From positions 1,984,001-2,048,000 of the forward strand of contig NC_016599.1 in the NCBI RefSeq assembly GCF_000236705.1: DNA of 64,000 bases, written 5' to 3'. The notes under the pieces are model-generated. The model was not told where the DNA came from and ran no database searches. It was given only the letters and a program-made list of their open reading frames with translations. The position numbers and the translations under genes are program-made. Of the stretch, positions 1 through 64,000 are shown one piece after another (position 1 is the first letter of the stretch; the number at the start of each line of letters is the position of its first letter). Source of the stretch: Owenweeksia hongkongensis DSM 17368 (GTDB taxonomy: Bacteria > Bacteroidota > Bacteroidia > Flavobacteriales > Schleiferiaceae).

Positions 1-489
1 AGCTACAGGATCCGGTTGAATTTCGATAAGATCATCTTCCGTAAGGCCATGAAAACGCAACTGGCTGCGAAGTGCATATTGATCTGATGGAAAAGCCTTG
101 CCTTCGCAAACTATTTTTTTCCTTTTCCCTTCCGGGCGAAAAAAGCTCACCATCAATAAGTGCAAGTTTGTGGTAAGGCCATTCATAGCAACTACTTCGC
201 TAGGTTTCGCACCAACGATGCTCGCCAAAGGTTTTGTGAAAAATTCGTGATACTTCAGCCATGGTCTGCGGCTTTCGGTGTGTCCTTCTACTCCAAATGT
301 CGCCCAGTCATCCAGCTCTTCACTGATATACTCGCGTGCATTTTTGGCTTGTAAGCCAAGAGAGTTTCCGGTAAAATATATGGCGTTTTCGCCCTTGTGC
401 TGTGGAAATAAAAATTGAGCTCTGAAATTTTTCAATTCATCCTCCGCATCACATTTGAGCGCAAACTCTGCATTAAACTGATATTCCAT
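1..489 (-). CDS. kynU: Kynureninase, N-terminal part (cut by window edge)
   Basis: Translated from the minus strand, 163 codons are open from an ATG at 489 to the window edge. The product would be the PLP enzyme that cleaves kynurenine or 3-hydroxykynurenine to anthranilate (or 3-hydroxyanthranilate) and alanine in tryptophan degradation. The N-terminal region matches the family closely: YFTGNSLGLQ near residue 37, then GVEGHTESRRPW, a YHEF motif and VVAMNGLTTNLHLL, which forms the start of the PLP-binding domain. The PLP lysine lies outside the window. There is no sign of damage; the truncation is only the window boundary. The neighbouring UbiA-type gene is on the same strand but 250 bp away, separated by palindromic repeats, so cotranscription is uncertain. 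Confidence 0.93.
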   Translation of the reverse strand, partial: MEYQFNAEFALKCDAEDELKNFRAQFLFPQHKGENAIYFTGNSLGLQAKNAREYISEELDDWATFGVEGHTESRRPWLKYHEFFTKPLASIVGAKPSEVVAMNGLTTNLHLLMVSFFRPEGKRKKIVCEGKAFPSDQYALRSQLRFHGLTEDDLIEIQPDPVA

Positions 490-653
490 GTATAAGGTGT
501 TCTATAAATAAAAAACTGATGGCTTCTTCTCTCGTCATTTTCCCTTATGAGAAAGCCTAGCTGCGAAGTAAAAAACTTTTGAGTTATCAATGGAGTGAAT
601 CATGTAAAAAGAGAGAAAAAGGTTAGATACCTGACGGATTTTAAACATCACAG

Positions 654-682
654 CTTTTCCAAAGTTTGAAACTTTGGAAAAG
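654..682. repeat. Near-perfect 29-bp palindrome (REP-like)
   Basis: Two 14-base arms, CTTTTCCAAAGTTT and AAACTTTGGAAAAG, flank a single G. It has no U-tract and sits between convergent-spaced same-strand genes, so it looks more like a dispersed REP-type element than a terminator. From memory, similar TTCCAAAGTTT palindromes recur in Bacteroidota genomes; this cannot be verified here. Confidence 0.6.
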
Positions 683-702
683 ATACATGCACTAATAATA
701 AA

Positions 703-734
703 AGCCCTGACAGGGTTCTAAACCCTGACAGGCT
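703..734. repeat. Second palindromic repeat with CCTGACAGG cores
   Basis: AGCCCTGACAGGGTT and AACCCTGACAGGCT face each other across a CTA loop, with one bulge and one A-A mismatch. It lies 20 bp from the other palindrome and just beyond the 3' end of the minus-strand UbiA gene. It could help end that transcript but lacks a clean T-run, so a dispersed REP-like element is equally likely. Confidence 0.5.
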
Positions 735-740
735 AAATTC

Positions 741-1583
741 TCAAAACACCAAACTCCCCACCATCAAAAGCACCCCACAAAAAATAGGCACCCCTTCTAT
801 CCAAAAGGAAAAATACAATTCACTGTGTTCACGATGCGAATAGCGCACCAGCCAGTAGCCGATTTCTAAGCCAACTAAAAGTGCAATTGTGTAAAAAACC
901 GGATCACCAAAAACAAAAAGCCTTACTAAAAGCCACACTTGATATAGTAGAATAAAAAGCATGGACAATTGCCTTGCCTGATCGCGCCCAATCACCTGCG
1001 GAATAGTTTTCATGAGAGCATCGTCATACGGCACATCCCGAATGTCAAAAGGGATTACCAAAGCCAGAATCAGCAAAGTTCTCATCAAAAACTCCAAAAC
1101 ACTTTCCAGCGAAAGCGTATCATAAAGCACGGTGGGAACAATTACCGTAACATAACTCCAGGTAGCGGAAATCAAAAACATCTTTAGCCCCGGAGCCGTG
1201 CGAAGAGATGTGAAACTACTGAAGGGATTTTTAAAACTCAGCGGGTAGGTTGCCGAAATAATGCCAGGAAGAATCATTAACAAAATGAGCTCAACAGAAA
1301 ATATTTCTATAAAAGCTAAACCGGTGAGCGCTCCAAACACAAGCATAAAAAGCAAAACTTCGCTCCTGTGACCAGCTACCCAGGCTTTAAACGAAAGCTC
1401 ACTACGAAGGTCATAACCACGGATTTGCACAAAGCGCATATAGTTATAAGTGAAGGCAGTAGAAAAAATCACCATCAAAATGAAGCCAATATTTATAGAA
1501 GAGAACGATGACATGGTAAACAAACTAAAGGCACCAACAGCAATTCCCACCCACAAATTACTGTACACTACATATTTAGCCAT
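741..1583 (-). CDS. UbiA-superfamily prenyltransferase-like membrane protein
   Basis: This is a polytopic membrane protein of about 280 residues, the usual length for UbiA prenyltransferases, which transfer isoprenoid chains to quinone, haem or other acceptors. The second Asp-rich motif is visible as DIRDVPYDD near residue 180, followed by IPQVIGRDQAR, and about eight hydrophobic segments surround it. The first Asp-rich motif is weaker (NYMRFVQIRGYD near residue 47), so the substrate cannot be named. A longer frame starts at a TTG at 1592, but that TTG falls inside a near-consensus promoter box (TACGCTTG) six bases before the ATG at 1583, which I prefer as the start. It diverges from gcvP. 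Confidence 0.75.
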   Translation of the reverse strand: MAKYVVYSNLWVGIAVGAFSLFTMSSFSSINIGFILMVIFSTAFTYNYMRFVQIRGYDLRSELSFKAWVAGHRSEVLLFMLVFGALTGLAFIEIFSVELILLMILPGIISATYPLSFKNPFSSFTSLRTAPGLKMFLISATWSYVTVIVPTVLYDTLSLESVLEFLMRTLLILALVIPFDIRDVPYDDALMKTIPQVIGRDQARQLSMLFILLYQVWLLVRLFVFGDPVFYTIALLVGLEIGYWLVRYSHREHSELYFSFWIEGVPIFCGVLLMVGSLVF

Positions 1584-1662
1584 TTTACCCAAGCGTAATA
1601 TTGATTTAATTTATACGAATAGAATATCCTTTATACTATATGCGTACAATGTCCTTAATCCT

Positions 1663-1670
1663 TACTTTTG
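1663..1670 (+). promoter_or_regulatory. Bacteroidota -7 promoter box for gcvP
   Basis: TACTTTTG matches the TAnnTTTG consensus and lies 32 nt before the gcvP ATG, leaving a leader of roughly 25 nt. No clear -33 TTG is seen. Confidence 0.55.
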
Positions 1671-1702
1671 CCGTCTCAAAAATCTAAAATATTATCATAG
1701 CT

Positions 1703-4576
1703 ATGACAACAGACTCATTTGCCTACCGACACATTGGCCCCAGAGAGGAAGATGTAAAAGCAATGCTTACGGCTGTAGGAGTTGATTCTATAGAAGAGTT
1801 GATCAACCAAACCGTGCCAAAAGATATTCGCCTAAAAGGTGAATTAAACCTTTCGGATACCTTTGGTGAGTCTGAATATTTGTCTCGAATAAGAGACATA
1901 GCTCGAAAGAATAAGGTTTTCAAAACCTATATTGGTTTGGGCTACCACCCTACTATTATGCCTGGTGTTATTCAGCGTAATATTTTAGAAAACCCAGGTT
2001 GGTACACGGCTTACACACCATACCAGGCAGAAATCGCTCAAGGAAGATTGGAAGCTTTATTGAACTTCCAAACCATGATTACTGACCTTACTGGTTTGCC
2101 AATCGCCAACGCTAGTTTGCTTGACGAATCTACCGCTGCTGCTGAGGCTATGGCTATGTTTTTTGCTGGTCGCTCACGCGCCAAGCAGAAGGCAGATGCC
2201 AATAAATTTTTCGTTTCAATTCATTGTTTACACCAAAACATCGACCTCCTCAAAACCAGAGCGGAACCTATTGGTGTAGAATTGGTAATCGGAGATCACA
2301 GAGATTTCACGCTAAGTGACGAATACTTTGGAGCCTTGCTTCAATATCCAGCTTCTGATGGAGAAGTGTTTGACTACACCGACTTTATGAAAGATGCCAA
2401 AGACCATGACATGCAAGTAGCTGTAGCTGCTGACATTATGAGTCTTGCTTTGCTTACACCTCCCGGAGAGTGGGGAGCTGACGCAGTAGTTGGAACCACT
2501 CAGCGTTTTGGTATTCCATTAGGTTTTGGTGGACCACACGCTGCCTACTTCGCTACCAAAGAAGAATACAAAAGAGCTATTCCGGGTAGAATTATTGGAG
2601 TAACCAAAGACAAGGATGGAAACAATGCCTTGCGTATGGCGCTTCAAACTCGTGAGCAGCACATTAAAAGAGAAAAAGCAACTTCAAACATTTGTACCGC
2701 ACAAGTACTACTTGCCGTAATGGCGGGAATGTACGCTGTGTATCACGGTCCAAAAGGTTTGAAAAATATTGCCAAGAGAATTCACTTTTCGGCTGTTACC
2801 CTTGATGAAGCTTTGCGCAAAATGGGGTACGAACGTACCAATGAGTCCTTCTTCGATACTTTGAAAATCGAAACTGGCGACATTAGCACTGAAACTATCC
2901 GCGAAATTGCGCTTGAGAAAGAATATAACTTCCGTTTTATTGATAGCCATACTGTAGGTATCAGTATTAATGAAAATACAAACCTTGAAGCGATCAACGA
3001 GATCATTTCAATTTTTGCGGAAGCTAAAGAAGTAGAAGCTGCTGAGGCAGGAAAGTTACTTGAGGTAAACGTAATCCCTGAATCACTTCAGAGACAATCA
3101 GAATATTTGGAGCAAACCATCTTCAACAGCTTCCATAGCGAAACTGACATGATGCGTTACATCAAGCTTTTGGAGCGCAAAGACCTTTCTTTGAATCATT
3201 CAATGATCCCACTAGGAAGCTGCACCATGAAGCTTAATGCTGCAACGGAAATGATTCCATTGAGCTGGCCTCTTTTCGCTAATATTCACCCATTTGCACC
3301 AAAAGAGCAAACAGGAGGATACTTAGAAATGATTAGCGAATTAGAACGTGATCTTGCAGAAATCACAGGGTTCCATTCTGTATCGCTTCAGCCAAACTCT
3401 GGCGCTCAAGGCGAATATGCTGGATTGATGGTAATTCAGGCTTATCACACTTCACGTGGTGAAGGCCACAGAAATGTTACGCTTATTCCAAGTTCTGCAC
3501 ATGGCACCAACCCTGCCAGCGCCATTATGGCCGGTATGAAAGTAGTTGTGGTAAAATGTGACGAATTGGGGAACATTGACGTAGCCGATCTTATAGCGAA
3601 AGCTGAACAGTACAAAGATGATCTTTCATCATTGATGATTACTTACCCAAGTACTCACGGTGTATTTGAAGAGTCTGTAAAAGAAATCACCTCTATCATT
3701 CATGAGAATGGTGGACAAGTATATATGGATGGTGCCAATATGAACGCTCAGGTTGGATTAACCAGCCCGGGTAACATTGGCGCTGACGTTTGTCACCTAA
3801 ACTTGCACAAAACCTTTGCTATCCCTCATGGTGGCGGTGGCCCTGGAATGGGACCTATCGGTGTGGCTGAGCATTTGGCATCTTTCCTTCCTGGACACCC
3901 ATTGGTAAAGACCGGAGGTAAAAATGCAATCAGTGCTATTTCTGCTGCTCCTTATGGAAGTTCGTTAGTCCTTATTATTAGCTACGGATACATCAAAATG
4001 CTTGGACCAATTGGTTTGAGAAAATCTACTGAGTTTGCTATTCTTAATGCTAACTACATTAAGAGCCAACTTGAAGGAAACTTTGATGTACTATATACTA
4101 ATGAGAAAGGGCGCGTAGCACACGAAATGATTGTGGATTGCCGTCCATTTAAAAAGTCCGCAGGTATTGAGGTTGTAGACATAGCTAAACGCTTGATGGA
4201 CTACGGATATCACGCTCCTACAGTTTCTTTCCCAGTTGCAGGTACCGTTATGATTGAGCCTACAGAAAGTGAAAGCAAGCTGGAACTTGATCGTTTTTGC
4301 AGTGCCCTATTGAGCATTCGCAAGGAGATAGAAGAAATAGCCAATGGTGAGGCTGACAAGGAAAATAATCCACTAATAAATGCTCCACACACCATGGGAA
4401 TGCTTACAGCTGATGAATGGAACCTTCCATATTCACGTCAAAAAGCAGCGTTTCCATTAGAATATATTGCTTTAAATAAATTTTGGCCTGATGTTCGCAG
4501 GGTAGATGATGCTTATGGAGACAGAAATCTTGTCTGCACATGCGAGCCAATGGAGTCCTACGCCATTAATTCGTAG
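1703..4576 (+). CDS. gcvP: Glycine dehydrogenase (decarboxylating), P-protein
   Basis: This is the PLP-dependent P-protein of the glycine cleavage system: it decarboxylates glycine and passes the aminomethyl group to the lipoyl arm of GcvH. At 957 residues it is a full-length fused (alpha plus beta) form. The N-terminal half begins [13 protein letters not shown]; the PLP-binding site is in the C-terminal half at HLNLHK, with K703 as the predicted Schiff-base lysine, followed by a glycine-rich loop. The conserved [14 protein letters not shown] segment is near residue 500. The gene stands alone: gcvT and gcvH are not in the window. It has its own TAnnTTTG promoter. No frameshift or missing key residue is seen. 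Confidence 0.98.
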
Positions 4577-4595
4577 GAAATTATTAATAATCAGT

Positions 4596-4626
4596 AAGTA
4601 CTTGATTTTATAAATCAATAATACTT
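4596..4626. promoter_or_regulatory. AT-rich inverted repeat upstream of the T9SS cargo gene
   Basis: TTGATTT and AAATCAA (4602-4608, 4612-4618) face each other across TAT, with an outer AAGTA/TACTT pair. It ends just before the -7 box at 4629, a position suited to an operator, but it could also be a weak hairpin after gcvP. Confidence 0.3.
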
Positions 4627-4628
4627 GC

Positions 4629-4636
4629 TAACTTTG
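4629..4636 (+). promoter_or_regulatory. -7 promoter box for the secreted protein gene at 4673
   Basis: TAACTTTG matches TAnnTTTG and lies 36 nt before the ATG. A TTG at 4602-4604 is 24 nt upstream of the box, somewhat far for a -33 element. Confidence 0.5.
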
Positions 4637-4672
4637 TGAAATCTTAATTTTTGTTTAACACTTAAGTTTATT

Positions 4673-5968
4673 ATGAAAAAAGTATTACTAGCCCTTTCTT
4701 TAATGGGGGGTATCGCTGGTTACTCTCAGAGTAACGACATGCCTTCTGATTTGAAACTTGACGCAAAAGAAGTTGCGCATATTGAAAATTTGATCGCTAA
4801 GAAGAAACTTCAATCTAACAAGAAAAAAACCGCTGGTGGTGTTATCACTAACCAATTTATGGGTTTTGTAGATGAAATGTACACCTTGTTTGGTGGGTCT
4901 GCACAGTTTAGCATTTTCCAAAATCCAATGTGGCAAGATTCTACTGCAGTAGAAGTTTTTAGCAATGCCGATCAGCATATCAGCAATCATGCTATTGGTT
5001 TGACTTTTGATCCAACCTCTCCAGCTTGGGGAGCTAATCAAGTTGCGGAAGTTGACGATTACACTATTGATAGTGTATACATCTTAGGAGCTTATAGAAC
5101 TCCATCTTCTATTCCTAACCCAATGGGTGACTCTTTGATCGTAGAACTTGTATGGGCGCCTAGCACCAGCACTACTACTTTCAATGAAGGAACTGTTACT
5201 TACACAAACGGATCTCCTGACGAGTCTTGTGATTATGTAGCGCCTACCTTCACTCTTGGTACTCCTCCTTCATTTAGTCTTGAAGGTTCAAACAAGGTTC
5301 GTATTGGACTTGAACTTACAGCAAACGATACTACCAATACTTCAGCTTACTATGGATTGGAGGTTAACCAACTTATTCCGGCTGGAAACATTGTAGGTGT
5401 ATCTTACTTCTTTAAGTCTGCTTACGCTTCTGGACTTTCTGTAGGTGACACTGTTTTCAACACTGTTACTCCTTCTACAGTTTCTGCACCTAACTTTGCT
5501 GGAAGACTTGCTCAAGATCCTGCTATCGCTTTGAGTAACCTAAACATGTACTTTTGTGATGCAGGAAACTTTGGTGGAATGAACGGTACAAGTTCTTTTA
5601 GATCAGCAGAGCTTTATAACTTATCAAATGGTTTCCCATGCTACTTCCCAGAAAGCTTCAACGGAAACTTTGTTGCTGTAATGATGTCAGCAAACTCTAC
5701 TGTTGGTTTGGATGAAGTAAAGGAAGAAGCTTCTTTTAATGTATTCCCTAACCCAACTACAGGCAATGTAACTCTTGAGATCGCTCAAGGAGGTACTTAC
5801 ACTATCGATGTTCTTAACTTGGTAGGTCAGGCTGTATACTCTGAGCAAGTAAGCATCAACGGTGGAGAAGCACTAAACAGAAACTTTTCTAACCTTACTA
5901 AAGGTGTTTACCTTATCAACTTAAGCGGTGAGGGTATCTCTAAAACTACCAAACTTACTATCAAGTAA
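4673..5968 (+). CDS. Secreted protein with T9SS type A sorting domain
   Basis: A 431-residue exported protein. Residues 1-18 form a signal peptide ending GGIAGYSQ. The last ~80 residues are a classic type A T9SS C-terminal domain: FNVFPNPTTGNVTLEI, a TYTIDVLNLVGQ strand, then LTKGVYLINL and a final TTKLTIK. Such domains route cargo through the Por/Spr type IX system, after which the domain is removed. The middle (about 40-340) has no family I recognise; it is rich in Thr, Ser and Asn, contains few Cys, and looks beta-rich. It has its own promoter and a strong terminator, so it is monocistronic. Function beyond being a surface or secreted protein is unknown. Confidence 0.88.
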   Translation: MKKVLLALSLMGGIAGYSQSNDMPSDLKLDAKEVAHIENLIAKKKLQSNKKKTAGGVITNQFMGFVDEMYTLFGGSAQFSIFQNPMWQDSTAVEVFSNADQHISNHAIGLTFDPTSPAWGANQVAEVDDYTIDSVYILGAYRTPSSIPNPMGDSLIVELVWAPSTSTTTFNEGTVTYTNGSPDESCDYVAPTFTLGTPPSFSLEGSNKVRIGLELTANDTTNTSAYYGLEVNQLIPAGNIVGVSYFFKSAYASGLSVGDTVFNTVTPSTVSAPNFAGRLAQDPAIALSNLNMYFCDAGNFGGMNGTSSFRSAELYNLSNGFPCYFPESFNGNFVAVMMSANSTVGLDEVKEEASFNVFPNPTTGNVTLEIAQGGTYTIDVLNLVGQAVYSEQVSINGGEALNRNFSNLTKGVYLINLSGEGISKTTKLTIK

Positions 5969-5995
5969 GACCGGAAGCTTTAAAGATTAACATAA

Positions 5996-6036
5996 AAAAC
6001 CCGCGATAATCAATGATTATCGCGGGTTTTCTTTTT
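5996..6036. terminator. Strong bidirectional rho-independent terminator
   Basis: A perfect 16-bp stem (AAAACCCGCGATAATC, 5996-6011, pairing with 6015-6030) has a 3-nt loop and T-rich runs on both sides. It serves the cargo gene on the plus strand and the convergent Mla-type ATPase gene ending at 6078 on the minus strand. Confidence 0.92.
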
Positions 6037-6077
6037 AAAACTAATCAGCTTTTACCTTCTTGAGGATTCCCCTCTTC

Positions 6078-6830
6078 CTAAAGCTTGTTCTTGATTTTCC
6101 TAAACAGTTCTGAAGAATATACGAAGTCATTAATATCCTCATTATTGGTAGTTAAAATATCTTCGCTACTTCCCTCCCAAGCCTTAAGACCATACTTTAT
6201 GTAGATTATTTGATCACCTATCTCCATCACCGAGTTCATATCGTGCGTATTGATTACTGTAGTCATATTGTACTCCTCTGTAATCTCCTTGATAAGGTTA
6301 TCAATCACGATGGCAGTTTTTGGGTCTAAGCCACTATTTGGCTCATCACAAAAAAGATACTTGGGGTTCATTACAATTGCTCTTGCTAATGCCACACGCT
6401 TTTGCATACCCCCACTCAGCTCAGCAGGAAACTTATTATTTACACCTTCCAGATTTACCCGTTTCAAGCAAAAGTTAGCTCTATCCTCCATTTCACTTTC
6501 AGACATATCTCCAAACATACCCAAAGCAAAATTTATGTTCTCTTGAATCGTTAGAGAGTCAAACAGGGCATTTCCCTGAAACACCATTCCCATCTCCGTA
6601 CGAAGATTCTTCTTGGCCTCATCATCCATTTCACCAAGCCTCCTATTATTATATATAATCTCTCCTTGGTCTATTTGATGCAGGCCAACCAAACTTTTTA
6701 GAAATACCGTTTTACCAGAACCCGATTGTCCGATAATAAGATTGGTTTTTCCTTGGTAAAAGTTAGCTGAAATGCCTTTCAAAATCTCTTCTCCACCAAA
6801 GCCTTTATGTAAATCGTTTACCTCTATCAT
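6078..6830 (-). CDS. ABC transporter ATPase, MlaF-like
   Basis: A 250-residue ABC ATPase with Walker A GQSGSGKT near residue 34, a Q-loop MVFQGNALFDSLT, signature LSGGMQKR near 140, and Walker B YLFCDEPNSGLDP. The QGNALFDSLT and LSGGMQKRVALARA segments resemble MlaF, the cytoplasmic motor of phospholipid transport between the inner and outer membranes. Its ATG overlaps the TAA of the upstream permease by one base (TAATG), indicating translational coupling. No MlaD-type substrate-binding gene is adjacent, although one completes the complex in most bacteria. The gene symbol is left blank because the orthology is inferred from motifs only. Confidence 0.88.
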   Translation of the reverse strand: MIEVNDLHKGFGGEEILKGISANFYQGKTNLIIGQSGSGKTVFLKSLVGLHQIDQGEIIYNNRRLGEMDDEAKKNLRTEMGMVFQGNALFDSLTIQENINFALGMFGDMSESEMEDRANFCLKRVNLEGVNNKFPAELSGGMQKRVALARAIVMNPKYLFCDEPNSGLDPKTAIVIDNLIKEITEEYNMTTVINTHDMNSVMEIGDQIIYIKYGLKAWEGSSEDILTTNNEDINDFVYSSELFRKIKNKL

Positions 6831-7579
6831 TAGCCTAAAAGGATTTGGGTTAAAATATAATTAGCAACTATAATCGCCACACTACTGCTTACAACAGCCT
6901 TTGTAGCATTAATTCCAACTTCGATTGATCCTCCTTTTACATAATAACCATAAAAGGCGGAAAGACTGGTAATGATAAAAGCAAAAACAACTGTCTTTAT
7001 CAAGGCATACCACACATAAAACGGCTGAAATTCCAATTGCAAGCCTTGAATAAAGTCTGCGGGTGCTATATCACTTACAAACTCTGCTGCTAAAAATCCA
7101 CCAGCCAAGCCGAGAAACATACTTAGTGTAATCAGGATGGGGTTAAAAATCATGGTTGCGATAAGTTTGGGTAGAATCAGATAACAAGCGGGGTTTATCC
7201 CCATTACCTCCAAAGCGTCAATTTGCTCAGAAACGCGCATACTCCCAAGGGTAGATGCAATGTTAGAACCTACTTTACCAGCCAAAATAAGGCTCACCAT
7301 GGTAGGCGAAAATTCCAAAATTATAGATTCACGAGCTGCAAGCGCCACGTAATAATCCGGAATAAAAGGATCATCCAGATTGAGTGCTGTTTGAATAGTA
7401 ACAATAGCGCCTACAAACAATGATATTACAGACACAATCCAAACACTGCTCAATCCGAGCAAGTCAAAATCGCGCATCAATGCTTTCCAGTACTGCTTAA
7501 AATTTTCAGGCTTCTTAAAAGTCTTTCCTAATAAGATGAAGTAGAGCCCAATAGATCGTATTCCCTCGGTTATAAACAT
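6830..7579 (-). CDS. MlaE-family ABC permease
   Basis: A 249-residue membrane protein of the MlaE/YrbE family, the permease of lipid (phospholipid) ABC transporters. Hydrophobic segments lie near 50-75, 90-110, 140-175 and 195-247. Family landmarks are visible: ALAARESIILEFSPTMVSLI, then the LAGKVGSNIASTLGSMRVSEQIDALEVMG block and a PKLIATMIFNP segment. It is the first gene of a two-gene operon with the overlapping ATPase. The start is an ATG at 7579; it diverges from the small lipoprotein gene at 7638. Confidence 0.92.
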   Translation of the reverse strand: MFITEGIRSIGLYFILLGKTFKKPENFKQYWKALMRDFDLLGLSSVWIVSVISLFVGAIVTIQTALNLDDPFIPDYYVALAARESIILEFSPTMVSLILAGKVGSNIASTLGSMRVSEQIDALEVMGINPACYLILPKLIATMIFNPILITLSMFLGLAGGFLAAEFVSDIAPADFIQGLQLEFQPFYVWYALIKTVVFAFIITSLSAFYGYYVKGGSIEVGINATKAVVSSSVAIIVANYILTQILLG

Positions 7580-7595
7580 TTCGCTAAAATAAGAG

Positions 7596-7603
7596 TAATT
7601 TTG
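7596..7603 (+). promoter_or_regulatory. -7 promoter box for the lipoprotein/SprT operon
   Basis: TAATTTTG matches TAnnTTTG and lies 34 nt before the small ORF at 7638. It supports transcription starting ahead of that ORF. Confidence 0.5.
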
Positions 7604-7637
7604 TCTCGCAATAAAGCATAAGTCACAAGAAGCTCAG

Positions 7638-7757
7638 ATGTTTTACAAGTCTTTAAAAATTTTCCTTTTTTCAATGATTTTAATTGCTGCCGTAGGTTCT
7701 TGCGGCACTCTCGAAAAGTGTAACTGCCCTGGCAAAAGTTCAATTTCTATATTTTGA
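7638..7757 (+). CDS. Small putative lipoprotein, 39 residues
   Basis: An ATG-started frame encodes 39 residues: a short basic start, a hydrophobic stretch (FLFSMILIAAVG) and a lipobox ending GSC at Cys22, followed by GTLEKCNCPGKS with two more cysteines. The layout is that of a lipoprotein signal peptide with a very short mature part. A TAnnTTTG box sits 34 nt upstream, and the stop overlaps the TTG start of the SprT-like gene (TTGA), which suggests translational coupling. The function is unknown. It could be a leader rather than a mature protein, but the lipobox makes a real product plausible. Confidence 0.6.
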   Translation: MFYKSLKIFLFSMILIAAVGSCGTLEKCNCPGKSSISIF

Positions 7758-8389
7758 CCAAGGCTACTACTACTTTAGAAAAATATCTACCGGAAGGAAG
7801 TCTGGAGCTTTGCATGACTTTGTTAAAATCAGAGCCGGTACAGCTCAAGATTTCGCGACCACGAAAAACAAAGTTTGGTGATTATCGCTTTCCCGGCAAG
7901 GATGGCCGACATAAGATTAGTGTAAACGCTAACCTAAACCCCTTTGCTTTTTTGATTACCCTAATTCACGAAATGGCACATTTAAAGGCCTTCAAAGATT
8001 ATGGTAAAGTAATAAAGCCACATGGATCGGAATGGCAGCAGTGCTTCAGAGATTTGGCCAAACCATTTTTGGATGCCGATATTTTTCCGAATGATGTGAA
8101 GCATCAATTTATAAACAGCCTAAACAAAGGAGCCGCGAGCAGCTGTACAGACTTGAACCTTTTTCGTCAGTTAAAAGTTTATGACAACACACCTGAGCAC
8201 ATTACTACCGTGGAGCAAGTTCCTATGGGAGCTCATTTTAGGATTGGCCAGGATAAAATTTTCCGCAAAGGACCAAAGTCACGAAAGCGCTATAAGTGCC
8301 TAAACTTGGTAAATAAGCGCGAGTATATGGTACATCCTTTGGCAGAAGTAGAATTAGTAGAAAACTTAAAAAATATAAAAAGTGCCTGA
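7754..8389 (+). CDS. SprT-like zinc metalloprotease-fold protein
   Basis: A 211-residue protein with the zinc-binding HEMAH motif at 72-76 in ITLIHEMAHLKAF, and a PHGSEWQQCFRDL segment characteristic of SprT-like domains, in which a third histidine follows the helix. SprT/SPRTN-family proteins are intracellular zinc proteins; the eukaryotic member cuts DNA-protein crosslinks, but the bacterial role is not settled. The TTG start overlaps the stop of the small lipoprotein ORF, and its stop overlaps the purK start by 8 nt, so it lies mid-operon. A C-terminal stretch near 150-200 (FRKGPKSRKRYKCLNL) is basic and may bind nucleic acid. Confidence 0.8.
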   Translation: MTKATTTLEKYLPEGSLELCMTLLKSEPVQLKISRPRKTKFGDYRFPGKDGRHKISVNANLNPFAFLITLIHEMAHLKAFKDYGKVIKPHGSEWQQCFRDLAKPFLDADIFPNDVKHQFINSLNKGAASSCTDLNLFRQLKVYDNTPEHITTVEQVPMGAHFRIGQDKIFRKGPKSRKRYKCLNLVNKREYMVHPLAEVELVENLKNIKSA

Positions 8390-9545
8390 TAAGAATTATT
8401 TCTCATCCAGCTTTAAGCTGGGTATTTTAGGAGGCGGACAGCTTGGTAAAATGCTACTTACCGACACCCGTAGGTATGACATTCAAACCAAAGTAATGGA
8501 TCCATCTCCGGTGGCTCCATGTAGATTTGGTAGCAACGAATTTGTGCAAGGTGACATTACTGACAAGCAAGCTGTGCTTGATTTTGCCAAAGATTGTGAT
8601 GTAATCACAATCGAAATTGAAAATGTTAGCACCGAAGCTCTTCACGAGCTAGAGGCTCAGGGCAAAATCATTTACCCACGTCCTCGCACATTGGATATCA
8701 TTAAAAATAAGAGCCTACAAAAGGATTTTTACCGCGAGCATAAAGTTCCGACTGCCTCGTATTTCACTTTTGAAAATAGAGAACAGATGATGCAGCTTTT
8801 GCTGGAATCTGAACTCAACCCTCCATTTGTATGGAAAGCTGCTACTGGTGGTTATGATGGTAAGGGTGTTTCTATCGTGCGCAATAGTTCAGACATTGAA
8901 GACCTACCAGATATGCCCGGCCTTATAGAAGAAATGGTAGACTATGCAGTGGAAATTGCTGTAGTGGTGGCACGCTCTCCAAGTGGTGAAACCAAATCTT
9001 TTCCTGTAGTGGAGATGGAATTTCATCCAACTGCCAATTTGGCGGAGTACGTTTTTAGTCCCTCCAATATTGACATTCGCATTCAAAATAAAGCCAACCA
9101 ACTGGCCGAAGAAGTAGCGCATAAATTTGATCATGTGGGTCTATTGGCTGTAGAAATGTTTGTTACCAAAGATGGTCATGTGATGGTAAATGAGGTAGCA
9201 CCTCGTGTTCACAACAGCGGACATCTAACTATTGAAGGAAATGTCACCTCTCAATTTGATCAGCATCTTCGTGCTATTTTAGATCTACCCTTAGGTGATA
9301 CCGAAATTGTACGTCCTGCGGTAATGATAAACCTTACTGGCGAAGCGGATCATTCTGGGCCCGTCTTATATGAGGGAATCGAAAAAATCATGAAGTCTTC
9401 CGGTGTGAGTATTCACCTTTACGGGAAAGCGGAAACTCGACCTTTCAGAAAAATGGGACACATCACCATTACTGCAAAAACTATAGAAGAAGCCCGCGAA
9501 GTAGCCGGAAACGTAAACAATACTATTAAAGTAATAAGTCAATAA
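8382..9545 (+). CDS. purK: N5-carboxyaminoimidazole ribonucleotide synthase
   Basis: PurK uses ATP and bicarbonate to carboxylate AIR to N5-CAIR in purine synthesis. The 387-residue protein starts with a GTG and shows the nucleotide-fold start LGILGGGQLGKML near residue 12, the ATP-grasp segment FVWKAATGGYDGKGV near 150, and the metal-binding VNEVAPRVHNSGH loop near 270. It is followed by purE after one base and overlaps the upstream SprT-like gene by 8 nt. The two-enzyme PurK/PurE route implied here is the standard bacterial one. Confidence 0.97.
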   Translation: MPDKNYFSSSFKLGILGGGQLGKMLLTDTRRYDIQTKVMDPSPVAPCRFGSNEFVQGDITDKQAVLDFAKDCDVITIEIENVSTEALHELEAQGKIIYPRPRTLDIIKNKSLQKDFYREHKVPTASYFTFENREQMMQLLLESELNPPFVWKAATGGYDGKGVSIVRNSSDIEDLPDMPGLIEEMVDYAVEIAVVVARSPSGETKSFPVVEMEFHPTANLAEYVFSPSNIDIRIQNKANQLAEEVAHKFDHVGLLAVEMFVTKDGHVMVNEVAPRVHNSGHLTIEGNVTSQFDQHLRAILDLPLGDTEIVRPAVMINLTGEADHSGPVLYEGIEKIMKSSGVSIHLYGKAETRPFRKMGHITITAKTIEEAREVAGNVNNTIKVISQ

Positions 9546-9546
9546 A

Positions 9547-10029
9547 ATGAGTGCCGAAGTAGGAATAATAATGGGTAGTAAGAGTGACTTGCCGGTAATG
9601 CAAGAAGCTGCTGACATCCTAAAAGAATTAGGAGTAGAATTTGAGATCAACATTGTGTCGGCTCACCGCACGCCAGACATCATGTATGATTATGCCCAAA
9701 ATGCCCACAAGAGAGGAATCAAAGTAATAATTGCCGGTGCTGGTGGCGCTGCTCACCTTCCGGGGATGACAGCTAGCCTTACGCCCCTTCCTGTAATTGG
9801 AGTACCTGTAAAATCAAGAAATTCTATTGATGGGTGGGATTCTGTACTTTCTATTTTGCAAATGCCAGGCGGAGTTCCTGTGGCAACGGTTGCCTTGGAT
9901 GGCTCAAAAAATGCCGGAATATTGGCGGCCCAAATAATTGGAACCGCCCGTCCGGAAATACTAGAAAATATTATGGAGTATAAAAAAGGGCTACACGCTA
10001 AAGTTGTAGAATCAGCCCAGGATTTATAG
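9547..10029 (+). CDS. purE: N5-carboxyaminoimidazole ribonucleotide mutase
   Basis: PurE moves the carboxyl group of N5-CAIR to give CAIR. The 160-residue length and signature match class I PurE: GIIMGSKSDLPVM near residue 6, VSAHRTPD near 38, and the GAGGAAHLPGM loop near 64. It begins one base after purK. Its end overlaps the convergent LytTR regulator gene by six bases, so the two transcripts run into one another with no room for a terminator. Confidence 0.97.
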   Translation: MSAEVGIIMGSKSDLPVMQEAADILKELGVEFEINIVSAHRTPDIMYDYAQNAHKRGIKVIIAGAGGAAHLPGMTASLTPLPVIGVPVKSRNSIDGWDSVLSILQMPGGVPVATVALDGSKNAGILAAQIIGTARPEILENIMEYKKGLHAKVVESAQDL

Positions 10030-10782
10030 GCTTTTTAAAGTCTGTAATAGATGTTCTTTTTTACGGTTGGCCACTGGAATTTTGGAACCATCTTCCAACA
10101 CCAAATAGCCGCCATCCGTTTGCACATAACGTTTCAGATAGTTCATATTTACCAAGTGAGACTTGTGAATGCGGTAGAAGTTGTAATTAGAAAGCATCGT
10201 GTCAAACTCTTTCAAGGTTTTTGAGGCCAGTAGTGACTTTTCATTATTTAGATAAAAAGTAGTGTAGTTGCTACTGGACTCTAACCTTACGATTTCTGAC
10301 AAGCGAATTACATGCATTCCATCAGAAGTAGGCACCACAATTTTCTTCGGTGAGTCAGAGGCCTGGCGAATGTTTTCTACCAACACATTTATGTTTCCAG
10401 CATGCTTTGGCACACCTTTACCATCCTCTACCTTTCGGATAGATTTGACCAACTCTTCGGGGTCAATTGGTTTAAGCAAATAATCCAGCGCACTGAATTT
10501 AATGGCCTTTATGGCAAATTCATCATGCGCGGTGATAAAGATAATTTCAGGATCGATTTCGGCATTATCACGGATACTTTCCAAAATATCGAAGCCGCTT
10601 TCGCCAGCTAATTTAATATCTAAAAATAAAGCATCGGGTTTATGAGCAATCAGTGCTTCGGTTCCATCTGCCACAGTTCCGGCTTCGGCTACTACCTCCA
10701 CCTCGGGGCAAAAAAGGTCTAATTTTCCACGAAGAGATTCTCTTGAATTTTCCTCGTCATCTACGATTACAACTTTAATCAT
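10024..10782 (-). CDS. LytTR-family response regulator
   Basis: A 252-residue DNA-binding response regulator. The receiver domain (1-120) has the acidic pair D8/D9, the phosphoacceptor D55 in ALFLDIKLAG, the switch Thr in FITAHD and the Lys in LLKPIDPEEL. The LytTR domain (about 145-250) shows the typical RLESSSNYTTFYL and FYRIHKSHLVNM segments. It is encoded 31 nt downstream of the sensor kinase and almost certainly forms a LytS/LytR-like pair with it. The genomic target is not evident; the divergent outer-membrane genes at 13.7-16.6 kb are candidates by position only. Confidence 0.94.
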   Translation of the reverse strand: MIKVVIVDDEENSRESLRGKLDLFCPEVEVVAEAGTVADGTEALIAHKPDALFLDIKLAGESGFDILESIRDNAEIDPEIIFITAHDEFAIKAIKFSALDYLLKPIDPEELVKSIRKVEDGKGVPKHAGNINVLVENIRQASDSPKKIVVPTSDGMHVIRLSEIVRLESSSNYTTFYLNNEKSLLASKTLKEFDTMLSNYNFYRIHKSHLVNMNYLKRYVQTDGGYLVLEDGSKIPVANRKKEHLLQTLKSL

Positions 10783-10813
10783 GTCTCCTAAATATTTTAA
10801 GTAAAATTAATCT

Positions 10814-13648
10814 CTAAATGCTTTCAGCAGGCAATTTAATAATCACTTTAGTTCCCGTTGGATTTTCCAAATCAATAATTTGAATATCAACCTCTTCATT
10901 CTTTGACAGCCTGAGCAAACGAATTCTATCACGATTTATCTGAGTAGCCATACTGCGATGATCTTGACGTTTAGGCATTGCTTTCGCTGCTTTTCTGCCT
11001 ATTCCATTGTCTTCCACCTCACATATTAATAACTCTTCATCGAGTATAAAACGTATGCTCAAAAAGCTCTTTTCTTCTTTGGGTTTTATGCCATGAAGAA
11101 TAGCATTTTCTACGTGCGGCTGAATCAGCATTGGAGGAATTCCCACGTCATAATCAATCTCATCATCCACCTCAATTTCGTATTCAAATTTACCCTGAAA
11201 GCGCAACTTTTCAAGTTCAAGATAATTCTTTAAAACTGATACTTCTGTTTCTACAGGATGAACATGCTCCATTGATGATTCAAGTGTAAGCCTCATCAAT
11301 TTTGCGAAATTGTTCAAATATCGAACAGCTTGTTTTGGGTCATTTTTAAAGATAAAACTACTGATGCTGTCCAGTGCATTAAAAATAAAATGAGGGTTCA
11401 TTTGCAAACGCAAAGCTTTGCGTTCCATATCCAACAATGAATTTTCTAACCTAAGCTGTTGATTCGCCCTCTTTATCCTATCCGAAACGTACAAATAGGT
11501 AAGAGTACCAACCAGGGCCAAAACAAGAAGGATAAACCACCAGCGTTTATATACAGGATTGAGAATCACGAAATGGTAGGTCACACTATTGTTCTGCCAT
11601 TTTTCCCCTTCACGGGTAACTTGTGCTTCAAAAGTGTAATTACCAGGTTTTATGTTTGAGAAAATCGCCTCTCTCCTAGCTCCGGCTTGTGTCCAATTAT
11701 CACCCAAGCCTTTTACGCGATAGCGGTAAATTAAATTTTCTGGTTGATAGCCGGTGAGTCCTGCCATGGTAAAACTCAGGAAATTTAAATCTGGCGGTAA
11801 TCGCAATTCTTTTGGTGTACCGTAAAATGGGAATATTCCCTCTGCATAATCTTCCAAACCCTGTACCTCACCAAATGAAAGTTCCACATCTGTAATGGCC
11901 AATTGTGGTGGCTCCACATATTGCTGAAGCAAATTGAGGTCTATCACAAAAAGCCCCTCGGGACTACCGGCCACCAATTGATCATTATGCAGTGTCAAGG
12001 CCTGTGGGCTAAAACCTTCACGAATTAATCGAGAAACTTGCGTTACCTCCTTTACTTTATAAAGTCCATCTGTTTTTAAGGTTTTAAAAAGCCCCTTATT
12101 GGTAGTCATCCAAAGGGTATTATCACCAATTTCCAATGCTTTTATTTCGGCAAAGTTTAGGGCTGCAGGACTAATGTTTTCTGTGCTTTCTTCTGTCAAG
12201 TGGTAAAGTCCTTCTGATAGAGTTCCTGCCCAAATCTCATTGGCAGTAACAGCTGTAAAAGTGTTGAAGCGCAAGCTGTCCAACTTCATCCCTCCAAGCT
12301 CACGAACATTTTCCCAGCCCTTATCTGAAAAACGCATAAAGCCTTCGGTATAAGTTGCAAACCAAAGACTACCATCCTCCCCTTCAGAAATTGCATATAC
12401 AGCAGAAAATGGCAAGTTTTTGGACGCACTTATATTTTCCAAACGCCCTTTGCTGTATTTGAAAATCCCCATCCCTGTGCCTATCCACAGTGCGTCTTTT
12501 GTAGCCTTTAAGGCAAAAATATACCCTCCTTCTATTTCTGAAAAAGTAGCCTCCTCAAACTGTTTTCCATCAAAACGAACAAGACCGCGTTCGGTACCCA
12601 ACCACGTGAGTCCTTCAAACCGATCAATTGCCAACACCACTCCGTAGTTGTAGTTTATGCTTTGAAAATTATCTACATCTTCACCATTAACCGAAGTGAT
12701 ACCACGACCACTTCCTGCCAGCACCTGTTGTCCATCAGACCACACAGAAAAGATTTCAGGACCTACCTTCTCCTTTTCATTATAAAGACGGAGAGAGGTA
12801 TTTTCCAGCTTTGTCAAACCTTGATTGGAATAAAGCCACACCACTCCAGAGTTACTTAAATAACAGCCTTTATACCTTACTTCCTCCAGGCCATTACTTC
12901 TGTCCAACTCCAAAAAACCTTCTTTTGAGTAGATTATAATTTGACTATTTGTCAAACTCACAACCTTAGATCCTCGGGCGCTCACCCCCTTACTTTCTTT
13001 AGAATTAATTTGCCTTAGCTCCTCTCCAGTAAACTCAGCTACACCATTCTCACCTGCAGCAAAAACACGGTTGTTATGAATATCCAAATCATAAACGGGC
13101 TCGCTGCTTAGCTTTTTATTTCCTTTATAAATTCCGCTATCCGTGGCTAACCAAAGCTCATCTAAATACAATAGATCGTTTATCTCCCCTTCAAAATTTG
13201 ATTGAAGCTGACTTAAAGTATCTGATGTACCCAAACTGTAAACAGCCGTTTTACTAGCTACCACCATATGGGCATTGTGGCCGCAGCCAATTTTTTGAAT
13301 TCTATCATTATTTGGAAGGTAGAAATAGCTAAAAGTCAGTCCATCATACTTTAGCAAAGTATTGTCAGAAGCTGCCCAAATATTGCCTTTACTATCCTCA
13401 CAAAGCGCTGTAAGTAATGGACGAACTTTAGTGTTTTCAGGCGTAAATGTTTTGAACTCGAAACCATCATAGCGTACCAAACCAGCACCCTCAGTAGCTA
13501 GCCAAAAGAAACCACGACTATCCTGAATCATAGCATTGATTCGGCTAGATGGCATTCCCTGCTCAAGCCCTATTTTTTGAAAAGAATATTGCTGACCAAA
13601 AACTGGTGCAGCTATAGCGATGAAGAGTATGGCAAAAATCCGCCTCAA
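10814..13648 (-). CDS. Propeller-type sensor histidine kinase (LytS-like)
   Basis: A 944-residue membrane sensor. The order is: signal peptide (1-18), a large periplasmic region of two-component regulator propeller repeats (about 20-600, with many GFFWLATEGAGL-like WxAT units), a Y_Y_Y domain (about 625-705), one membrane helix (near 710-730), then a His_kinase domain with H753 in QMNPHFIFNAL and an ATPase domain with the N-box VENAILHGI and EDNGIGRKAA. The periplasmic part resembles that of Bacteroidota hybrid sensors for polysaccharides, but here the regulator is a separate LytTR protein. The start is a TTG at 13648; no ATG upstream is in frame, and the signal peptide needs this start. Confidence 0.92.
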   Translation of the reverse strand: MRRIFAILFIAIAAPVFGQQYSFQKIGLEQGMPSSRINAMIQDSRGFFWLATEGAGLVRYDGFEFKTFTPENTKVRPLLTALCEDSKGNIWAASDNTLLKYDGLTFSYFYLPNNDRIQKIGCGHNAHMVVASKTAVYSLGTSDTLSQLQSNFEGEINDLLYLDELWLATDSGIYKGNKKLSSEPVYDLDIHNNRVFAAGENGVAEFTGEELRQINSKESKGVSARGSKVVSLTNSQIIIYSKEGFLELDRSNGLEEVRYKGCYLSNSGVVWLYSNQGLTKLENTSLRLYNEKEKVGPEIFSVWSDGQQVLAGSGRGITSVNGEDVDNFQSINYNYGVVLAIDRFEGLTWLGTERGLVRFDGKQFEEATFSEIEGGYIFALKATKDALWIGTGMGIFKYSKGRLENISASKNLPFSAVYAISEGEDGSLWFATYTEGFMRFSDKGWENVRELGGMKLDSLRFNTFTAVTANEIWAGTLSEGLYHLTEESTENISPAALNFAEIKALEIGDNTLWMTTNKGLFKTLKTDGLYKVKEVTQVSRLIREGFSPQALTLHNDQLVAGSPEGLFVIDLNLLQQYVEPPQLAITDVELSFGEVQGLEDYAEGIFPFYGTPKELRLPPDLNFLSFTMAGLTGYQPENLIYRYRVKGLGDNWTQAGARREAIFSNIKPGNYTFEAQVTREGEKWQNNSVTYHFVILNPVYKRWWFILLVLALVGTLTYLYVSDRIKRANQQLRLENSLLDMERKALRLQMNPHFIFNALDSISSFIFKNDPKQAVRYLNNFAKLMRLTLESSMEHVHPVETEVSVLKNYLELEKLRFQGKFEYEIEVDDEIDYDVGIPPMLIQPHVENAILHGIKPKEEKSFLSIRFILDEELLICEVEDNGIGRKAAKAMPKRQDHRSMATQINRDRIRLLRLSKNEEVDIQIIDLENPTGTKVIIKLPAESI

Positions 13649-13722
13649 ATGATGGTGATTTAGAGTTCTAAAATTACGGTTTCAAATATTGCGTAATAAA
13701 ACGGTAAATTAACACTTAGATT

Positions 13723-14529
13723 ATGATACGACACGTTTTAACGCTTTTGCTGCTTCCTTTTATTGGCATCTCCCAAAATTACGGATACTTTGCCGGTGGC
13801 CGTTCGGCTGCCATGGCACACAGTAGTGTGGCGCTAAGTGACGTGTGGAGTGGGCATCACAACCATGCGGGTTTGGCATTTCTTGAAAAACCCTCTTTTG
13901 GAATAAGCTATGAAAATCGCTTTTTCCTCAATGATTTATCGCTTGCTAATGCCGCCCTTGCTTTCCCATCCAAATTAGGCACCGTTGGACTCAGTCTCTC
14001 CTATTTTGGTTTTGAATTGTATAATGAATCCAAAATTGGCCTCAACTATTCCCGAAAATTTGGAGAGTATTTCTCCTTCGGCCTGCAGCTAAATTATCAC
14101 TCCTTTTACGTAGAAGAAGGAAATCATGACCCGGGCTTCTTAACCTTTGAAGCCGGTATTTTAGCCAAACCCATCCCAAAACTCTCCATCGGTTTTCATG
14201 TATTCAACCCTACCAATTCCTATAAAAATAAAGAAACCAGTCAGCAGATAAACCCCATTGTGCGCCTGGGTGCACTATATCAATTTAATGAGGAAGTAGC
14301 CCTTACAGGAGAGGTGAAAAAAGATATAAACCTGCCTGAACGCTACGCTCTGGGCTTTGAATATTATTTTATTCCGGAGCTGGCATTTCGAACAGGGGTC
14401 GGCATTCAGCCCTTTACCAACACTTTTGGTTTGGGTCTTGATTTAGGCGGTTTCACCGCTGACCTCAGTTATGAATACGCCCAAACACTTGGCAACAACG
14501 CCAACATCAGCCTGCAATATGAATTCTGA
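13723..14529 (+). CDS. PorV/PorQ-like outer-membrane beta-barrel protein
   Basis: A 268-residue protein with a signal peptide (1-17, ending GISQ) and a pattern of short amphipathic strands ending in Phe, as in outer-membrane barrels. The start GGRSAAMAHSSVALSDVWSGHHNHAGLA resembles the PorV/PorQ group, in which an N-terminal motif near GARSAAMGNA-VA precedes a FadL-like barrel. In T9SS, PorV and PorQ are accessory barrels, but this protein is shorter than PorV and clear orthology cannot be shown here. Its stop overlaps the next ATG (TGATG), so the two are translated together. Confidence 0.65.
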   Translation: MIRHVLTLLLLPFIGISQNYGYFAGGRSAAMAHSSVALSDVWSGHHNHAGLAFLEKPSFGISYENRFFLNDLSLANAALAFPSKLGTVGLSLSYFGFELYNESKIGLNYSRKFGEYFSFGLQLNYHSFYVEEGNHDPGFLTFEAGILAKPIPKLSIGFHVFNPTNSYKNKETSQQINPIVRLGALYQFNEEVALTGEVKKDINLPERYALGFEYYFIPELAFRTGVGIQPFTNTFGLGLDLGGFTADLSYEYAQTLGNNANISLQYEF

Positions 14530-16562
14530 TGAAAAGGCTATCCGTCATATTGCTTCTCATTTTTAGCCTTTCGGCAAATGCACAAACGCCTCCGACACAA
14601 GAACTGGAAACACAGATAGAATCAGTAGCAGACGGAAACATAGAAAATCAAACCGACTTACTTCAAGTAGCTGAAAACATTCAAATACTGGAAGCCAATC
14701 CCATTGAGGTAAACTTTGCTGATGCTGAGGAATTAGAGAAAATCCCTTATCTCAATATATTTCAAATTGCCAATCTTCTTCAATATCGAGATCGTACAGG
14801 AATGATTTATTCCCCTTACGAACTTCAGGCTGTAAAAGGATATGATCCATTAACCATTGAGAAAATTCTCCCTTTTTTAAGTTTCAATACTGAAAAGAGA
14901 ATCCCTGACCTTAAGCTGAAAAACATTGTAAACTATAGCCATCATGACTTAGCCCTTCGCACCGGATTAATTTTGCAGGAGCGAAAAGGATTTTCTGATT
15001 CTACCGAAAATGGATACTTAGGCTCCCCATACAACAGTTTAGTCCGCTACCGTTGGCGATATCGTGACTACCTCTCCATCGGATTTGTAGCGCAACAAGA
15101 TGCTGGTGAACCTTTTGGGAAGCCTTACCAAAACTCAGGTGTGGATTTTATGGCTGGTCACATCGCTTTGAAAAACTATGGAAATCTCCGTAAACTGATA
15201 ATTGGCGATTACCATGCTCAGTTTGGCCAAGGATTAGCTATGTGGAGCAGCCTGGCTTTTGGAAAATCTGCGGAAGCAATAGAAATAAAAAGATATGCGC
15301 GCGGCTTCATCCCCTTTTCGGGAAGTGAAGAAAACCGCTTCATGCGAGGAGCAGCAGCAACTTATCGCCTTTGGGACAAACTTGATGTTAGCGCCTTTTA
15401 CAGCAAAAATAAAGTGGATGCCAATCGCCTTATTCCAGACTCTCTTCTGCCAGAAGTTGTAACCTCCTTTCAAACCACTGGCCTACACCGCACGGAAAAT
15501 GAACTGGAAGATAAAAATGCAAACACCCTTACTCAGTTTGGTGGAAACCTACAATATCGGGGTAACAGCTTTTCACTAGGATTTACTGCGCTTAATTCAA
15601 TCCTTGAAAAAGAACTGCAGGCCGGAACCCAACTCTATCAAAAGTTCCGTTTTAGCGGAACCGAACTAACCAACTATTCCATGGACTTCAATTACATTTT
15701 TAAAAGAATAAATCTGTTTGGGGAGCTTGCCGCAGATGACCAGCTCAATCTTGCCGGAACAGTTGGTTTTCAGAGCAACCCTACGGATGGATTATACCTC
15801 ACATTACTTTACAGAAACCTCAGCAAAGAATATCAAGCAATATATAATGCGCCTTTTGGCGAAAGCGGAAACTATGGCGAACAAGGCACTTATCTAGGCT
15901 TGCAATGGCAAATTAGCCAGAAACTTTTACTCAAATCTTATGTAGATGTTTATCAATTTAAATGGTTGCGATTTGGCGTAAACGCCCCTTCACATGGTCG
16001 TGACTATATGGCTCAACTGGAAACATACTTTTCAAGATTTTTCACAGCCTATTTGCGTTTGAGGCATGAGGTACAACAAACTACAGCAAATAATGAAACA
16101 GGTATAAGTCAATTGACCAACCGCAGCCGCTCTACCTTTCGCGTTCACACCGCCTATTCCATTTCGGCTCAACTAAAAATGGCTTCACGCCTGGAATATT
16201 CCTTTTATGATGAAGATGCTTCAGAAACCGGATATATGCTTTTTCAAGATGTAAAATATAATTTCCTTAAAATACCGCTGCAACTTACAGCGAGGTACGC
16301 CCTCATTGACACCGAAAGTTTTAATACCCGTATTTATGCTTACGAAAATGACCTTACCTATGTTTTTAGCATTCCTCCCTACTATGGACGCTCGTCCAGA
16401 TTTTATCTAATGGCTAGCTATGCTATAAATCAATCTATTGATGTGCAGGCCAAGTTTGCCAATTCTCACTTTTATGACCGCGATGAAATAAGCAGTGGCC
16501 TAAATACCATTGAGGGAAACAAGCTTACGGAAATCCGGATGCAGATAAGGCTTAAGTTTTGA
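14529..16562 (+). CDS. Helix-hairpin-helix domain fused to an outer-membrane barrel
   Basis: A 677-residue exported protein. Residues 1-18 are a signal peptide; 45-120 form a ComEA-like helix-hairpin-helix region (VNFADAEELEKIPYLN, then YELQAVKGYDPLTIEKIL); the remaining ~550 residues look like an outer-membrane beta-barrel with repeated aromatic-ended strands and a final KLTEIRMQIRLKF. The hairpin Gly-x-Gly that contacts DNA in ComEA is PYLN in the first hairpin and GYDP in the second, so DNA binding may be lost. The family is uncharacterised to my knowledge. It is coupled to the PorV/PorQ-like gene, which suggests an envelope complex. Confidence 0.75.
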   Translation: MKRLSVILLLIFSLSANAQTPPTQELETQIESVADGNIENQTDLLQVAENIQILEANPIEVNFADAEELEKIPYLNIFQIANLLQYRDRTGMIYSPYELQAVKGYDPLTIEKILPFLSFNTEKRIPDLKLKNIVNYSHHDLALRTGLILQERKGFSDSTENGYLGSPYNSLVRYRWRYRDYLSIGFVAQQDAGEPFGKPYQNSGVDFMAGHIALKNYGNLRKLIIGDYHAQFGQGLAMWSSLAFGKSAEAIEIKRYARGFIPFSGSEENRFMRGAAATYRLWDKLDVSAFYSKNKVDANRLIPDSLLPEVVTSFQTTGLHRTENELEDKNANTLTQFGGNLQYRGNSFSLGFTALNSILEKELQAGTQLYQKFRFSGTELTNYSMDFNYIFKRINLFGELAADDQLNLAGTVGFQSNPTDGLYLTLLYRNLSKEYQAIYNAPFGESGNYGEQGTYLGLQWQISQKLLLKSYVDVYQFKWLRFGVNAPSHGRDYMAQLETYFSRFFTAYLRLRHEVQQTTANNETGISQLTNRSRSTFRVHTAYSISAQLKMASRLEYSFYDEDASETGYMLFQDVKYNFLKIPLQLTARYALIDTESFNTRIYAYENDLTYVFSIPPYYGRSSRFYLMASYAINQSIDVQAKFANSHFYDRDEISSGLNTIEGNKLTEIRMQIRLKF

Positions 16563-16657
16563 AATGATTTTGCCTGTTCTGGTAAACCCTAAACAATAAA
16601 CTGCGTCTATGCTTATTAATTGATATTCTTTTACCTTCGAAAACCAAAAAACAGGAC

Positions 16658-17212
16658 ATGGGAAAATTTTTAAAATGGTCAGTCATAAGCCTTGCCTTGA
16701 TAGCAGGAGTGCTGGTTATAGCTTTTAACATATTGAGGAGCAACACCAAAAAACACAGTCCTGAGCAGGTGGTAGAATTCAAGCAAGATGACTTAGAACT
16801 TTCTGTTTTTTACAATCGTCCCTATAAAAATGAACGTGAAATTTTTGGCGTATTAGTTCCTTACGGTGAAGTATGGCGAACAGGCGCCAATGAACCTGCA
16901 AGTTTTACCACCAATAAAAACATCACCGTAGATGGTAAAAAGTTACCCGCTGGCAGCTACACACTTTGGACCATCCCCAATAAAAATGAATGGGAAGTGA
17001 TATGGAATGATAAAGATTACGGCTGGGGGATAACCCTGATGGAGGGTAAGGCTAGTCGCAAAGCTGAGTACGATGTACTAAACGTGCTCGAACCCGTAAA
17101 ACCAACCTCCAAAACTATCGAGCAGTTTACCATTTCATTTAAAAAGGGCTCACCTATTTTATTTGTTTTGGAATGGGATAATACGAGGATTGAGGTGCCT
17201 ATTGAGGAGTAA
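16658..17212 (+). CDS. DUF2911 family protein with N-terminal membrane anchor
   Basis: A 184-residue protein with one N-terminal hydrophobic helix (6-27) and a DUF2911 domain: SVFYNRPYKNEREIFG near residue 48, VPYGEVWRTGANEPA, then the LPAGSYTLWTIP turn and the NEWEVIWNDKDYGWG segment. DUF2911 proteins are common in Bacteroidota and their function is unknown. The anchor suggests it faces the periplasm. A weak promoter-like TACCTTCG (16632-16639) lies 18 nt before the ATG. It is separate from the barrel genes upstream. Confidence 0.85.
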   Translation: MGKFLKWSVISLALIAGVLVIAFNILRSNTKKHSPEQVVEFKQDDLELSVFYNRPYKNEREIFGVLVPYGEVWRTGANEPASFTTNKNITVDGKKLPAGSYTLWTIPNKNEWEVIWNDKDYGWGITLMEGKASRKAEYDVLNVLEPVKPTSKTIEQFTISFKKGSPILFVLEWDNTRIEVPIEE

Positions 17213-17269
17213 GTTCTTCTTCAATGTTTGAAAGATTTATTGATTATCAATAGAATCTCTAATGGAATT

Positions 17270-18025
17270 TCAATCCGGTAAGTTAACCGACTCAATCAAA
17301 TCAGCCAGTTTAGGTTTGCTCAAATCGCGCTTGATAAGTAGTAAATACTCTTGCGTACCAAAAGGAAAACCACAGGTATCACACTGAGCTGGTATTAAAT
17401 TTGGATATTCCAGTATATATTTAGCTTTTACAGATTGAATTGACCTATTATAGCAATCAATTGCTGAATCTCTCTCACCTAGAGCATAATAAGCATTTGC
17501 CCGATGATAAGTTTCACTGCTAGTCGTTTGAACACCTCTTGCAATATTATAATAGTTAATCGACTCACGATAGTTGCCTTTTAAGTATTCGATTTGACCC
17601 AAGTGATAATTTGCTGACCAATATTCATTATCTGCAGTGCCCTCTGATTTCGAAGACAACTTTAAAAACTCTTGGTAGGCACTTTCAATATCACCTTTAC
17701 TCATTTTTGCAACACCAACCCTGAGGATAGTTTGAAGGGTATCCTTAATTCCTAACTTTAAAGCGCTATTATAATCACTTATGGCATTATAATACATTCC
17801 AAGTGAAGCATATGCTTCCGCTCTAAAGTAATACAAAGATGGGTCATTATCGTTCCACCATATTAGGTCTGAGTAGTTTCTTATAGCTTCCGAATAATCT
17901 CCAGTCCATAGCATTGCATCGTTCGCAGCAAACCATTTTGCTCTCTTATACTCTCTTAGGCAATAACTCCCTCCTAAAAAAAGAACCATCAGTAATACTA
18001 TACCTAATATTAACTTTCCTTTCAT
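17270..18025 (-). CDS. TPR-repeat protein with membrane anchor
   Basis: A 251-residue protein: an N-terminal hydrophobic segment (5-22) followed by four or five tetratricopeptide-like repeats (about 30-215), with units such as LYYFRAEAYASLGMYYNAIS and YHRANAYYALGERDSAIDCY. TPR arrays are protein-binding scaffolds; the partner is unknown. Two CxxC-like cysteines (CDTCG near 218) occur in the tail. It starts one base after the aroA stop, so it is probably the last gene of the aroB-aroA transcript, without an obvious link to aromatic synthesis. Confidence 0.8.
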   Translation of the reverse strand: MKGKLILGIVLLMVLFLGGSYCLREYKRAKWFAANDAMLWTGDYSEAIRNYSDLIWWNDNDPSLYYFRAEAYASLGMYYNAISDYNSALKLGIKDTLQTILRVGVAKMSKGDIESAYQEFLKLSSKSEGTADNEYWSANYHLGQIEYLKGNYRESINYYNIARGVQTTSSETYHRANAYYALGERDSAIDCYNRSIQSVKAKYILEYPNLIPAQCDTCGFPFGTQEYLLLIKRDLSKPKLADLIESVNLPD

Positions 18026-18026
18026 G

Positions 18027-19259
18027 CTAACTGAAATCCCAACTTACCAGAAACCCAACAGCTTCCAAATCCTCCCAAAAAGACTGATAGCTCTTAGCTA
18101 CTACCTCAGGATTGTTGATTGTAATTGGCGCCATTAAAGCCAATGGCGCAAAAGCCATCGCCATTCGGTGATCTTCATAAGTATCGAAAATAACACCCTC
18201 AAGGTTTTGAATTCCTTTTTTTACTTCCAGGAAGTCATCACCAATTTCTATTTCGGCTCCGGTTTTTTCCAATTCAGTTTTTAAAGCTTTGAGGCGGTCT
18301 GTCTCTTTTATTCGCAACGTTTGGAGCCCCGTAATTTTGGCTGGTAAATTTTTGGCCGCAAACACCACGGCTAATGTCTGAGCGAGGTCAGGATTATGAA
18401 CTAGGTTGATGTCAAATCTCTGCTGTTTCACCTCTCCCTTTTTTAAGCGAAAGCCGCTACCAATAAAGAGGGACTGTATACCAAGTGGCTCAAACAACCC
18501 TCTTACAGAAGCATCTCCCTGCAGGCTGTGTTGCAAAAAACCTGGCAAATAAATTTCGGCTTCATCCGTCAAAAGTGCAATGGCATACCAATACGAAGCG
18601 GCACTCCAATCGGGCTCTACAACCGAGCTTTGAATCTCCTTTGCTTTTTGATGTGGAATGATAATATCTTCCTCATCCAATTTCGCGTCAAAACCTAACT
18701 TACGCATAAGGTTTGCCGTAAGGTAGATGTATGGAGCTGAAACTGAAAAGCCCTTTAACTTGAGGTGAATCCCCTCTTTCATACCGGGACCAATCATCAT
18801 AAGGGCACTAATAAACTGACTACTTACCGAACCGTCAATTTCTAAAGTGCCGCCTGCTAATTGTTGACCTTCTATTTTTAAAGGAGGATAGCCTTCTTTA
18901 TCGAGGTAAGTGATTTTTGCGCCAAGCTTATTGAGCGCATCCACCAAAATACCAATAGGTCGCTCGTGCATCCGCTCGCTGCCCGAAAGAGTAATGTTCC
19001 TTCCTGCCTTGGTGGCATTAAAAGCGGTATTGAATCGCATAGCCGTGCCAGCATCACCTATATTTATTTCACTATTTTCTGACTCAAGAGCTGCCTTCAT
19101 AAATGAAGTATCTCTGCTATCCGATATTTTACCAATGTTGAGATTTGGGAAATATAAGTGCTTCAACAAAAGCAAACGATTGGACTCACTCTTACTCCCT
19201 GGGACTTCTATTTTGCCAATCACTTTTGATGTGGCATGCGAAAGTTTGATAGCACTCAT
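18027..19259 (-). CDS. aroA: 3-phosphoshikimate 1-carboxyvinyltransferase
   Basis: EPSP synthase joins shikimate 3-phosphate and PEP in the shikimate pathway. The 410-residue protein has the substrate-binding start KIEVPGSKSESNRLLLL near residue 16, INIGDAGTAMRFNTAF near 66, ERMHERPIG near 94, the SSQFISALMM segment near 146, and the late RIKETDRLKAL and DHRMAMAFAPLAL motifs. Its ATG directly follows the aroB TAA (TAAATG), so the two are cotranscribed and coupled. Confidence 0.96.
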   Translation of the reverse strand: MSAIKLSHATSKVIGKIEVPGSKSESNRLLLLKHLYFPNLNIGKISDSRDTSFMKAALESENSEINIGDAGTAMRFNTAFNATKAGRNITLSGSERMHERPIGILVDALNKLGAKITYLDKEGYPPLKIEGQQLAGGTLEIDGSVSSQFISALMMIGPGMKEGIHLKLKGFSVSAPYIYLTANLMRKLGFDAKLDEEDIIIPHQKAKEIQSSVVEPDWSAASYWYAIALLTDEAEIYLPGFLQHSLQGDASVRGLFEPLGIQSLFIGSGFRLKKGEVKQQRFDINLVHNPDLAQTLAVVFAAKNLPAKITGLQTLRIKETDRLKALKTELEKTGAEIEIGDDFLEVKKGIQNLEGVIFDTYEDHRMAMAFAPLALMAPITINNPEVVAKSYQSFWEDLEAVGFLVSWDFS

Positions 19260-20336
19260 TTAGGCTAAAATTTTAGTCAGTTTCAAGGCTTCGATGATGT
19301 CTTCCTTAGAAACCGGAACATCCACCACACCGTTTCCAATTTGAGTAATCAGCGTAAACCTCAACTCATCTCCTCTATTTTTTTTGTCGCCTTGTATTAC
19401 CTCCATTAAATCTTCCGCTTTCGCTAAAAAGGATACATCTTGATAAATTTCTTCGAAAACACTTCTTATTTCCTCAGCCTCAGGGTCGCTTAGAGCTGCA
19501 TATTTTTGAGAAAGATGGGTTTCAGTAATCATCCCCAAAGCAATAGCTTCTCCATGTAGAAGAGGACTATCCGTTTCTAAACTTAGGCTTTCGATAGCAT
19601 GGCCAATGGTATGTCCAAAGTTGAGCACTTTGCGCGGTCCAGCTTCCCTAAAATCTTTATCAATCACCTCCTGCTTTATAGCAATGGATTTGCGAATCAT
19701 CTCCTCAGTGGGTACTTCCTCGGCAATGTCAAACTCAATAAGCTCTTTCCAATATTCAGCATCGGCAATAAGTCCGTGTTTCAGCATCTCTGCAAAACCG
19801 CTTCTCACTTCCTCCTCAGGTAATGTTTCCAAAAAATCAGGGATTACACATACCGCTTCAGGATTTTGAAACAAACCAATTCGATTTTTATAATGAGCCA
19901 AATTGATACCATTTTTACCGCCATTGGAGGCATCCACCATTGCCAAAAGTGAAGTGGGAATATTCACAAATGGAAGGCCTCGCATGTAGGTCCCTGCAAG
20001 GAAGCCACCAAGGTCCGTAATTACACCTCCTCCAAGATTTATTACTAAAGAATGGCGGTCAGCCTGCAACTCAGACATCACCATCCAAAGCTGCACAAGC
20101 ACTTCGGGCGACTTAGTATCTTCACCAGCTTCTACTTCCAGCACTTCACAGCGTGGTAAATCGCCTAATGATTGTAATAAATAAGGAAGGCACAAATCGT
20201 GGGTATTTTCATCTACCACAAAAAAAATACTGGAGTAATCGCCTTTGGCAATAAAGGTTTTGAGATGGGAAAATGCATTTTCACCAAACCAAATCAGGTT
20301 TTTATCGTTCACTAGATAACGGATTGCTTTTTTCAA
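19260..20336 (-). CDS. aroB: 3-dehydroquinate synthase
   Basis: AroB cyclises DAHP to 3-dehydroquinate, the second shikimate step, using NAD and a divalent metal. Visible landmarks in the 358-residue protein are the NAD-binding NLGGGVITDLGGFLAGTYMRG region near 100, the SLLAMVDASNGGKNGIN segment near 133, and the metal ligands in GFAEMLKHG and LNFGHTIGHAIE (His residues) between 185 and 250. It starts with a TTG at 20336 and lies upstream of aroA. It diverges from the proline dehydrogenase gene, with 70 bp between. Confidence 0.96.
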   Translation of the reverse strand: MKKAIRYLVNDKNLIWFGENAFSHLKTFIAKGDYSSIFFVVDENTHDLCLPYLLQSLGDLPRCEVLEVEAGEDTKSPEVLVQLWMVMSELQADRHSLVINLGGGVITDLGGFLAGTYMRGLPFVNIPTSLLAMVDASNGGKNGINLAHYKNRIGLFQNPEAVCVIPDFLETLPEEEVRSGFAEMLKHGLIADAEYWKELIEFDIAEEVPTEEMIRKSIAIKQEVIDKDFREAGPRKVLNFGHTIGHAIESLSLETDSPLLHGEAIALGMITETHLSQKYAALSDPEAEEIRSVFEEIYQDVSFLAKAEDLMEVIQGDKKNRGDELRFTLITQIGNGVVDVPVSKEDIIEALKLTKILA

Positions 20337-20406
20337 AATATCTTTGGCAAAGTAATAAAACCGTGAGCCAACCTAGCTTTTTGTAACCCAATAAATTTTT
20401 GCGTGA

Positions 20407-21573
20407 ATGGTAAACTTTGACGACACCAAAACGGCTTTTGCCACCAAAACAGATAGCCAATTAAAAAAGGCCTACTGGCTATTTAAATTGGTAGCAAACC
20501 AAAAGCTGGTTTCGTTTGGAAAATGGTCTTCGGCCTTAGCCATGAAAATTGGACTTCCTATAAAAGGAATGGTGAAAGCTACGGTATACGACCAGTTTGT
20601 AGGAGGTGAAACCATCAAAGATTGTCGCGATACCATTGAGGAATTGCACAAATATCAGGTGTATTCTATTCTCGATTATTCTGTAGAAGGAGCAAAAACA
20701 GAAGATGCTTTTGACGATACCATGGAAAAAACTTTGCAAACCATAAAATATGGCGGTGCGAGAGCGGGTGTTCCATTTGCTGTTTTTAAAATGACAGGTG
20801 TAGCACGATTTGGTCTTTTGCAAAAAGTAAGCGAAGGAAAAGAGTTGACAGAAGCAGAAAAGAAAGAATTTGCCAGAGCCAAAGACCGCATAGAAACTAT
20901 TTGTAAAGAAGCAGGAGAGCAACATATTTCCATACTCATTGATGCCGAAGAAAGCTGGATTCAGCAGGCGATTGACGATATAGCTTTGGAAATGATGCGC
21001 AAGCTCAACAAGGAAGAATGTATTGTGTACAACACGGCTCAGATGTATCGCTGGGATAGATTGGAGTACATCAAGCATTTGCATGAAATTGCCGAAAAGG
21101 AAAACTTTTATTGCGGTTTAAAACTTGTACGCGGTGCCTATATGGAAAAAGAGCGCGAGCGTGCTTACGAGATGGGCTACAAATCTCCTATTCAGCCGGA
21201 CAAAGAATCTACCGACAGGGATTATGACTTGGCCATCAATTACATTTTGGAAAACCATAAATACCTATATCTGGTAGCTGGTAGTCACAATGAAGAAAGT
21301 ACAAGAATGCTTACCAATTTAATGTTTGCCCATGGGCTTGAGAAAGGAAGCAAGCAAGTATGGTTTAGCCAGCTTTACGGAATGAGCGACAACCTTTCTT
21401 TTGTGCTAGCCAAAGAGGGATACAATGTGGTAAAATACTTGCCATTTGGCCCAATTGAAAAAACGCTTCCTTATTTAATAAGACGTGCTGAAGAAAATAC
21501 TTCAGCATCTGGACAAACTACTCGCGAGCTCAATCTTATTGAAAAAGAAATGAAGCGAAGAGGGATCGATTAG
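20407..21573 (+). CDS. Proline dehydrogenase
   Basis: A 388-residue FAD enzyme that oxidises proline to pyrroline-5-carboxylate, the first step of proline catabolism. It is a single-domain PRODH, not a fused PutA. The TIM-barrel core is seen in YSILDYSVEGA near 81, ISILIDAEESWIQQAID near 173, LKLVRGAYMEKERERA near 240, VAGSHNEESTRML near 297, and the active-site tail KYLPFGPIEKTLPYLIRRAEEN near 355. A separate P5C dehydrogenase is expected but is not in the window. Its transcript appears to end at the hairpin near 21.6 kb. Confidence 0.93.
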   Translation: MVNFDDTKTAFATKTDSQLKKAYWLFKLVANQKLVSFGKWSSALAMKIGLPIKGMVKATVYDQFVGGETIKDCRDTIEELHKYQVYSILDYSVEGAKTEDAFDDTMEKTLQTIKYGGARAGVPFAVFKMTGVARFGLLQKVSEGKELTEAEKKEFARAKDRIETICKEAGEQHISILIDAEESWIQQAIDDIALEMMRKLNKEECIVYNTAQMYRWDRLEYIKHLHEIAEKENFYCGLKLVRGAYMEKERERAYEMGYKSPIQPDKESTDRDYDLAINYILENHKYLYLVAGSHNEESTRMLTNLMFAHGLEKGSKQVWFSQLYGMSDNLSFVLAKEGYNVVKYLPFGPIEKTLPYLIRRAEENTSASGQTTRELNLIEKEMKRRGID

Positions 21574-21599
21574 TCCCTAAGGATATCTAGATGAAATTG

Positions 21600-21629
21600 A
21601 AAGCCATCGTTTAATAGCGGTGGCTTTTT
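21600..21629 (+). terminator. Terminator after proline dehydrogenase
   Basis: AAAGCCATCG pairs imperfectly with CGGTGGCTTT around a short AT-rich loop and is followed by a T-run. Confidence 0.7.
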
Positions 21630-21659
21630 ACTTTATGCCTATTTTCTTCTCATGCTTTC

Positions 21660-21734
21660 ATTCCGGGCAAGGAGCCGGAATCCACCCTTAAATCTACTCT
21701 ATAAACGAATTCCAGCCTGTCCCGTCAATGCGGG
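21660..21734. repeat. Palindrome-rich intergenic stretch
   Basis: ATTCCGG and CCGGAAT (21660-21666, 21675-21681) form a perfect inverted repeat around an 8-nt loop; 40 bp further on CCCG/CGGG (21721-21734) forms a second small one. The stretch is GC-richer than its surroundings, has no coding potential and follows a terminator, as REP-like elements often do. Confidence 0.4.
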
Positions 21735-21777
21735 AATCTTCGCCCTGCTTTGCTTGGAATGAGTGAGATATTATATT

Positions 21778-23544
21778 TTATTTCACCACGGTAACAAAAC
21801 CACGCTCATCTTTCACTCCGCCTCCTACTCCCACCGATATTTTATAGGTGTAAACTCCCGGCACAGTAACTCCATCATAACTACCATCCCAGCATTCTTC
21901 GGGGTTATTATTTTGATATATCATTTGCCCCCATCTATTGAATATAGAAATAGTATAGCTGACATACTGAATTACTGAAACCTTAAAACAATCATTAATT
22001 CCGTCACCATCGGGTGTAAAAGCATTAGGTACAAAAAGTAACATTTCACAACCTTCATCATTTACTTCAAAAGAGTAATCTTCAAAATCGCATGTATTAT
22101 CTACTTCCAGCAGATAATTACCAAGCTCCGATATTGTAAATGGGCTACTTACAAATTCACCATTTAGGTGATAATTAAAATCATTGGGGAAGGCGTATTC
22201 TGCTCGATCACCTTCGCATAAGGTAGTATCATTGATTACTAAATTAGGTAGAGGTTTAGCGTTTACATTAGAAATAGTAAAAGAATAAGCAGTGTCAAAA
22301 CATCCATTGCTCACCTCCAAGGTATGAACTCCGGTATCGGATACTGTGAAATTAGGCGGACTTACCATACCATCTAATATATAATCCAAATCTGTAGGTA
22401 AAGAATAACTTACCGGCTCTCCAGGACAAACTGTAGAATCTGACAATGTGAGATTTGGAAGACTTGCAAAGTCTTCAACTACTATGGTATCTACCAAGGT
22501 AAGGTCACAACCACAGTCTAACTCTACCCAATAAGTGCCTGGTGCGGTAATAGGTCTTAAGCTATCCGTACTTCCGTTGTCCCATTTTACGCTATTTGCA
22601 CCATCCGTTGAAAACGCTTTAAGCCAAACTGTATCTCCCCTACAAATTACAGTGTCATTACTACTAGTCAAAAGGCTATCAGGCGGGGGAACTTTAATAA
22701 GAGATAAGTCATCAACAAATAATGATGAACCTATTCTTTGTGATGAATCCAAAGCCGTGGTACTAATTATAGTACCTGATCTCAGGTTTTTAAACGAGGT
22801 ATTCGCCATATCATAAAAATTACCAATGGTAATATATTGCTCACCACCATTAGCTCTAAATGTACCCTCAAGCATATTATATTCAACCGTGTCTAAAATA
22901 AATTGAGTACTTGGCCACTCCACCTGAGGAACAATCCCTTGATTAGTAAAATGATTTAAACTAAAAATTCTTCTTTTATATGCGTTAAAGATAAATGCTT
23001 TAGTGGTGTCCCTTATAGGTACCTTTGAAAAATGTGCACCAAACCGATTTACGGTACATAAGTACTTGGTATAAAATGTATCAGTTTTTCTGTAGAACAA
23101 CGGCAATAAATACACTTCAAAATGATAATAACAACTAGCTACCAAAGAGTCGTGCAATTGGCTCTCCAAAAATGTCTTGCCAGATGATAGTGCCTCGCTA
23201 TTTCCCCCAGCACTAACTATTCCAAAAGCCTGTCCTGTTCTCGGTTTCAACAAATTCAAATAACCCTGCATATTTTCTAAAGAATCGGAGTTAACACCTC
23301 GCGAATTCCTAAGAGTTGGACTCCACCAATCTAGTACCCCAGGAAAATTCACCATTGAAGTGTCCGTCCCAATATGGTAATTATTGAAATCTTCGAAGGA
23401 GGGGTTCTTGATAAGATTTTGGGCTACCCCAACCTTAGCTAGCAGCATTAATGAAATACCATATATAAGGTACTTCTCTGAAATAAATTTATATATGCCT
23501 TGTAGATATTTCAAAATAATGTTTAAGCTACCAAAGTATTCCAT
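21778..23544 (-). CDS. Secreted protein with gliding-motility/T9SS type B C-terminal domain
   Basis: A large exported protein (588 residues from the ATG at 23544; the frame also opens at a TTG at 23568). A hydrophobic segment ending LAKVGVAQ is the signal peptide. The N-terminal third resembles the choice-of-anchor domains seen in such proteins: NLIKNPSFEDFN, VLDWWSPTLRNSRG. Two or three PKD/Ig-like units follow, marked by repeated PITAPGTYWVELDCG and ISELGNYLLEVDNTC segments. The last ~85 residues are a CHU_C-type domain, LFVPNAFTPDGDGINDCFKV, then ISIFNRWGQMIY and GVYTYKISV, which marks type B T9SS export. It is likely cell-surface or secreted; its ligand is unknown. Confidence 0.88.
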   Translation of the reverse strand: MEYFGSLNIILKYLQGIYKFISEKYLIYGISLMLLAKVGVAQNLIKNPSFEDFNNYHIGTDTSMVNFPGVLDWWSPTLRNSRGVNSDSLENMQGYLNLLKPRTGQAFGIVSAGGNSEALSSGKTFLESQLHDSLVASCYYHFEVYLLPLFYRKTDTFYTKYLCTVNRFGAHFSKVPIRDTTKAFIFNAYKRRIFSLNHFTNQGIVPQVEWPSTQFILDTVEYNMLEGTFRANGGEQYITIGNFYDMANTSFKNLRSGTIISTTALDSSQRIGSSLFVDDLSLIKVPPPDSLLTSSNDTVICRGDTVWLKAFSTDGANSVKWDNGSTDSLRPITAPGTYWVELDCGCDLTLVDTIVVEDFASLPNLTLSDSTVCPGEPVSYSLPTDLDYILDGMVSPPNFTVSDTGVHTLEVSNGCFDTAYSFTISNVNAKPLPNLVINDTTLCEGDRAEYAFPNDFNYHLNGEFVSSPFTISELGNYLLEVDNTCDFEDYSFEVNDEGCEMLLFVPNAFTPDGDGINDCFKVSVIQYVSYTISIFNRWGQMIYQNNNPEECWDGSYDGVTVPGVYTYKISVGVGGGVKDERGFVTVVK

Positions 23545-23748
23545 ATATTTTAGAACCACAAAAAACAATTAGTTGCCTGAAATTTGACATTATATTCTTA
23601 AAGCAAATCCTAAATTTTAAGACCGTATTCTAAGGCTTTGGAAAAGTTTGCTAAATCTATCTACTCCAAAATCTTTTCCTAATTTCTTCCACCAAATTCC
23701 AACCTCTTGGAATTTTGCCAGTCTTTACCATACAGAACCAAGCAACCG

Positions 23749-24300
23749 TTGGAAGAAAACCTGCAACAAGACCTGATTAACAAATGCCTTAAGGGCGATT
23801 CGCTGGCGCAATACAGACTTTTTGATTTGTATGTAAAAGCGATGTACAACACTGTGCTACGCTTGGTTGAAAATAAAATGGAAGCCGAAGACATTGTGCA
23901 GGAAGGCTTTGTGAAAGCATTTGGTAAGCTAGACCAGTTTAAAGGGAATTCAACTTTTGGAGCTTGGCTAAAACGGATTATGGTAAACCAAGCTTTGGAT
24001 AGCTTAAAAAAGAAGAGCCTCGAAATAGTTCCCTTTCCAGTAAATGAGGCCGCTTTTGAAGATGATCATTCACCTGAAGAGAGCAACGACTTAATGCCTA
24101 GTCCGGCAGTGGTAAATGCGCAAATACTAAAATTACCCAAGGGCTGCAGAATGATTTTCACCCTTTATCAAATAGAGGGGTATGAGCAAAAGCAAGTGGC
24201 CGAAATGCTGGATGTTTCGCTAAGCACTGTAAAAACACAGTATCGAAGAGCCCGATTACTATTGAAAGAACGATTAATGGCACTGAAAGATGAAAGATAA
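23749..24300 (+). CDS. ECF-type RNA polymerase sigma factor
   Basis: An alternative sigma factor of about 183 residues. Region 2 is NTVLRLVENKMEAEDIVQEG followed by FVKAFGKLDQFKG; region 4 is the helix-turn-helix EGYEQKQVAEMLDVSLSTVK. Length and content match ECF sigma-70 proteins. The frame is open from a TTG at 23707, but the family start fits better at the TTG at 23749 (LEENLQQDLINKCLKGD); no ATG is available. It overlaps the next gene by 11 nt, a putative anti-sigma factor, and heads a three-gene operon. Confidence 0.9.
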   Translation: MEENLQQDLINKCLKGDSLAQYRLFDLYVKAMYNTVLRLVENKMEAEDIVQEGFVKAFGKLDQFKGNSTFGAWLKRIMVNQALDSLKKKSLEIVPFPVNEAAFEDDHSPEESNDLMPSPAVVNAQILKLPKGCRMIFTLYQIEGYEQKQVAEMLDVSLSTVKTQYRRARLLLKERLMALKDER

Positions 24301-24880
24301 ATTCGATGAATATTTTGACGTCCACCGCAAAGAAATGGACACAGAGGAACCGAACCGAGCCTTGCTTTGGAAGGGCATCGATGCAGCTTTGGCACAAAAC
24401 AAATACAGCCAAAAACTACAGCTATGGCGAATTGCTGCCGTGATTTTAGCCTTTGTAGCTGTGGGTCAACTCGCTTATATTTTGGTGAGCCAAGGTGAAA
24501 ATCAAAAGATGAGGAACGAAACTCAATTGGCTGCTGAAAGCAAATCTTCTGGTGCGTTTGAAACACTTGAGGCCAGCTACCAAACAGAGGTAAAAACACT
24601 TGAAGAAAAAGTAAATTCAAAAGAAATAGACCGCTCAGAATACGCCTTGCTTTTGGAAGAGCTGGATTATATTGAAGAAATGGAAACAGATTTTAAAACT
24701 GACATTCCATTGGCAAATGACAAGGAGCGAATAGCCGCCATTTTGGTAGACACGTATGAGAAGAAAATCATGCTTCTAGAAAGGCTTCTTCAACAAATAG
24801 ACCGCAACGAAAAACAAAAGGAGAAACTGGAAAAGAACTGGATTCCGCTTAACAACTCCAACAAATCACTATCGCTATGA
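24290..24880 (+). CDS. Putative membrane anti-sigma factor
   Basis: A 196-residue single-pass membrane protein: cytoplasmic N-terminus (1-43), a membrane helix near 45-66 (AAVILAFVAVGQLAYIL), then a charged helical, probably coiled-coil, region (about 75-185) rich in Glu, Lys and Leu. It overlaps the sigma gene by 11 nt and the solenoid gene by 4 nt. Position and topology are typical of an anti-sigma factor holding the ECF protein at the membrane, but I see no zinc-binding HxxxCxxC motif. The role is therefore inferred from context. Confidence 0.65.
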   Translation: MKDKFDEYFDVHRKEMDTEEPNRALLWKGIDAALAQNKYSQKLQLWRIAAVILAFVAVGQLAYILVSQGENQKMRNETQLAAESKSSGAFETLEASYQTEVKTLEEKVNSKEIDRSEYALLLEELDYIEEMETDFKTDIPLANDKERIAAILVDTYEKKIMLLERLLQQIDRNEKQKEKLEKNWIPLNNSNKSLSL

Positions 24881-26202
24881 AAACCTTGATTTCTTATACA
24901 AAATTCGTTTTGGCAGTAGCGGTAATAGTCTTTGCTCTGCCTCTTTCTGCCAAAGGACTACGCAGCACAATTACAGACACCAAGGTGATAAAGAAAAGCT
25001 TTGATGTGAACGCTGATGCGCAATTTAACCTCACCGGAAGGGAGGCGGATATCAACATCACCACCTGGAATCAAAACAAAGTGGAAGTAACTGTTACAAT
25101 TATCGTAGAAGCTTTTGAACAAGAAGAGCTTGACAAAATGCTGGACGCTTTGGTTCCAAACATTACAGGTAGCCGAACAAATGTAACAGTGGAAGGACCT
25201 CCCTGTGGGCAACAGGAAACCGTGATTGGAAACCGTAGGAGAATAAAGATGAACAATGAGGTGTATAAAATAAAAAGCTACCGATTTAAGTATGACATTA
25301 AAATGCCCGCTACCAATCATGTAAATCTCAAAAATCGCTTTGGAAATGTAAACATGGACAGACACACCGCCATGGTAGATTTAGAACTTTATGAGTGCGA
25401 ACTGAAAGGCTCAGGAATCAACTCTTTATCCACCGTTGCCAACCTTCGTTTTACGGATGGAAGTCTGGGCTCAACAAAAGCTTTAGATTTAAAAATATAT
25501 GAGGGCGATGTAATTCTACAAGAGGCCACAGCAATGACTTTGGACTGTAAGTTCTCTAATTTCAACATCACCCGTGTTCAGGATGCAAACCTTTCCGCTT
25601 ATGAATCTAATGTAGATTTAGGGGTCACCAATATTGTTTCTGCCAAGCAAAACTTTGGAAAGCTAAAAATTGCTGAAGCAAAGATTTTGAACCTAAAAAG
25701 TTATGAACTGAAGTTGGAGGCGGGTCAAGTGGAAACCCTCAATTTTTCGGATTGTAAATTCTCAAAATTCACTTTTGGCCAAGCCGGAAAGGTTACCGTA
25801 ACTTCTGCCTATGAATGCACCATGACGATTGGTCAATTGCAATCTATGACCATAGATGCTAAATTTTCTACCCTCAACATTGGTCAGCTGGAAACCTCGG
25901 TAGTGCTCACAGGATATGAGTCGAGCCTAAATATTGGTAGCGTTTCAAAAAACTTTACAAAACTAAGTGTGGATGGAAAATTTTGTAGCGCCAATATAAA
26001 CCTAAGCAAAGGCGCAGGCTACAACTTAAATGCAGACCTCAGCTTTGGATCTCTTCAATTTCCAAAAGAAAACATGGAGAATCTCAAGGTAAATAAAGAA
26101 GGAAATAAGGTATCCGTATCAGGTAAAACACGCGCATACAATGGAAATACCTCTATCAGCCTTAAAGGATATGAAACGAGTGTAAACTTAACTAGTAACT
26201 AG
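24877..26202 (+). CDS. Exported beta-solenoid protein, DUF4097-like
   Basis: A 441-residue exported protein with a signal peptide (1-25, ending PLSAKG). Residues 35-150 contain the VNADAQFNLTGREADINI and NQNKVEVTVTIIVEA strands typical of DUF4097-type putative adhesins. From about 155 to 430 the sequence repeats every 20-25 residues in two alternating forms: rungs with a Tyr-Glu pair (LELYECEL, LKIYEGDV, LSAYESNV, LKSYELKL, LTGYESSL) and rungs with a Lys-Phe-Ser turn (LDCKFSNF, SDCKFSKF, IDAKFSTL, VDGKFCSA). This predicts a long two-faced solenoid. It is the probable effector of the ECF operon; its ligand is unknown. Confidence 0.75.
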   Translation: MKTLISYTKFVLAVAVIVFALPLSAKGLRSTITDTKVIKKSFDVNADAQFNLTGREADINITTWNQNKVEVTVTIIVEAFEQEELDKMLDALVPNITGSRTNVTVEGPPCGQQETVIGNRRRIKMNNEVYKIKSYRFKYDIKMPATNHVNLKNRFGNVNMDRHTAMVDLELYECELKGSGINSLSTVANLRFTDGSLGSTKALDLKIYEGDVILQEATAMTLDCKFSNFNITRVQDANLSAYESNVDLGVTNIVSAKQNFGKLKIAEAKILNLKSYELKLEAGQVETLNFSDCKFSKFTFGQAGKVTVTSAYECTMTIGQLQSMTIDAKFSTLNIGQLETSVVLTGYESSLNIGSVSKNFTKLSVDGKFCSANINLSKGAGYNLNADLSFGSLQFPKENMENLKVNKEGNKVSVSGKTRAYNGNTSISLKGYETSVNLTSN

Positions 26203-26204
26203 CC

Positions 26205-26582
26205 TTAAAGCTTTTTGAACTCCAGGGCAGTGGCAACACTATCACAATTCTGCCACTCCATGGCAAAAGAAAGTCTATCCTCTCGTTTAAGATCTATCCA
26301 GTAGGTTTTGCAAGAATCCATGCCTCTATCGGTTTTTTCGAAATCTACCTTTCCCCCACGCATCATATCCTGAATATCTGCAGAGTCAAGGCTTGATTCA
26401 TCAAGCTGGCGCTGAATATCGGCTGGTATTACCATTTGCTTTCCGCGAATGTCATACAACACTCTATCATTCGGGAAGTATGTACATTGAATATCGTCTC
26501 TGTCTCCAAACATGAAAACAACAACCATCGTACCAAGGCCTACTCCCAAAAGGTAGAACAGCGCTTTCTTTAAAAACTTCAT
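26205..26582 (-). CDS. Conserved-looking hypothetical protein with membrane anchor
   Basis: A 125-residue protein with one N-terminal hydrophobic helix (6-26) followed by MFGDRDDIQCTYFPNDRVLYDIRGK and a charged C-terminal part. I do not recognise a characterised family, though similar FGDRxxIxCxYFPNxRVL proteins occur in Flavobacteria to my recollection. It ends three bases from the convergent solenoid gene. The three Cys at about residues 33, 91 and 113 may be conserved. No function is assigned. Confidence 0.7.
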   Translation of the reverse strand: MKFLKKALFYLLGVGLGTMVVVFMFGDRDDIQCTYFPNDRVLYDIRGKQMVIPADIQRQLDESSLDSADIQDMMRGGKVDFEKTDRGMDSCKTYWIDLKREDRLSFAMEWQNCDSVATALEFKKL

Positions 26583-26649
26583 GAAAAAAATTTTGGCAAA
26601 AATAGGTAACCGTTTGGTCTTAATGACCCAGTGAAAAGATTAAATGATA

Positions 26650-27858
26650 TTAATCAAACAACAAATGCGCATCGGTGTAAGGCAAATCAAACCACTCGCC
26701 TATTGGCTTATTTACAAGCGTACCATTGCACACATACAAGCCTTTGCGTACCCCAGAATTTCTATGTAAAATCTCATCCACACCACCATATTCACCAATA
26801 GAAAGTAAGACTGGGCCAAGAATATTACTCAGGCTAAATGAAGCTGTACGACTTACACGCGAAGGAATATTAGGCACACAATAATGTACCACATCATATT
26901 TATTAAAAACAGGATTAGTGTGACTCATCAACTCGGAAGTTTCAAAACAACCACCTTGGTCAATGCTCACATCCACAATTACACTTCCGGCTTTCATCTT
27001 GCTCACCATATCCTCAGTAACTACACAAGGCGTCCTTCCAGACTCTGAACGAATGGCTCCAATGGCTACATCGCAACGCATTAAAGCTTTTTCAAGAATT
27101 TTCGGCTGAATCACACATGTGTAAATTGGCATATTACTGAGTGTATTTTGCAACCTACGAAGTCTGGAAAGTGAACGGTCAAAAACTTTCACATTGGCAC
27201 CAAGTCCCAGGGCTGTGCGTGCTGCATAAGTCCCAACGGTTCCCGCACCAATAATAACAATTTCAGTAGGTGGAACACCCGAAACTCCACCCAGCATAAA
27301 ACCCTTTCCGTTGTTGGCATTACTCAAATACTCAGCGGCAACAAGAACTGATGTATTCCCCGCAATTTCGCTCATACTACGAACTACAGGAATAATCCCA
27401 TCCTCATCTTCCATATTTTCAAAAGAAATGGCGGTCACCTTTTTCTCCATCAATTTTTGGAAGTAGCTTTTCTTTTGAGCTTTTAGCTGAAGCGCAGAAA
27501 TCAAAGTCTGGCGATGCTTCATCATATCCAGTTCCTTCAAAGATGGTGGCTCAACTTTTAGAATAATATCACTTTCGTAAACCTCTTCGGGTGAATACAC
27601 AATTTGAGCGCCAGCTTCTGAAAAGTCAGCATCTGTATAATTAGCTCCTTCTCCAGCTCCGGATTCAATGATTACATCATGGCCATTGTCACAAATGAGC
27701 AACACACCATCAGGTGTCAACGGCACTCGCTTTTCCTGAAAAGAAGTTTCCTTGGGGATACCAATTTTAAGGTCTGACTTCGCTGTTTTCACTTCGAGCA
27801 CTTCCTCCTGAGGCATCAGCTCAGATGATGAAAAAGATAAAAACCCGGGTTTACTCAT
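26650..27858 (-). CDS. ald: Alanine dehydrogenase
   Basis: An NAD-dependent enzyme interconverting alanine and pyruvate plus ammonia. The 402-residue protein has about 30 extra N-terminal residues relative to typical Ald, then the family start KIGIPKETSFQEKRVPLTP near 30, the catalytic-region motif KVEPPSLKEL near 98, the NAD fold VIIGAGTVGTYAARTALGLG near 205, and DVSIDQGGCFETSE near 297. The start overlaps the tsaE end by 8 nt, placing it in a tsaE-ald pair. Related PNT-domain enzymes such as pyridine nucleotide transhydrogenase alpha look similar but lack this C-terminus. Confidence 0.88.
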   Translation of the reverse strand: MSKPGFLSFSSSELMPQEEVLEVKTAKSDLKIGIPKETSFQEKRVPLTPDGVLLICDNGHDVIIESGAGEGANYTDADFSEAGAQIVYSPEEVYESDIILKVEPPSLKELDMMKHRQTLISALQLKAQKKSYFQKLMEKKVTAISFENMEDEDGIIPVVRSMSEIAGNTSVLVAAEYLSNANNGKGFMLGGVSGVPPTEIVIIGAGTVGTYAARTALGLGANVKVFDRSLSRLRRLQNTLSNMPIYTCVIQPKILEKALMRCDVAIGAIRSESGRTPCVVTEDMVSKMKAGSVIVDVSIDQGGCFETSELMSHTNPVFNKYDVVHYCVPNIPSRVSRTASFSLSNILGPVLLSIGEYGGVDEILHRNSGVRKGLYVCNGTLVNKPIGEWFDLPYTDAHLLFD

Positions 27859-28279
27859 TGGTGGCTGTTTTAATCACAAAATGTCGGTCATTTCCATCAA
27901 CAGAAATCTCAACCGTAGCGCAATCTTGAGGCAGTAAGTTACTAATTTTTTCAGGCCATTCTATAAGGCACTTGCTTCCGCTGTAAAGGTATTCATCAAT
28001 ACCCATATCCAAGGCCTCACTTTCATCATCTATCCGATACAAGTCAAAATGATAAACGATTTCACCGCTTGCCGATTGATACTCATTCACCAAAGAATAA
28101 GTAGGACTGCTAACCTCATCTTCTATTTCAAGTTCTTTGCAAATAGCCTTGATCAGCGTGGTTTTACCAGCCCCCATTTGCCCTTTAAGCAGAATTACAT
28201 CTTCGTCAATGGTATCCAATATCCAGCGAGCCACTTCTTGTAAATCATCAATAGAATGGCTGATTTTACTCAACATCAT
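27851..28279 (-). CDS. tsaE: tRNA t6A modification ATPase
   Basis: TsaE is the ATPase partner of TsaB/TsaD in making N6-threonylcarbamoyladenosine at position 37 of ANN-decoding tRNAs. The 142-residue length is typical. Walker A is LLKGQMGAGKTTLIKAI near residue 34; the later SSPTYSLVNEY segment near 60 and the FDLYRIDDE and LIEWPEKI segments are family signatures. Two ATGs (28279 and 28276) are possible. A TATATTTG box ends 4 nt before the first ATG, predicting a leaderless transcript. It overlaps ald downstream and follows porX by 17 nt. Confidence 0.95.
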   Translation of the reverse strand: MMLSKISHSIDDLQEVARWILDTIDEDVILLKGQMGAGKTTLIKAICKELEIEDEVSSPTYSLVNEYQSASGEIVYHFDLYRIDDESEALDMGIDEYLYSGSKCLIEWPEKISNLLPQDCATVEISVDGNDRHFVIKTATNE

Positions 28280-28283
28280 GTTG

Positions 28284-28291
28284 CAAATATA
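28284..28291 (-). promoter_or_regulatory. -7 promoter box abutting the tsaE start
   Basis: TATATTTG on the minus strand lies only 4 nt (CAAC) before the tsaE ATG, and inside the 3' flank of porX. The transcript would begin at or just inside the start codon. Confidence 0.5.
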
Positions 28292-28296
28292 ATTCG

Positions 28297-29850
28297 CTAA
28301 CGTGGGGTGAGCGTCACAAAAGGAACTATCATTTCCTCAAGCGATAAACCTCCATGCTGATAGGTATTGGAATAATACTTTACGTAGTGATTAAAATTAT
28401 TCGGATACGCGAAAAACAATGACTCCTTAGCAAACACAAATGTGGAATTGATATTTGGCTTTGGCAGATAAATATCTTCAGGATTTTTCACCTCATACAC
28501 ATCTTTAAACTGGTAACTCATGCCGCGACCAACCTTATATCTAAGGTTTGTGTTTACGCTTTTATCGCCCACCAATTTAGTCGGATCATCTACATTAATA
28601 GTACCGTGATCTGTTGTGATAATAAGTTTCACTTTTTTGTCAGCCAGTATTTTTATCATGTCCAACAGGGGCGAGTTTTGGAACCAACTTTTAGTCAATG
28701 AGCGATAAGCCTTGTCATTATCGGCAAGTTCTTTTATCACTTTCATATCGGTTTTAGCGTGAGAAAGCATGTCTACAAAATTGTATACCACCACATTAAA
28801 AGGGTTTACAAGCATGTTGGAAATATTATCCACCAGCTTCTTCCCTGCATTGTGATTTGTAATTTTCTTATACCCCACTTTCATGTCACCATGCCCAAGA
28901 CGCTTCATTTGGTCGAGTAAAAAATCTTCTTCATAGTTGTTTTTTCCCTCCTCATCATTATCATCTACCCACTTGTCACCAAATCGCTTCTTTATTTCCA
29001 AAGGCATCAATCCGCTAAAAATGGCATTTCTGGCATATTGGGTAGCCGTTGGTAAAATGCTGTAAAAGCTCTTTTCTTCGTCTGTAACATAATACTGCTC
29101 AATGATAGGCTTTATCACTTTCCACTGATCATAGCGCAGGTTATCAATTACTATGAGGCAAGTTTTATCGTTTGCTTTAATGCTTGGATTCACCCATTTT
29201 TTAAATAAGGTATGCGACATCACAGGAGCATCTTCACCATTATGTAACCAATCTTCATAGTTTTTAGAAATAAACTTGAAGAATTGCGAATTAGCTTCCT
29301 TTTTCTGCGTCAGTAAGATTTCATTCAAACCCTCATCTTCAAGTTGATCCAGCTCGAGCTCCCAAAAAATAAGTCTCTTATATAAATCTTCCCACCCTTC
29401 AAAGTCGTTCACCATGCTCATATCCATGGCTATTTGGCGAAACTCCTGCTGGTAGTTACTGGTAGTTTTTTCACTCACCAATCTACGGGTGTCCAGGTTC
29501 TTTTTTATAGAAAGTAAAATCTGTTTTGGATTTACAGGCTTAATTAGGTAATCTGAAATCTGAGAACCAATAGCATCCTCCATTATCGCCTCTTCCTCAC
29601 TTTTGGTAATCATTATCACTGGTATGGAATTGTTTTTAGACTTAAGCCTTTTCAAGGTTTCCAGCCCATCCATACCCGGCATATTTTCATCCAGAAAAAT
29701 TAAATCATAGCGCTTTTCGTCTACCATTTCCAGCGCCTCGGCACCATTATTTATTTTGTCTACACTGTATCCTTTGTCCTCCAAAAACATAATGTGAGGT
29801 TTTAGTAGATCTATTTCATCATCTACCCAAAGTATTTGAATATTGTCCAT
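28297..29850 (-). CDS. porX: T9SS regulator PorX (receiver plus PglZ domain)
   Basis: A 517-residue regulator of the type IX secretion system. The receiver domain (1-120) has D10/D11, the phosphoacceptor D54 in DLIFLDENMPGMDG, and the K in YLIKPVNPKQ. The C-terminal PglZ (alkaline-phosphatase-superfamily) domain shows VIDNLRYDQWK near 236, the nucleophile Thr in SILPTATQYARNAIFSG near 270, and ITTDHGT near 410. PorX from Porphyromonas has been reported to hydrolyse cyclic oligonucleotides in this domain; that is family knowledge. The partner kinase PorY is not in the window. Three T9SS cargos lie within this window (4.7, 21.8 and 51.2 kb). Confidence 0.95.
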   Translation of the reverse strand: MDNIQILWVDDEIDLLKPHIMFLEDKGYSVDKINNGAEALEMVDEKRYDLIFLDENMPGMDGLETLKRLKSKNNSIPVIMITKSEEEAIMEDAIGSQISDYLIKPVNPKQILLSIKKNLDTRRLVSEKTTSNYQQEFRQIAMDMSMVNDFEGWEDLYKRLIFWELELDQLEDEGLNEILLTQKKEANSQFFKFISKNYEDWLHNGEDAPVMSHTLFKKWVNPSIKANDKTCLIVIDNLRYDQWKVIKPIIEQYYVTDEEKSFYSILPTATQYARNAIFSGLMPLEIKKRFGDKWVDDNDEEGKNNYEEDFLLDQMKRLGHGDMKVGYKKITNHNAGKKLVDNISNMLVNPFNVVVYNFVDMLSHAKTDMKVIKELADNDKAYRSLTKSWFQNSPLLDMIKILADKKVKLIITTDHGTINVDDPTKLVGDKSVNTNLRYKVGRGMSYQFKDVYEVKNPEDIYLPKPNINSTFVFAKESLFFAYPNNFNHYVKYYSNTYQHGGLSLEEMIVPFVTLTPR

Positions 29851-29906
29851 ATTTTTGATGTCGTATTTGTACGCCTGTTATCATTAACAATTATGCCACA
29901 AAAGGT

Positions 29907-31118
29907 TTGAAGCAAACCAATAAGCTCAAGATACTAAACGACCCCATTTACGGGTTCATTACAATTCCAAGCGAATTAATTTTCGACCTTATAGAGCACC
30001 CTTATTTTCAGCGTCTTCGCAGAATTTCTCAGCTCGGACTTACCTACTTGGTGTACCCTGGTGCTTACCATACTCGCTTTCATCATGCGCTTGGCGCAAT
30101 GTTTTTGATGGGGCGAGCGGTAAACATTTTAAAGTCCAAAGGTCATGAGATTACCCGAGAAGAGGAAGAAGCGGTACAAATCGCTATCCTGCTTCACGAT
30201 ATAGGCCACGGGCCATTTTCTCACGCCCTCGAATATAGCATAGTTCCAGGAGTGGTACACGAAAAGCTTTCGCTTGAATTCATGAAAATTCTAAATGAGC
30301 AGTTTGACGGAAAGCTAAGCCTTGCTATTGAGATATTTACCAATAAGTATCATAAGCAATTTTTGCATCAGCTTATCAGCAGCCAGCTGGATATGGATCG
30401 CCTGGATTATTTACGCAGAGACAGTTTTTACACCGGTGTAACCGAAGGACAGGTAAACACCGAACGATTGATCAGCATGCTCAATGTAGCCGATGATCAC
30501 ATTGTGGTAGACAGCAAAGGAATTTATAGTGTAGAAAAATTTCTGGTGTCCAGAAGACTCATGTACTGGCAAGTGTATCTGCACAAAACCGTGCTTAGCG
30601 CAGAGTTTCTGCTCATCCAAATTTTGAAAAGAGCCAAAGACATTTACTCCAGTGATCTTGCGCTACCAGCTGTTTTGAAACCATTTGTAGCTGGAACTTT
30701 TAATAAGGAATATAAAGATCTTATTCCCCAGTATGCCCTGCTCGATGACTATGATGTGATGGCAGCCATCAAGGAATGGACCTTTAGTTCTGATAGAGTT
30801 TTAAGAAGCCTTTCTGAAATGCTAATCAACCGAAAGCTCCTTGGCGTAAAGGTGAGCGAGGAAATTATTTCTGAAAAGGCTTTATCTCTGAAAAGAAAAG
30901 AGATTCAAGATAGATTTGGTTTTACAGAAGAAGAGGTAAAATACTTTGTGTTTACCGAACCCATGTCAAATAATGCTTACAATTCTAATCATGACGGCAT
31001 CAATTTGCTGTATAAAAATGGTGATTTGATAGATATCGCTCAAGCCTCTGACCAATTAAATATCACCGCATTAAGCAAGCCCGTAGTGAAGCACTTTTTA
31101 TTTTACCCAAAGCCTTAA
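29907..31118 (+). CDS. HD-domain phosphohydrolase (dNTPase-like)
   Basis: A 403-residue HD-superfamily protein, likely a metal-dependent nucleotide or phosphate-ester hydrolase of the dGTPase-like group. It begins [17 protein letters not shown]; metal ligands are in [11 protein letters not shown] near 52 and [16 protein letters not shown] near 95, with a later [16 protein letters not shown] segment near 163. The start is a TTG at 29907; the ATG at 29893 runs into a stop after five codons. It diverges from porX and leads into lpxD, a conserved-looking arrangement. The physiological substrate is unknown. Confidence 0.9.
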
Positions 31119-31149
31119 ACACAAAGGTAAGGCGGCACCAAAAATTTAA

Positions 31150-31157
31150 TACTTTTG
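31150..31157 (+). promoter_or_regulatory. -7 promoter box abutting the lpxD start
   Basis: TACTTTTG matches TAnnTTTG and ends 5 nt before the lpxD ATG at 31163, implying a leaderless or nearly leaderless mRNA for the lipid A operon. No -33 TTG is seen. Confidence 0.5.
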
Positions 31158-31162
31158 GCCGA

Positions 31163-32188
31163 ATGGAATTTTCAGCACAACAAATAGCCGAACTCCTTGA
31201 TGGCGAGATAGAAGGCGATGCGAATGCAGTAGTAAATCGCCTGGCAAAAATCGAGGAAGGTGAACCGGGGAGTCTTAGTTTTTTGGCCAACCCTCAATAT
31301 GCCCCCTATATATATGAAACCGAAGCTTCAATTGTAATTGTAAATAAAACCTTTGAAGCTGAGAAACCTGTTAAGACAACGTTACTTCGTGTAGAAGATG
31401 CTTACGCTTGCTTTGCCAAGCTCTTGGATCTTTATAACCAGATGCGCCACAACAAAACTGGCATTGAGAAGCAAGCCATAGTAAGTGAGTCAGCTACCAT
31501 AGGTGAAGACGTGTACATAGCAGGAACCAGCTACATTGGAGACAATGTGACTATCGGTAAAAACACTAAGATATATCCAGGCTCCTACATAGGCGACAAT
31601 GCTATAATTGGCGAAAATTGCATTATTAATAGCGGAGTGAAAATATATGCTGATTGCCAAATCGGGAATAGTGTAACATTGCACAGTGGTGTAATAGTAG
31701 GAGGTGATGGTTTTGGCTTTGCGCCAAATAGCGAAAACTCCTATGACAAAGTTGCCCAAATTGGAAACGTAATCATTGAAGATCATGTGGAAGTGGGTGC
31801 CAACACCACAATAGACCGTGCTACCTTAGGAAGTACCATTATCCGCAAAGGAGCAAAAATTGACAACCTTATACAGATTGCTCACAACGTGGAGATTGGT
31901 GAAAACACTGTAATTGCTGCTCAAACCGGAGTTGCTGGCTCTACCAAAATTGGCAAAAACTGCATGATTGGTGGACAAGTGGGAATCATTGGCCACCTGA
32001 CTATTGGTGACAATGTAAAGATTGCAGCACAGAGTGGTATTGGCAGTAACATTAAAGATGATGAAATCGTTCAGGGCTCACCCGCCTTCAACCTAAGAGA
32101 ATACAAAAAATCATACGTGTATTTCAGAAAGCTCTCAAAGATGGCTGACGAAATAGATGAACTGAAAAAACTTATTGCTAACAAGTGA
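31163..32188 (+). CDS. lpxD: UDP-3-O-acylglucosamine N-acyltransferase
   Basis: LpxD adds the N-linked hydroxyacyl chain in lipid A synthesis. The 341-residue protein has the N-terminal uridine-binding domain (1-100, [18 protein letters not shown], then [14 protein letters not shown]) and a left-handed hexapeptide-repeat helix (about 110-310) with the catalytic-region motif ITIGDN and the [10 protein letters not shown] loop near 178, followed by a short C-terminal helix. Its stop overlaps the LpxC start cluster. Promoter just 5 nt upstream of the ATG. A second LpxD-like protein is encoded at 35673. Confidence 0.96.
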
Positions 32189-33588
32189 TGATGATGAATC
32201 AACAGACCCTAAAGAATTCTATAAGCGTGCAAGGTGTGGGATTACACACAGGAGCAAATGTCACACTTACTTTCAACCCCGCTCCAGAAAATCATGGCTT
32301 CGTATTTAAGCGTACAGACCTTCCTGATGGGCCCACTATTCCTGCTTTCGCAAGAAATGTGATTAGCACCGATAGAGGAACTACAATTGGCCAAGGAGAT
32401 GCCGTGGTAAATACCGTAGAGCATGTTTTAGCTGCTTTAGTAGGACTTGGAGTAGACAACTGCCTTATTGAAATTGACGGATTGGAAACTCCTATCATGG
32501 ATGGTAGCTCCAAGTTTTTTGTTGAGGCCATTGAAAAAGTTGGCCTAGAGGTTCAGAAGGCTGAACGGGATTACTTTGAAGTAAAAGAGCCAATTTATTT
32601 TGAGTTAAAAGATGAAGGCATTGAGATAATGGCCCTCCCTGCAGATGAGTATGGCCTTACCGTAATGGTAGATTATGAGACTCGTGTACTTGGAAGTCAA
32701 AATGCTAGCATTGACAGCATCACTTCTTTTAAAAACGACATTGCAAACGCTCGTACTTTTAGCTTTTTGCATGAATTAGAGTTTTTGCTTGAGCACGGCC
32801 TTATAAAGGGTGGAGACCTTAACAATGCCATTGTGTATGTAGATAAGGAGCTTTCTACAGAAGCAATGGAAAAGCTTAAAAAAGCGTTCAAAAAAGACAA
32901 TGTAGCTATTAAGGCAAACGGCATATTGGATAACCTAGATCTTCATTATCCAAATGAAGCGGCTCGTCACAAGCTACTTGATGTAGTGGGTGATTTAGCT
33001 TTGGCCGGAAAGCCTATAAAAGGTAGAATTATAGCTACAAAGCCAGGACATAAAGGCAACACTGAATTTGCCAAATTGCTTGAAGCAAAAATTAAAGAAG
33101 AGGCTAAAAAGCCAAATGTTCCTGAATATGATCCCAACCGCGAACCAGTTCTTGACGTAAACGGAGTAATGGGATTACTTCCCCACCGCCCGCCATTTTT
33201 ATTGGTTGATAAAATTATTGAGCAAACCGAAACAATGGTAGTGGGAGTGAAAAGTGTGACCATGAACGAAAACTATTTTGTAGGTCACTTTCCTGGGGCA
33301 CCAGTAATGCCAGGTGTACTGCAAGTTGAAGCCATGGCTCAGGTAGGCGGGATATTAGCACTAAGTGCTGTGTCAGATCCCGAAAATTACCTTACTTATT
33401 TTATGAAAATTGATAACGTAAGATTTAAGAGTAAAGTGGTACCTGGAGACACTTTGGTATTTAGACTTACATTGTCACAGCCTATCCGTAGAGGGATTGT
33501 GCAAATGCATGGAGAAACATTTGTAGGGAACAAATTGGTAAGCGAGGCCGACATGATGGCCCAGATTGTAAAAGAAAAAAACAACTAA
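32188..33588 (+). CDS. lpxC/fabZ: Fused LpxC deacetylase and FabZ dehydratase
   Basis: A bifunctional protein. Residues 1 to about 300 are the zinc-dependent UDP-3-O-acyl-GlcNAc deacetylase LpxC (committed step of lipid A synthesis), with SISVQGVGLHTG near the start, VNTVEHVLAALVGLG near 75 and HKLLDVVGDLALAG near 255. Residues about 320-466 are the 3-hydroxyacyl-ACP dehydratase FabZ: LLPHRPPFLLVDKI, then HFPGAPVMPGVLQVEAMAQ with the active-site His and Glu. This fusion is characteristic of Bacteroidota. Four start codons are stacked (GTG 32185, ATG 32188, 32191, 32194); the ATG at 32188 shares a base with the lpxD TGA. Confidence 0.96.
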   Translation: MMMNQQTLKNSISVQGVGLHTGANVTLTFNPAPENHGFVFKRTDLPDGPTIPAFARNVISTDRGTTIGQGDAVVNTVEHVLAALVGLGVDNCLIEIDGLETPIMDGSSKFFVEAIEKVGLEVQKAERDYFEVKEPIYFELKDEGIEIMALPADEYGLTVMVDYETRVLGSQNASIDSITSFKNDIANARTFSFLHELEFLLEHGLIKGGDLNNAIVYVDKELSTEAMEKLKKAFKKDNVAIKANGILDNLDLHYPNEAARHKLLDVVGDLALAGKPIKGRIIATKPGHKGNTEFAKLLEAKIKEEAKKPNVPEYDPNREPVLDVNGVMGLLPHRPPFLLVDKIIEQTETMVVGVKSVTMNENYFVGHFPGAPVMPGVLQVEAMAQVGGILALSAVSDPENYLTYFMKIDNVRFKSKVVPGDTLVFRLTLSQPIRRGIVQMHGETFVGNKLVSEADMMAQIVKEKNN

Positions 33589-33654
33589 TTCGGCAAGATT
33601 AAAGCTTTTAGCTTTTCTTGAAAAAATATTTTGCCTAAACGTAAATTACGATAA

Positions 33655-34437
33655 ATGAATCAGCCGCTAGCATACGTTCACCCATCAGCCAAAATTGCCA
33701 ATACTGTGGTAATTGAGCCGTTTACTACTATTCACAAGAATGTAGAAATTGGCGAAGGAACCTGGATTGGTTCTAATGTTACCATAATGGAAGGTGCCCG
33801 AATTGGAAAAAATTGTCGCATTTTTCCAGGAGCAGTGATTTCTGCCATTCCGCAAGATTTGAAGTTTGAAGGTGAAGATAGCCTAGTGGTGATTGGTGAC
33901 AACACAACCATCCGTGAGTGTGTTACTATAAACCGAGGTACCAAAGCTTTAGGAAAAACGGTTGTTGGAAAAAACTGCCTAATCATGGCTTGTGCACACA
34001 TTGCGCATGACTGCGTGATTGGCGACAATTGCGTTATTGTAAATGGCGTGCTTATGGCTGGCCATGTAGAGATGGGTGACTGGGCTATTGTTGGTGGTTT
34101 ATCGGCCATTCAGCAGTTTGCAAAAATAGGGACCCATGCTTTTGTAGGTGGTGGTTCTTTGGTAAGAAAAGATGTTCCTCCATTTGTAAAAGCTGCCAAA
34201 GAGCCTATTTCGTATGCCGGAATTAATTCTATTGGCTTACGTAGAAGAGGTTATGACAACGATCAGATCAACGAGATTCAAAATATCTATCGTATCCTTT
34301 TCCAAAAAAATTACAACACCACACAGGCTGTAGACATTATCGAAACTGACTTTGAAGCTACTGCAGATAGAGATGAGATTATCACCTTTATTCGTAATTC
34401 TCAAAGTGGTATCATGAAGGGTTTCCGACTAGACTAG
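33655..34437 (+). CDS. lpxA: UDP-N-acetylglucosamine acyltransferase
   Basis: LpxA makes the first acylated lipid A intermediate. The 260-residue length fits the family, with hexapeptide repeats from residue 2 to about 190 (AYVHPSAKIANTVVIEPFTT, then IGEGTWIGSNVTI), the catalytic His in ACAHIAHDCVIGDN near 118, and a helical C-terminal domain with GINSIGLRRRGYDNDQI near 192. It lies 66 bp after lpxC/fabZ and 9 bp before the ABC ATPase gene, within the operon. Confidence 0.96.
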   Translation: MNQPLAYVHPSAKIANTVVIEPFTTIHKNVEIGEGTWIGSNVTIMEGARIGKNCRIFPGAVISAIPQDLKFEGEDSLVVIGDNTTIRECVTINRGTKALGKTVVGKNCLIMACAHIAHDCVIGDNCVIVNGVLMAGHVEMGDWAIVGGLSAIQQFAKIGTHAFVGGGSLVRKDVPPFVKAAKEPISYAGINSIGLRRRGYDNDQINEIQNIYRILFQKNYNTTQAVDIIETDFEATADRDEIITFIRNSQSGIMKGFRLD

Positions 34438-34446
34438 AAACCTACA

Positions 34447-35073
34447 ATGGAGGTAATCCTAGAAAATTTAAGCAAGTCTTTTGGTAAGCAAAATGTAATT
34501 GAAAATGTAGATTACATTTTTCACCAAGGCAATCGTCACGCCATTTTGGGTGGAAACGGTAGTGGAAAAAGCACATTGCTTCAAATGATTTACGGGTCAC
34601 TTACACCAACTTCAGGCAATTTAAATTACCAGCTTCGCGGCACTAGTATAAAGCAAGAAGACGTGGTTTTTAAAACCACACTTGCCAGCCCCTACCTGGA
34701 ACTTATAGAAGAGCTTACCGCAAAAGAGTTTCTTACCTTTTACAGTAAGTTTAGAAATTTCAGAAAGGGTATCTCCCCCGATGAAATTTTAGAATATTGT
34801 TACCTCACAGCTTCCGCTAAAAAAGAAATACGCAACTTTAGTTCAGGCATGAAACAAAGACTCAGGCTAAGTTTAGCTCTTTTTACGGAGTCAGAAATGG
34901 TTTTGCTTGACGAACCCATCTCCAACCTCGATCCTCAAGGCATGGAGTGGTATCAAAAGTTGGTAAACGAACAGCTAGTTGAGCGCACCCTGATAGTAGG
35001 TAGCAACTTTGACGAAAGAGAGATGGGCTTTTGCCCACACAGGCTTGAGATTCAAAGCCTGAATAGATCATAA
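34447..35073 (+). CDS. Stand-alone ABC transporter ATPase
   Basis: A 208-residue ABC ATPase with Walker A GGNGSGKST near residue 37, signature NFSSGMKQRLRL near 133 and Walker B MVLLDEPISNLDP near 155, with no membrane part in the window. It begins 9 bp after lpxA and is followed by efp with its own promoter. Its short length resembles drug-export or gliding-associated ATPases, but the permease cannot be named. Its position between lpxA and efp suggests a role in envelope biogenesis; that is inference from context. Confidence 0.85.
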   Translation: MEVILENLSKSFGKQNVIENVDYIFHQGNRHAILGGNGSGKSTLLQMIYGSLTPTSGNLNYQLRGTSIKQEDVVFKTTLASPYLELIEELTAKEFLTFYSKFRNFRKGISPDEILEYCYLTASAKKEIRNFSSGMKQRLRLSLALFTESEMVLLDEPISNLDPQGMEWYQKLVNEQLVERTLIVGSNFDEREMGFCPHRLEIQSLNRS

Positions 35074-35077
35074 AGTT

Positions 35078-35085
35078 TAACTTTG
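35078..35085 (+). promoter_or_regulatory. -7 promoter box for efp
   Basis: TAACTTTG matches TAnnTTTG and lies 15 nt before the efp ATG, giving a leader of roughly 8 nt. It would add expression of efp independent of the lipid A genes. Confidence 0.55.
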
Positions 35086-35100
35086 CCAAAATTTAAATAA

Positions 35101-35667
35101 ATGGCTTCAACTTCAGATATCCGTAATGGATTGTGCATCCAGTTTAACAATGCACCATGGCAGATTATAGAATTCTTACATGTAAAGCCTGGTAAAGGCC
35201 CTGCTTTTGTAAGAACAAAATTGAAAAATCTTGATAACGGTAAAGTATTAGATCACACCTTTCCAAGTGGTTTTAAGCTAGATGTAATCCGTATCGAAAA
35301 CAGAACTTATCAGTTTTTATATGATGATCCATCTGGGCATCACTTTATGAATATGGATGATTACAATCAAATCACTATTCCTAAAGAACTTATCAACGCA
35401 CCTCAGTTCTTGAAAGAAGGAATGGAGTGCAATGTACTTTTTCATGCGGATGAAGACAGACCAATGGTTTGCGAATTGCCGCAAAAAGTAGCTCTAGAAA
35501 TAACCTACACCGAGCCTGGAATAAAAGGTGATACTGCCACCAACACACTTAAGCCTGCCACAGTAGAAGGTGGTGCCGAAGTACGTGTTCCTTTATTTAT
35601 TGGCGAAGGCGAAAAGATTTGGATTGATACTGCCTCTGGCGACTATAAAGAACGCTACAAAGACTAG
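35101..35667 (+). CDS. efp: Translation elongation factor P
   Basis: EF-P relieves ribosome stalling at polyproline stretches. The 188-residue protein has the KOW-like first domain with K32 in the HVKPGKGPAFVRTKL loop, the residue modified in many bacteria, then the two OB-like domains ending PLFIGEGEKIWIDTASGDY. The modifying enzyme is not visible in the window. It sits between the ABC ATPase and a second LpxD-like gene, with a promoter box 15 nt upstream. Confidence 0.97.
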   Translation: MASTSDIRNGLCIQFNNAPWQIIEFLHVKPGKGPAFVRTKLKNLDNGKVLDHTFPSGFKLDVIRIENRTYQFLYDDPSGHHFMNMDDYNQITIPKELINAPQFLKEGMECNVLFHADEDRPMVCELPQKVALEITYTEPGIKGDTATNTLKPATVEGGAEVRVPLFIGEGEKIWIDTASGDYKERYKD

Positions 35668-35672
35668 GTAAA

Positions 35673-36614
35673 ATGAAACTACCTAAACCACATAGCTTGG
35701 CCGAAATGGCTGATTTTTTGGATTGTGAATTTGTAGGTTCTCCCGAGCACAGCATAACTGGTATTAATGAAATCCATGTGGTAGAGCCTGGGGATATCGT
35801 ATTTGTGGATCACCCCAAGTATTATGACAAAGCCTTAAACTCTGCTGCCACTACCATTTTGATCAACAAAAAGGTGGAAGCCCCTAAGGGAAAAGGTTTA
35901 TTGATTTCAGACGATCCGTTTAGGGATTTCAATAAGATTACCAAGAACTTTATGCCCTTCACTCCTGCCTCAGCTAGTATTTCTAGCTCAGCAAGTATTG
36001 GAGCCAATACGGTAATTCAACCTAATGCTTTTATTGGTAACAATGTGGTGATTGGCGAAAATTGTATAATTCACAGTAATGTATCCATCTATGACAATAC
36101 GGTGATTGGTAACGATGTAATCATTCATGCAAACACTGTCATTGGAGCAGATGCTTTTTATTACAAAAAGCGTGAAGATGGCTTTGACCGTCTTTTGTCT
36201 GGAGGTAATGTGGTAATAGAAGATCGAGTAGAAATTGGCGCCAGCTGTACTATAGACAAAGGTGTTAGCGGCTCTACAAGAATTGGCTATGATTCTAAGT
36301 TAGACAACCATATCCAAATTGGACATGATACTTCAATAGGAAAACACTGCCTAATCGCCTCTCAAGTGGGTGTAGCTGGTTGCGTTGTAATAGAAGATCA
36401 CGTTACCCTTTGGGGACAAGTTGGAATAACAAGTGGTGTTACCATTGGAGAAAAATCTGTTGTTTTAGCTCAATCTGGTATTGCTCGTAGTCTTAAGGGA
36501 GGAACCACATATTTTGGATCACCTGCTGAAGAAGCTCGTAAAAAATATCGTGAACTAGCCTCTATCCGAATTTTGCCTGAATTGATTGAAAAAATCACTA
36601 TCAAGGATTCATAA
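35673..36614 (+). CDS. LpxD-like acyltransferase paralogue
   Basis: A 313-residue paralogue of LpxD. The N-terminal uridine-binding-like domain is present (SLAEMADFLDCEFVG, then VEPGDIVFVDHPKYYDKAL) followed by about 180 residues of hexapeptide repeats (IGANTVIQPNAFIGNNVVIG, ending GGTTYFGSPAEEARK). It is shorter than LpxD at 31163 by about 28 residues. It starts 5 bp after efp. The family link suggests an N- or O-acyltransferase acting on a UDP-sugar, but whether it works in lipid A synthesis or on another glycan cannot be read from the sequence. Confidence 0.85.
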   Translation: MKLPKPHSLAEMADFLDCEFVGSPEHSITGINEIHVVEPGDIVFVDHPKYYDKALNSAATTILINKKVEAPKGKGLLISDDPFRDFNKITKNFMPFTPASASISSSASIGANTVIQPNAFIGNNVVIGENCIIHSNVSIYDNTVIGNDVIIHANTVIGADAFYYKKREDGFDRLLSGGNVVIEDRVEIGASCTIDKGVSGSTRIGYDSKLDNHIQIGHDTSIGKHCLIASQVGVAGCVVIEDHVTLWGQVGITSGVTIGEKSVVLAQSGIARSLKGGTTYFGSPAEEARKKYRELASIRILPELIEKITIKDS

Positions 36615-36635
36615 TTTTCTTTGATTTATAAAATG

Positions 36636-36673
36636 AAAAATCCCCGCTACAGAATTTTGCAGCGGGGATTTTT
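36636..36673. terminator. Strong terminator after the lipid A operon
   Basis: AAAAATCCCCGCT (36636-36648) pairs perfectly with AGCGGGGATTTTT (36661-36673) around a 12-nt loop. With T-rich ends on both strands, it can end both the lipid A operon and the convergent SusD-like gene. Confidence 0.9.
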
Positions 36674-36697
36674 AGTTATAGGAATTTGCCATTCATA

Positions 36698-38173
36698 TCA
36701 AAAAACATCCCACCACAATTTAGATGCTTTAGAATCACCAGAACTAAGTTCAGCTCCAGCACCAAGAACATTGGCTTCGTTTAACGTATACTCTTCATCA
36801 GGATATGTCATCCTCTGAGGAAAAATTCCGCTGAGTTCAGGGTCCATTGATCCCGCTGCTGGCAGCATAATTAAATCTTCACCAGTTACTTTTTTAAAGT
36901 CTAAGCGGGTAAACTCATACCACCCTTGCAATCCTTGCATATATAAGGCAAGCCACTTTTGGGTGCCAATCACATTTTTCCAGTCACCATCATTAAATCC
37001 TTGCTCCATCACATAACTGTCAATAGCCGCTTGATCAGAAACTCCCCAAAACTCCATAGAGGAACGTATTCCGTCCTCAAACCATTGAGGTCCCGATCCT
37101 GTAACTCCCCATCCACGCGCGTGCGCTTCAGCCATCATAAAACAAACTTCGGAGTAGAGCATATAAATACCTGGGGCATTTGCCGCTTCTACCGCCTCTC
37201 CAGGCAGACTTACATCATCATTTGGTATGGCGGTAGCCTGAGCGTTAGACAATCCATATTCTAGACCAATATATGTCCCTGTATTCACAGCTGGTCTTGC
37301 ATAGATAGCTAAACGTGGATCATTTAGTGAATCCATATAACTTACCATAGTTTCTGAAACAGCAAAATCAGTTCTGGTTTTTGCGTTTTCATTAATTGGG
37401 TTATTATTCGGATTGGCCGTTTGATATGGAAACAGAGCATTATCAGAGTTAGACCCCATTATATTGGAAGGATCATTGGCTACAGCCGTAAACACAGCAG
37501 ATGCCTTCGCATCGTTTACATCCGCCATTCTTAAGGCTACTCTGAGCCTAAGTGAATTTGCGAATTTTTTCCACATAGTCGGATCTCCTCCATAAATTAG
37601 ATCACCACTTCCATAGCTTTCACCAGTTTCATCCAAGTTGTTTACAGCCATCTCCAGCATCGCCAGAATTTCATCATACACGGCTTCTTGAGAATCATAT
37701 GATGGGCTGAGGATATCAGGATTTAAAGCATCCATGAGAGGCAATGCACCATACTGATCAGACATTACATGAAATGCCCATGCTTTCATAATATTTGCAA
37801 TGGCTATCTTATTTTGGGTACCCTCTTCTTGCTGAGCCAATGACTTAGCCTCTTCTAGATCGATCAATGAGGAATAAAATGCTCTCCAAAACGTTCTATT
37901 CACACTTTCTCTTATTCGATACCTACTTTCTTCAGTATATGCGGTGGCAGACCAATATTGTGCATAGAACATACCTGTACGTGCATTTATCCACTCATCC
38001 CACATATTATCCATAAATTCTTTCTCAGCACTGGTTAAAAACCATTCTGATTTTAAGGATTCTGGACTATTAGGGTTTTGGCTCGCTAACTCCTCCATAT
38101 CCTTCTCACAACTTTGCAACATGAACCCGAGCAAAGCTATCCCTATGTATTTAAGTTTATTTATCGCTTTCAT
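36698..38173 (-). CDS. SusD/RagB-family outer-membrane lipoprotein
   Basis: A 491-residue lipoprotein of the SusD/RagB family, the surface lid that captures substrate for the partner SusC channel. The signal peptide ends in a lipobox at Cys22 (FMLQSC). The helical TPR-like body and late features such as MAEAHARGW, QKWLALYMQGLQGWYEFTRL and LPAAGSMDPELSGIFPQRMTYP match the SusD-like group 2 pattern. It is encoded 25 bp after SusC on the same strand. No glycoside hydrolase or peptidase that would reveal the substrate lies nearby. Confidence 0.93.
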   Translation of the reverse strand: MKAINKLKYIGIALLGFMLQSCEKDMEELASQNPNSPESLKSEWFLTSAEKEFMDNMWDEWINARTGMFYAQYWSATAYTEESRYRIRESVNRTFWRAFYSSLIDLEEAKSLAQQEEGTQNKIAIANIMKAWAFHVMSDQYGALPLMDALNPDILSPSYDSQEAVYDEILAMLEMAVNNLDETGESYGSGDLIYGGDPTMWKKFANSLRLRVALRMADVNDAKASAVFTAVANDPSNIMGSNSDNALFPYQTANPNNNPINENAKTRTDFAVSETMVSYMDSLNDPRLAIYARPAVNTGTYIGLEYGLSNAQATAIPNDDVSLPGEAVEAANAPGIYMLYSEVCFMMAEAHARGWGVTGSGPQWFEDGIRSSMEFWGVSDQAAIDSYVMEQGFNDGDWKNVIGTQKWLALYMQGLQGWYEFTRLDFKKVTGEDLIMLPAAGSMDPELSGIFPQRMTYPDEEYTLNEANVLGAGAELSSGDSKASKLWWDVF

Positions 38174-38198
38174 ATTCTATACTTTAATTCAGTTTTCC

Positions 38199-41100
38199 TT
38201 AAAAGTTAAATGATACGTTGAACCCAAAAGACCTGATACTAGGTAACGCTGCTCCTTCTAGGCCTTGTGCGTTGGTAGCGGAATTTGCCAAAGCAGTTGG
38301 ATCTAGATGTGGTATATTACTATGAATCAACCACAGGTTCCGTCCAAATAGACCAAAAGTTACTTTCTGAATTTTCCAGTCTTCAATTATTTTTTCAGGT
38401 AGAGCGTAACTTAGAGTTACCTCCCTAAGATAAACGTAACCTGCATCATATACGTCTGCTTCACCTATGGTGTAACCTCCATTATAAAAGAAATGATCCT
38501 GCGCACTAATATTAGTCTGATTCGTACGACCACCTACATCTTCGGCAGTACCGTCCCCATCAAGGTCAAGCATGGTACCTGGAGCATACACACCTTCTAC
38601 AACAGTTCCATTTTCTCTTATTCCATCGGCTGCAGTTTCTTCTAGCACCCCTGTATACTTACCCCACATATTGGTAGTTGAGAAAACATCACCCCCAACC
38701 TGAAAATCAATCAAAGCTGATAAGGACACTCCTTTATAACTAAAACTGTTTGTTACACCCCCAGTAAAATCAGGAAGTACATCGCCAATAACCTCTTGCT
38801 GATCACTCCTCACGTAAGCACCTGTAGCATCCACCAGCCTATTTCCAGCTGCATCGGTTTTATACGCATATCCATAAATGCTTCCATAAGACTCTCCTTC
38901 CACTGCTTGAACAGAAACAGCGAAGGGTGCTTGAGCAATTAGGTAATTCGTTATGTGTATCCCCTGCTCCTCATCTTCATATAGTTTGATGATTTTATTT
39001 TCATTCTTAGCAAAGTTTACTGCCATTGTCCACTGGAAATCTCCTCTATTGGCTGGTTTAATGATGTCTCCGGCCAACATGATTTCTATTCCACTATTCT
39101 CCATCTCCCCCGCATTAATAAGCTTTCTTAAGCTACCAGTACTTGCAGAAATAGGTAACTCTAGAATCTGGTTGTATGATCTTGAATGGTAATAAGTAAA
39201 ATCTAAACGCAACCTATTCTTAAAAAAACGGATGTCCGTTCCAACTTCCCATTGACTAGTCTCTTCAGCTAGAAGATCTGGGTTGGGAAGTAAATCTTTG
39301 TTAGAAACACTCGCATTTCCAGCTATAGATGGATTTATATCATAAGATTTATAATACTGATAAGGATCAGTATCATTACCTACAGCAGCCCAGCCAGCCC
39401 TTAACTTACCGAAGGATAATACATTATTACCTCTAAATGCTTCCAGCTCGGTAAATACAAAGGATCCAGACACGGAAGGATAATCAAACATTCTATTTTC
39501 CTCAGGTAAAGCTGAAGACCAATCAATACGATAAGTGAGATCTACATAAAGCATATTTTTATAATCCCATGAGGTACTTGCAAATACACTACTCACCCTT
39601 TTAAATTCAGTATATTGATCTGTCACAGCCGGAGCCACAGAGTTTGATAAATTGTAAAAATCTAGGGCATTCAATCCCCCTTCAGTGGTTCCAATAAAGC
39701 GTCTGTATGTATTATTTCTAATATTACCACCTAGAATGGCTACTAATCCAAAATCATCATTGAAGCGAGTATTGTAATTTATCTTTCCCTCGTAGTTTGA
39801 CTCCTGAACATATCGCGTTGCGAGTTCATACATTGGCACTTCTTGAGAGTTAATAGCTATTCTCTCCTCTCTCACATCATTGTAAAAATCTGTCATCGCT
39901 GTCCCATCAACTGATAACTTATCGTTAAAAGCATAATTCAGGTTTATGTTTCCAAAAACTCTTTCTCGAGTGTCATTCTGATAGTTTTCATATCTGGTCC
40001 AATAGGGGTTATCAGTATATTGAGGGTCACCATTTGAATAACTTATTCTGTTCCATGTTCTTTGATCACCGTTCTCCAGTTTATAATCTTCCATCTTTTC
40101 ATCAGACCATTGCCTTTGTCCCCATTGGTTGAATTGCTGCATTACATTATTTGCATCGTATCCAGTACCAGGTCTACCAGTGGCATTCGTTTTAGCGTAA
40201 TTCACGCCAATACGTGTAGAGAGTTTATCGGTAAGTTTTGTAGAACCATTAAAAGAGAGGTTATTCCTTTTGATTTCGCTATTTGGAAACACCCCAGTTT
40301 GGTTTAAATTATTGTAGCTCAAGCGAAAGCTACTCCTTTCCGTGGCATTGTATAAAGCAATACTGTTATTAAAGGTATAACCCGTATTAAAGAAATTTCG
40401 AACATTATCAGGATGAGCTTCCCAAGGTGCCGTTTTTCCGTAGTCAGGATGGCCTTCATCCCATGACCACCAGTGCCGCACCTGTTGTCCGTTTAATCTT
40501 GGACCCCATGATTCGTCTACCGCATATTGAGCTAGCAAATCATAAGAATCCGATACTCCGCCATTCACCCCTTGGTATGTTCCAGCACCTCTACTTCCAA
40601 ATGCAGATGGGTCATCTGAATACCATAACGTATCAAAGCCAAATCCACCTCCATATTCATTTTGATAATCTGGGAGGATGTAAACTTTCTCCATAGAAAC
40701 ACCAAACTTATAAGACACGCCTATTCCCTTACCTTTTCCTGCAGACTTTCCTTTTTTGGTAGTGACTAGAATTACCCCATTAGCTCCTCTAGAGCCGTAA
40801 AGCGCTGTTGCAGCAGCTCCTTTAAGCACCGACATGCTTTCAATATCATCCGGATTTATATCCTGAATAGCATTTCCGTAATCATACCCCCCAGCACCTC
40901 TTTCTTGATCAGTAGAGGTAAAATTAGAGTTATCTAATGGGATACCATCCAGTACGAAGAGCGGTTGATTGTCATTATTATTAATTGAAGTTGCCCCTCG
41001 AATAAGGATTCGTGATGAACCACCCATAGACCCTGTGGCACTATTTACTTGAACCCCCGCCAATCTCCCAGATAAGGAGTTGGCAATATTTACCTCTCGA

Positions 41101-41501
41101 GCTTCAGATAGCTCCTCACCTCCTACTTCCTGCACAGAGTATCCTACAGATTTTTTATCTCTTGAAATACCCAAAGCTGTAATCACCACTTCATCAAGCT
41201 TCTCGGTAGCTTCCTCCATTTGTACATTTATGAAGTCTTCAGAACCAACAATCACTTCCTTAGTTTCCTGGCCGATGGCCTGAAATACGAGAATCGGGTT
41301 CTCTGACGTAAGGGTGATTGTGAATTTTCCATCGAAGTCGGTACTAACTCCATTTCGGGTACCTTTCTCGAGTACTGCAACCCCTGGAAGGGTTTCTCCG
41401 TCTGCGGACTTAATAACACCTGAGACGGTTCGCGTTTGGGCATAGCCCAAGTGTACGCATAGCGCTAGCAATAATGCCAGCAGCGCTGCCTTATTCTTCA
41501 T
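38199..41501 (-). CDS. SusC/RagA-family TonB-linked outer-membrane channel
   Basis: A 1100-residue TonB-dependent transporter. The order is: signal peptide (1-21, ending HLGYAQ), a carboxypeptidase-regulatory-like domain (about 23-105, TRTVSGVIKSADGETLPGVA), a TonB-dependent plug domain (about 110-240, LSGRLAGVQVNS, then RGATSINNNDNQPLFVLDGIPL), and a long barrel ending FGFNVSFNF. It pairs with SusD downstream to import an oligosaccharide, peptide or similar nutrient; the substrate is unknown. No dedicated sensor or anti-sigma pair is adjacent, so regulation is unclear. Confidence 0.95.
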   Translation of the reverse strand: MKNKAALLALLLALCVHLGYAQTRTVSGVIKSADGETLPGVAVLEKGTRNGVSTDFDGKFTITLTSENPILVFQAIGQETKEVIVGSEDFINVQMEEATEKLDEVVITALGISRDKKSVGYSVQEVGGEELSEAREVNIANSLSGRLAGVQVNSATGSMGGSSRILIRGATSINNNDNQPLFVLDGIPLDNSNFTSTDQERGAGGYDYGNAIQDINPDDIESMSVLKGAAATALYGSRGANGVILVTTKKGKSAGKGKGIGVSYKFGVSMEKVYILPDYQNEYGGGFGFDTLWYSDDPSAFGSRGAGTYQGVNGGVSDSYDLLAQYAVDESWGPRLNGQQVRHWWSWDEGHPDYGKTAPWEAHPDNVRNFFNTGYTFNNSIALYNATERSSFRLSYNNLNQTGVFPNSEIKRNNLSFNGSTKLTDKLSTRIGVNYAKTNATGRPGTGYDANNVMQQFNQWGQRQWSDEKMEDYKLENGDQRTWNRISYSNGDPQYTDNPYWTRYENYQNDTRERVFGNINLNYAFNDKLSVDGTAMTDFYNDVREERIAINSQEVPMYELATRYVQESNYEGKINYNTRFNDDFGLVAILGGNIRNNTYRRFIGTTEGGLNALDFYNLSNSVAPAVTDQYTEFKRVSSVFASTSWDYKNMLYVDLTYRIDWSSALPEENRMFDYPSVSGSFVFTELEAFRGNNVLSFGKLRAGWAAVGNDTDPYQYYKSYDINPSIAGNASVSNKDLLPNPDLLAEETSQWEVGTDIRFFKNRLRLDFTYYHSRSYNQILELPISASTGSLRKLINAGEMENSGIEIMLAGDIIKPANRGDFQWTMAVNFAKNENKIIKLYEDEEQGIHITNYLIAQAPFAVSVQAVEGESYGSIYGYAYKTDAAGNRLVDATGAYVRSDQQEVIGDVLPDFTGGVTNSFSYKGVSLSALIDFQVGGDVFSTTNMWGKYTGVLEETAADGIRENGTVVEGVYAPGTMLDLDGDGTAEDVGGRTNQTNISAQDHFFYNGGYTIGEADVYDAGYVYLREVTLSYALPEKIIEDWKIQKVTFGLFGRNLWLIHSNIPHLDPTALANSATNAQGLEGAALPSIRSFGFNVSFNF

Positions 41502-41670
41502 GTAGGTAAAATTTTGTGTTAAACGTTACCCTAAATTGAGAAGAATATTCGACATAATCAAGTAGTTAACAAAGATCGGTTAAGGGAATGTTAAGTTTGT
41601 TATGCGTGAATAAAGTCCTATATCTCGCTTCATGACTGACTTAAAACAGCCTTTTTAAAGTCGAAAAAAG

Positions 41671-43098
41671 TTATAACTTTTCTTCGCTAAAATATTGATC
41701 AAGAACAACCAAAAGGGCAGAAAAACCCCATACAGGACATGCAGCTTTGTCCATTTCTAGAAAACTATTTAGAAAACCATGAGTCCAATAAGTTATTAAA
41801 CCCATTAAAGTAGCCATGGCTATTATTTTCAATTCCCGGGTAGGCATTTTGTAATAAACCTTTACTCCTGTAACTATACTTATTGCTACTATCACAAGCA
41901 CACTTAGGGCGCCTATAAAGCCAGACTCAGCAAGCGGTCCGATATATTCACTATGGGCATTTCCCATATCTCCGGCATTGGTACTAATTATCGTTTTTTC
42001 ATAAGGTTTTTGATAAGGGGCATAAAGAAACATGTAAGTTCCTGGACCATGACCCAGCCACGGTCGTTCTTCAAACATCCTAAGAGCTGATTTCCACCTA
42101 TTCACCCTTTCCATATTGGATGCATCAGTAGACACGTTTGAAATAGACTCTACATGCTCGGTAAGATTATCACTGCTCACCTGATCATTTTTTTCAAACT
42201 TTTGCATAATGTCTCCCCACATGTACCAAACTCCTCCTAATACTACCAAGGTCATTGCCACCAGCGTACTTTTTCTCACCTTGAGCAAAACCAGCACCAT
42301 CACTCCTAAAGCCAAAATAAGGCTTAGCCATGCTGCTCTGGTAAATGACAATATAACCCCCACAAACAGAATCAAGAATATAATGCCCGCTACTACACGT
42401 AAATTCAAATTTTGCTTCAGCAGGAATGCAAATGCAAATGCTATAGGAACATACATTGCTAACACCGCTCCGTAGCTGGTATGTTCTTTAAAAAATGGAA
42501 ACATAACCCATGTAGAAGTATCTTTAGTGAATCCATGCTGCCCGTGGATATAAAGAGTATAAATAACTACCATACTCAGCGGAATCATATACAGCCAAAA
42601 AAAATAGCGAATGTTTTTATACTTTTTAAAAAGCTGGCTCATCAAAAAATAGAAGACCGATATAAACCATAACCTTGATAGAAACACCTTAAAACTTACG
42701 AACGGCATCTGACTGGAAAAACTCGTGAAGAAAATCCAGAAGAGATAAAATAGAATGGCAATTGTAAGGGGGTGCCTAATTATTTTGGTATCAAAACCTC
42801 CTTCGTAAAGTAGCTTAAAAAAGAATAGAAGCATCACTCCGAAAGTGATGGGCTCAGTAGGCAAGGTAAAGCCCACATGTAAATCGGGGTTATAATAAAA
42901 GATAGAGAGAGGAGTGGCAAACACCAAAAATAGCAACACCTTATCGAGGGCCAAAACTATGGCTGCAATCAAGGCCAAGCCAAACGGCAAAAGCAAACCC
43001 CAAAAATTTTCGGTAGCTATAAATACCACGTTCAGGAGGCTAAAAAGCACTCCTATTGTTATAACGGTTTTACTGTTGGGCTCCCAAGTGGGTCTCAC
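41671..43098 (-). CDS. O-antigen ligase/polymerase-family membrane protein
   Basis: A 475-residue polytopic membrane protein with about ten to twelve hydrophobic segments and the large periplasmic loop typical of Wzy/WaaL proteins, containing the WKSALRMFEERPWLGHGPGT segment near 335, followed by NAHSEYIGPLAESGFIG. This fits O-antigen ligase-type proteins, which polymerise or attach polysaccharide chains. It overlaps the chain-length determinant gene by 4 nt and is the last gene of a three-gene set. Confidence 0.88.
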   Translation of the reverse strand: MRPTWEPNSKTVITIGVLFSLLNVVFIATENFWGLLLPFGLALIAAIVLALDKVLLFLVFATPLSIFYYNPDLHVGFTLPTEPITFGVMLLFFFKLLYEGGFDTKIIRHPLTIAILFYLFWIFFTSFSSQMPFVSFKVFLSRLWFISVFYFLMSQLFKKYKNIRYFFWLYMIPLSMVVIYTLYIHGQHGFTKDTSTWVMFPFFKEHTSYGAVLAMYVPIAFAFAFLLKQNLNLRVVAGIIFLILFVGVILSFTRAAWLSLILALGVMVLVLLKVRKSTLVAMTLVVLGGVWYMWGDIMQKFEKNDQVSSDNLTEHVESISNVSTDASNMERVNRWKSALRMFEERPWLGHGPGTYMFLYAPYQKPYEKTIISTNAGDMGNAHSEYIGPLAESGFIGALSVLVIVAISIVTGVKVYYKMPTRELKIIAMATLMGLITYWTHGFLNSFLEMDKAACPVWGFSALLVVLDQYFSEEKL

Positions 43099-44132
43099 GA
43101 TTTGCCTCTCTTTACCTCAGTGCGAATCGTATCCAAGATAAGGATTGCGATAAGAGTAACTGTAAATGCACCTATCGCCCCTAATGCCACAATCAGCCAC
43201 CGTGTAGGGTACGATTTTTTCTCTGCGGGATATGCAGAGTTTACCTTAAATGATGCTGGCAGACTTTCTTGCACATCCACCTTAGCCTGATCATACTTCG
43301 TTTTCAGCTTTACCTGTTCTTCTTTTAAAAACTGAAGCTCATCACGAAGAGAAACATAAGTACCACCATATTTTGCCAAGGTATCGAGCTTTTCCTCAAT
43401 AGCCTTCACAGCCGTGCTATTTGCCCCACTCTCAATAATGGCAGTTGCCAGCTGCTCATTAAAAACTGAAGATTGAGTTTCATAATCATGAACACCTTTA
43501 TAACGCAATTGAGTAAGAGAATCTTCGTAGGAAACAACCTCGGCTTTGAGATTATTATACTCTTGAGAGATAATCGCTAAACCCTTTTCTGCACGATCTT
43601 TTTGAATACGGTTTTTGACCTCATCCAGTAATACACTAATATCATTAGCGATCATAGCCGCTGTATCAGGGTCGGTATCCAATACATTTATTTCTACTGA
43701 CATAAACTCTGTACGCCTGTATGAAATATTGCTTTCAAATGTTTTGTAAAGCTCCGTTTTGGTATACTTTCCAGAATCAATTTGGTAGTGCTTCATCAAG
43801 TTATACTTATTGATAATACCATCACGTATTTCATCCGAATTTAAAAGCTGTAAAAGCTGTTCAGCTTGCTCCTCTTCACCAAACTCTAAAATATCCTGAC
43901 CACGGCTCGAAAACTGCTGAGGCAAAAGTGCTTTGGAAAGTGAGTTTGTAGTAGTAGGAAATACAGTTACCGTGGACTTATACTTTGGCTTTATAAAAAG
44001 TGGACTACTAAAAATTCCGGCAAGAACTGCAGCAACCAATGTAACAATGATCAAAGGCTTACGCCACTTATAAATATATACTATCAAATTTGATGAGTCA
44101 AAAACTCTATCCTCATTAGGATTTGATTCCAT
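43095..44132 (-). CDS. Polysaccharide chain-length determinant (Wzz-like)
   Basis: A chain-length regulator of about 345 residues, anchored by two membrane helices (near 28-48 and 310-335) with a long periplasmic coiled coil between, including QKDRAEKGLAIISQEYNNLK and LEEKLDTL-like helices, and a proline-rich turn (SAYPAEKKSYPTRW) before the second helix. It controls polymer length together with the Wzy protein encoded downstream, with which it overlaps. The frame opens at a TTG at 44138, but the ATG at 44132 (MESNPNEDRVF) is the better start. Confidence 0.87.
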   Translation of the reverse strand: MESNPNEDRVFDSSNLIVYIYKWRKPLIIVTLVAAVLAGIFSSPLFIKPKYKSTVTVFPTTTNSLSKALLPQQFSSRGQDILEFGEEEQAEQLLQLLNSDEIRDGIINKYNLMKHYQIDSGKYTKTELYKTFESNISYRRTEFMSVEINVLDTDPDTAAMIANDISVLLDEVKNRIQKDRAEKGLAIISQEYNNLKAEVVSYEDSLTQLRYKGVHDYETQSSVFNEQLATAIIESGANSTAVKAIEEKLDTLAKYGGTYVSLRDELQFLKEEQVKLKTKYDQAKVDVQESLPASFKVNSAYPAEKKSYPTRWLIVALGAIGAFTVTLIAILILDTIRTEVKRGKS

Positions 44133-44182
44133 GGGCAATATTTAGGTTTTGGCAAAAATAGAAAAACCGCCCACTAAGCGGC

Positions 44183-45622
44183 TCACCTGAAACGGCTTTG
44201 CATTAATTCTATTGCGGCCTTTAAGTTGAAAAGCCCCAAAGGTAATGCTAACAGCCATATTACGAATGCATTTAGGGGCAAATAAACCCACCACAACAGA
44301 GATATATTACTAAGCAAAAAGGGAACGGCAATAGCCAAGCCCGTGAATGCCAAAAGCCGCATCCAATACATCATCTCAAATCGGATTTTCACTAAACGAA
44401 GAGAAAGCCATAGTTGTATTCCAGCAGTAGCAAACTGTGTAACCACTGTAGCCCAAGCTGCGCCAATAGCGCCATATTTATTTATAAAAATAAAGTTGAG
44501 AATAATGTTGAGCCCAAAACCTGACATCGCCACAATATTCAGCGTGCGGATATCTCCGCGTGCCGTAAGCATTGTTCCGAAAACGTAGGTAGAACCGAAG
44601 GCGATACTACTCAATATTAAAATCTTAAAAACATTTGTAGACTTCAACACATGATCTACGTACAGAAAATTCATAATTCCTTCTGCGCTGGCGGTAGCGG
44701 CTATTACCACCCCCATCGTTCCAATAAAAATTAGGCTAAAAGCCAATTTGGAAAGTTTGGTAACGTCCTCCTTGTTGCTAAACATTTTTGCAAAAATGGG
44801 CAGCAGCAAAACACCCATCAGATAACTAACCTGATTTACCACATCCAGCAAACGAAAGGCTTGTGCATAAATACCATTCTCAAATGCACCAGAAATTTGC
44901 TCAATCATAATATTATCTACACGTGTGTAGAGCGCCATGAGTAAAATAAGCACTGCATACGGCAAGCTGTTTTTCAGGTCAACCAAATAAGATGAAAAGT
45001 TGATTTGCAATTTGAAACTCCCCGCTTTTTTTAATACCAAAACAAAACCAATAAGCGCAGTAAGCAAATAGCTACCCAACTGGGCCAAAGCAAAATCCTC
45101 AACAGTAAAATCACGTGTCATTACTCCGCCAAAAAGCAATATACCGCAGGTAGCAATCATCAAAACCTTGTCGAGAATGCTCATCAAAGAATCAGCTTTA
45201 AAAAGATGAAGACCCGAAAGGTGTGAGCGCAGGAACAGAATGAAAGACGAAATAAACTGATTGATAGACAAAATCAGAAGCAGATAAAACGCTTGAGATG
45301 CGTACTTGAGAAAATAGCCAACAACCAGTGCAACCAAAATGTAAACAAAACCTAAAAAGAATTTAAGCCCAGTAAGCTTCGAGAAATTTCGGGCTACCTC
45401 ACCGGGATTTTGTGCTATGGCTCGGTTATTATAATGTGTTAGCCCAAGGTCGAGCAGAATGTTGAACACAAAAGTGAAGCTAAAAATAGCGGCATAAAGC
45501 CCATAAGCCTCTGCCCCAACCCTATTTTGAACGGTGAGGTCGATGCCAAAAATCCACAGCGGCTTTACTAGTAGATTGAGCAACAGCAATAAAAGAAGAC
45601 TACTTACAAACTTCTTCTGCAT
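44183..45622 (-). CDS. Polysaccharide flippase, Wzx/MATE-like
   Basis: A 479-residue membrane protein with about 12 to 14 helices and flippase-type features: VQNRVGAEAYGLYAAIF near 29, YNNRAIAQNPGEVARNF near 64, and a NKYGAIGAAWATVVTQ segment near 385. Such proteins move undecaprenyl-linked sugar units across the inner membrane. It heads a flippase, chain-length, polymerase gene set on the minus strand and diverges from a glycosyltransferase gene, consistent with an exported polysaccharide. Its symbol is left blank because the sugar system is unknown. Confidence 0.9.
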   Translation of the reverse strand: MQKKFVSSLLLLLLLNLLVKPLWIFGIDLTVQNRVGAEAYGLYAAIFSFTFVFNILLDLGLTHYNNRAIAQNPGEVARNFSKLTGLKFFLGFVYILVALVVGYFLKYASQAFYLLLILSINQFISSFILFLRSHLSGLHLFKADSLMSILDKVLMIATCGILLFGGVMTRDFTVEDFALAQLGSYLLTALIGFVLVLKKAGSFKLQINFSSYLVDLKNSLPYAVLILLMALYTRVDNIMIEQISGAFENGIYAQAFRLLDVVNQVSYLMGVLLLPIFAKMFSNKEDVTKLSKLAFSLIFIGTMGVVIAATASAEGIMNFLYVDHVLKSTNVFKILILSSIAFGSTYVFGTMLTARGDIRTLNIVAMSGFGLNIILNFIFINKYGAIGAAWATVVTQFATAGIQLWLSLRLVKIRFEMMYWMRLLAFTGLAIAVPFLLSNISLLWWVYLPLNAFVIWLLALPLGLFNLKAAIELMQSRFR

Positions 45623-45662
45623 AAGGTTTTAAAAACGGCCAAAGGTAAAGTTTTATTGACGC

Positions 45663-45670
45663 TATATTTG
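45663..45670 (+). promoter_or_regulatory. -7 promoter box abutting the glycosyltransferase start
   Basis: TATATTTG matches TAnnTTTG and ends 4 nt before the GTG at 45675, predicting a leaderless mRNA. Confidence 0.5.
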
Positions 45671-45674
45671 AAGC

Positions 45675-46796
45675 GTGAAAATAGCTGTCAACACCCGTTT
45701 CCTCCTTCCCAACAAACTGGAAGGCATAGGTTGGTTTACCTTTGAAATATTCAAACGACTCACTCAAAATCATCCTGAGGTAGAGTGGCTATTTCTATTT
45801 GACCGACAATATAAGGAGCACTTTATATTTTCTGACAACATCACGCCAATTGTGGTTTCTCCGCAGGCGCGTCATCCTATTTTGTGGCACATTTGGTATG
45901 AATACAGCTTGCCACGAATATTTAAAAAGCATAAACCCGACCTTTTCATTTCGCCCGATGGATACCTTTCGCTAAAGAGTAATGTGAAGAGTATTTCGGT
46001 GATTCATGATTTGAATTTTGAGCATAACCCGGAGAATATCCCGAAGCTAGCGGGGAAATATTACCAAAAGTATTTTCCAAAATATGCGCACAGGGCTGAC
46101 CGTGTGGCCACCGTTTCACAATATTCCAAAGACGACATCAGCACGCTATATGAAGTATCTCCAAATAAAATCGATTTGGTGTATAACGGCTGTGGAGACT
46201 TCTTCTTTCCGCTTAAAGCGGAGGAAATAAAAACAGTTCGTGCAGAAATAAGCGAGGGAAAACCCTACTTCATTTTTGTGGGCGCACTAAACCCGAGAAA
46301 AAATATAACCGGCATGTTGGCGGCTTTTGCTAAATACCGGGAAGGTGGTGGACACAACAAGTTTGTGATTGTTGGCGAAAAAATGTTTTGGAGCGATGAC
46401 ATTGCTAACGCTTATGAAAATCACCCCTTTCGGGAAGACATCATTTTTACTGGAAGACTGGAAGGCTCAGGGCTCAACAAAGTTTTAGCCGCGTCAGCTG
46501 CTTTGTTATTCGTGTCCAATTTTGAAGGATTTGGGATTCCGATTGTAGAGGCTTTTAAGTGTGAAGTTCCGGTAGTAACCTCCACCACCACCTCAATGCC
46601 CGAAGTGGCCGGAGATGCTGCCCTACTGTGTGACCCCAGCGACACACAGGCTATCACTAATGCCATGCACGAAGTGGATAAACCCGAGGTAAGAGCGGAC
46701 CTCATTGCCAAAGGAAAATTGCGGTCCACACTTTTTACTTGGGAACGCTCAGCAGAAATGATGTGGGACTGCATCACCCAAACGATGAATCAATAA
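45675..46796 (+). CDS. GT4-like glycosyltransferase
   Basis: A 373-residue GT-B glycosyltransferase of the family 1/4 type. It begins MKIAVNTRFLLPNKLEGIGWFT (GTG start), and shows IFVGALNPRKNITGML near 198 and the sugar-nucleotide site SNFEGFGIPIVEAFKCEVPV near 278 with the E-x7-E-like pair in family position. The sugar is unknown, but the flippase, chain-length and polymerase genes divergently upstream point to polysaccharide synthesis. Its stop is immediately followed by the rnhB ATG. Confidence 0.92.
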   Translation: MKIAVNTRFLLPNKLEGIGWFTFEIFKRLTQNHPEVEWLFLFDRQYKEHFIFSDNITPIVVSPQARHPILWHIWYEYSLPRIFKKHKPDLFISPDGYLSLKSNVKSISVIHDLNFEHNPENIPKLAGKYYQKYFPKYAHRADRVATVSQYSKDDISTLYEVSPNKIDLVYNGCGDFFFPLKAEEIKTVRAEISEGKPYFIFVGALNPRKNITGMLAAFAKYREGGGHNKFVIVGEKMFWSDDIANAYENHPFREDIIFTGRLEGSGLNKVLAASAALLFVSNFEGFGIPIVEAFKCEVPVVTSTTTSMPEVAGDAALLCDPSDTQAITNAMHEVDKPEVRADLIAKGKLRSTLFTWERSAEMMWDCITQTMNQ

Positions 46797-47402
46797 ATGC
46801 CACGACTACTAAACTGCCATACTAAAGGATTAATAGAAGCTGGCTGTGATGAAGCCGGACGAGGATGCTTGGCTGGGCCCGTAACTGCCGCTGCGGTTAT
46901 TTTGCCACCCAATTTCCGTCACAAGCTGCTGAATGATTCCAAAAAAATGACAGAAGCCCACCGCGAAGAACTTCGATCTATTATTGAGGAAAAAGCTTTG
47001 GCCTGGGCTGTGGCTTCAGTAACTCACGAAGAAATTGACAAAATCAATATTCTAAATGCTTCCTTCCTGGCGATGCACCGCGCGGTAGAACAATTAAAGA
47101 TCGTTCCGCAGGCTTTACTGATTGATGGCAACCGTTTTAACGCCTATCCGAATATTGCCCATCATTGTATTATTAAAGGTGATGGTAAGTTTAAAAGCAT
47201 TGCTGCAGCCTCTGTTTTAGCCAAAACCCACCGTGATGAATACATGGCTAAGTTGGCTGAAGAATTTCCACAATACGGCTGGAAAAAAAATAAAGGCTAC
47301 CCTACGATGGACCACCGAGCTGCCATCGAAAAATATGGAACCACGCCTTATCATCGTCAGAGCTTTAGGTTGTTGGCAAGGCAGGTGAAGTTGGAATTTT
47401 AG
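46797..47402 (+). CDS. rnhB: Ribonuclease HII
   Basis: RNase HII cuts RNA-DNA hybrids and removes single ribonucleotides from DNA. The 201-residue protein has the catalytic D18/E19 in [16 protein letters not shown], a third acidic residue in LLIDGNR near 109, [19 protein letters not shown] near 142 and the C-terminal [11 protein letters not shown]. All key residues are present and the gene is intact. It starts directly after the glycosyltransferase stop. A diverged copy of its last 75 bp recurs at 48239-48313. Confidence 0.97.
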
Positions 47403-47541
47403 GGTAAGAGTTGAAGCTTTGTGTGTTAAGGTTTTTTTTTTTGCGGAAATTAGATAGCGATAATTACTTGACTTTCCCTTATAACCATCTAACCCCTTTA
47501 ACAGCACAACGCAAATTTGCACTTAACTCTAAGTCAATTAA

Positions 47542-48135
47542 ATGAAACTAAAGTTTATCACCATTTTGTGCTTTTCCTATTCAATGGCAATTGCACAATC
47601 TTATGAACTAAACTATCGCGACTGGGATACAGCATCTCCCTATGAGTACTGGTTAACATTAAACTACTCTGAAGAGCCGAACATCGTTACCCTAACTGAT
47701 AGTTTAGAACAGGATGGTTACTTAACTATTGAAGGAACTATAAGCGACTATAGAGACTCAGCCCTACAAACTTTAATTTGGAGACTTGACCCAAGAGACT
47801 CTAGCCAAATGGAACCGTACGTACCAGATGAAAGCGGATATTTTAAATTGAATTTTGATCTAGGTACAATCCTTCTTCAATTTACACTTCAAGGTTCTTT
47901 TAAAACCCAATACCTTTTGATTTCAGCAAATGTGGCAAAAAAAATCTCCTACGAGTTAAAACTTGGCAGAAGCCAACCCTTTGAGCAATATTTAATCCAT
48001 TCCAAAAGAATCTTAACTGTTGATGAGATAGAGTCTACCGTAGATTGCATTAAGGAAAATTTCCTTTTTAACCAGAATGAAACATGGAACTGTGCCGAAG
48101 GAAAAGACTTTTATATTGGAATGTCAGGAGGGTGA
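47542..48135 (+). CDS. Secreted hypothetical protein, possibly frame-disturbed
   Basis: A 197-residue frame with a signal peptide (1-18, ending SMAIAQ) and an acidic, beta-rich body (SYELNYRDWDTASPYEYWL, GYLTIEGTISDYRDSAL). I recognise no family. Its stop at 48135 truncates a coding-like run that continues in the next forward frame to a stop at 48238 (KEKTFILECQEGEPP, then SKKEIEVCIGVIRETLVD), so a frameshift may have shortened the protein by about 33 residues; an independent 53-residue ORF (ATG 48077) is the alternative. It lies between rnhB and a diverged second rnhB tail, indicating an inserted segment. There is no clear promoter. Confidence 0.6.
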   Translation: MKLKFITILCFSYSMAIAQSYELNYRDWDTASPYEYWLTLNYSEEPNIVTLTDSLEQDGYLTIEGTISDYRDSALQTLIWRLDPRDSSQMEPYVPDESGYFKLNFDLGTILLQFTLQGSFKTQYLLISANVAKKISYELKLGRSQPFEQYLIHSKRILTVDEIESTVDCIKENFLFNQNETWNCAEGKDFYIGMSGG

Positions 48136-48238
48136 GCCACCCATTCATGAATCACAAATCATCAAGACTCTCGGTTCGATTTCGAAAAAAGAAATTGAAG
48201 TATGCATAGGTGTTATTCGAGAAACGCTGGTTGATTAG

Positions 48239-48313
48239 GAAAAATAGGAAACCATAGCTTATCAACTTCAAGGTTTTAGCTTGTTGGCAACTCAAATAAA
48301 ACTGAGTTTGTAG
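48239..48313 (+). pseudogene. Diverged second copy of the rnhB 3' end
   Basis: This 75-bp segment aligns with the last 75 bp of rnhB (47328-47402). In the aligned frame it reads ETIAYQLQGFSLLATQIKLS before the stop, beside [20 protein letters not shown] in rnhB; by hand count 10 of 21 residues and about two thirds of the bases agree. Two compensating one-base gaps lie near its start. It begins directly after the TAG that closes the shifted frame at 48238 and contains the -33 element of the next gene. It is a remnant, not a gene. Confidence 0.7.
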
Positions 48314-48336
48314 CCGTTAAAATTGCTTTATTTTTG
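48307..48336 (+). promoter_or_regulatory. Promoter for the lipoprotein gene at 48357
   Basis: A -33 TTTG (48307-48310) and a -7 TATTTTTG (48329-48336) are 18 nt apart, the best full Bacteroidota promoter in the window. The -33 part lies in the rnhB remnant. Confidence 0.65.
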
Positions 48337-48356
48337 TCCAAAATTAGGCCACCACT

Positions 48357-50984
48357 ATGAAGCTTTTCCAATACTGGATTCTCACTCTAACTTCAACTCT
48401 ACTCCTATTTAGCTCCTGCAAAAAAGATGCGGCCACCAGCGCTGATTTGTATTCTGCCGTTCCTAAATCTTCCGTTTTAGTTTTGGAAAGCCGCAGCATT
48501 GGTGAGGCTTTGAATAGCATAAGCCAAACCAGCATGTACAGCCAGATAGACAGCTTGCCGCCTATCCTTGCTTTTGCAGAAGAATTGAAATCCCTCAAAG
48601 GAAATTTTGACACGGATAGTGTAACAGACTTTTTAAAAAAGCGACCTGTAATAATGGCCATTGCACTAAGTGGTGCCGAAAAATATGGAGCACTTTTTAT
48701 CGCTCTAGGTAATAAGGATTTTGAAAAGTCAATAGGTAAAAGATTGAGTTCAGTTTATAAGGTTTCGCAAAAAACCTACAGCGAAGCTGAAGTGTATCAC
48801 TTTTATAAAGAAGATAAAAGCAAGAATTACTACGTTTCCTCTTACCGCAACCTACTCCTTTTTAGCACCAGCAGCTTCTTGCTCGAAGAAGGTATTCGTC
48901 AAGTAAATAGCGAGTTTAACATTAAGCAAAACCTACAATTTCAAAAGCTGTACAATACTAGCAACAAAAAGGACCTTGCGAATCTTTATATCAACCTAAA
49001 AGAGCTTCCTGAATTTTTAAAAACCAAACTCCCACTCGGAAATCAGCAGTTTATAAGTCGGATGGGTAGCTGGGCCGAGTTGGATATTCAGGCCTACAAC
49101 AAAGAGCTTTTGATGAGTGGTCTTATCCTATTTCCAGAAAATGAGCCCTATTTCTTACAGTCTTTCCAAAAGGTGAAAGCTCGTGAAACAGAAGGGCAGC
49201 AAATTGTTCCTGCCGCCAGCGGGCTTTGGGTATCGCACACCTTTGCCAATGCAGAGCAGTATTATCGCAATTATTTAGCATATCTGGAAAGTGCAGGACG
49301 CTTACGCAAGCATGAGCAACTTTTAGAGAAATTAGATTTTGACCACAACAAACATCTACTCGAGTGGGTGGATTCCGAAATGGGGATTTTCACCACCACA
49401 GGTGAAGGTGGCCGTATTAATTATGTAGCCTATTTTAAACACCGCGATGAAGATGATGCCCGTGAAGCGTTGGATTCTTTAGCCACTGATTTTATAGAAG
49501 GCTACCGTGGAATTATCATCAAAAAACTGAAAGCTGAAAATGCACTACCCCGCTTTTACGGACCTATATTCACCGACTTTCATTACCCCTACTTTATTGT
49601 GAGCAATGGTTTTGCGCTTTTTGCGGAAGACCTTAGCAGCATGAAGGGAATCATAAATGATATGGTGGATGGTAAAACTTTAGGTGCTGATGAAGAGTTC
49701 AAAAACTTTAGCGCCAGCCTGCCTTCTGAGTCACACATTAAAATAATTGCTTCCAGTCCCGGGTTTTTAAATTACGCTTCTACAAGTTTAGAGGGAGGTG
49801 ATGCTAAAATTCTGGAAAAGAATTTTGACAAGCTGAGCAACTTCCGCTGGGCTGCCTTACAGATCAATGTAGATGACGATGCCGCCCTAACCAACTTTTA
49901 CATGCTGCAATCTACCCAGCGGAAAGAGCGAGTAGCTCGCTTGTGGAATGTAGAGTTGCAGAGTGATGCAGCCAATACTCCTCAGTTTTTGAAAAATTAC
50001 ACCAATGCCAAATATGATGTGGCTGTTCAGGATAAAGATTACAGGCTTTACCTTATAGATTATAGCGGCAAGTTGCTTTGGACTAAAAATCTGGATGGCC
50101 CAATTATGGGCAACATCACTCAAATAGATATTTACAAAAACAACAAACTGCAGATGGTGCTCAACACACGCGAAACTCTTTACGTGATTGACCGCCTCGG
50201 CCGTGATGTTGAGAATTTTCCTGTAAAGTTAAAAGAGCCAGCTACCGCTCCTGTGGGAGTTTTTAATTATGATATGGCGCGTAATTACCGCCTGGTGGTG
50301 CCCTGCGGCAAAAATTTAAAAAACTACGGTGTAGATGGCAAAGAAGTAAAAGGCTGGAACTTTAAAGCTTCAAAGCATGAATTAATTACCCAACCTCAAC
50401 ATTTTACGGTAAGTAAAAAAGATGTGATAGTGGTATTAAATGATGGTGGCCAATTGTTACAACTAAACCGAAGAGGTGAGCAGCGATTTGAGCCGGTAGA
50501 GGGTTTACCCAAATTGCAAATACCTTTCTTCCTTAAAGAGAGAGAATCATTGGCAAAATCGGAAATGCTGGCCAACGGCCCGGATGGAAAATTATATTCT
50601 ATAATACCAGGTGGAACTGCTGACAATCTATATCTGGATGAAGAAAACCCCGCTGACTACTTCATCTACTTTGACGAAAAATATGTGTTTAGTCATGATG
50701 AAAAACTCATCATAAAAAGTGACAACCAGCCTTGGTCTGCTGAGCTAGATGGCGATATCTCAACACGCCCGAAAGTGATGATTTTTGGAAATGAGTTTTA
50801 TGCTGCAGCCTTTAGCAAAAGTGCTGACGAAATACGTCTCTTCAATAAAAAAGGTGAACTGGTAGAAGGTTTCCCTGTATATGCTCAAGGGCCATTCGAC
50901 ATGGGATCCCTCAAGCAAGATGGCGCCATCAATATTGTAACTTATACCGAGGATGGCACATTGGTGTGCTATCGGGTGAATTAA
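48357..50984 (+). CDS. Large lipoprotein, DUF3352-like N-terminus
   Basis: An 875-residue lipoprotein with a lipobox at Cys21 (LLFSSC). The N-terminal ~500 residues resemble DUF3352-like proteins (YSAVPKSSVLVLESRSIGEAL, LVISLPEE-like SLPSESHIKI). The C-terminal part (about 540-875) has repeated short beta-blade-like units such as YRLYLIDYSGKLLWTKNLDG and VDGKEVKGWNFK, suggesting a propeller. Its function is unknown; the lipid anchor and lack of catalytic motifs suggest an envelope structural or binding role. It has its own promoter. Confidence 0.75.
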   Translation: MKLFQYWILTLTSTLLLFSSCKKDAATSADLYSAVPKSSVLVLESRSIGEALNSISQTSMYSQIDSLPPILAFAEELKSLKGNFDTDSVTDFLKKRPVIMAIALSGAEKYGALFIALGNKDFEKSIGKRLSSVYKVSQKTYSEAEVYHFYKEDKSKNYYVSSYRNLLLFSTSSFLLEEGIRQVNSEFNIKQNLQFQKLYNTSNKKDLANLYINLKELPEFLKTKLPLGNQQFISRMGSWAELDIQAYNKELLMSGLILFPENEPYFLQSFQKVKARETEGQQIVPAASGLWVSHTFANAEQYYRNYLAYLESAGRLRKHEQLLEKLDFDHNKHLLEWVDSEMGIFTTTGEGGRINYVAYFKHRDEDDAREALDSLATDFIEGYRGIIIKKLKAENALPRFYGPIFTDFHYPYFIVSNGFALFAEDLSSMKGIINDMVDGKTLGADEEFKNFSASLPSESHIKIIASSPGFLNYASTSLEGGDAKILEKNFDKLSNFRWAALQINVDDDAALTNFYMLQSTQRKERVARLWNVELQSDAANTPQFLKNYTNAKYDVAVQDKDYRLYLIDYSGKLLWTKNLDGPIMGNITQIDIYKNNKLQMVLNTRETLYVIDRLGRDVENFPVKLKEPATAPVGVFNYDMARNYRLVVPCGKNLKNYGVDGKEVKGWNFKASKHELITQPQHFTVSKKDVIVVLNDGGQLLQLNRRGEQRFEPVEGLPKLQIPFFLKERESLAKSEMLANGPDGKLYSIIPGGTADNLYLDEENPADYFIYFDEKYVFSHDEKLIIKSDNQPWSAELDGDISTRPKVMIFGNEFYAAAFSKSADEIRLFNKKGELVEGFPVYAQGPFDMGSLKQDGAINIVTYTEDGTLVCYRVN

Positions 50985-51236
50985 GTTTTCGCAGCACTCT
51001 ATTTTCTATTTCTGGAATTTATTTTTTCCGGATTTACTTTATCTAGAATTATTCCTGTATTAAACCTATAGTTCCCATCATAGGAATACTTTTCCTACAA
51101 ACAAATACACCAACATGGTGATAAGCAGATGTTTTACGTATAATTAATTCGTTCGGCATAGTATTTCCCTGTAATCGCAATCGTACACTCTTGCACTTTG
51201 CATGAACTGTATTTTTAATAACCAAAACTAATTACT

Positions 51237-54200
51237 ATGCAAAACATTACCTCTGGCTCTGCGCTTTGGCGCAAGAGCAGCCTGTCCTTATTCTGCTCTG
51301 TATTTTTTGCAGCAGGATCTCACTCGGCCAACGCAGCCTCCTATTATGTAAATGATAATAACACCGCAGGAGACATCTACACAACTGCAGTAGGTAGCAA
51401 TTTAAACAGCGGAACTATGGCCTCGCCATATTTAAGCATTCAAAGTGCGATTGACGCAGCCTCATCTGGAGACACTATTTATGTAGATGCAGGAACTTAT
51501 AATGAGAATGTTTCTGTAGACAAATCACTCACTTTACTGGGCGCAGGCAGTGGAGCTACCATAATTGATGGCGACAATAACGGTTCTGGTTTAGGTACTA
51601 TTTTCCTTCCAACCGGTGGAAACAATATTCAAATTGGTGCAATGAGCCAAGGATTTCATATAATTGGAATTGACGGTCCTGCAGGGCTAGAAAAAGCCGC
51701 AATATATCTGCAAGGCACCCAATCCAACATCACCATTATTGATAATGAGATTGAAGCAAGAGGTGACGCAGGCTTGATGGGCGAACACAACGCATCAAAT
51801 AACAATATTGTTATTGATAACAACCTAATATCTGGTCAAACCTTTAATGGTGCAAACCCTGCAGGTGTAGGGTCTGGAGCTCAATTCACCTTGCTAAATG
51901 TACCTCGCCAAGCGGTGGTATTTGGTGGTGGCGGTGGAACTACCAATACCATGAACTTCACGTTCACCAACAATGTGATTTCTACGGTAACTGGTGGCCA
52001 AAGTACTACTGACAATTCAGGAAACCCAATTTCACCAACCGATCAAGGAAATATGCTTGTAACGCTTGACCTAGTAGGGACCAACACCATTAGTGGAAAC
52101 ACTTTTAATGGAACAACCGTTTCATGGTATGCAGCCTTAAGAACTCGAGGTACTGGTTATACTATCGACAACAATATCTTTAACGGAAATTACCTTGTAG
52201 GGATGGCCACCGGCTCAAATGCCGTAGACGCTTCACTAAACTATTGGGGAGATGCCTCAGGTCCTAACAATCCTGTAAACAATGCTTGTGGAGCGGGGAA
52301 ATATGTTCCAAATAATGTAACTCTTGCCCCATTCTACACAGACGCAAGTCTTACTACGACCTCTAATGGAGCTCCTTCTGTAAGCAACATTACACAAAAC
52401 ACATCTTTCTGCAGTATTCAAGCCGCTGTAGATGCTGCTAACGCTACAGATACAATTGTAGCTTCAGCCGGCACTTACGATGAAGTTTTACTGATAGACA
52501 AGGCACTAACACTGTTTGGCCCCAATGATAACATCAGCGCGGTAAATGGAACACGAGTTTCAGAAGCAATTCTTCTACAACGAGTTAATATTAGCGCAAC
52601 CACTGATGTTACCATAAGTGGTTTTGAGTTTTTCGAAGTACCAGCCACGAGTACCTGGACGATATATATTTATGGTAATTCGAACAACTTCACATTCGAG
52701 AACAACCGTTTTATTGATAATGATAAAGACGCCATCCGTTCAGGAATAAGCTCAGCCACCGGAAATGTTACGGTAAAAGGTAATTTGATTGATGGACTCA
52801 CAAATACGCTTTCATCAGGTATTTTCTTAGGAGGTATATATGGCACTTCTCTAATTGCTGACAACAAGATAGACCTCGCTTACAATGGAACCCCTACGGG
52901 ATACAGTGGAATACAAACCCCTTCTGCTGATGGCTTAACCATCTCTGGAAACGAAATTTCAAATACCACGAATCAAGGTTTACAACTTGCAGGAACTTGC
53001 GGAAACGTTACTATCGAAAACAATTCCATTTCTAATACAAACACAGGCAATGGATCCGACAAAGGGGCTATAAGATTGTACGGCACAGCCTTTACTGGTC
53101 CGATTACCATTCAAAACAACAACCTCACCAATTCTTACAATGGTGTAGCTGTAAAAAATGGTGAAGACCTTACAGGACAAAACATTACCATCACGAATAA
53201 CAACTTGACCGGCAATAGCAATAAAGCCATTTATAACGGTGCATCAACTGGCGGAGTAAACGCCCCTTGTAACTGGTACGGAACTACCGATGATGCAGCC
53301 ATTCAGGCTCTTTTAGTTGGACTTGTAAACTACACTCCATTTTTGAACAATGGAACTGATAATGATATGGCTCAAGGATTCCAGCCTGTTCCAGGGGCTT
53401 GTGCAGTTAACCTAACTGGACTTTATGTAAATGACAATAACATCGCTGGTGACATTTACACCACAGCTGTGGGAAATGACGCAAACAACGGCTCAAGTTC
53501 AGCTCCGTATTTAACCATTCAGGCAGCAGTAAACGCAGCCTCATCTGGCGATACTATTTATGTAGATGCTGGGGATTATACACTAGCAGCTTTGACAATG
53601 ACTAAAAGTTTGACCATTGTAGGTAGTAATTCGGGTAACCATGCGGCCTCAGGTTCTGGAAATATTCCTGCGGGAAGGGTTACTGAATCAGTAGTTACTA
53701 TGACAGGAAGCCTACTTATTAATACAGATAATATCACAATTGATGGTTTGCATATTCGCTCGGCTGGCGTACGGGTAATCAGAAATACTGGTGTAGCTGC
53801 TGATAATTTCATTTTACAAAATTGTTTAATTGAGAACACGGCTAGTTCCGGACTTGAAATGTTACATTTTATAGGTACGGCTACTCGGGAAAATTGGATA
53901 ATTAGAAACAATAGGTTCTCAGGAGTGCAAGGTGGCACTGGTGCTATTTATTTCAATGGAAGTGCCTCGGGACTTAAAAATATTTTAGTTGATGGCAATG
54001 ATTTTATGGGTAGTAACGCAGCAGCCATTTTTGGAGGTGCCTCAGATTTAACAATTAGTGGGAACTATTTTGCGGCTACCAATTTACCGACCATTAATAT
54101 GAATGACCTTGATAACCCGACTATTGAAAACAACACTATAAATGTTAATGGATTTGGTTTACAGCTTACCACTATAAATGGTGGAGTAATCAGAAGTAAT

Positions 54201-57200
54201 ACCTTTACGGGCATAAGTGCTTATGACTTTAGCGGTACTCTCTATATGCGTGGTATTGATGTTTTTGGTACTAGCTTCAGTGGTCCGAATTCTGCGGGTC
54301 TGGTAATTGAAAATAATATATTTCACGATTTTACGGCTGCGGTTATTAATACAAATGATCAATATCGTGGTATTCATTTCAGACAAGGTGTGGAGGACAT
54401 AAGCGTTCAGAATAATACATTCACAAATAGTCATACGGCTTTAGGTATAGTTTCAGCAACCCCTGCAGTAGAGGGCATTACTTTAACAGAGAATGACTTG
54501 TCGGGAGCCGTGTTTGGGGTATTAAATGGATCTTCAAACGCAGTTGCTTCCACTTGTGACTGGTGGGGTTCGACAAGCTCAGCAACAATTGCTTCAAAAA
54601 ACACAGGTACTGTAACTTTTGAACCATACTTAACGAATGGAACTGATAACTCAGGGGCAATAGGCTTCCAGCCAGCACCTGGTGCTTGTACAGTTAATTT
54701 AACTGCTCTTTATGTAAATGACAACAACACAACTGGTGACATTTTCACTACTGCAGTAGGAAATGATGCTAATAGCGGAACAAGCTTAGCACCATATTTA
54801 ACAATCCAAGCTGCTATAAATGCCGCGGATGCAGGTGACACTATATATGTAGATGCAGGTGCTTACACCGAACAGGTAGAGATAACAAAAGATGTGGAAA
54901 TAATTGGTGCCGGAATAGGTGTTACTACCATTTTGGGTTCAGCCAATATGCCTTTGTTCTTTACTACATCAGGTGACAATTATCCAATTGTATATGTACA
55001 TGATGCAGACAGTGTAAACATCAAAGACCTCACTGTGGATGGTGACGGTAAAGGAAATAGCAATTACCGTTATCAAGGAGTAGGCTACAGCAACGCTGGT
55101 GGTACGTTAGATAATATTGAAATCACTAGTGTTATCGAAACTCCATTTAATGGAAACCAACATGGGATAGGCCTATTTGCCGATGCTTCTAGCGGTACAG
55201 CTCGCACACTTACTCTTAAAAACTCTATGATAAGAGATTGCCAAAAAAATGCTATATCTCTTTCTGGAGCTGACCTTACTGGCTATGTAAATGACAATAT
55301 GATAACCGGAGCCGGTGCTATTGGAACTCCATTGCCTGCGCAAAACGGAATTCAATTTTATGGCACCGCTGGTGGCGAAATCAAAAACAACGTAGTGAAG
55401 GGATTTTGGTATACTCCAAATAACTGGACGGCTACAGGAATGTTACTTTATGCAAACGCAGGAAGTATTGAAGTTGATGGTAACAATCTTGACAGCAATG
55501 ATGCACACATTTATGATTTCAATGGAGATGCTACTATTACCAATAATGATATAAAAGATGGTAATTATGGGGTAATTGTTCAGTCAAGTGGCACAAATGC
55601 TACTGCCACTGTTTCTGGAAACTCCGTGATGAATGTAGTTACGGGCATTGGTGTATATGAAGCTGGAGGTTCTACCGCCTCTGCTACCATCAATGAAAAT
55701 AGTATTACCAGCATTTCAGACAAAGCCATTGAGAGTGATGCTGCCGCCACATTAGATGCTACCTGCAACTGGTATGGAACAACCGATGATGCTTCAATTC
55801 AGGCTCTTTTAGATGGCTTTTTAACTTACAGCCCATTCTTAAACAATGGAACTGACAATGATGTAGCTCAAGGGTTTCAGCCGGTTCCAGGGTCATGTGT
55901 TGCACCTTCTTCTCAAGCGGATAGCCTACTTATCGTATCAGACGCAAGCTGGATGATGAGCACAGAGGTTAACACTGTAGATGCATATAGTTACCCTTGG
56001 CGAGGGGTTACCACTCTTCCTGACGTATCTACTTACACCCTTCCTGCAGTTGTAGGTCAGCCGTACCACTATCACTCTATTGACAGTGTTGATGGTGCTC
56101 GGGTATTGCGTGGAGACAATGGAATTAGATTTTTCAGAACTACTTTTAATCTGAATGTTGACACAGGTGTAGCTGCACAAATCATCTCACGTATGGATGA
56201 TGGAATGGAAATTTACATAAACGGACACATGATAGCACGTGAAGCTAACCGAACCACAGCAAACTTTTTAGGTCTTCCTCATAACTTAGTTCTTCTTCAA
56301 AATGGTGATCAGGACAATGGTCACAATGGTGATATGGAATTTGATATCGTGAATAATTACCGCTTGGATTCAGTAGTAGTAGCTGGAGAAAATGAGCTTA
56401 TAATTGCTCTTAGAAATGCACCACAAACTTCTGACAAAGGTGGTTTCAGTTTCCGCATGGAGCTAAAAACCGGTGAAGCTTATATGCCAGAACTTACCGG
56501 ATACTTGGTTTCTGATATAGAGTGGATGGAAAGCACAGTAACCACTCCAGGGGGAACTAGCTTTAACTGGTCTGGCGTTAGTGGTCTTCCAGCTGCAAAT
56601 ACATTCACTAAAAATGTAATGCTTGGTCAACCATATGGATATTATAGTATCGAAGAAGTACCTGGCTCATTTGCGATAAAGTCTGGTACTGATGTAACCT
56701 ACTATACCAGAAGATTTACCATTATGGATTCTGCCGATGTAAATGTGCGACTACGTTCTACATTTGATGAAAGTGTGATGATTTATGTAAATGGGGTATT
56801 GATCGCGGCAGACTATTCTACAAACTACAGTGACCGCACTCTTGCAGCCCATGATGTAGACTTTCAAGCAGGAGGTACCATAACCAACGGAAATGCCGGA
56901 GGAGACTTGTTTGACCAAGTAGAAAGTGTTGACTTTGACAACATACTTCGTAAAGGAGATAATTACGTTACTGTAGCTCTTCGCAATAAAGGTATTACTG
57001 ACAAAGGTGGCTTCTCCTTACGATTAGATTTAGACAAAGCAGGAAGCCCTGTAATCCGTAAAACCACCTCTGAAAGAAATGGGAATGAAGATAAAAAAGC
57101 AAACGACCTTCAAGTGAACTTTAATATTTATCCTAACCCAACCACAGGTAGAGTAATTATTGATCTAATTGAAAGCCCCACTGGAGACAACACAGTTACC

Positions 57201-57362
57201 GTGCTTGATTTGAATGGTAAGGTGATCATGAATCGCTCCTTGGTAAACCCACAAACAGGCATCATGGATATTGACTTAAGCGAACTTGCTAATGGAATGT
57301 ATATTATCAGAGTAAAATCTGGGGATACAAACTACCAAAGCAAGCGAGTGATGAAGTTCTAA
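51237..57362 (+). CDS. Giant T9SS surface protein with repeated beta-helix modules
   Basis: A 2041-residue secreted protein. A signal peptide (about 1-34) is followed by beta-helix modules of the NosD/right-handed type. Three carry a header YVNDNN-x-GDIYTTAVG ending DTIYVDAGxY (residues about 37, 730, 1159), and a fourth, degenerate module near 420 lacks it. Modules close with CNWYGTTDDAxIQALL or a variant and PFLNNGTDND. Two related domains follow: about 1563-1750 (LIVSDASWMM) and 1754-1945 (LVSDIEWMES). The end is a type A T9SS domain (FNIYPNPTTGRVIIDL, LANGMYIIRV). It is probably an adhesin or surface glycan-binding protein; no catalytic residues are recognised. Confidence 0.88.
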   Translation: MQNITSGSALWRKSSLSLFCSVFFAAGSHSANAASYYVNDNNTAGDIYTTAVGSNLNSGTMASPYLSIQSAIDAASSGDTIYVDAGTYNENVSVDKSLTLLGAGSGATIIDGDNNGSGLGTIFLPTGGNNIQIGAMSQGFHIIGIDGPAGLEKAAIYLQGTQSNITIIDNEIEARGDAGLMGEHNASNNNIVIDNNLISGQTFNGANPAGVGSGAQFTLLNVPRQAVVFGGGGGTTNTMNFTFTNNVISTVTGGQSTTDNSGNPISPTDQGNMLVTLDLVGTNTISGNTFNGTTVSWYAALRTRGTGYTIDNNIFNGNYLVGMATGSNAVDASLNYWGDASGPNNPVNNACGAGKYVPNNVTLAPFYTDASLTTTSNGAPSVSNITQNTSFCSIQAAVDAANATDTIVASAGTYDEVLLIDKALTLFGPNDNISAVNGTRVSEAILLQRVNISATTDVTISGFEFFEVPATSTWTIYIYGNSNNFTFENNRFIDNDKDAIRSGISSATGNVTVKGNLIDGLTNTLSSGIFLGGIYGTSLIADNKIDLAYNGTPTGYSGIQTPSADGLTISGNEISNTTNQGLQLAGTCGNVTIENNSISNTNTGNGSDKGAIRLYGTAFTGPITIQNNNLTNSYNGVAVKNGEDLTGQNITITNNNLTGNSNKAIYNGASTGGVNAPCNWYGTTDDAAIQALLVGLVNYTPFLNNGTDNDMAQGFQPVPGACAVNLTGLYVNDNNIAGDIYTTAVGNDANNGSSSAPYLTIQAAVNAASSGDTIYVDAGDYTLAALTMTKSLTIVGSNSGNHAASGSGNIPAGRVTESVVTMTGSLLINTDNITIDGLHIRSAGVRVIRNTGVAADNFILQNCLIENTASSGLEMLHFIGTATRENWIIRNNRFSGVQGGTGAIYFNGSASGLKNILVDGNDFMGSNAAAIFGGASDLTISGNYFAATNLPTINMNDLDNPTIENNTINVNGFGLQLTTINGGVIRSNTFTGISAYDFSGTLYMRGIDVFGTSFSGPNSAGLVIENNIFHDFTAAVINTNDQYRGIHFRQGVEDISVQNNTFTNSHTALGIVSATPAVEGITLTENDLSGAVFGVLNGSSNAVASTCDWWGSTSSATIASKNTGTVTFEPYLTNGTDNSGAIGFQPAPGACTVNLTALYVNDNNTTGDIFTTAVGNDANSGTSLAPYLTIQAAINAADAGDTIYVDAGAYTEQVEITKDVEIIGAGIGVTTILGSANMPLFFTTSGDNYPIVYVHDADSVNIKDLTVDGDGKGNSNYRYQGVGYSNAGGTLDNIEITSVIETPFNGNQHGIGLFADASSGTARTLTLKNSMIRDCQKNAISLSGADLTGYVNDNMITGAGAIGTPLPAQNGIQFYGTAGGEIKNNVVKGFWYTPNNWTATGMLLYANAGSIEVDGNNLDSNDAHIYDFNGDATITNNDIKDGNYGVIVQSSGTNATATVSGNSVMNVVTGIGVYEAGGSTASATINENSITSISDKAIESDAAATLDATCNWYGTTDDASIQALLDGFLTYSPFLNNGTDNDVAQGFQPVPGSCVAPSSQADSLLIVSDASWMMSTEVNTVDAYSYPWRGVTTLPDVSTYTLPAVVGQPYHYHSIDSVDGARVLRGDNGIRFFRTTFNLNVDTGVAAQIISRMDDGMEIYINGHMIAREANRTTANFLGLPHNLVLLQNGDQDNGHNGDMEFDIVNNYRLDSVVVAGENELIIALRNAPQTSDKGGFSFRMELKTGEAYMPELTGYLVSDIEWMESTVTTPGGTSFNWSGVSGLPAANTFTKNVMLGQPYGYYSIEEVPGSFAIKSGTDVTYYTRRFTIMDSADVNVRLRSTFDESVMIYVNGVLIAADYSTNYSDRTLAAHDVDFQAGGTITNGNAGGDLFDQVESVDFDNILRKGDNYVTVALRNKGITDKGGFSLRLDLDKAGSPVIRKTTSERNGNEDKKANDLQVNFNIYPNPTTGRVIIDLIESPTGDNTVTVLDLNGKVIMNRSLVNPQTGIMDIDLSELANGMYIIRVKSGDTNYQSKRVMKF
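51345..54866 (+). repeat. Three header repeats inside the giant surface protein gene
   Basis: The header coding blocks at about 51345-51497, 53424-53579 and 54711-54866 encode nearly the same 50 residues; the matching module tails lie near 53268-53403, 54555-54690 and 55764-55899. The spacing (about 2.1 kb, then 1.3 kb) shows modules of unequal length. The blocks could recombine and change the module number. Confidence 0.8.
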
Positions 57363-57386
57363 ATTGATCCAAAACCATAACCCTAC

Positions 57387-57420
57387 AGAGGCTGTCTCAT
57401 TTTGAGCAGCCTCTTTATTT
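57387..57420 (+). terminator. Terminator after the giant surface protein gene
   Basis: AGAGGCTG (57387-57394) pairs with CAGCCTCT (57407-57414) and is followed by a T-rich run. Confidence 0.85.
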
Positions 57421-57421
57421 T

Positions 57422-57652
57422 ATGAGCCAAACAATTGCGCTGGATTTATACTTTATGAGCTTTGTAGGCTTCAGCAGAATATTGGACAGCCAACTGGAAA
57501 TACTAAATATGGATTCACAATCGGTGAGTTCTATCGCTACAAACCTGACGTCCTTGCAACCGGGCTTTGTTATATTTCTGGCCTTTGTGCTTTACAGCTT
57601 AATCCTTTCTACCATTCTTAAAAAAATTACGCCTAAGCGGGAATTGGAGTAG
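57422..57652 (+). CDS. Possible small membrane protein, 76 residues
   Basis: An ATG-started frame immediately follows a terminator T-run. It would encode a polar N-terminus and one C-terminal membrane helix (FVIFLAFVLYSLILSTILKKI). No promoter is visible and no family is recognised, so it could be spurious. Confidence 0.35.
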   Translation: MSQTIALDLYFMSFVGFSRILDSQLEILNMDSQSVSSIATNLTSLQPGFVIFLAFVLYSLILSTILKKITPKRELE

Positions 57653-57680
57653 TTATAAAATGACAGCGTGCATTGCTTCA

Positions 57681-57704
57681 CGCAAAGTCGCTAAGAAGCA
57701 AAGC
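57681..57704. repeat. Short GCAAAG-type tandem motif
   Basis: CGCAAAGT, CGCTAAGA and AGCAAAGC follow one another as three related 8-mers. From memory, similar strings recur in Bacteroidota genomes, which cannot be checked here. No function is assigned. Confidence 0.3.
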
Positions 57705-57826
57705 TTTTAAGCTATTGTTTACCAACCCCCTTTTTAAAGCAACAATCCTTGGCTTTCTTGAACTTCTCCTTTTAGAATTTCAATTTTATTTAGCATTTCG
57801 GATTTAGAGCTTCGAGTTTCTCCTCG

Positions 57827-58705
57827 TTATCTCAAGTACAAAGTAGTCCCAACTCTCGGTTGCTCACCTACTTTCATGTTGTTTCGCTTGTATAGATACT
57901 CCAATCTAATCCCGAATTTTTGGGAAATAGAATGCATATCCTCTCCCGCCTCCACTTTGTGATAATTAAAATCACGAGCAGCCTTTTTCCGCTTTGGCTG
58001 CGTGTACAAACGTTGTCCTTCGCTCACCTTGGCATCCCATGAAAGATCATTGTACTTCAATAGTCTTTTCATTTTCACCTGCGTCTTCAGTGAAATAGAC
58101 TCTAAAGATTCGCCCTCACCTACTTCAATGTATTTTACACCATTGGTAGACACATTTATCAAGGCCACCGCAATCTCCTTTTCCTCACCGTGAGGATTGG
58201 CATTATAGCCATTAAGGTCATACTTGTGAAGTTCATAGCGCTCAATCAAATCTATCAGCAATTTGGGGTATTTAGGATTTGTAGCATATCCCGCTTTTTT
58301 CAAACCTTTAGCCCAAGCTTTATAATCCGTTGGTGATTCTTCAAAAAGAAAAGCATAACGACTCCTGTTTTTCAAAAACAAGGAATGATCCTTAAAGCTC
58401 TCATCAGGATCTTTATATGATCTAAAACACTCGTTCTTTTTATCATCATCATGGTACACACGTTTGCCATCCCAGTCGGTGTGGCACTTTATACCAAAAT
58501 GGTTATTGGCTTTGGTAGCCAAATAACTCTCGCCACTGCCCGACTCCAAAATACCTTGCGCCAAAGTAATACTGGCCGGTATTCCGTAAAGCTTCATTTC
58601 GCGGATAGCCACATCCTTGTATTTTTTGATATACGCCTGCTGTTTTCCTTGGGCAAAAACCAAGGAAACCATCATCATCATTACCAAAACCAATTTATAC
58701 TTCAT
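57827..58705 (-). CDS. Glucosaminidase-domain protein with two LysM domains
   Basis: A 292-residue peptidoglycan hydrolase. After a signal peptide (1-19, LVFAQ) comes an endo-beta-N-acetylglucosaminidase domain (about 22-165) with the motif ITLAQGILESGSGESYLA, in which the Glu is the expected catalytic acid, and NNHFGIKCHTDWDG. Two LysM peptidoglycan-binding units follow (about 195-240 and 250-292; VEAGEDMHSISQKFGIRLEY). It cuts glycan strands in wall turnover. The ATG at 58705 overlaps the previous gene's TGA; a TTG one codon earlier (58708) is also in frame but not preferred. Confidence 0.9.
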   Translation of the reverse strand: MKYKLVLVMMMMVSLVFAQGKQQAYIKKYKDVAIREMKLYGIPASITLAQGILESGSGESYLATKANNHFGIKCHTDWDGKRVYHDDDKKNECFRSYKDPDESFKDHSLFLKNRSRYAFLFEESPTDYKAWAKGLKKAGYATNPKYPKLLIDLIERYELHKYDLNGYNANPHGEEKEIAVALINVSTNGVKYIEVGEGESLESISLKTQVKMKRLLKYNDLSWDAKVSEGQRLYTQPKRKKAARDFNYHKVEAGEDMHSISQKFGIRLEYLYKRNNMKVGEQPRVGTTLYLR

Positions 58706-59649
58706 CAATAATTTATTTGTAATCCGCGTTTTTGCAAACGCTCGTTCATTCCTTTTATTCCTTGCAGCCCACCTGTGTGGATAGCCAAAATCTTAGTTCC
58801 GGCCTTTATTTCACCTTTTTCAATTTTGTCCAAAATTCCAAACATCATTTTTCCGGTGTAAATCGGATCGAGCGGTATTTGGTACTTTTCGTAAAGCGAA
58901 TTCATAAAATGAATCAGCTCAGGCTGCACTTTTCCGTAGCCGCCAAAGTGATAATCATTTTGCAATGTAAGAGTAGCTCGGGTAGAAATTTTTCCCAAAC
59001 CTTGTGTTGACAATTCTTGACCAAAATCCACAATGTGCTTTTGAATGGCTGGCCTTAAAAAATCTCCTCCTTTCAAAGCCGGGAAAAGCTGAAAGTTTGT
59101 TTCGTACCCACTGCTCATCATTCCAGCCATGGTAGTTCCTGTTCCTCCTGCTACACACACCATGTCAAATTGGTCTTTCACCTCATCCATTATATCCAGA
59201 CAGCCGCGCATGCCGAGTACTCCTTTTCCACCTTCAGGCACCAAGTAAACTTCTGGAAGTGCCTCGCCCAGCATTCCCAAAAACTCAGGATTGTCCCGCT
59301 CATCGTATTGCTTGCGCGAAATAGCCTCGATTTCCATTCCGCAGCTGCGGCAAAAGTCAAGGGTTGGATTAGTAGTAATTTCTTCCCCTCGAATTAACGC
59401 TTTGGTTTCAAAACCATACATCTTACCCAAGGCAGCGGTAGCAGCAATATGATTAGAAAAAGCTCCACCAAAAGTGAGCATCACTTTTTTATTGCTTTCG
59501 CGAAATGCTTCATAATGGTATTTCAGCTTGCGCCATTTATTCCCACTCACCTCAGGGTGAATGAGGTCATCGCGTTTGATGTAAACTTCCACACCATTGA
59601 GCGTATCTACATGCTGAATAGGACTGTTTATTTTTTCGAATGAATTCAA
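58705..59649 (-). CDS. PLP-dependent ACC deaminase/D-cysteine desulfhydrase-family enzyme
   Basis: A beta-family PLP enzyme of about 315 residues. The PLP lysine is in EVSGNKWRKLKYH (after VYIKRDDLIHP, near residue 30), followed by MLTFGGAFSNHIAATAALG and CVAGGTGTTMAGMMSSG near 168. The family acts on D-cysteine or 1-aminocyclopropane-1-carboxylate; the true substrate cannot be told from sequence. The frame opens at a TTG at 59673, but that codon lies inside a TACCTTTG promoter box, so I prefer the in-frame TTG at 59649. Confidence 0.87.
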   Translation of the reverse strand: MNSFEKINSPIQHVDTLNGVEVYIKRDDLIHPEVSGNKWRKLKYHYEAFRESNKKVMLTFGGAFSNHIAATAALGKMYGFETKALIRGEEITTNPTLDFCRSCGMEIEAISRKQYDERDNPEFLGMLGEALPEVYLVPEGGKGVLGMRGCLDIMDEVKDQFDMVCVAGGTGTTMAGMMSSGYETNFQLFPALKGGDFLRPAIQKHIVDFGQELSTQGLGKISTRATLTLQNDYHFGGYGKVQPELIHFMNSLYEKYQIPLDPIYTGKMMFGILDKIEKGEIKAGTKILAIHTGGLQGIKGMNERLQKRGLQINY

Positions 59650-59670
59650 GGGAAATTGAGTTTGAAAGGG

Positions 59671-59678
59671 CAAAGGTA
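59671..59678 (-). promoter_or_regulatory. -7 promoter box overlapping an alternative TTG start
   Basis: TACCTTTG on the minus strand (59678 to 59671) matches TAnnTTTG exactly. It would start transcription near 59664, downstream of the TTG at 59673. Confidence 0.5.
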
Positions 59679-59768
59679 AAGACCCTTATGTTCTTTATAA
59701 ATTCCTTGCCCCGTCTTTCAGGCACCCTCCCAAAATAATCTGGACAAGCTCCCCAGAGGGAAACAAAA

Positions 59769-61895
59769 CTACTTCAGCAACAAATCTAAAGCTTTACTCA
59801 CCTCCTCCACCGGAAGCTGACAAACCCGATTCTCACACACATAAATCATGGTGCTGCCTTTTACAAAACGATTTTCGAGTAATGGTAAGTCACTTTCTTT
59901 CCAACTTCCCTGAATCAAAACATTAGGCACAAATTGCTTTTGCCACTCCATGTATTTTTCATCCGCCTCATTGCCCACAATGGCAACTTCGTAAAATGGA
60001 TACTTAAAGTTCAAGAGCAAGCGAGCCCAATTGCTAAAGCTTTCGGGATAGGTTACCAGGCGTACTTTGTCCATTTGGGCTAGCATCTTTTCGCTTTGCG
60101 CTAAATAGCTTTCATTTCCCGTAAGGTGATACAAGTGAAACAGATTATGCGCCATCACTGAGTTGGCCGCAGGAATCACATTGTCATGCACCTCCATGCT
60201 TTTTGCGATAAGCTGTTTGGCATTTTTACTTCTCGTAAAAAATAAGCCAGTTCCTTCATCCTCAAAATTGGCCTTGGCGTATTTCATCCAGGCATTGGCC
60301 TGCTCCAAATATTTTACATCAAAGGTGGCTTCATACAAATCCAAAAAACCTTGAACAGCAAAAGTGTAATCTTCAATAAGGCCATCAATGCTGCTCTTTC
60401 CTTTTTTGTAAGAATGAAATAAGCTTTCATCTTTTCGCACTTGATTTTTCAGCAACCACTCCCCGTTCTTTTTGGCTAAATCCAAATAGTGAGAATCTCC
60501 AAAAGCCTTGTATGCATCAACCAATCCGGTAATCATCAAGGCATTCCAACTTGTCAAAGATTTGTCATCCAAACCGGGAGGCACACGATTTTCACGAACC
60601 TTCAATAATTCTTGCTCCCAGGCTTTCACTTTAGCAGAATCGGTATTTTCAGAATCATCGCTGCGCATCAGTACAATTCTGCCTTCCCATTTTCCTTTTT
60701 TAAGATCAAAGTAGTTTGTGAAATCTTCCCAGTCGCTATCGCCAATTATTTCCTTCAGCTCCACTTCGGGCCACACGTAATATTTTCCCTCTTCGCCTTC
60801 GCTATCAGCATCCAATGCCGAGTAAAACTCCCCATCAGGACCTAGCATATCGCGCTCCAACCATTCAATAGTTTGTATTACGATACTTTTATAAAGTGGG
60901 TTTTTAGTTTTTTGATACGCCCGGCTATAAAGGCTCACAAGCTGTCCGTTGTCATAAAGCATCTTTTCAAAATGCGGAACTTTCCACTCATCATCTACGC
61001 TATAGCGTGAAAAACCTCCACCTACTTGATCGTATATTCCTCCGAAGGCCATTTTGCGAAGAGTTAAATTTAATTGCTGCATGGCTTCTTCATTTCCCGT
61101 AAGGGAGCCATACTCCAGCAAAAACTCATAACCCACGGGCATTGGAAACTTAGGAGCACCAGCACTGCCTCCTTCTTTTTTATCAAAGTTTTTAGACCAG
61201 TTCTTAAAAAGCAAATCAATCTCTTCTTTGGAATAGTCGCCAGGTGTTTCGTTTGGACTAACAAGTTCAGACTGCACCACTCCTTCCGTTAGTTTCTCCG
61301 CATATTCCAGCACCTTTTCAGGATCATCATGATACACCTCCACAATGCTTTGCAAGGACTGCATCCACCCGTCCTTAGGAAAGTAAGTTCCACCCCAAAT
61401 TGGTCGCCCATCAGGAAGTGTAATCACATTTAGCGGCCAGCCTCCACGTCCCGTCATCAATTGCACCGCGGTCATGTACACTTGATCCACATCAGGTCGC
61501 TCTTCACGATCTACTTTTATTGAAATAAAATGCTCATTCATGAGGGCTGCCGCTGCCGAATCCTCAAAACTTTGATGCTCCATTACATGACACCAATGGC
61601 AAGCTGAATACCCAATGCTAACAATCACCAACTTATTTTCTTTTTCCGCTTTAGCGAAAGCATCCTCTCCCCAAGGATTCCAATCAACAGGATTGTGAGC
61701 ATGTTGAAGTAAGTATGGACTTGTTTCATTAATAAGTTGGTTAGTGTTCATTTTTAACGATTTTTGCTGCGCATCTGGCCCCTTGCATCCGCTCAAAAAT
61801 GCGATAAATACAAGGAAACTGCTGATTACTTGAGGTCTATAAATTTTTATATAATTTGTAATTCTTAACATTAAGGTAATCTTAAGTGTGGACAT
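59769..61895 (-). CDS. DUF255/thioredoxin-like lipoprotein, YyaL family
   Basis: A 708-residue protein of the DUF255 (YyaL, spermatogenesis-associated 20-like) family. It has a lipobox at Cys37 (FLSGC), then a thioredoxin-like N-terminal domain with a CxxC in [14 protein letters not shown] at 99-102 and [16 protein letters not shown] near 147, followed by an alpha/alpha toroid region of about 450 residues with [24 protein letters not shown] near 290. The family function is not established; a glycan-epimerase-like or redox role has been suggested. The cysteines place it on the periplasmic side. Confidence 0.88.
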
Positions 61896-61926
61896 TTGCC
61901 GCCCAAACGCCTAAAGGTATAAATAC

Positions 61927-64000
61927 ATGGATCCCTACCTACTAGTAGTCATTACTCTGGTTCTTCTCGCTGTTGCTGATTTGATCGTTGGAGTAAGCAA
62001 CGATGCCGTAAACTTTCTCAACTCGGCCATCGGGTCAAAGGTAGCAGGAAGACAGACAATATTAATAATTGCCGCAGCCGGAGTTTTGTTTGGGGCCTTA
62101 TCCTCTAGCGGAATGATGGAGATTGCCCGTAAGGGAATTTTCAATCCCGAGATGTTTGCGTTTTCTGATGTGATGGTGATTTTTGTGGCCGTAATGGTGG
62201 CAGACATTATTCTCCTCGATGTCTTCAACTCGCTTGGGTTACCCACCTCCACTACGGTAAGTATTGTATTCGATTTATTAGGGGCAGCCGTAGCTGTTGC
62301 CATTTGGAAATCTTTGGAATCCTCTAGCGGCTTTGCTGGTGTGGCTGAGGCCATCAATATAAGTACAGCAACTGCTATTATTTCGGGCATATTCCTCTCC
62401 ATAGGTGTCGCCTTTTCCATTGGTGGAATTGTTCAGTACTTATGCCGACTTTGGTTTTCGTTCAAATTTGAAAAACACCTAAAAACCCATGGGGTGATTT
62501 TTGCCTCTATTGCGATCAGTATTATCACCTACTTCCTTTTGATAAAAGGGGCTAAGGGCAGTTCTTTTCTTAGTAAAGATGTTTCAAATTTTGTTGCCAC
62601 ACACACACTTGAACTAATGGGTGTGGTGTTCCTTATTTCCCTTTTGGTGATTTTTATTTTGGTAAAAACTGTAAATGCGCACCCTCTGAAAATTGTAGTA
62701 TTTACGGGTACATTCTCACTAGCCATGGCCTTTGCAGGCAACGATCTTGTAAACTTTATTGGAGTTCCACTAGCAGGATACCAGTCTTTTAATATTTGGG
62801 ATGGCAGCGGTATTGCTCCAGATATGTTTATGATGGATCAGCTTGGCGCAAAAGTGCAAACTCCTTTCGTCTTTCTTTTGCTGGCAGGTTTGATTATGGT
62901 AGTAACACTATGGTTTTCAGGCAAAGCACAAAAGGTAACTGAAACAGAGGTAAACCTTGGTCGTCAGGATGCTGGTGAAGAAAGGTTTAAGCCCAATTTG
63001 CTTTCCAGAGTAATTGTGGGAGGTGCACTAAACATGGGTTCATGGATGCGTACTACTTTGCCTGCAGGCGCTGTAAGACGTATGGACGTTAGATTTTACA
63101 AACGGATTGCCGAAGTTTCAGATTATGATCGTCCTGCTTTTGACTTGGTACGTGCTTCGGTCAACCTGATTGTAGCTAGTTTCCTTATTGCATTAGCTAC
63201 CTCGTTCAAACTTCCTCTTTCTACTACTTATGTATCATTTATGGTGGCTATGGGTACATCATTGGCTGATAAAGCTTGGGGGCAAGAAAGTGCCGTGTAC
63301 CGTGTAGCTGGAGTACTTAATGTAATTGGAGGATGGTTAATCACCGCTTTGATGGCTTTCTTTACCGCTGGTGCATTTGCCACAGGTATTTACTTTGGAG
63401 GCCCATGGGTAGCTATACTTTTGGGAGTATTAGCCCTTGCTTTCTTCGTAAATAGCAACCTTCGTTTCAACAAAAAACAAAAGGCAGAAACTAAGCTTAA
63501 GGCTCAGGAAATTGATCCAGAAAAGCAAGAACGTCTTTTTGAAGTTTTAAAAGAAGACATTATTAAGCTACTGGCCTTTGAAGATGAAGTTGTAGATCAT
63601 GCTTTTAAATATATAAAGAAAGAAAAACCAAAGCCTGTTCGTAAGTTAAACCATGCTTGGAAAGACTTTGAAGCAGAAGCCGACAAACTCAAAAAAGTGG
63701 TTTACAAGCATGTGCTTAAGAAATCTTCGCACAGTGAAGAATATGGAGTTGCACTTCTGTTTAATCAGCATCATATTGATGATTTGAAGAAAAACCTGAG
63801 TGCATTGGTTGACCTTATAACCGAACACGAAAAAAATCATCAATCGCTGCCTGAAGAAGATTATGTAAAGATTGTGCTTAATCTAAAGCCGTCTTACCAG
63901 GCCTATGATAAGTTGATTTCTGAAAAGCTTGAAAGAGACTTGTTGCTAAACATCGATGACTTGCTGCGTCTTAAAAAAGAAACTCAGGAAGAAATGCAGG
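61927..64000 (+). CDS. PiT-family inorganic phosphate transporter with PhoU-like tail (cut by window edge)
   Basis: An open frame of 691 codons that runs off the right edge. About ten membrane helices contain the two PiT signature repeats, GVSNDAVNFLNSAIGSK near residue 20 and FAGNDLVNFIGVPLAG near 266, with SLGLPTSTTVSIVFDLLG and LPLSTTYVSFMVAMGTSLAD helices. From about residue 510 the protein becomes a soluble charged helical region (EVLKEDIIKLLAFEDEVVDH, then ALVDLITEHEKNH) that resembles PhoU-like domains. It imports phosphate with a co-ion. The start ATG at 61927 is 31 bp from the divergent DUF255 gene. Confidence 0.9.
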   Translation, partial: MDPYLLVVITLVLLAVADLIVGVSNDAVNFLNSAIGSKVAGRQTILIIAAAGVLFGALSSSGMMEIARKGIFNPEMFAFSDVMVIFVAVMVADIILLDVFNSLGLPTSTTVSIVFDLLGAAVAVAIWKSLESSSGFAGVAEAINISTATAIISGIFLSIGVAFSIGGIVQYLCRLWFSFKFEKHLKTHGVIFASIAISIITYFLLIKGAKGSSFLSKDVSNFVATHTLELMGVVFLISLLVIFILVKTVNAHPLKIVVFTGTFSLAMAFAGNDLVNFIGVPLAGYQSFNIWDGSGIAPDMFMMDQLGAKVQTPFVFLLLAGLIMVVTLWFSGKAQKVTETEVNLGRQDAGEERFKPNLLSRVIVGGALNMGSWMRTTLPAGAVRRMDVRFYKRIAEVSDYDRPAFDLVRASVNLIVASFLIALATSFKLPLSTTYVSFMVAMGTSLADKAWGQESAVYRVAGVLNVIGGWLITALMAFFTAGAFATGIYFGGPWVAILLGVLALAFFVNSNLRFNKKQKAETKLKAQEIDPEKQERLFEVLKEDIIKLLAFEDEVVDHAFKYIKKEKPKPVRKLNHAWKDFEAEADKLKKVVYKHVLKKSSHSEEYGVALLFNQHHIDDLKKNLSALVDLITEHEKNHQSLPEEDYVKIVLNLKPSYQAYDKLISEKLERDLLLNIDDLLRLKKETQEEMQ

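Follow-up and report, generated by a model that had tools for sequence, protein, structure and literature searches.

A displaced copy of the rnhB 3' end and a small insert between rnhB and a DUF3352 gene in Owenweeksia hongkongensis

The stretch of DNA analyzed here (the window, 64,000 bp) consists of positions 1984001-2048000 of a single 4,000,057-bp contig of Owenweeksia hongkongensis. The locus of interest surrounds rnhB, the gene for ribonuclease HII, and contains the following features, in window coordinates. The sister genome mentioned here and below is designated G001.

45675-46796, + strand: glycosyltransferase gene, the upstream neighbor (Pfam Glycos_transf_1, E 2.7e-25)
46797-47402, + strand: rnhB, ribonuclease HII, intact, 201 aa (Pfam RNase_HII, E 2.9e-41; NCBIfam NF000595, over cut-off)
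47328-47402, + strand: intact rnhB 3' end, copy 1 of the repeat (repeat search and alignment)
47403-48238, no strand: insert of 836 bp, without room in 42 of 44 measurable relatives and replaced by other DNA in the sister
47542-48135, + strand: cargo gene for a putative small secreted protein of 197 aa (signal peptide and AIA-Q site read by eye)
48077-48238, + strand: 53-codon reading frame, in another frame than the cargo gene, without family match
48239-48313, + strand: displaced, decaying rnhB 3' end with a stop at codon 3 (53/75 against copy 1; same place in G001)
48307-48310, + strand: TTTG, -33-like element of the DUF3352 gene, in the last bases before the stop of the remnant
48329-48336, + strand: TATTTTTG, -7-like element (TAnnTTTG)
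48357-50984, + strand: DUF3352 gene, the downstream neighbor, 875 aa (Pfam DUF3352, E 9.2e-12)

The last 75 bp of rnhB are present again 911 bp downstream, beginning with GAAAAATA and ending with the stop codon. The two tails are identical at 53 of 75 positions without gaps, compared with 38 for the next-best place in the window on the + strand and likewise 38 for the best place on the reverse strand. Their mismatches are distributed over codon positions 1, 2 and 3 as 5, 5 and 12. In a 3.4-kb stretch this pair is the only direct repeat longer than 22 bases; the longest identical run between the tails is 10 bases, and a core repeat may be eroded. The initial annotation had described this repeat, and its coordinates and peptides proved accurate. 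It had also named beforehand a comparison with shuffled sequence, which the pair withstood: the local alignment score is 49, and 2000 mononucleotide shuffles of the second tail gave a mean of 13.1 (sd 2.05) and a maximum of 26. With these scores, and given that the sister genome has a remnant in register with this one, it is virtually inconceivable that the tails are unrelated sequences alike by chance, a notion in favor of which nothing was found. The second tail reads EK*ETIAYQLQGFSLLATQIKLSL*, and the TAG at its third codon marks it as a dead fragment. When 90 bases spanning the tail were compared with the whole 4.0-Mb genome, 10 matches came up, namely the gene itself and nine short ones (14-27 bases, E >1). 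Since the remnant is itself missing from this list, other copies equally diverged would have escaped the search as well.

The arrangement of the neighbors is common in related genomes. In 29 rnhB loci of relatives, inspected with flanks of up to 1.5 kb, DUF3352 lies downstream in 21 and a glycosyltransferase gene adjoins upstream in 22. The distance between rnhB and DUF3352 was obtained by searching one set of 88 family genomes for each of the two genes. An rnhB match was present in 81 of these and 57 were used; the 24 dropped from the count comprise 23 without a DUF3352 match and one with a cut rnhB and DUF3352 on another contig. Twelve of the 57 have rnhB and DUF3352 on separate contigs or strands (in G012, for example, DUF3352 is on another contig). 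In 42 of the 44 other family genomes in which both genes share one contig and one strand the gap is at most 145 bp, with positions entered by hand and with the DUF3352 start extrapolated in 20 of the 44 from query residue 155-169, which yields a slightly negative gap. The two exceptions have gaps of 288 and 451 bp, and in the window the gap is 954 bp. This comparison identifies 47403-48238 as extra DNA. The short gaps also bear on the position of the remnant, the stop of which is 43 bp before the DUF3352 start; in 13 relatives the corresponding distance after rnhB is 25-48 bp, so that the remnant sits where the native end of rnhB is expected. In G002, a genome of the same genus, the junction is short too, at about 104 bp.

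A second tail is absent at both wide-gap exceptions. None was found in the other inspected rnhB loci of relatives (best 29-37 of 75), two of which are cut by a contig end; in G001 the rnhB locus stops short of the remnant. A set of 80 rnhB loci from genome_contigs likewise yielded none, with a top value of 39 of 75 against 38 in the reverse-strand control; six of the 80 have fewer than 1000 bases downstream, including that of the sister, cut 477 bases after rnhB. It had been suggested that relatives without the insert and with a tail like the remnant would point to insertion, and both tails in all relatives to an old duplication. The outcome is mixed: most measurable relatives lack the insert, and the nearest relative has a remnant too, with a different cargo.

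The rnhB product of G001 is 94% identical to that of the window. The DNA of G001 tracks the window up to the rnhB stop, does not do so past it, and shows no homology to the insert found in the window. In the sister, 1478 bp of other DNA with two genes separate rnhB from the remnant. The DUF3352 gene of G001 is on a second contig, bases 3-26 of which equal the last 24 bases of the rnhB contig, and the G001 insert thus spans two contigs joined by this 24-base overlap alone. A decayed rnhB tail, in the same register as the window's, directly precedes DUF3352. It matches the intact tail of the window at 43 of 75 positions ungapped (next-best place 34) and at 47 of 77 with gaps, a value reached by 0 of 1000 shuffles. 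Against the intact tail of its own genome it matches at 38 of 75 ungapped and 45 of 80 gapped (3 of 1000 shuffles reach this), and a local alignment of the G001 rnhB with its own remnant is weak and starts farther right, its score being reached by 56 of 1000 shuffles. When placed on the window's rnhB, the G001 remnant starts at ATC(G)AAAAA, right beside the point where the remnant in the window begins. Compared with each other, the remnants are identical at 42 of 75 positions, which is a little low (simulated probability 0.07). The presence of differing elements at one site in other strains, which serves as a test for integrative elements, is found here through the G001 cargo, by way of the 24-base contig overlap.

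Identity to G001 is 86.9% over 41350-47402, 87.3% over 48282-52261 and 93.5% over 26205-36608. In all aligned 500-bp blocks between 42.5 and 51 kb it is 0.86-0.97, and across these blocks there is no step in divergence at the insert such as a recent short flanking import would leave. Elsewhere, 36609-41349, about 4.7 kb flanked by two blocks that align well, has no blastn match in the 4.7 kb that the sister has there and is another spot of replaced content. A gene for a repeat-rich, surface-type protein of 2041 aa, at 51237-57362, aligns to the sister only piecewise. In a third genome of the genus, G003 (L045, L046; C50 end, C220 start), the assembly breaks at the rnhB tail, where the rnhB frame continues into a fragment that by eye resembles a helicase and lies at the edge of the contig; this may be a chimera or a third insert, and the locus, broken by contig ends, is outside the junction comparison.

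How old are the tails? At fourfold-degenerate sites of three genes at the locus, identity between the species is 0.60-0.69, which is enough to account for the decay of the window's remnant. In a simulation with a neutral identity of 0.65, a duplication was followed by neutral decay of the remnant. The predicted identities between intact tail and remnant, out of 75, are 56 for a duplication at the species split and 53, 50 and 44 for one that took place a quarter, a half and one full lineage length earlier. The 53 observed in the window equals the prediction for the quarter-length case; with simulated values of 56 or 53, the divergence of this pair requires no imported allele. For the G001 pair (38 of 75) the simulated probability is at most 0.001 for duplications that precede the split by no more than half a lineage length and 0.09 at one length, and at one full length, where the window pair is expected at 44, 98% of the runs give 53 or less. 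No single duplication age fits both pairs well on ungapped counts. Indels, unequal rates or a second, separate event could lie behind the misfit. Because the G001 remnant is over-diverged and aligns weakly with its own tail, two independent insertions at one place might have occurred.

A comparison with six relatives bears on which tail is the odd one. In tail peptides cut and lined up by hand (G060 is outside the six), the intact tails match at 10-15 of 23 residues and the remnants at 3-10. The remnants are thus the decaying copies, and nothing here marks the intact tail as the odd one. The initial annotation had proposed that DNA entered at the rnhB 3' end with its own copy of that end, or that an allelic exchange left the native tail behind. 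Entry at this point, with the second tail in the native position, is upheld by these data; the notion that the tails represent two alleles, one of them imported, is not required by them, since neutral decay suffices for the window pair, if less well for that of G001.

The place of entry has implications for the promoter of the DUF3352 gene. The assignments of TTTG and TAnnTTTG follow the -33/-7 consensus. Inspection of 19 relatives for TAnnTTTG after the rnhB stop located the motif at 6-20 bp in 11, at 40-118 bp in four and nowhere within 130 bp in four, the same-genus G002 being one of the last. In the window the -7-like motif is 15 bp past the remnant's stop, and G001 has retained this motif. 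With a -7-like element so near rnhB, the upstream part of the promoter should fall in the rnhB end, and the insertion point, 75 bp inside rnhB, spares the predicted promoter region. The paired -33/-7 fit at this place is confined to the window and G001; all 19 relatives lack it there, G026 having such a pair 98 bp past its rnhB, so that there is no ground to call the -33 element old. An earlier proposal was that the native tail supplies the -33 element and that the promoter may predate the insert. The similar place of the -7-like motif in 11 of the 19 relatives is in keeping with its second part. On the evidence of these motif matches, the DUF3352 promoter region looks older than the insert.

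The insert of the window contains one intact ORF of 197 aa (47542-48135), which has a signal-peptide-like start by eye. It reaches no curated cut-off (the best Pfam match, E 0.017, is below cut-off), and PHROGs, NCBIfam and PADLOC gave nothing for it at E 0.1. The expectation of a single secreted protein of no recognized family between the tails is thus borne out. The 53-codon frame at 48077-48238 stops on the base before the remnant and may be a leftover of an earlier cargo. A frameshift joining it to the 197-aa ORF was considered and dropped, because a relative of the protein in G034 terminates close to where the 197-aa ORF does and because the longer, frame-joined query gained nothing. This G034 relative is full-length with 23% identity, and another relative is in G026. 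In a first search, 2 of 99 genomes matched, the window's own among them; with a two-row profile, 16 of 395 genomes of the order matched (own included), and only G034 and G026, besides the window, did so over most of the length. In genome_contigs, 11 stretches fit a pattern for relatives of the cargo and none was confirmed. A single match of 25 residues in viral_contigs and one to a solved structure (E 0.12) were set aside.

Some weak profile matches link the cargo to the N-terminal part of TonB-dependent-receptor-like proteins (named by eye), with a similarity to their carboxypeptidase-regulatory-like N-terminus. Unlike such a domain, the cargo is a free-standing secreted protein of 197 aa, below any curated cut-off, and the carboxypeptidase-regulatory-like family is absent among its listed Pfam matches at E 1 or E 10. 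A structure model from the single sequence consists mostly of strands, at a low confidence (mean pLDDT 45.8). The cargo is likely a secreted beta-sandwich protein, perhaps of the carboxypeptidase-regulatory-like kind.

The two G001 insert genes (L034:172-312 and L034:300-877; L060 from 6754 to 7083) both have perfect 10-base inverted-repeat ends, GTTGGCATGC/GCATGCCAAC and GTTACTTGCA/TGCAAGTAAC, and between them is a foldable segment (fold z -2.8; 3 of 200 shuffles fold equally well). Integron cassettes have the core consensus GTTRRRY / RYYYAAC. The complementary ends and the foldable site between the genes resemble such cassettes, but the ends start GTTGGCA and GTTACTT and do not fit this core. 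The integron integrase TIGR02249 is over cut-off in none of the four genus genomes, three of them drafts; weaker matches are present in all four, as they are in 14 of 14 controls. A search of these four genomes for more copies of the cassette-end segment gave short matches only (E >0.07).

As a whole, these results lead us to favor, with some reservation, an insertion of foreign DNA at the rnhB 3' end that predates the separation of the two species, followed by exchange of the cargo. In an ancestor shared with the sister species, foreign DNA would have entered between about codons 177 and 178. Since the full tail stands left of the cargo, rnhB would have stayed whole, and the native last 75 bp would have ended up right of the cargo, together with the promoter region of DUF3352. 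The freed tail would then have decayed, with its last bases and the downstream -7 region best kept. Later, the cargo between the tails would have been swapped, perhaps by recombination in the flanking genes, leaving one secreted-protein gene in O. hongkongensis and two other genes in the sister. The repeat, the tight junction of relatives, the place of the remnant at the native rnhB end and the other cargo of the sister are observed; that there was one shared event, that events ran in this direction and that flanking recombination exchanged the cargo is inferred. Several observations argue against the model. The G001 insert depends on the 24-base contig overlap, the G001 remnant is more diverged (38 of 75, ungapped) than a shared duplication predicts, the agreement between the two remnants (42 of 75) is on the low side, and the G001 rnhB aligns weakly with its own remnant.

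It is possible, though rather unlikely, that a site-specific element with an integrase of the tyrosine or serine type took the rnhB 3' end for its attachment site, brought its own rnhB tail and later lost the integrase, different elements having entered in each species. A regenerated gene with a displaced fragment at the far end, as for e14 at icd, would be expected from such an element, and the two differing cargos at one place and the similar left edges of the two remnants are also consistent with it. Yet no recombinase or other mobile gene was recognized among the scanned ORFs of either insert: the search for an integrase gave no Pfam match over curated cut-off, none in NCBIfam or PADLOC at E 0.1 and one PHROG (function unknown) at E 0.06, the sister's first insert gene being scanned as its first 104 residues. 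Further, an identical run of at most 10 bases provides no clear core site, and none of the 80 genome_contigs rnhB loci, the cut-short locus of the sister included, has a second tail. We consider it improbable that the intact tail is the foreign one, a diverged donor rnhB end and its cargo having recombined at rnhB and been joined without homology inside the native tail. Such an allelic exchange would explain why the intact tails of the two species are identical at only 60 of 75 positions, compared with 472 of 531 in the gene body (Fisher P 0.037), the excess of third-position differences between the two tails of the window, and the lower identity to the sister on both sides of the insert (86.9% and 87.3%) than farther left (93.5%). 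But the dip in the tail is one of several, a neighboring gene having a 75-bp block at 58 of 75; the lowered identity extends over about 10 kb and shows no boundary at the insert; the six relatives match the intact tails better than the remnants; and decay alone can account for the divergence of the window pair. There is a similarly slim prospect that the rnhB end was duplicated locally in tandem and that the cargo was placed between the copies later. The age and divergence of the window pair fit a duplication near the species split, although this scheme requires two events, and after the intact tail there is no trace of the DUF3352 start or promoter that would be expected from a longer copy.

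Beyond the favored insertion before the split, the rnhB 3' end might be a standing site of cargo exchange in the Owenweeksia lineage, at which small elements come in close to codon 177, leave rnhB restored and preserve the next gene's promoter, which overlaps its end; we regard this broader idea as doubtful. If it were true, cargo could be swapped at no cost to either neighbor. The locus is a genuine, if fairly ordinary, record of gene gain. It offers a clean case of foreign DNA that settled in a tight two-gene junction without harm, in which the upstream gene was kept whole and the downstream gene keeps a promoter region extending into the former end of rnhB. By its decay, the displaced tail dates the event to about the split of the two species, and it marks a spot where the cargo seems to have turned over since.

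Comparison with known systems places the locus in context. In a limited set of the literature on islands, rnhB was not encountered as an insertion target, and we make no claim to a first report. Genomic islands that occupy the 3' end of trmE (SGI1) or tRNA genes (Islander) are marked at their ends by a regenerated target and a displaced fragment. The rnhB locus has both at its two ends; the insert differs from these islands in having no recognized integrase. According to the pertinent part of one account, the e14 prophage of Escherichia coli (15,204 bp) supplies the end of icd and leaves the native end as a 163-bp pseudo fragment (PMC6379469). The two cases share entry near the 3' end of a conserved gene and regeneration of the target on one side with a displaced fragment on the other. 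An unoccupied site in relatives, a mark of elements of this type, is seen for rnhB as well, in the short gaps of 42 of 44 measurable relatives. Relative to e14 as described there, the rnhB insert is only 836 bp long, has no recombinase that we recognize, and has tails that agree at only 71%. Variable spots between conserved genes, with turnover of cargo, are a further parallel. The different small cargos that the two sister species have between one pair of neighbors resemble such spots, but at rnhB the duplicated gene end additionally marks how the spot opened.
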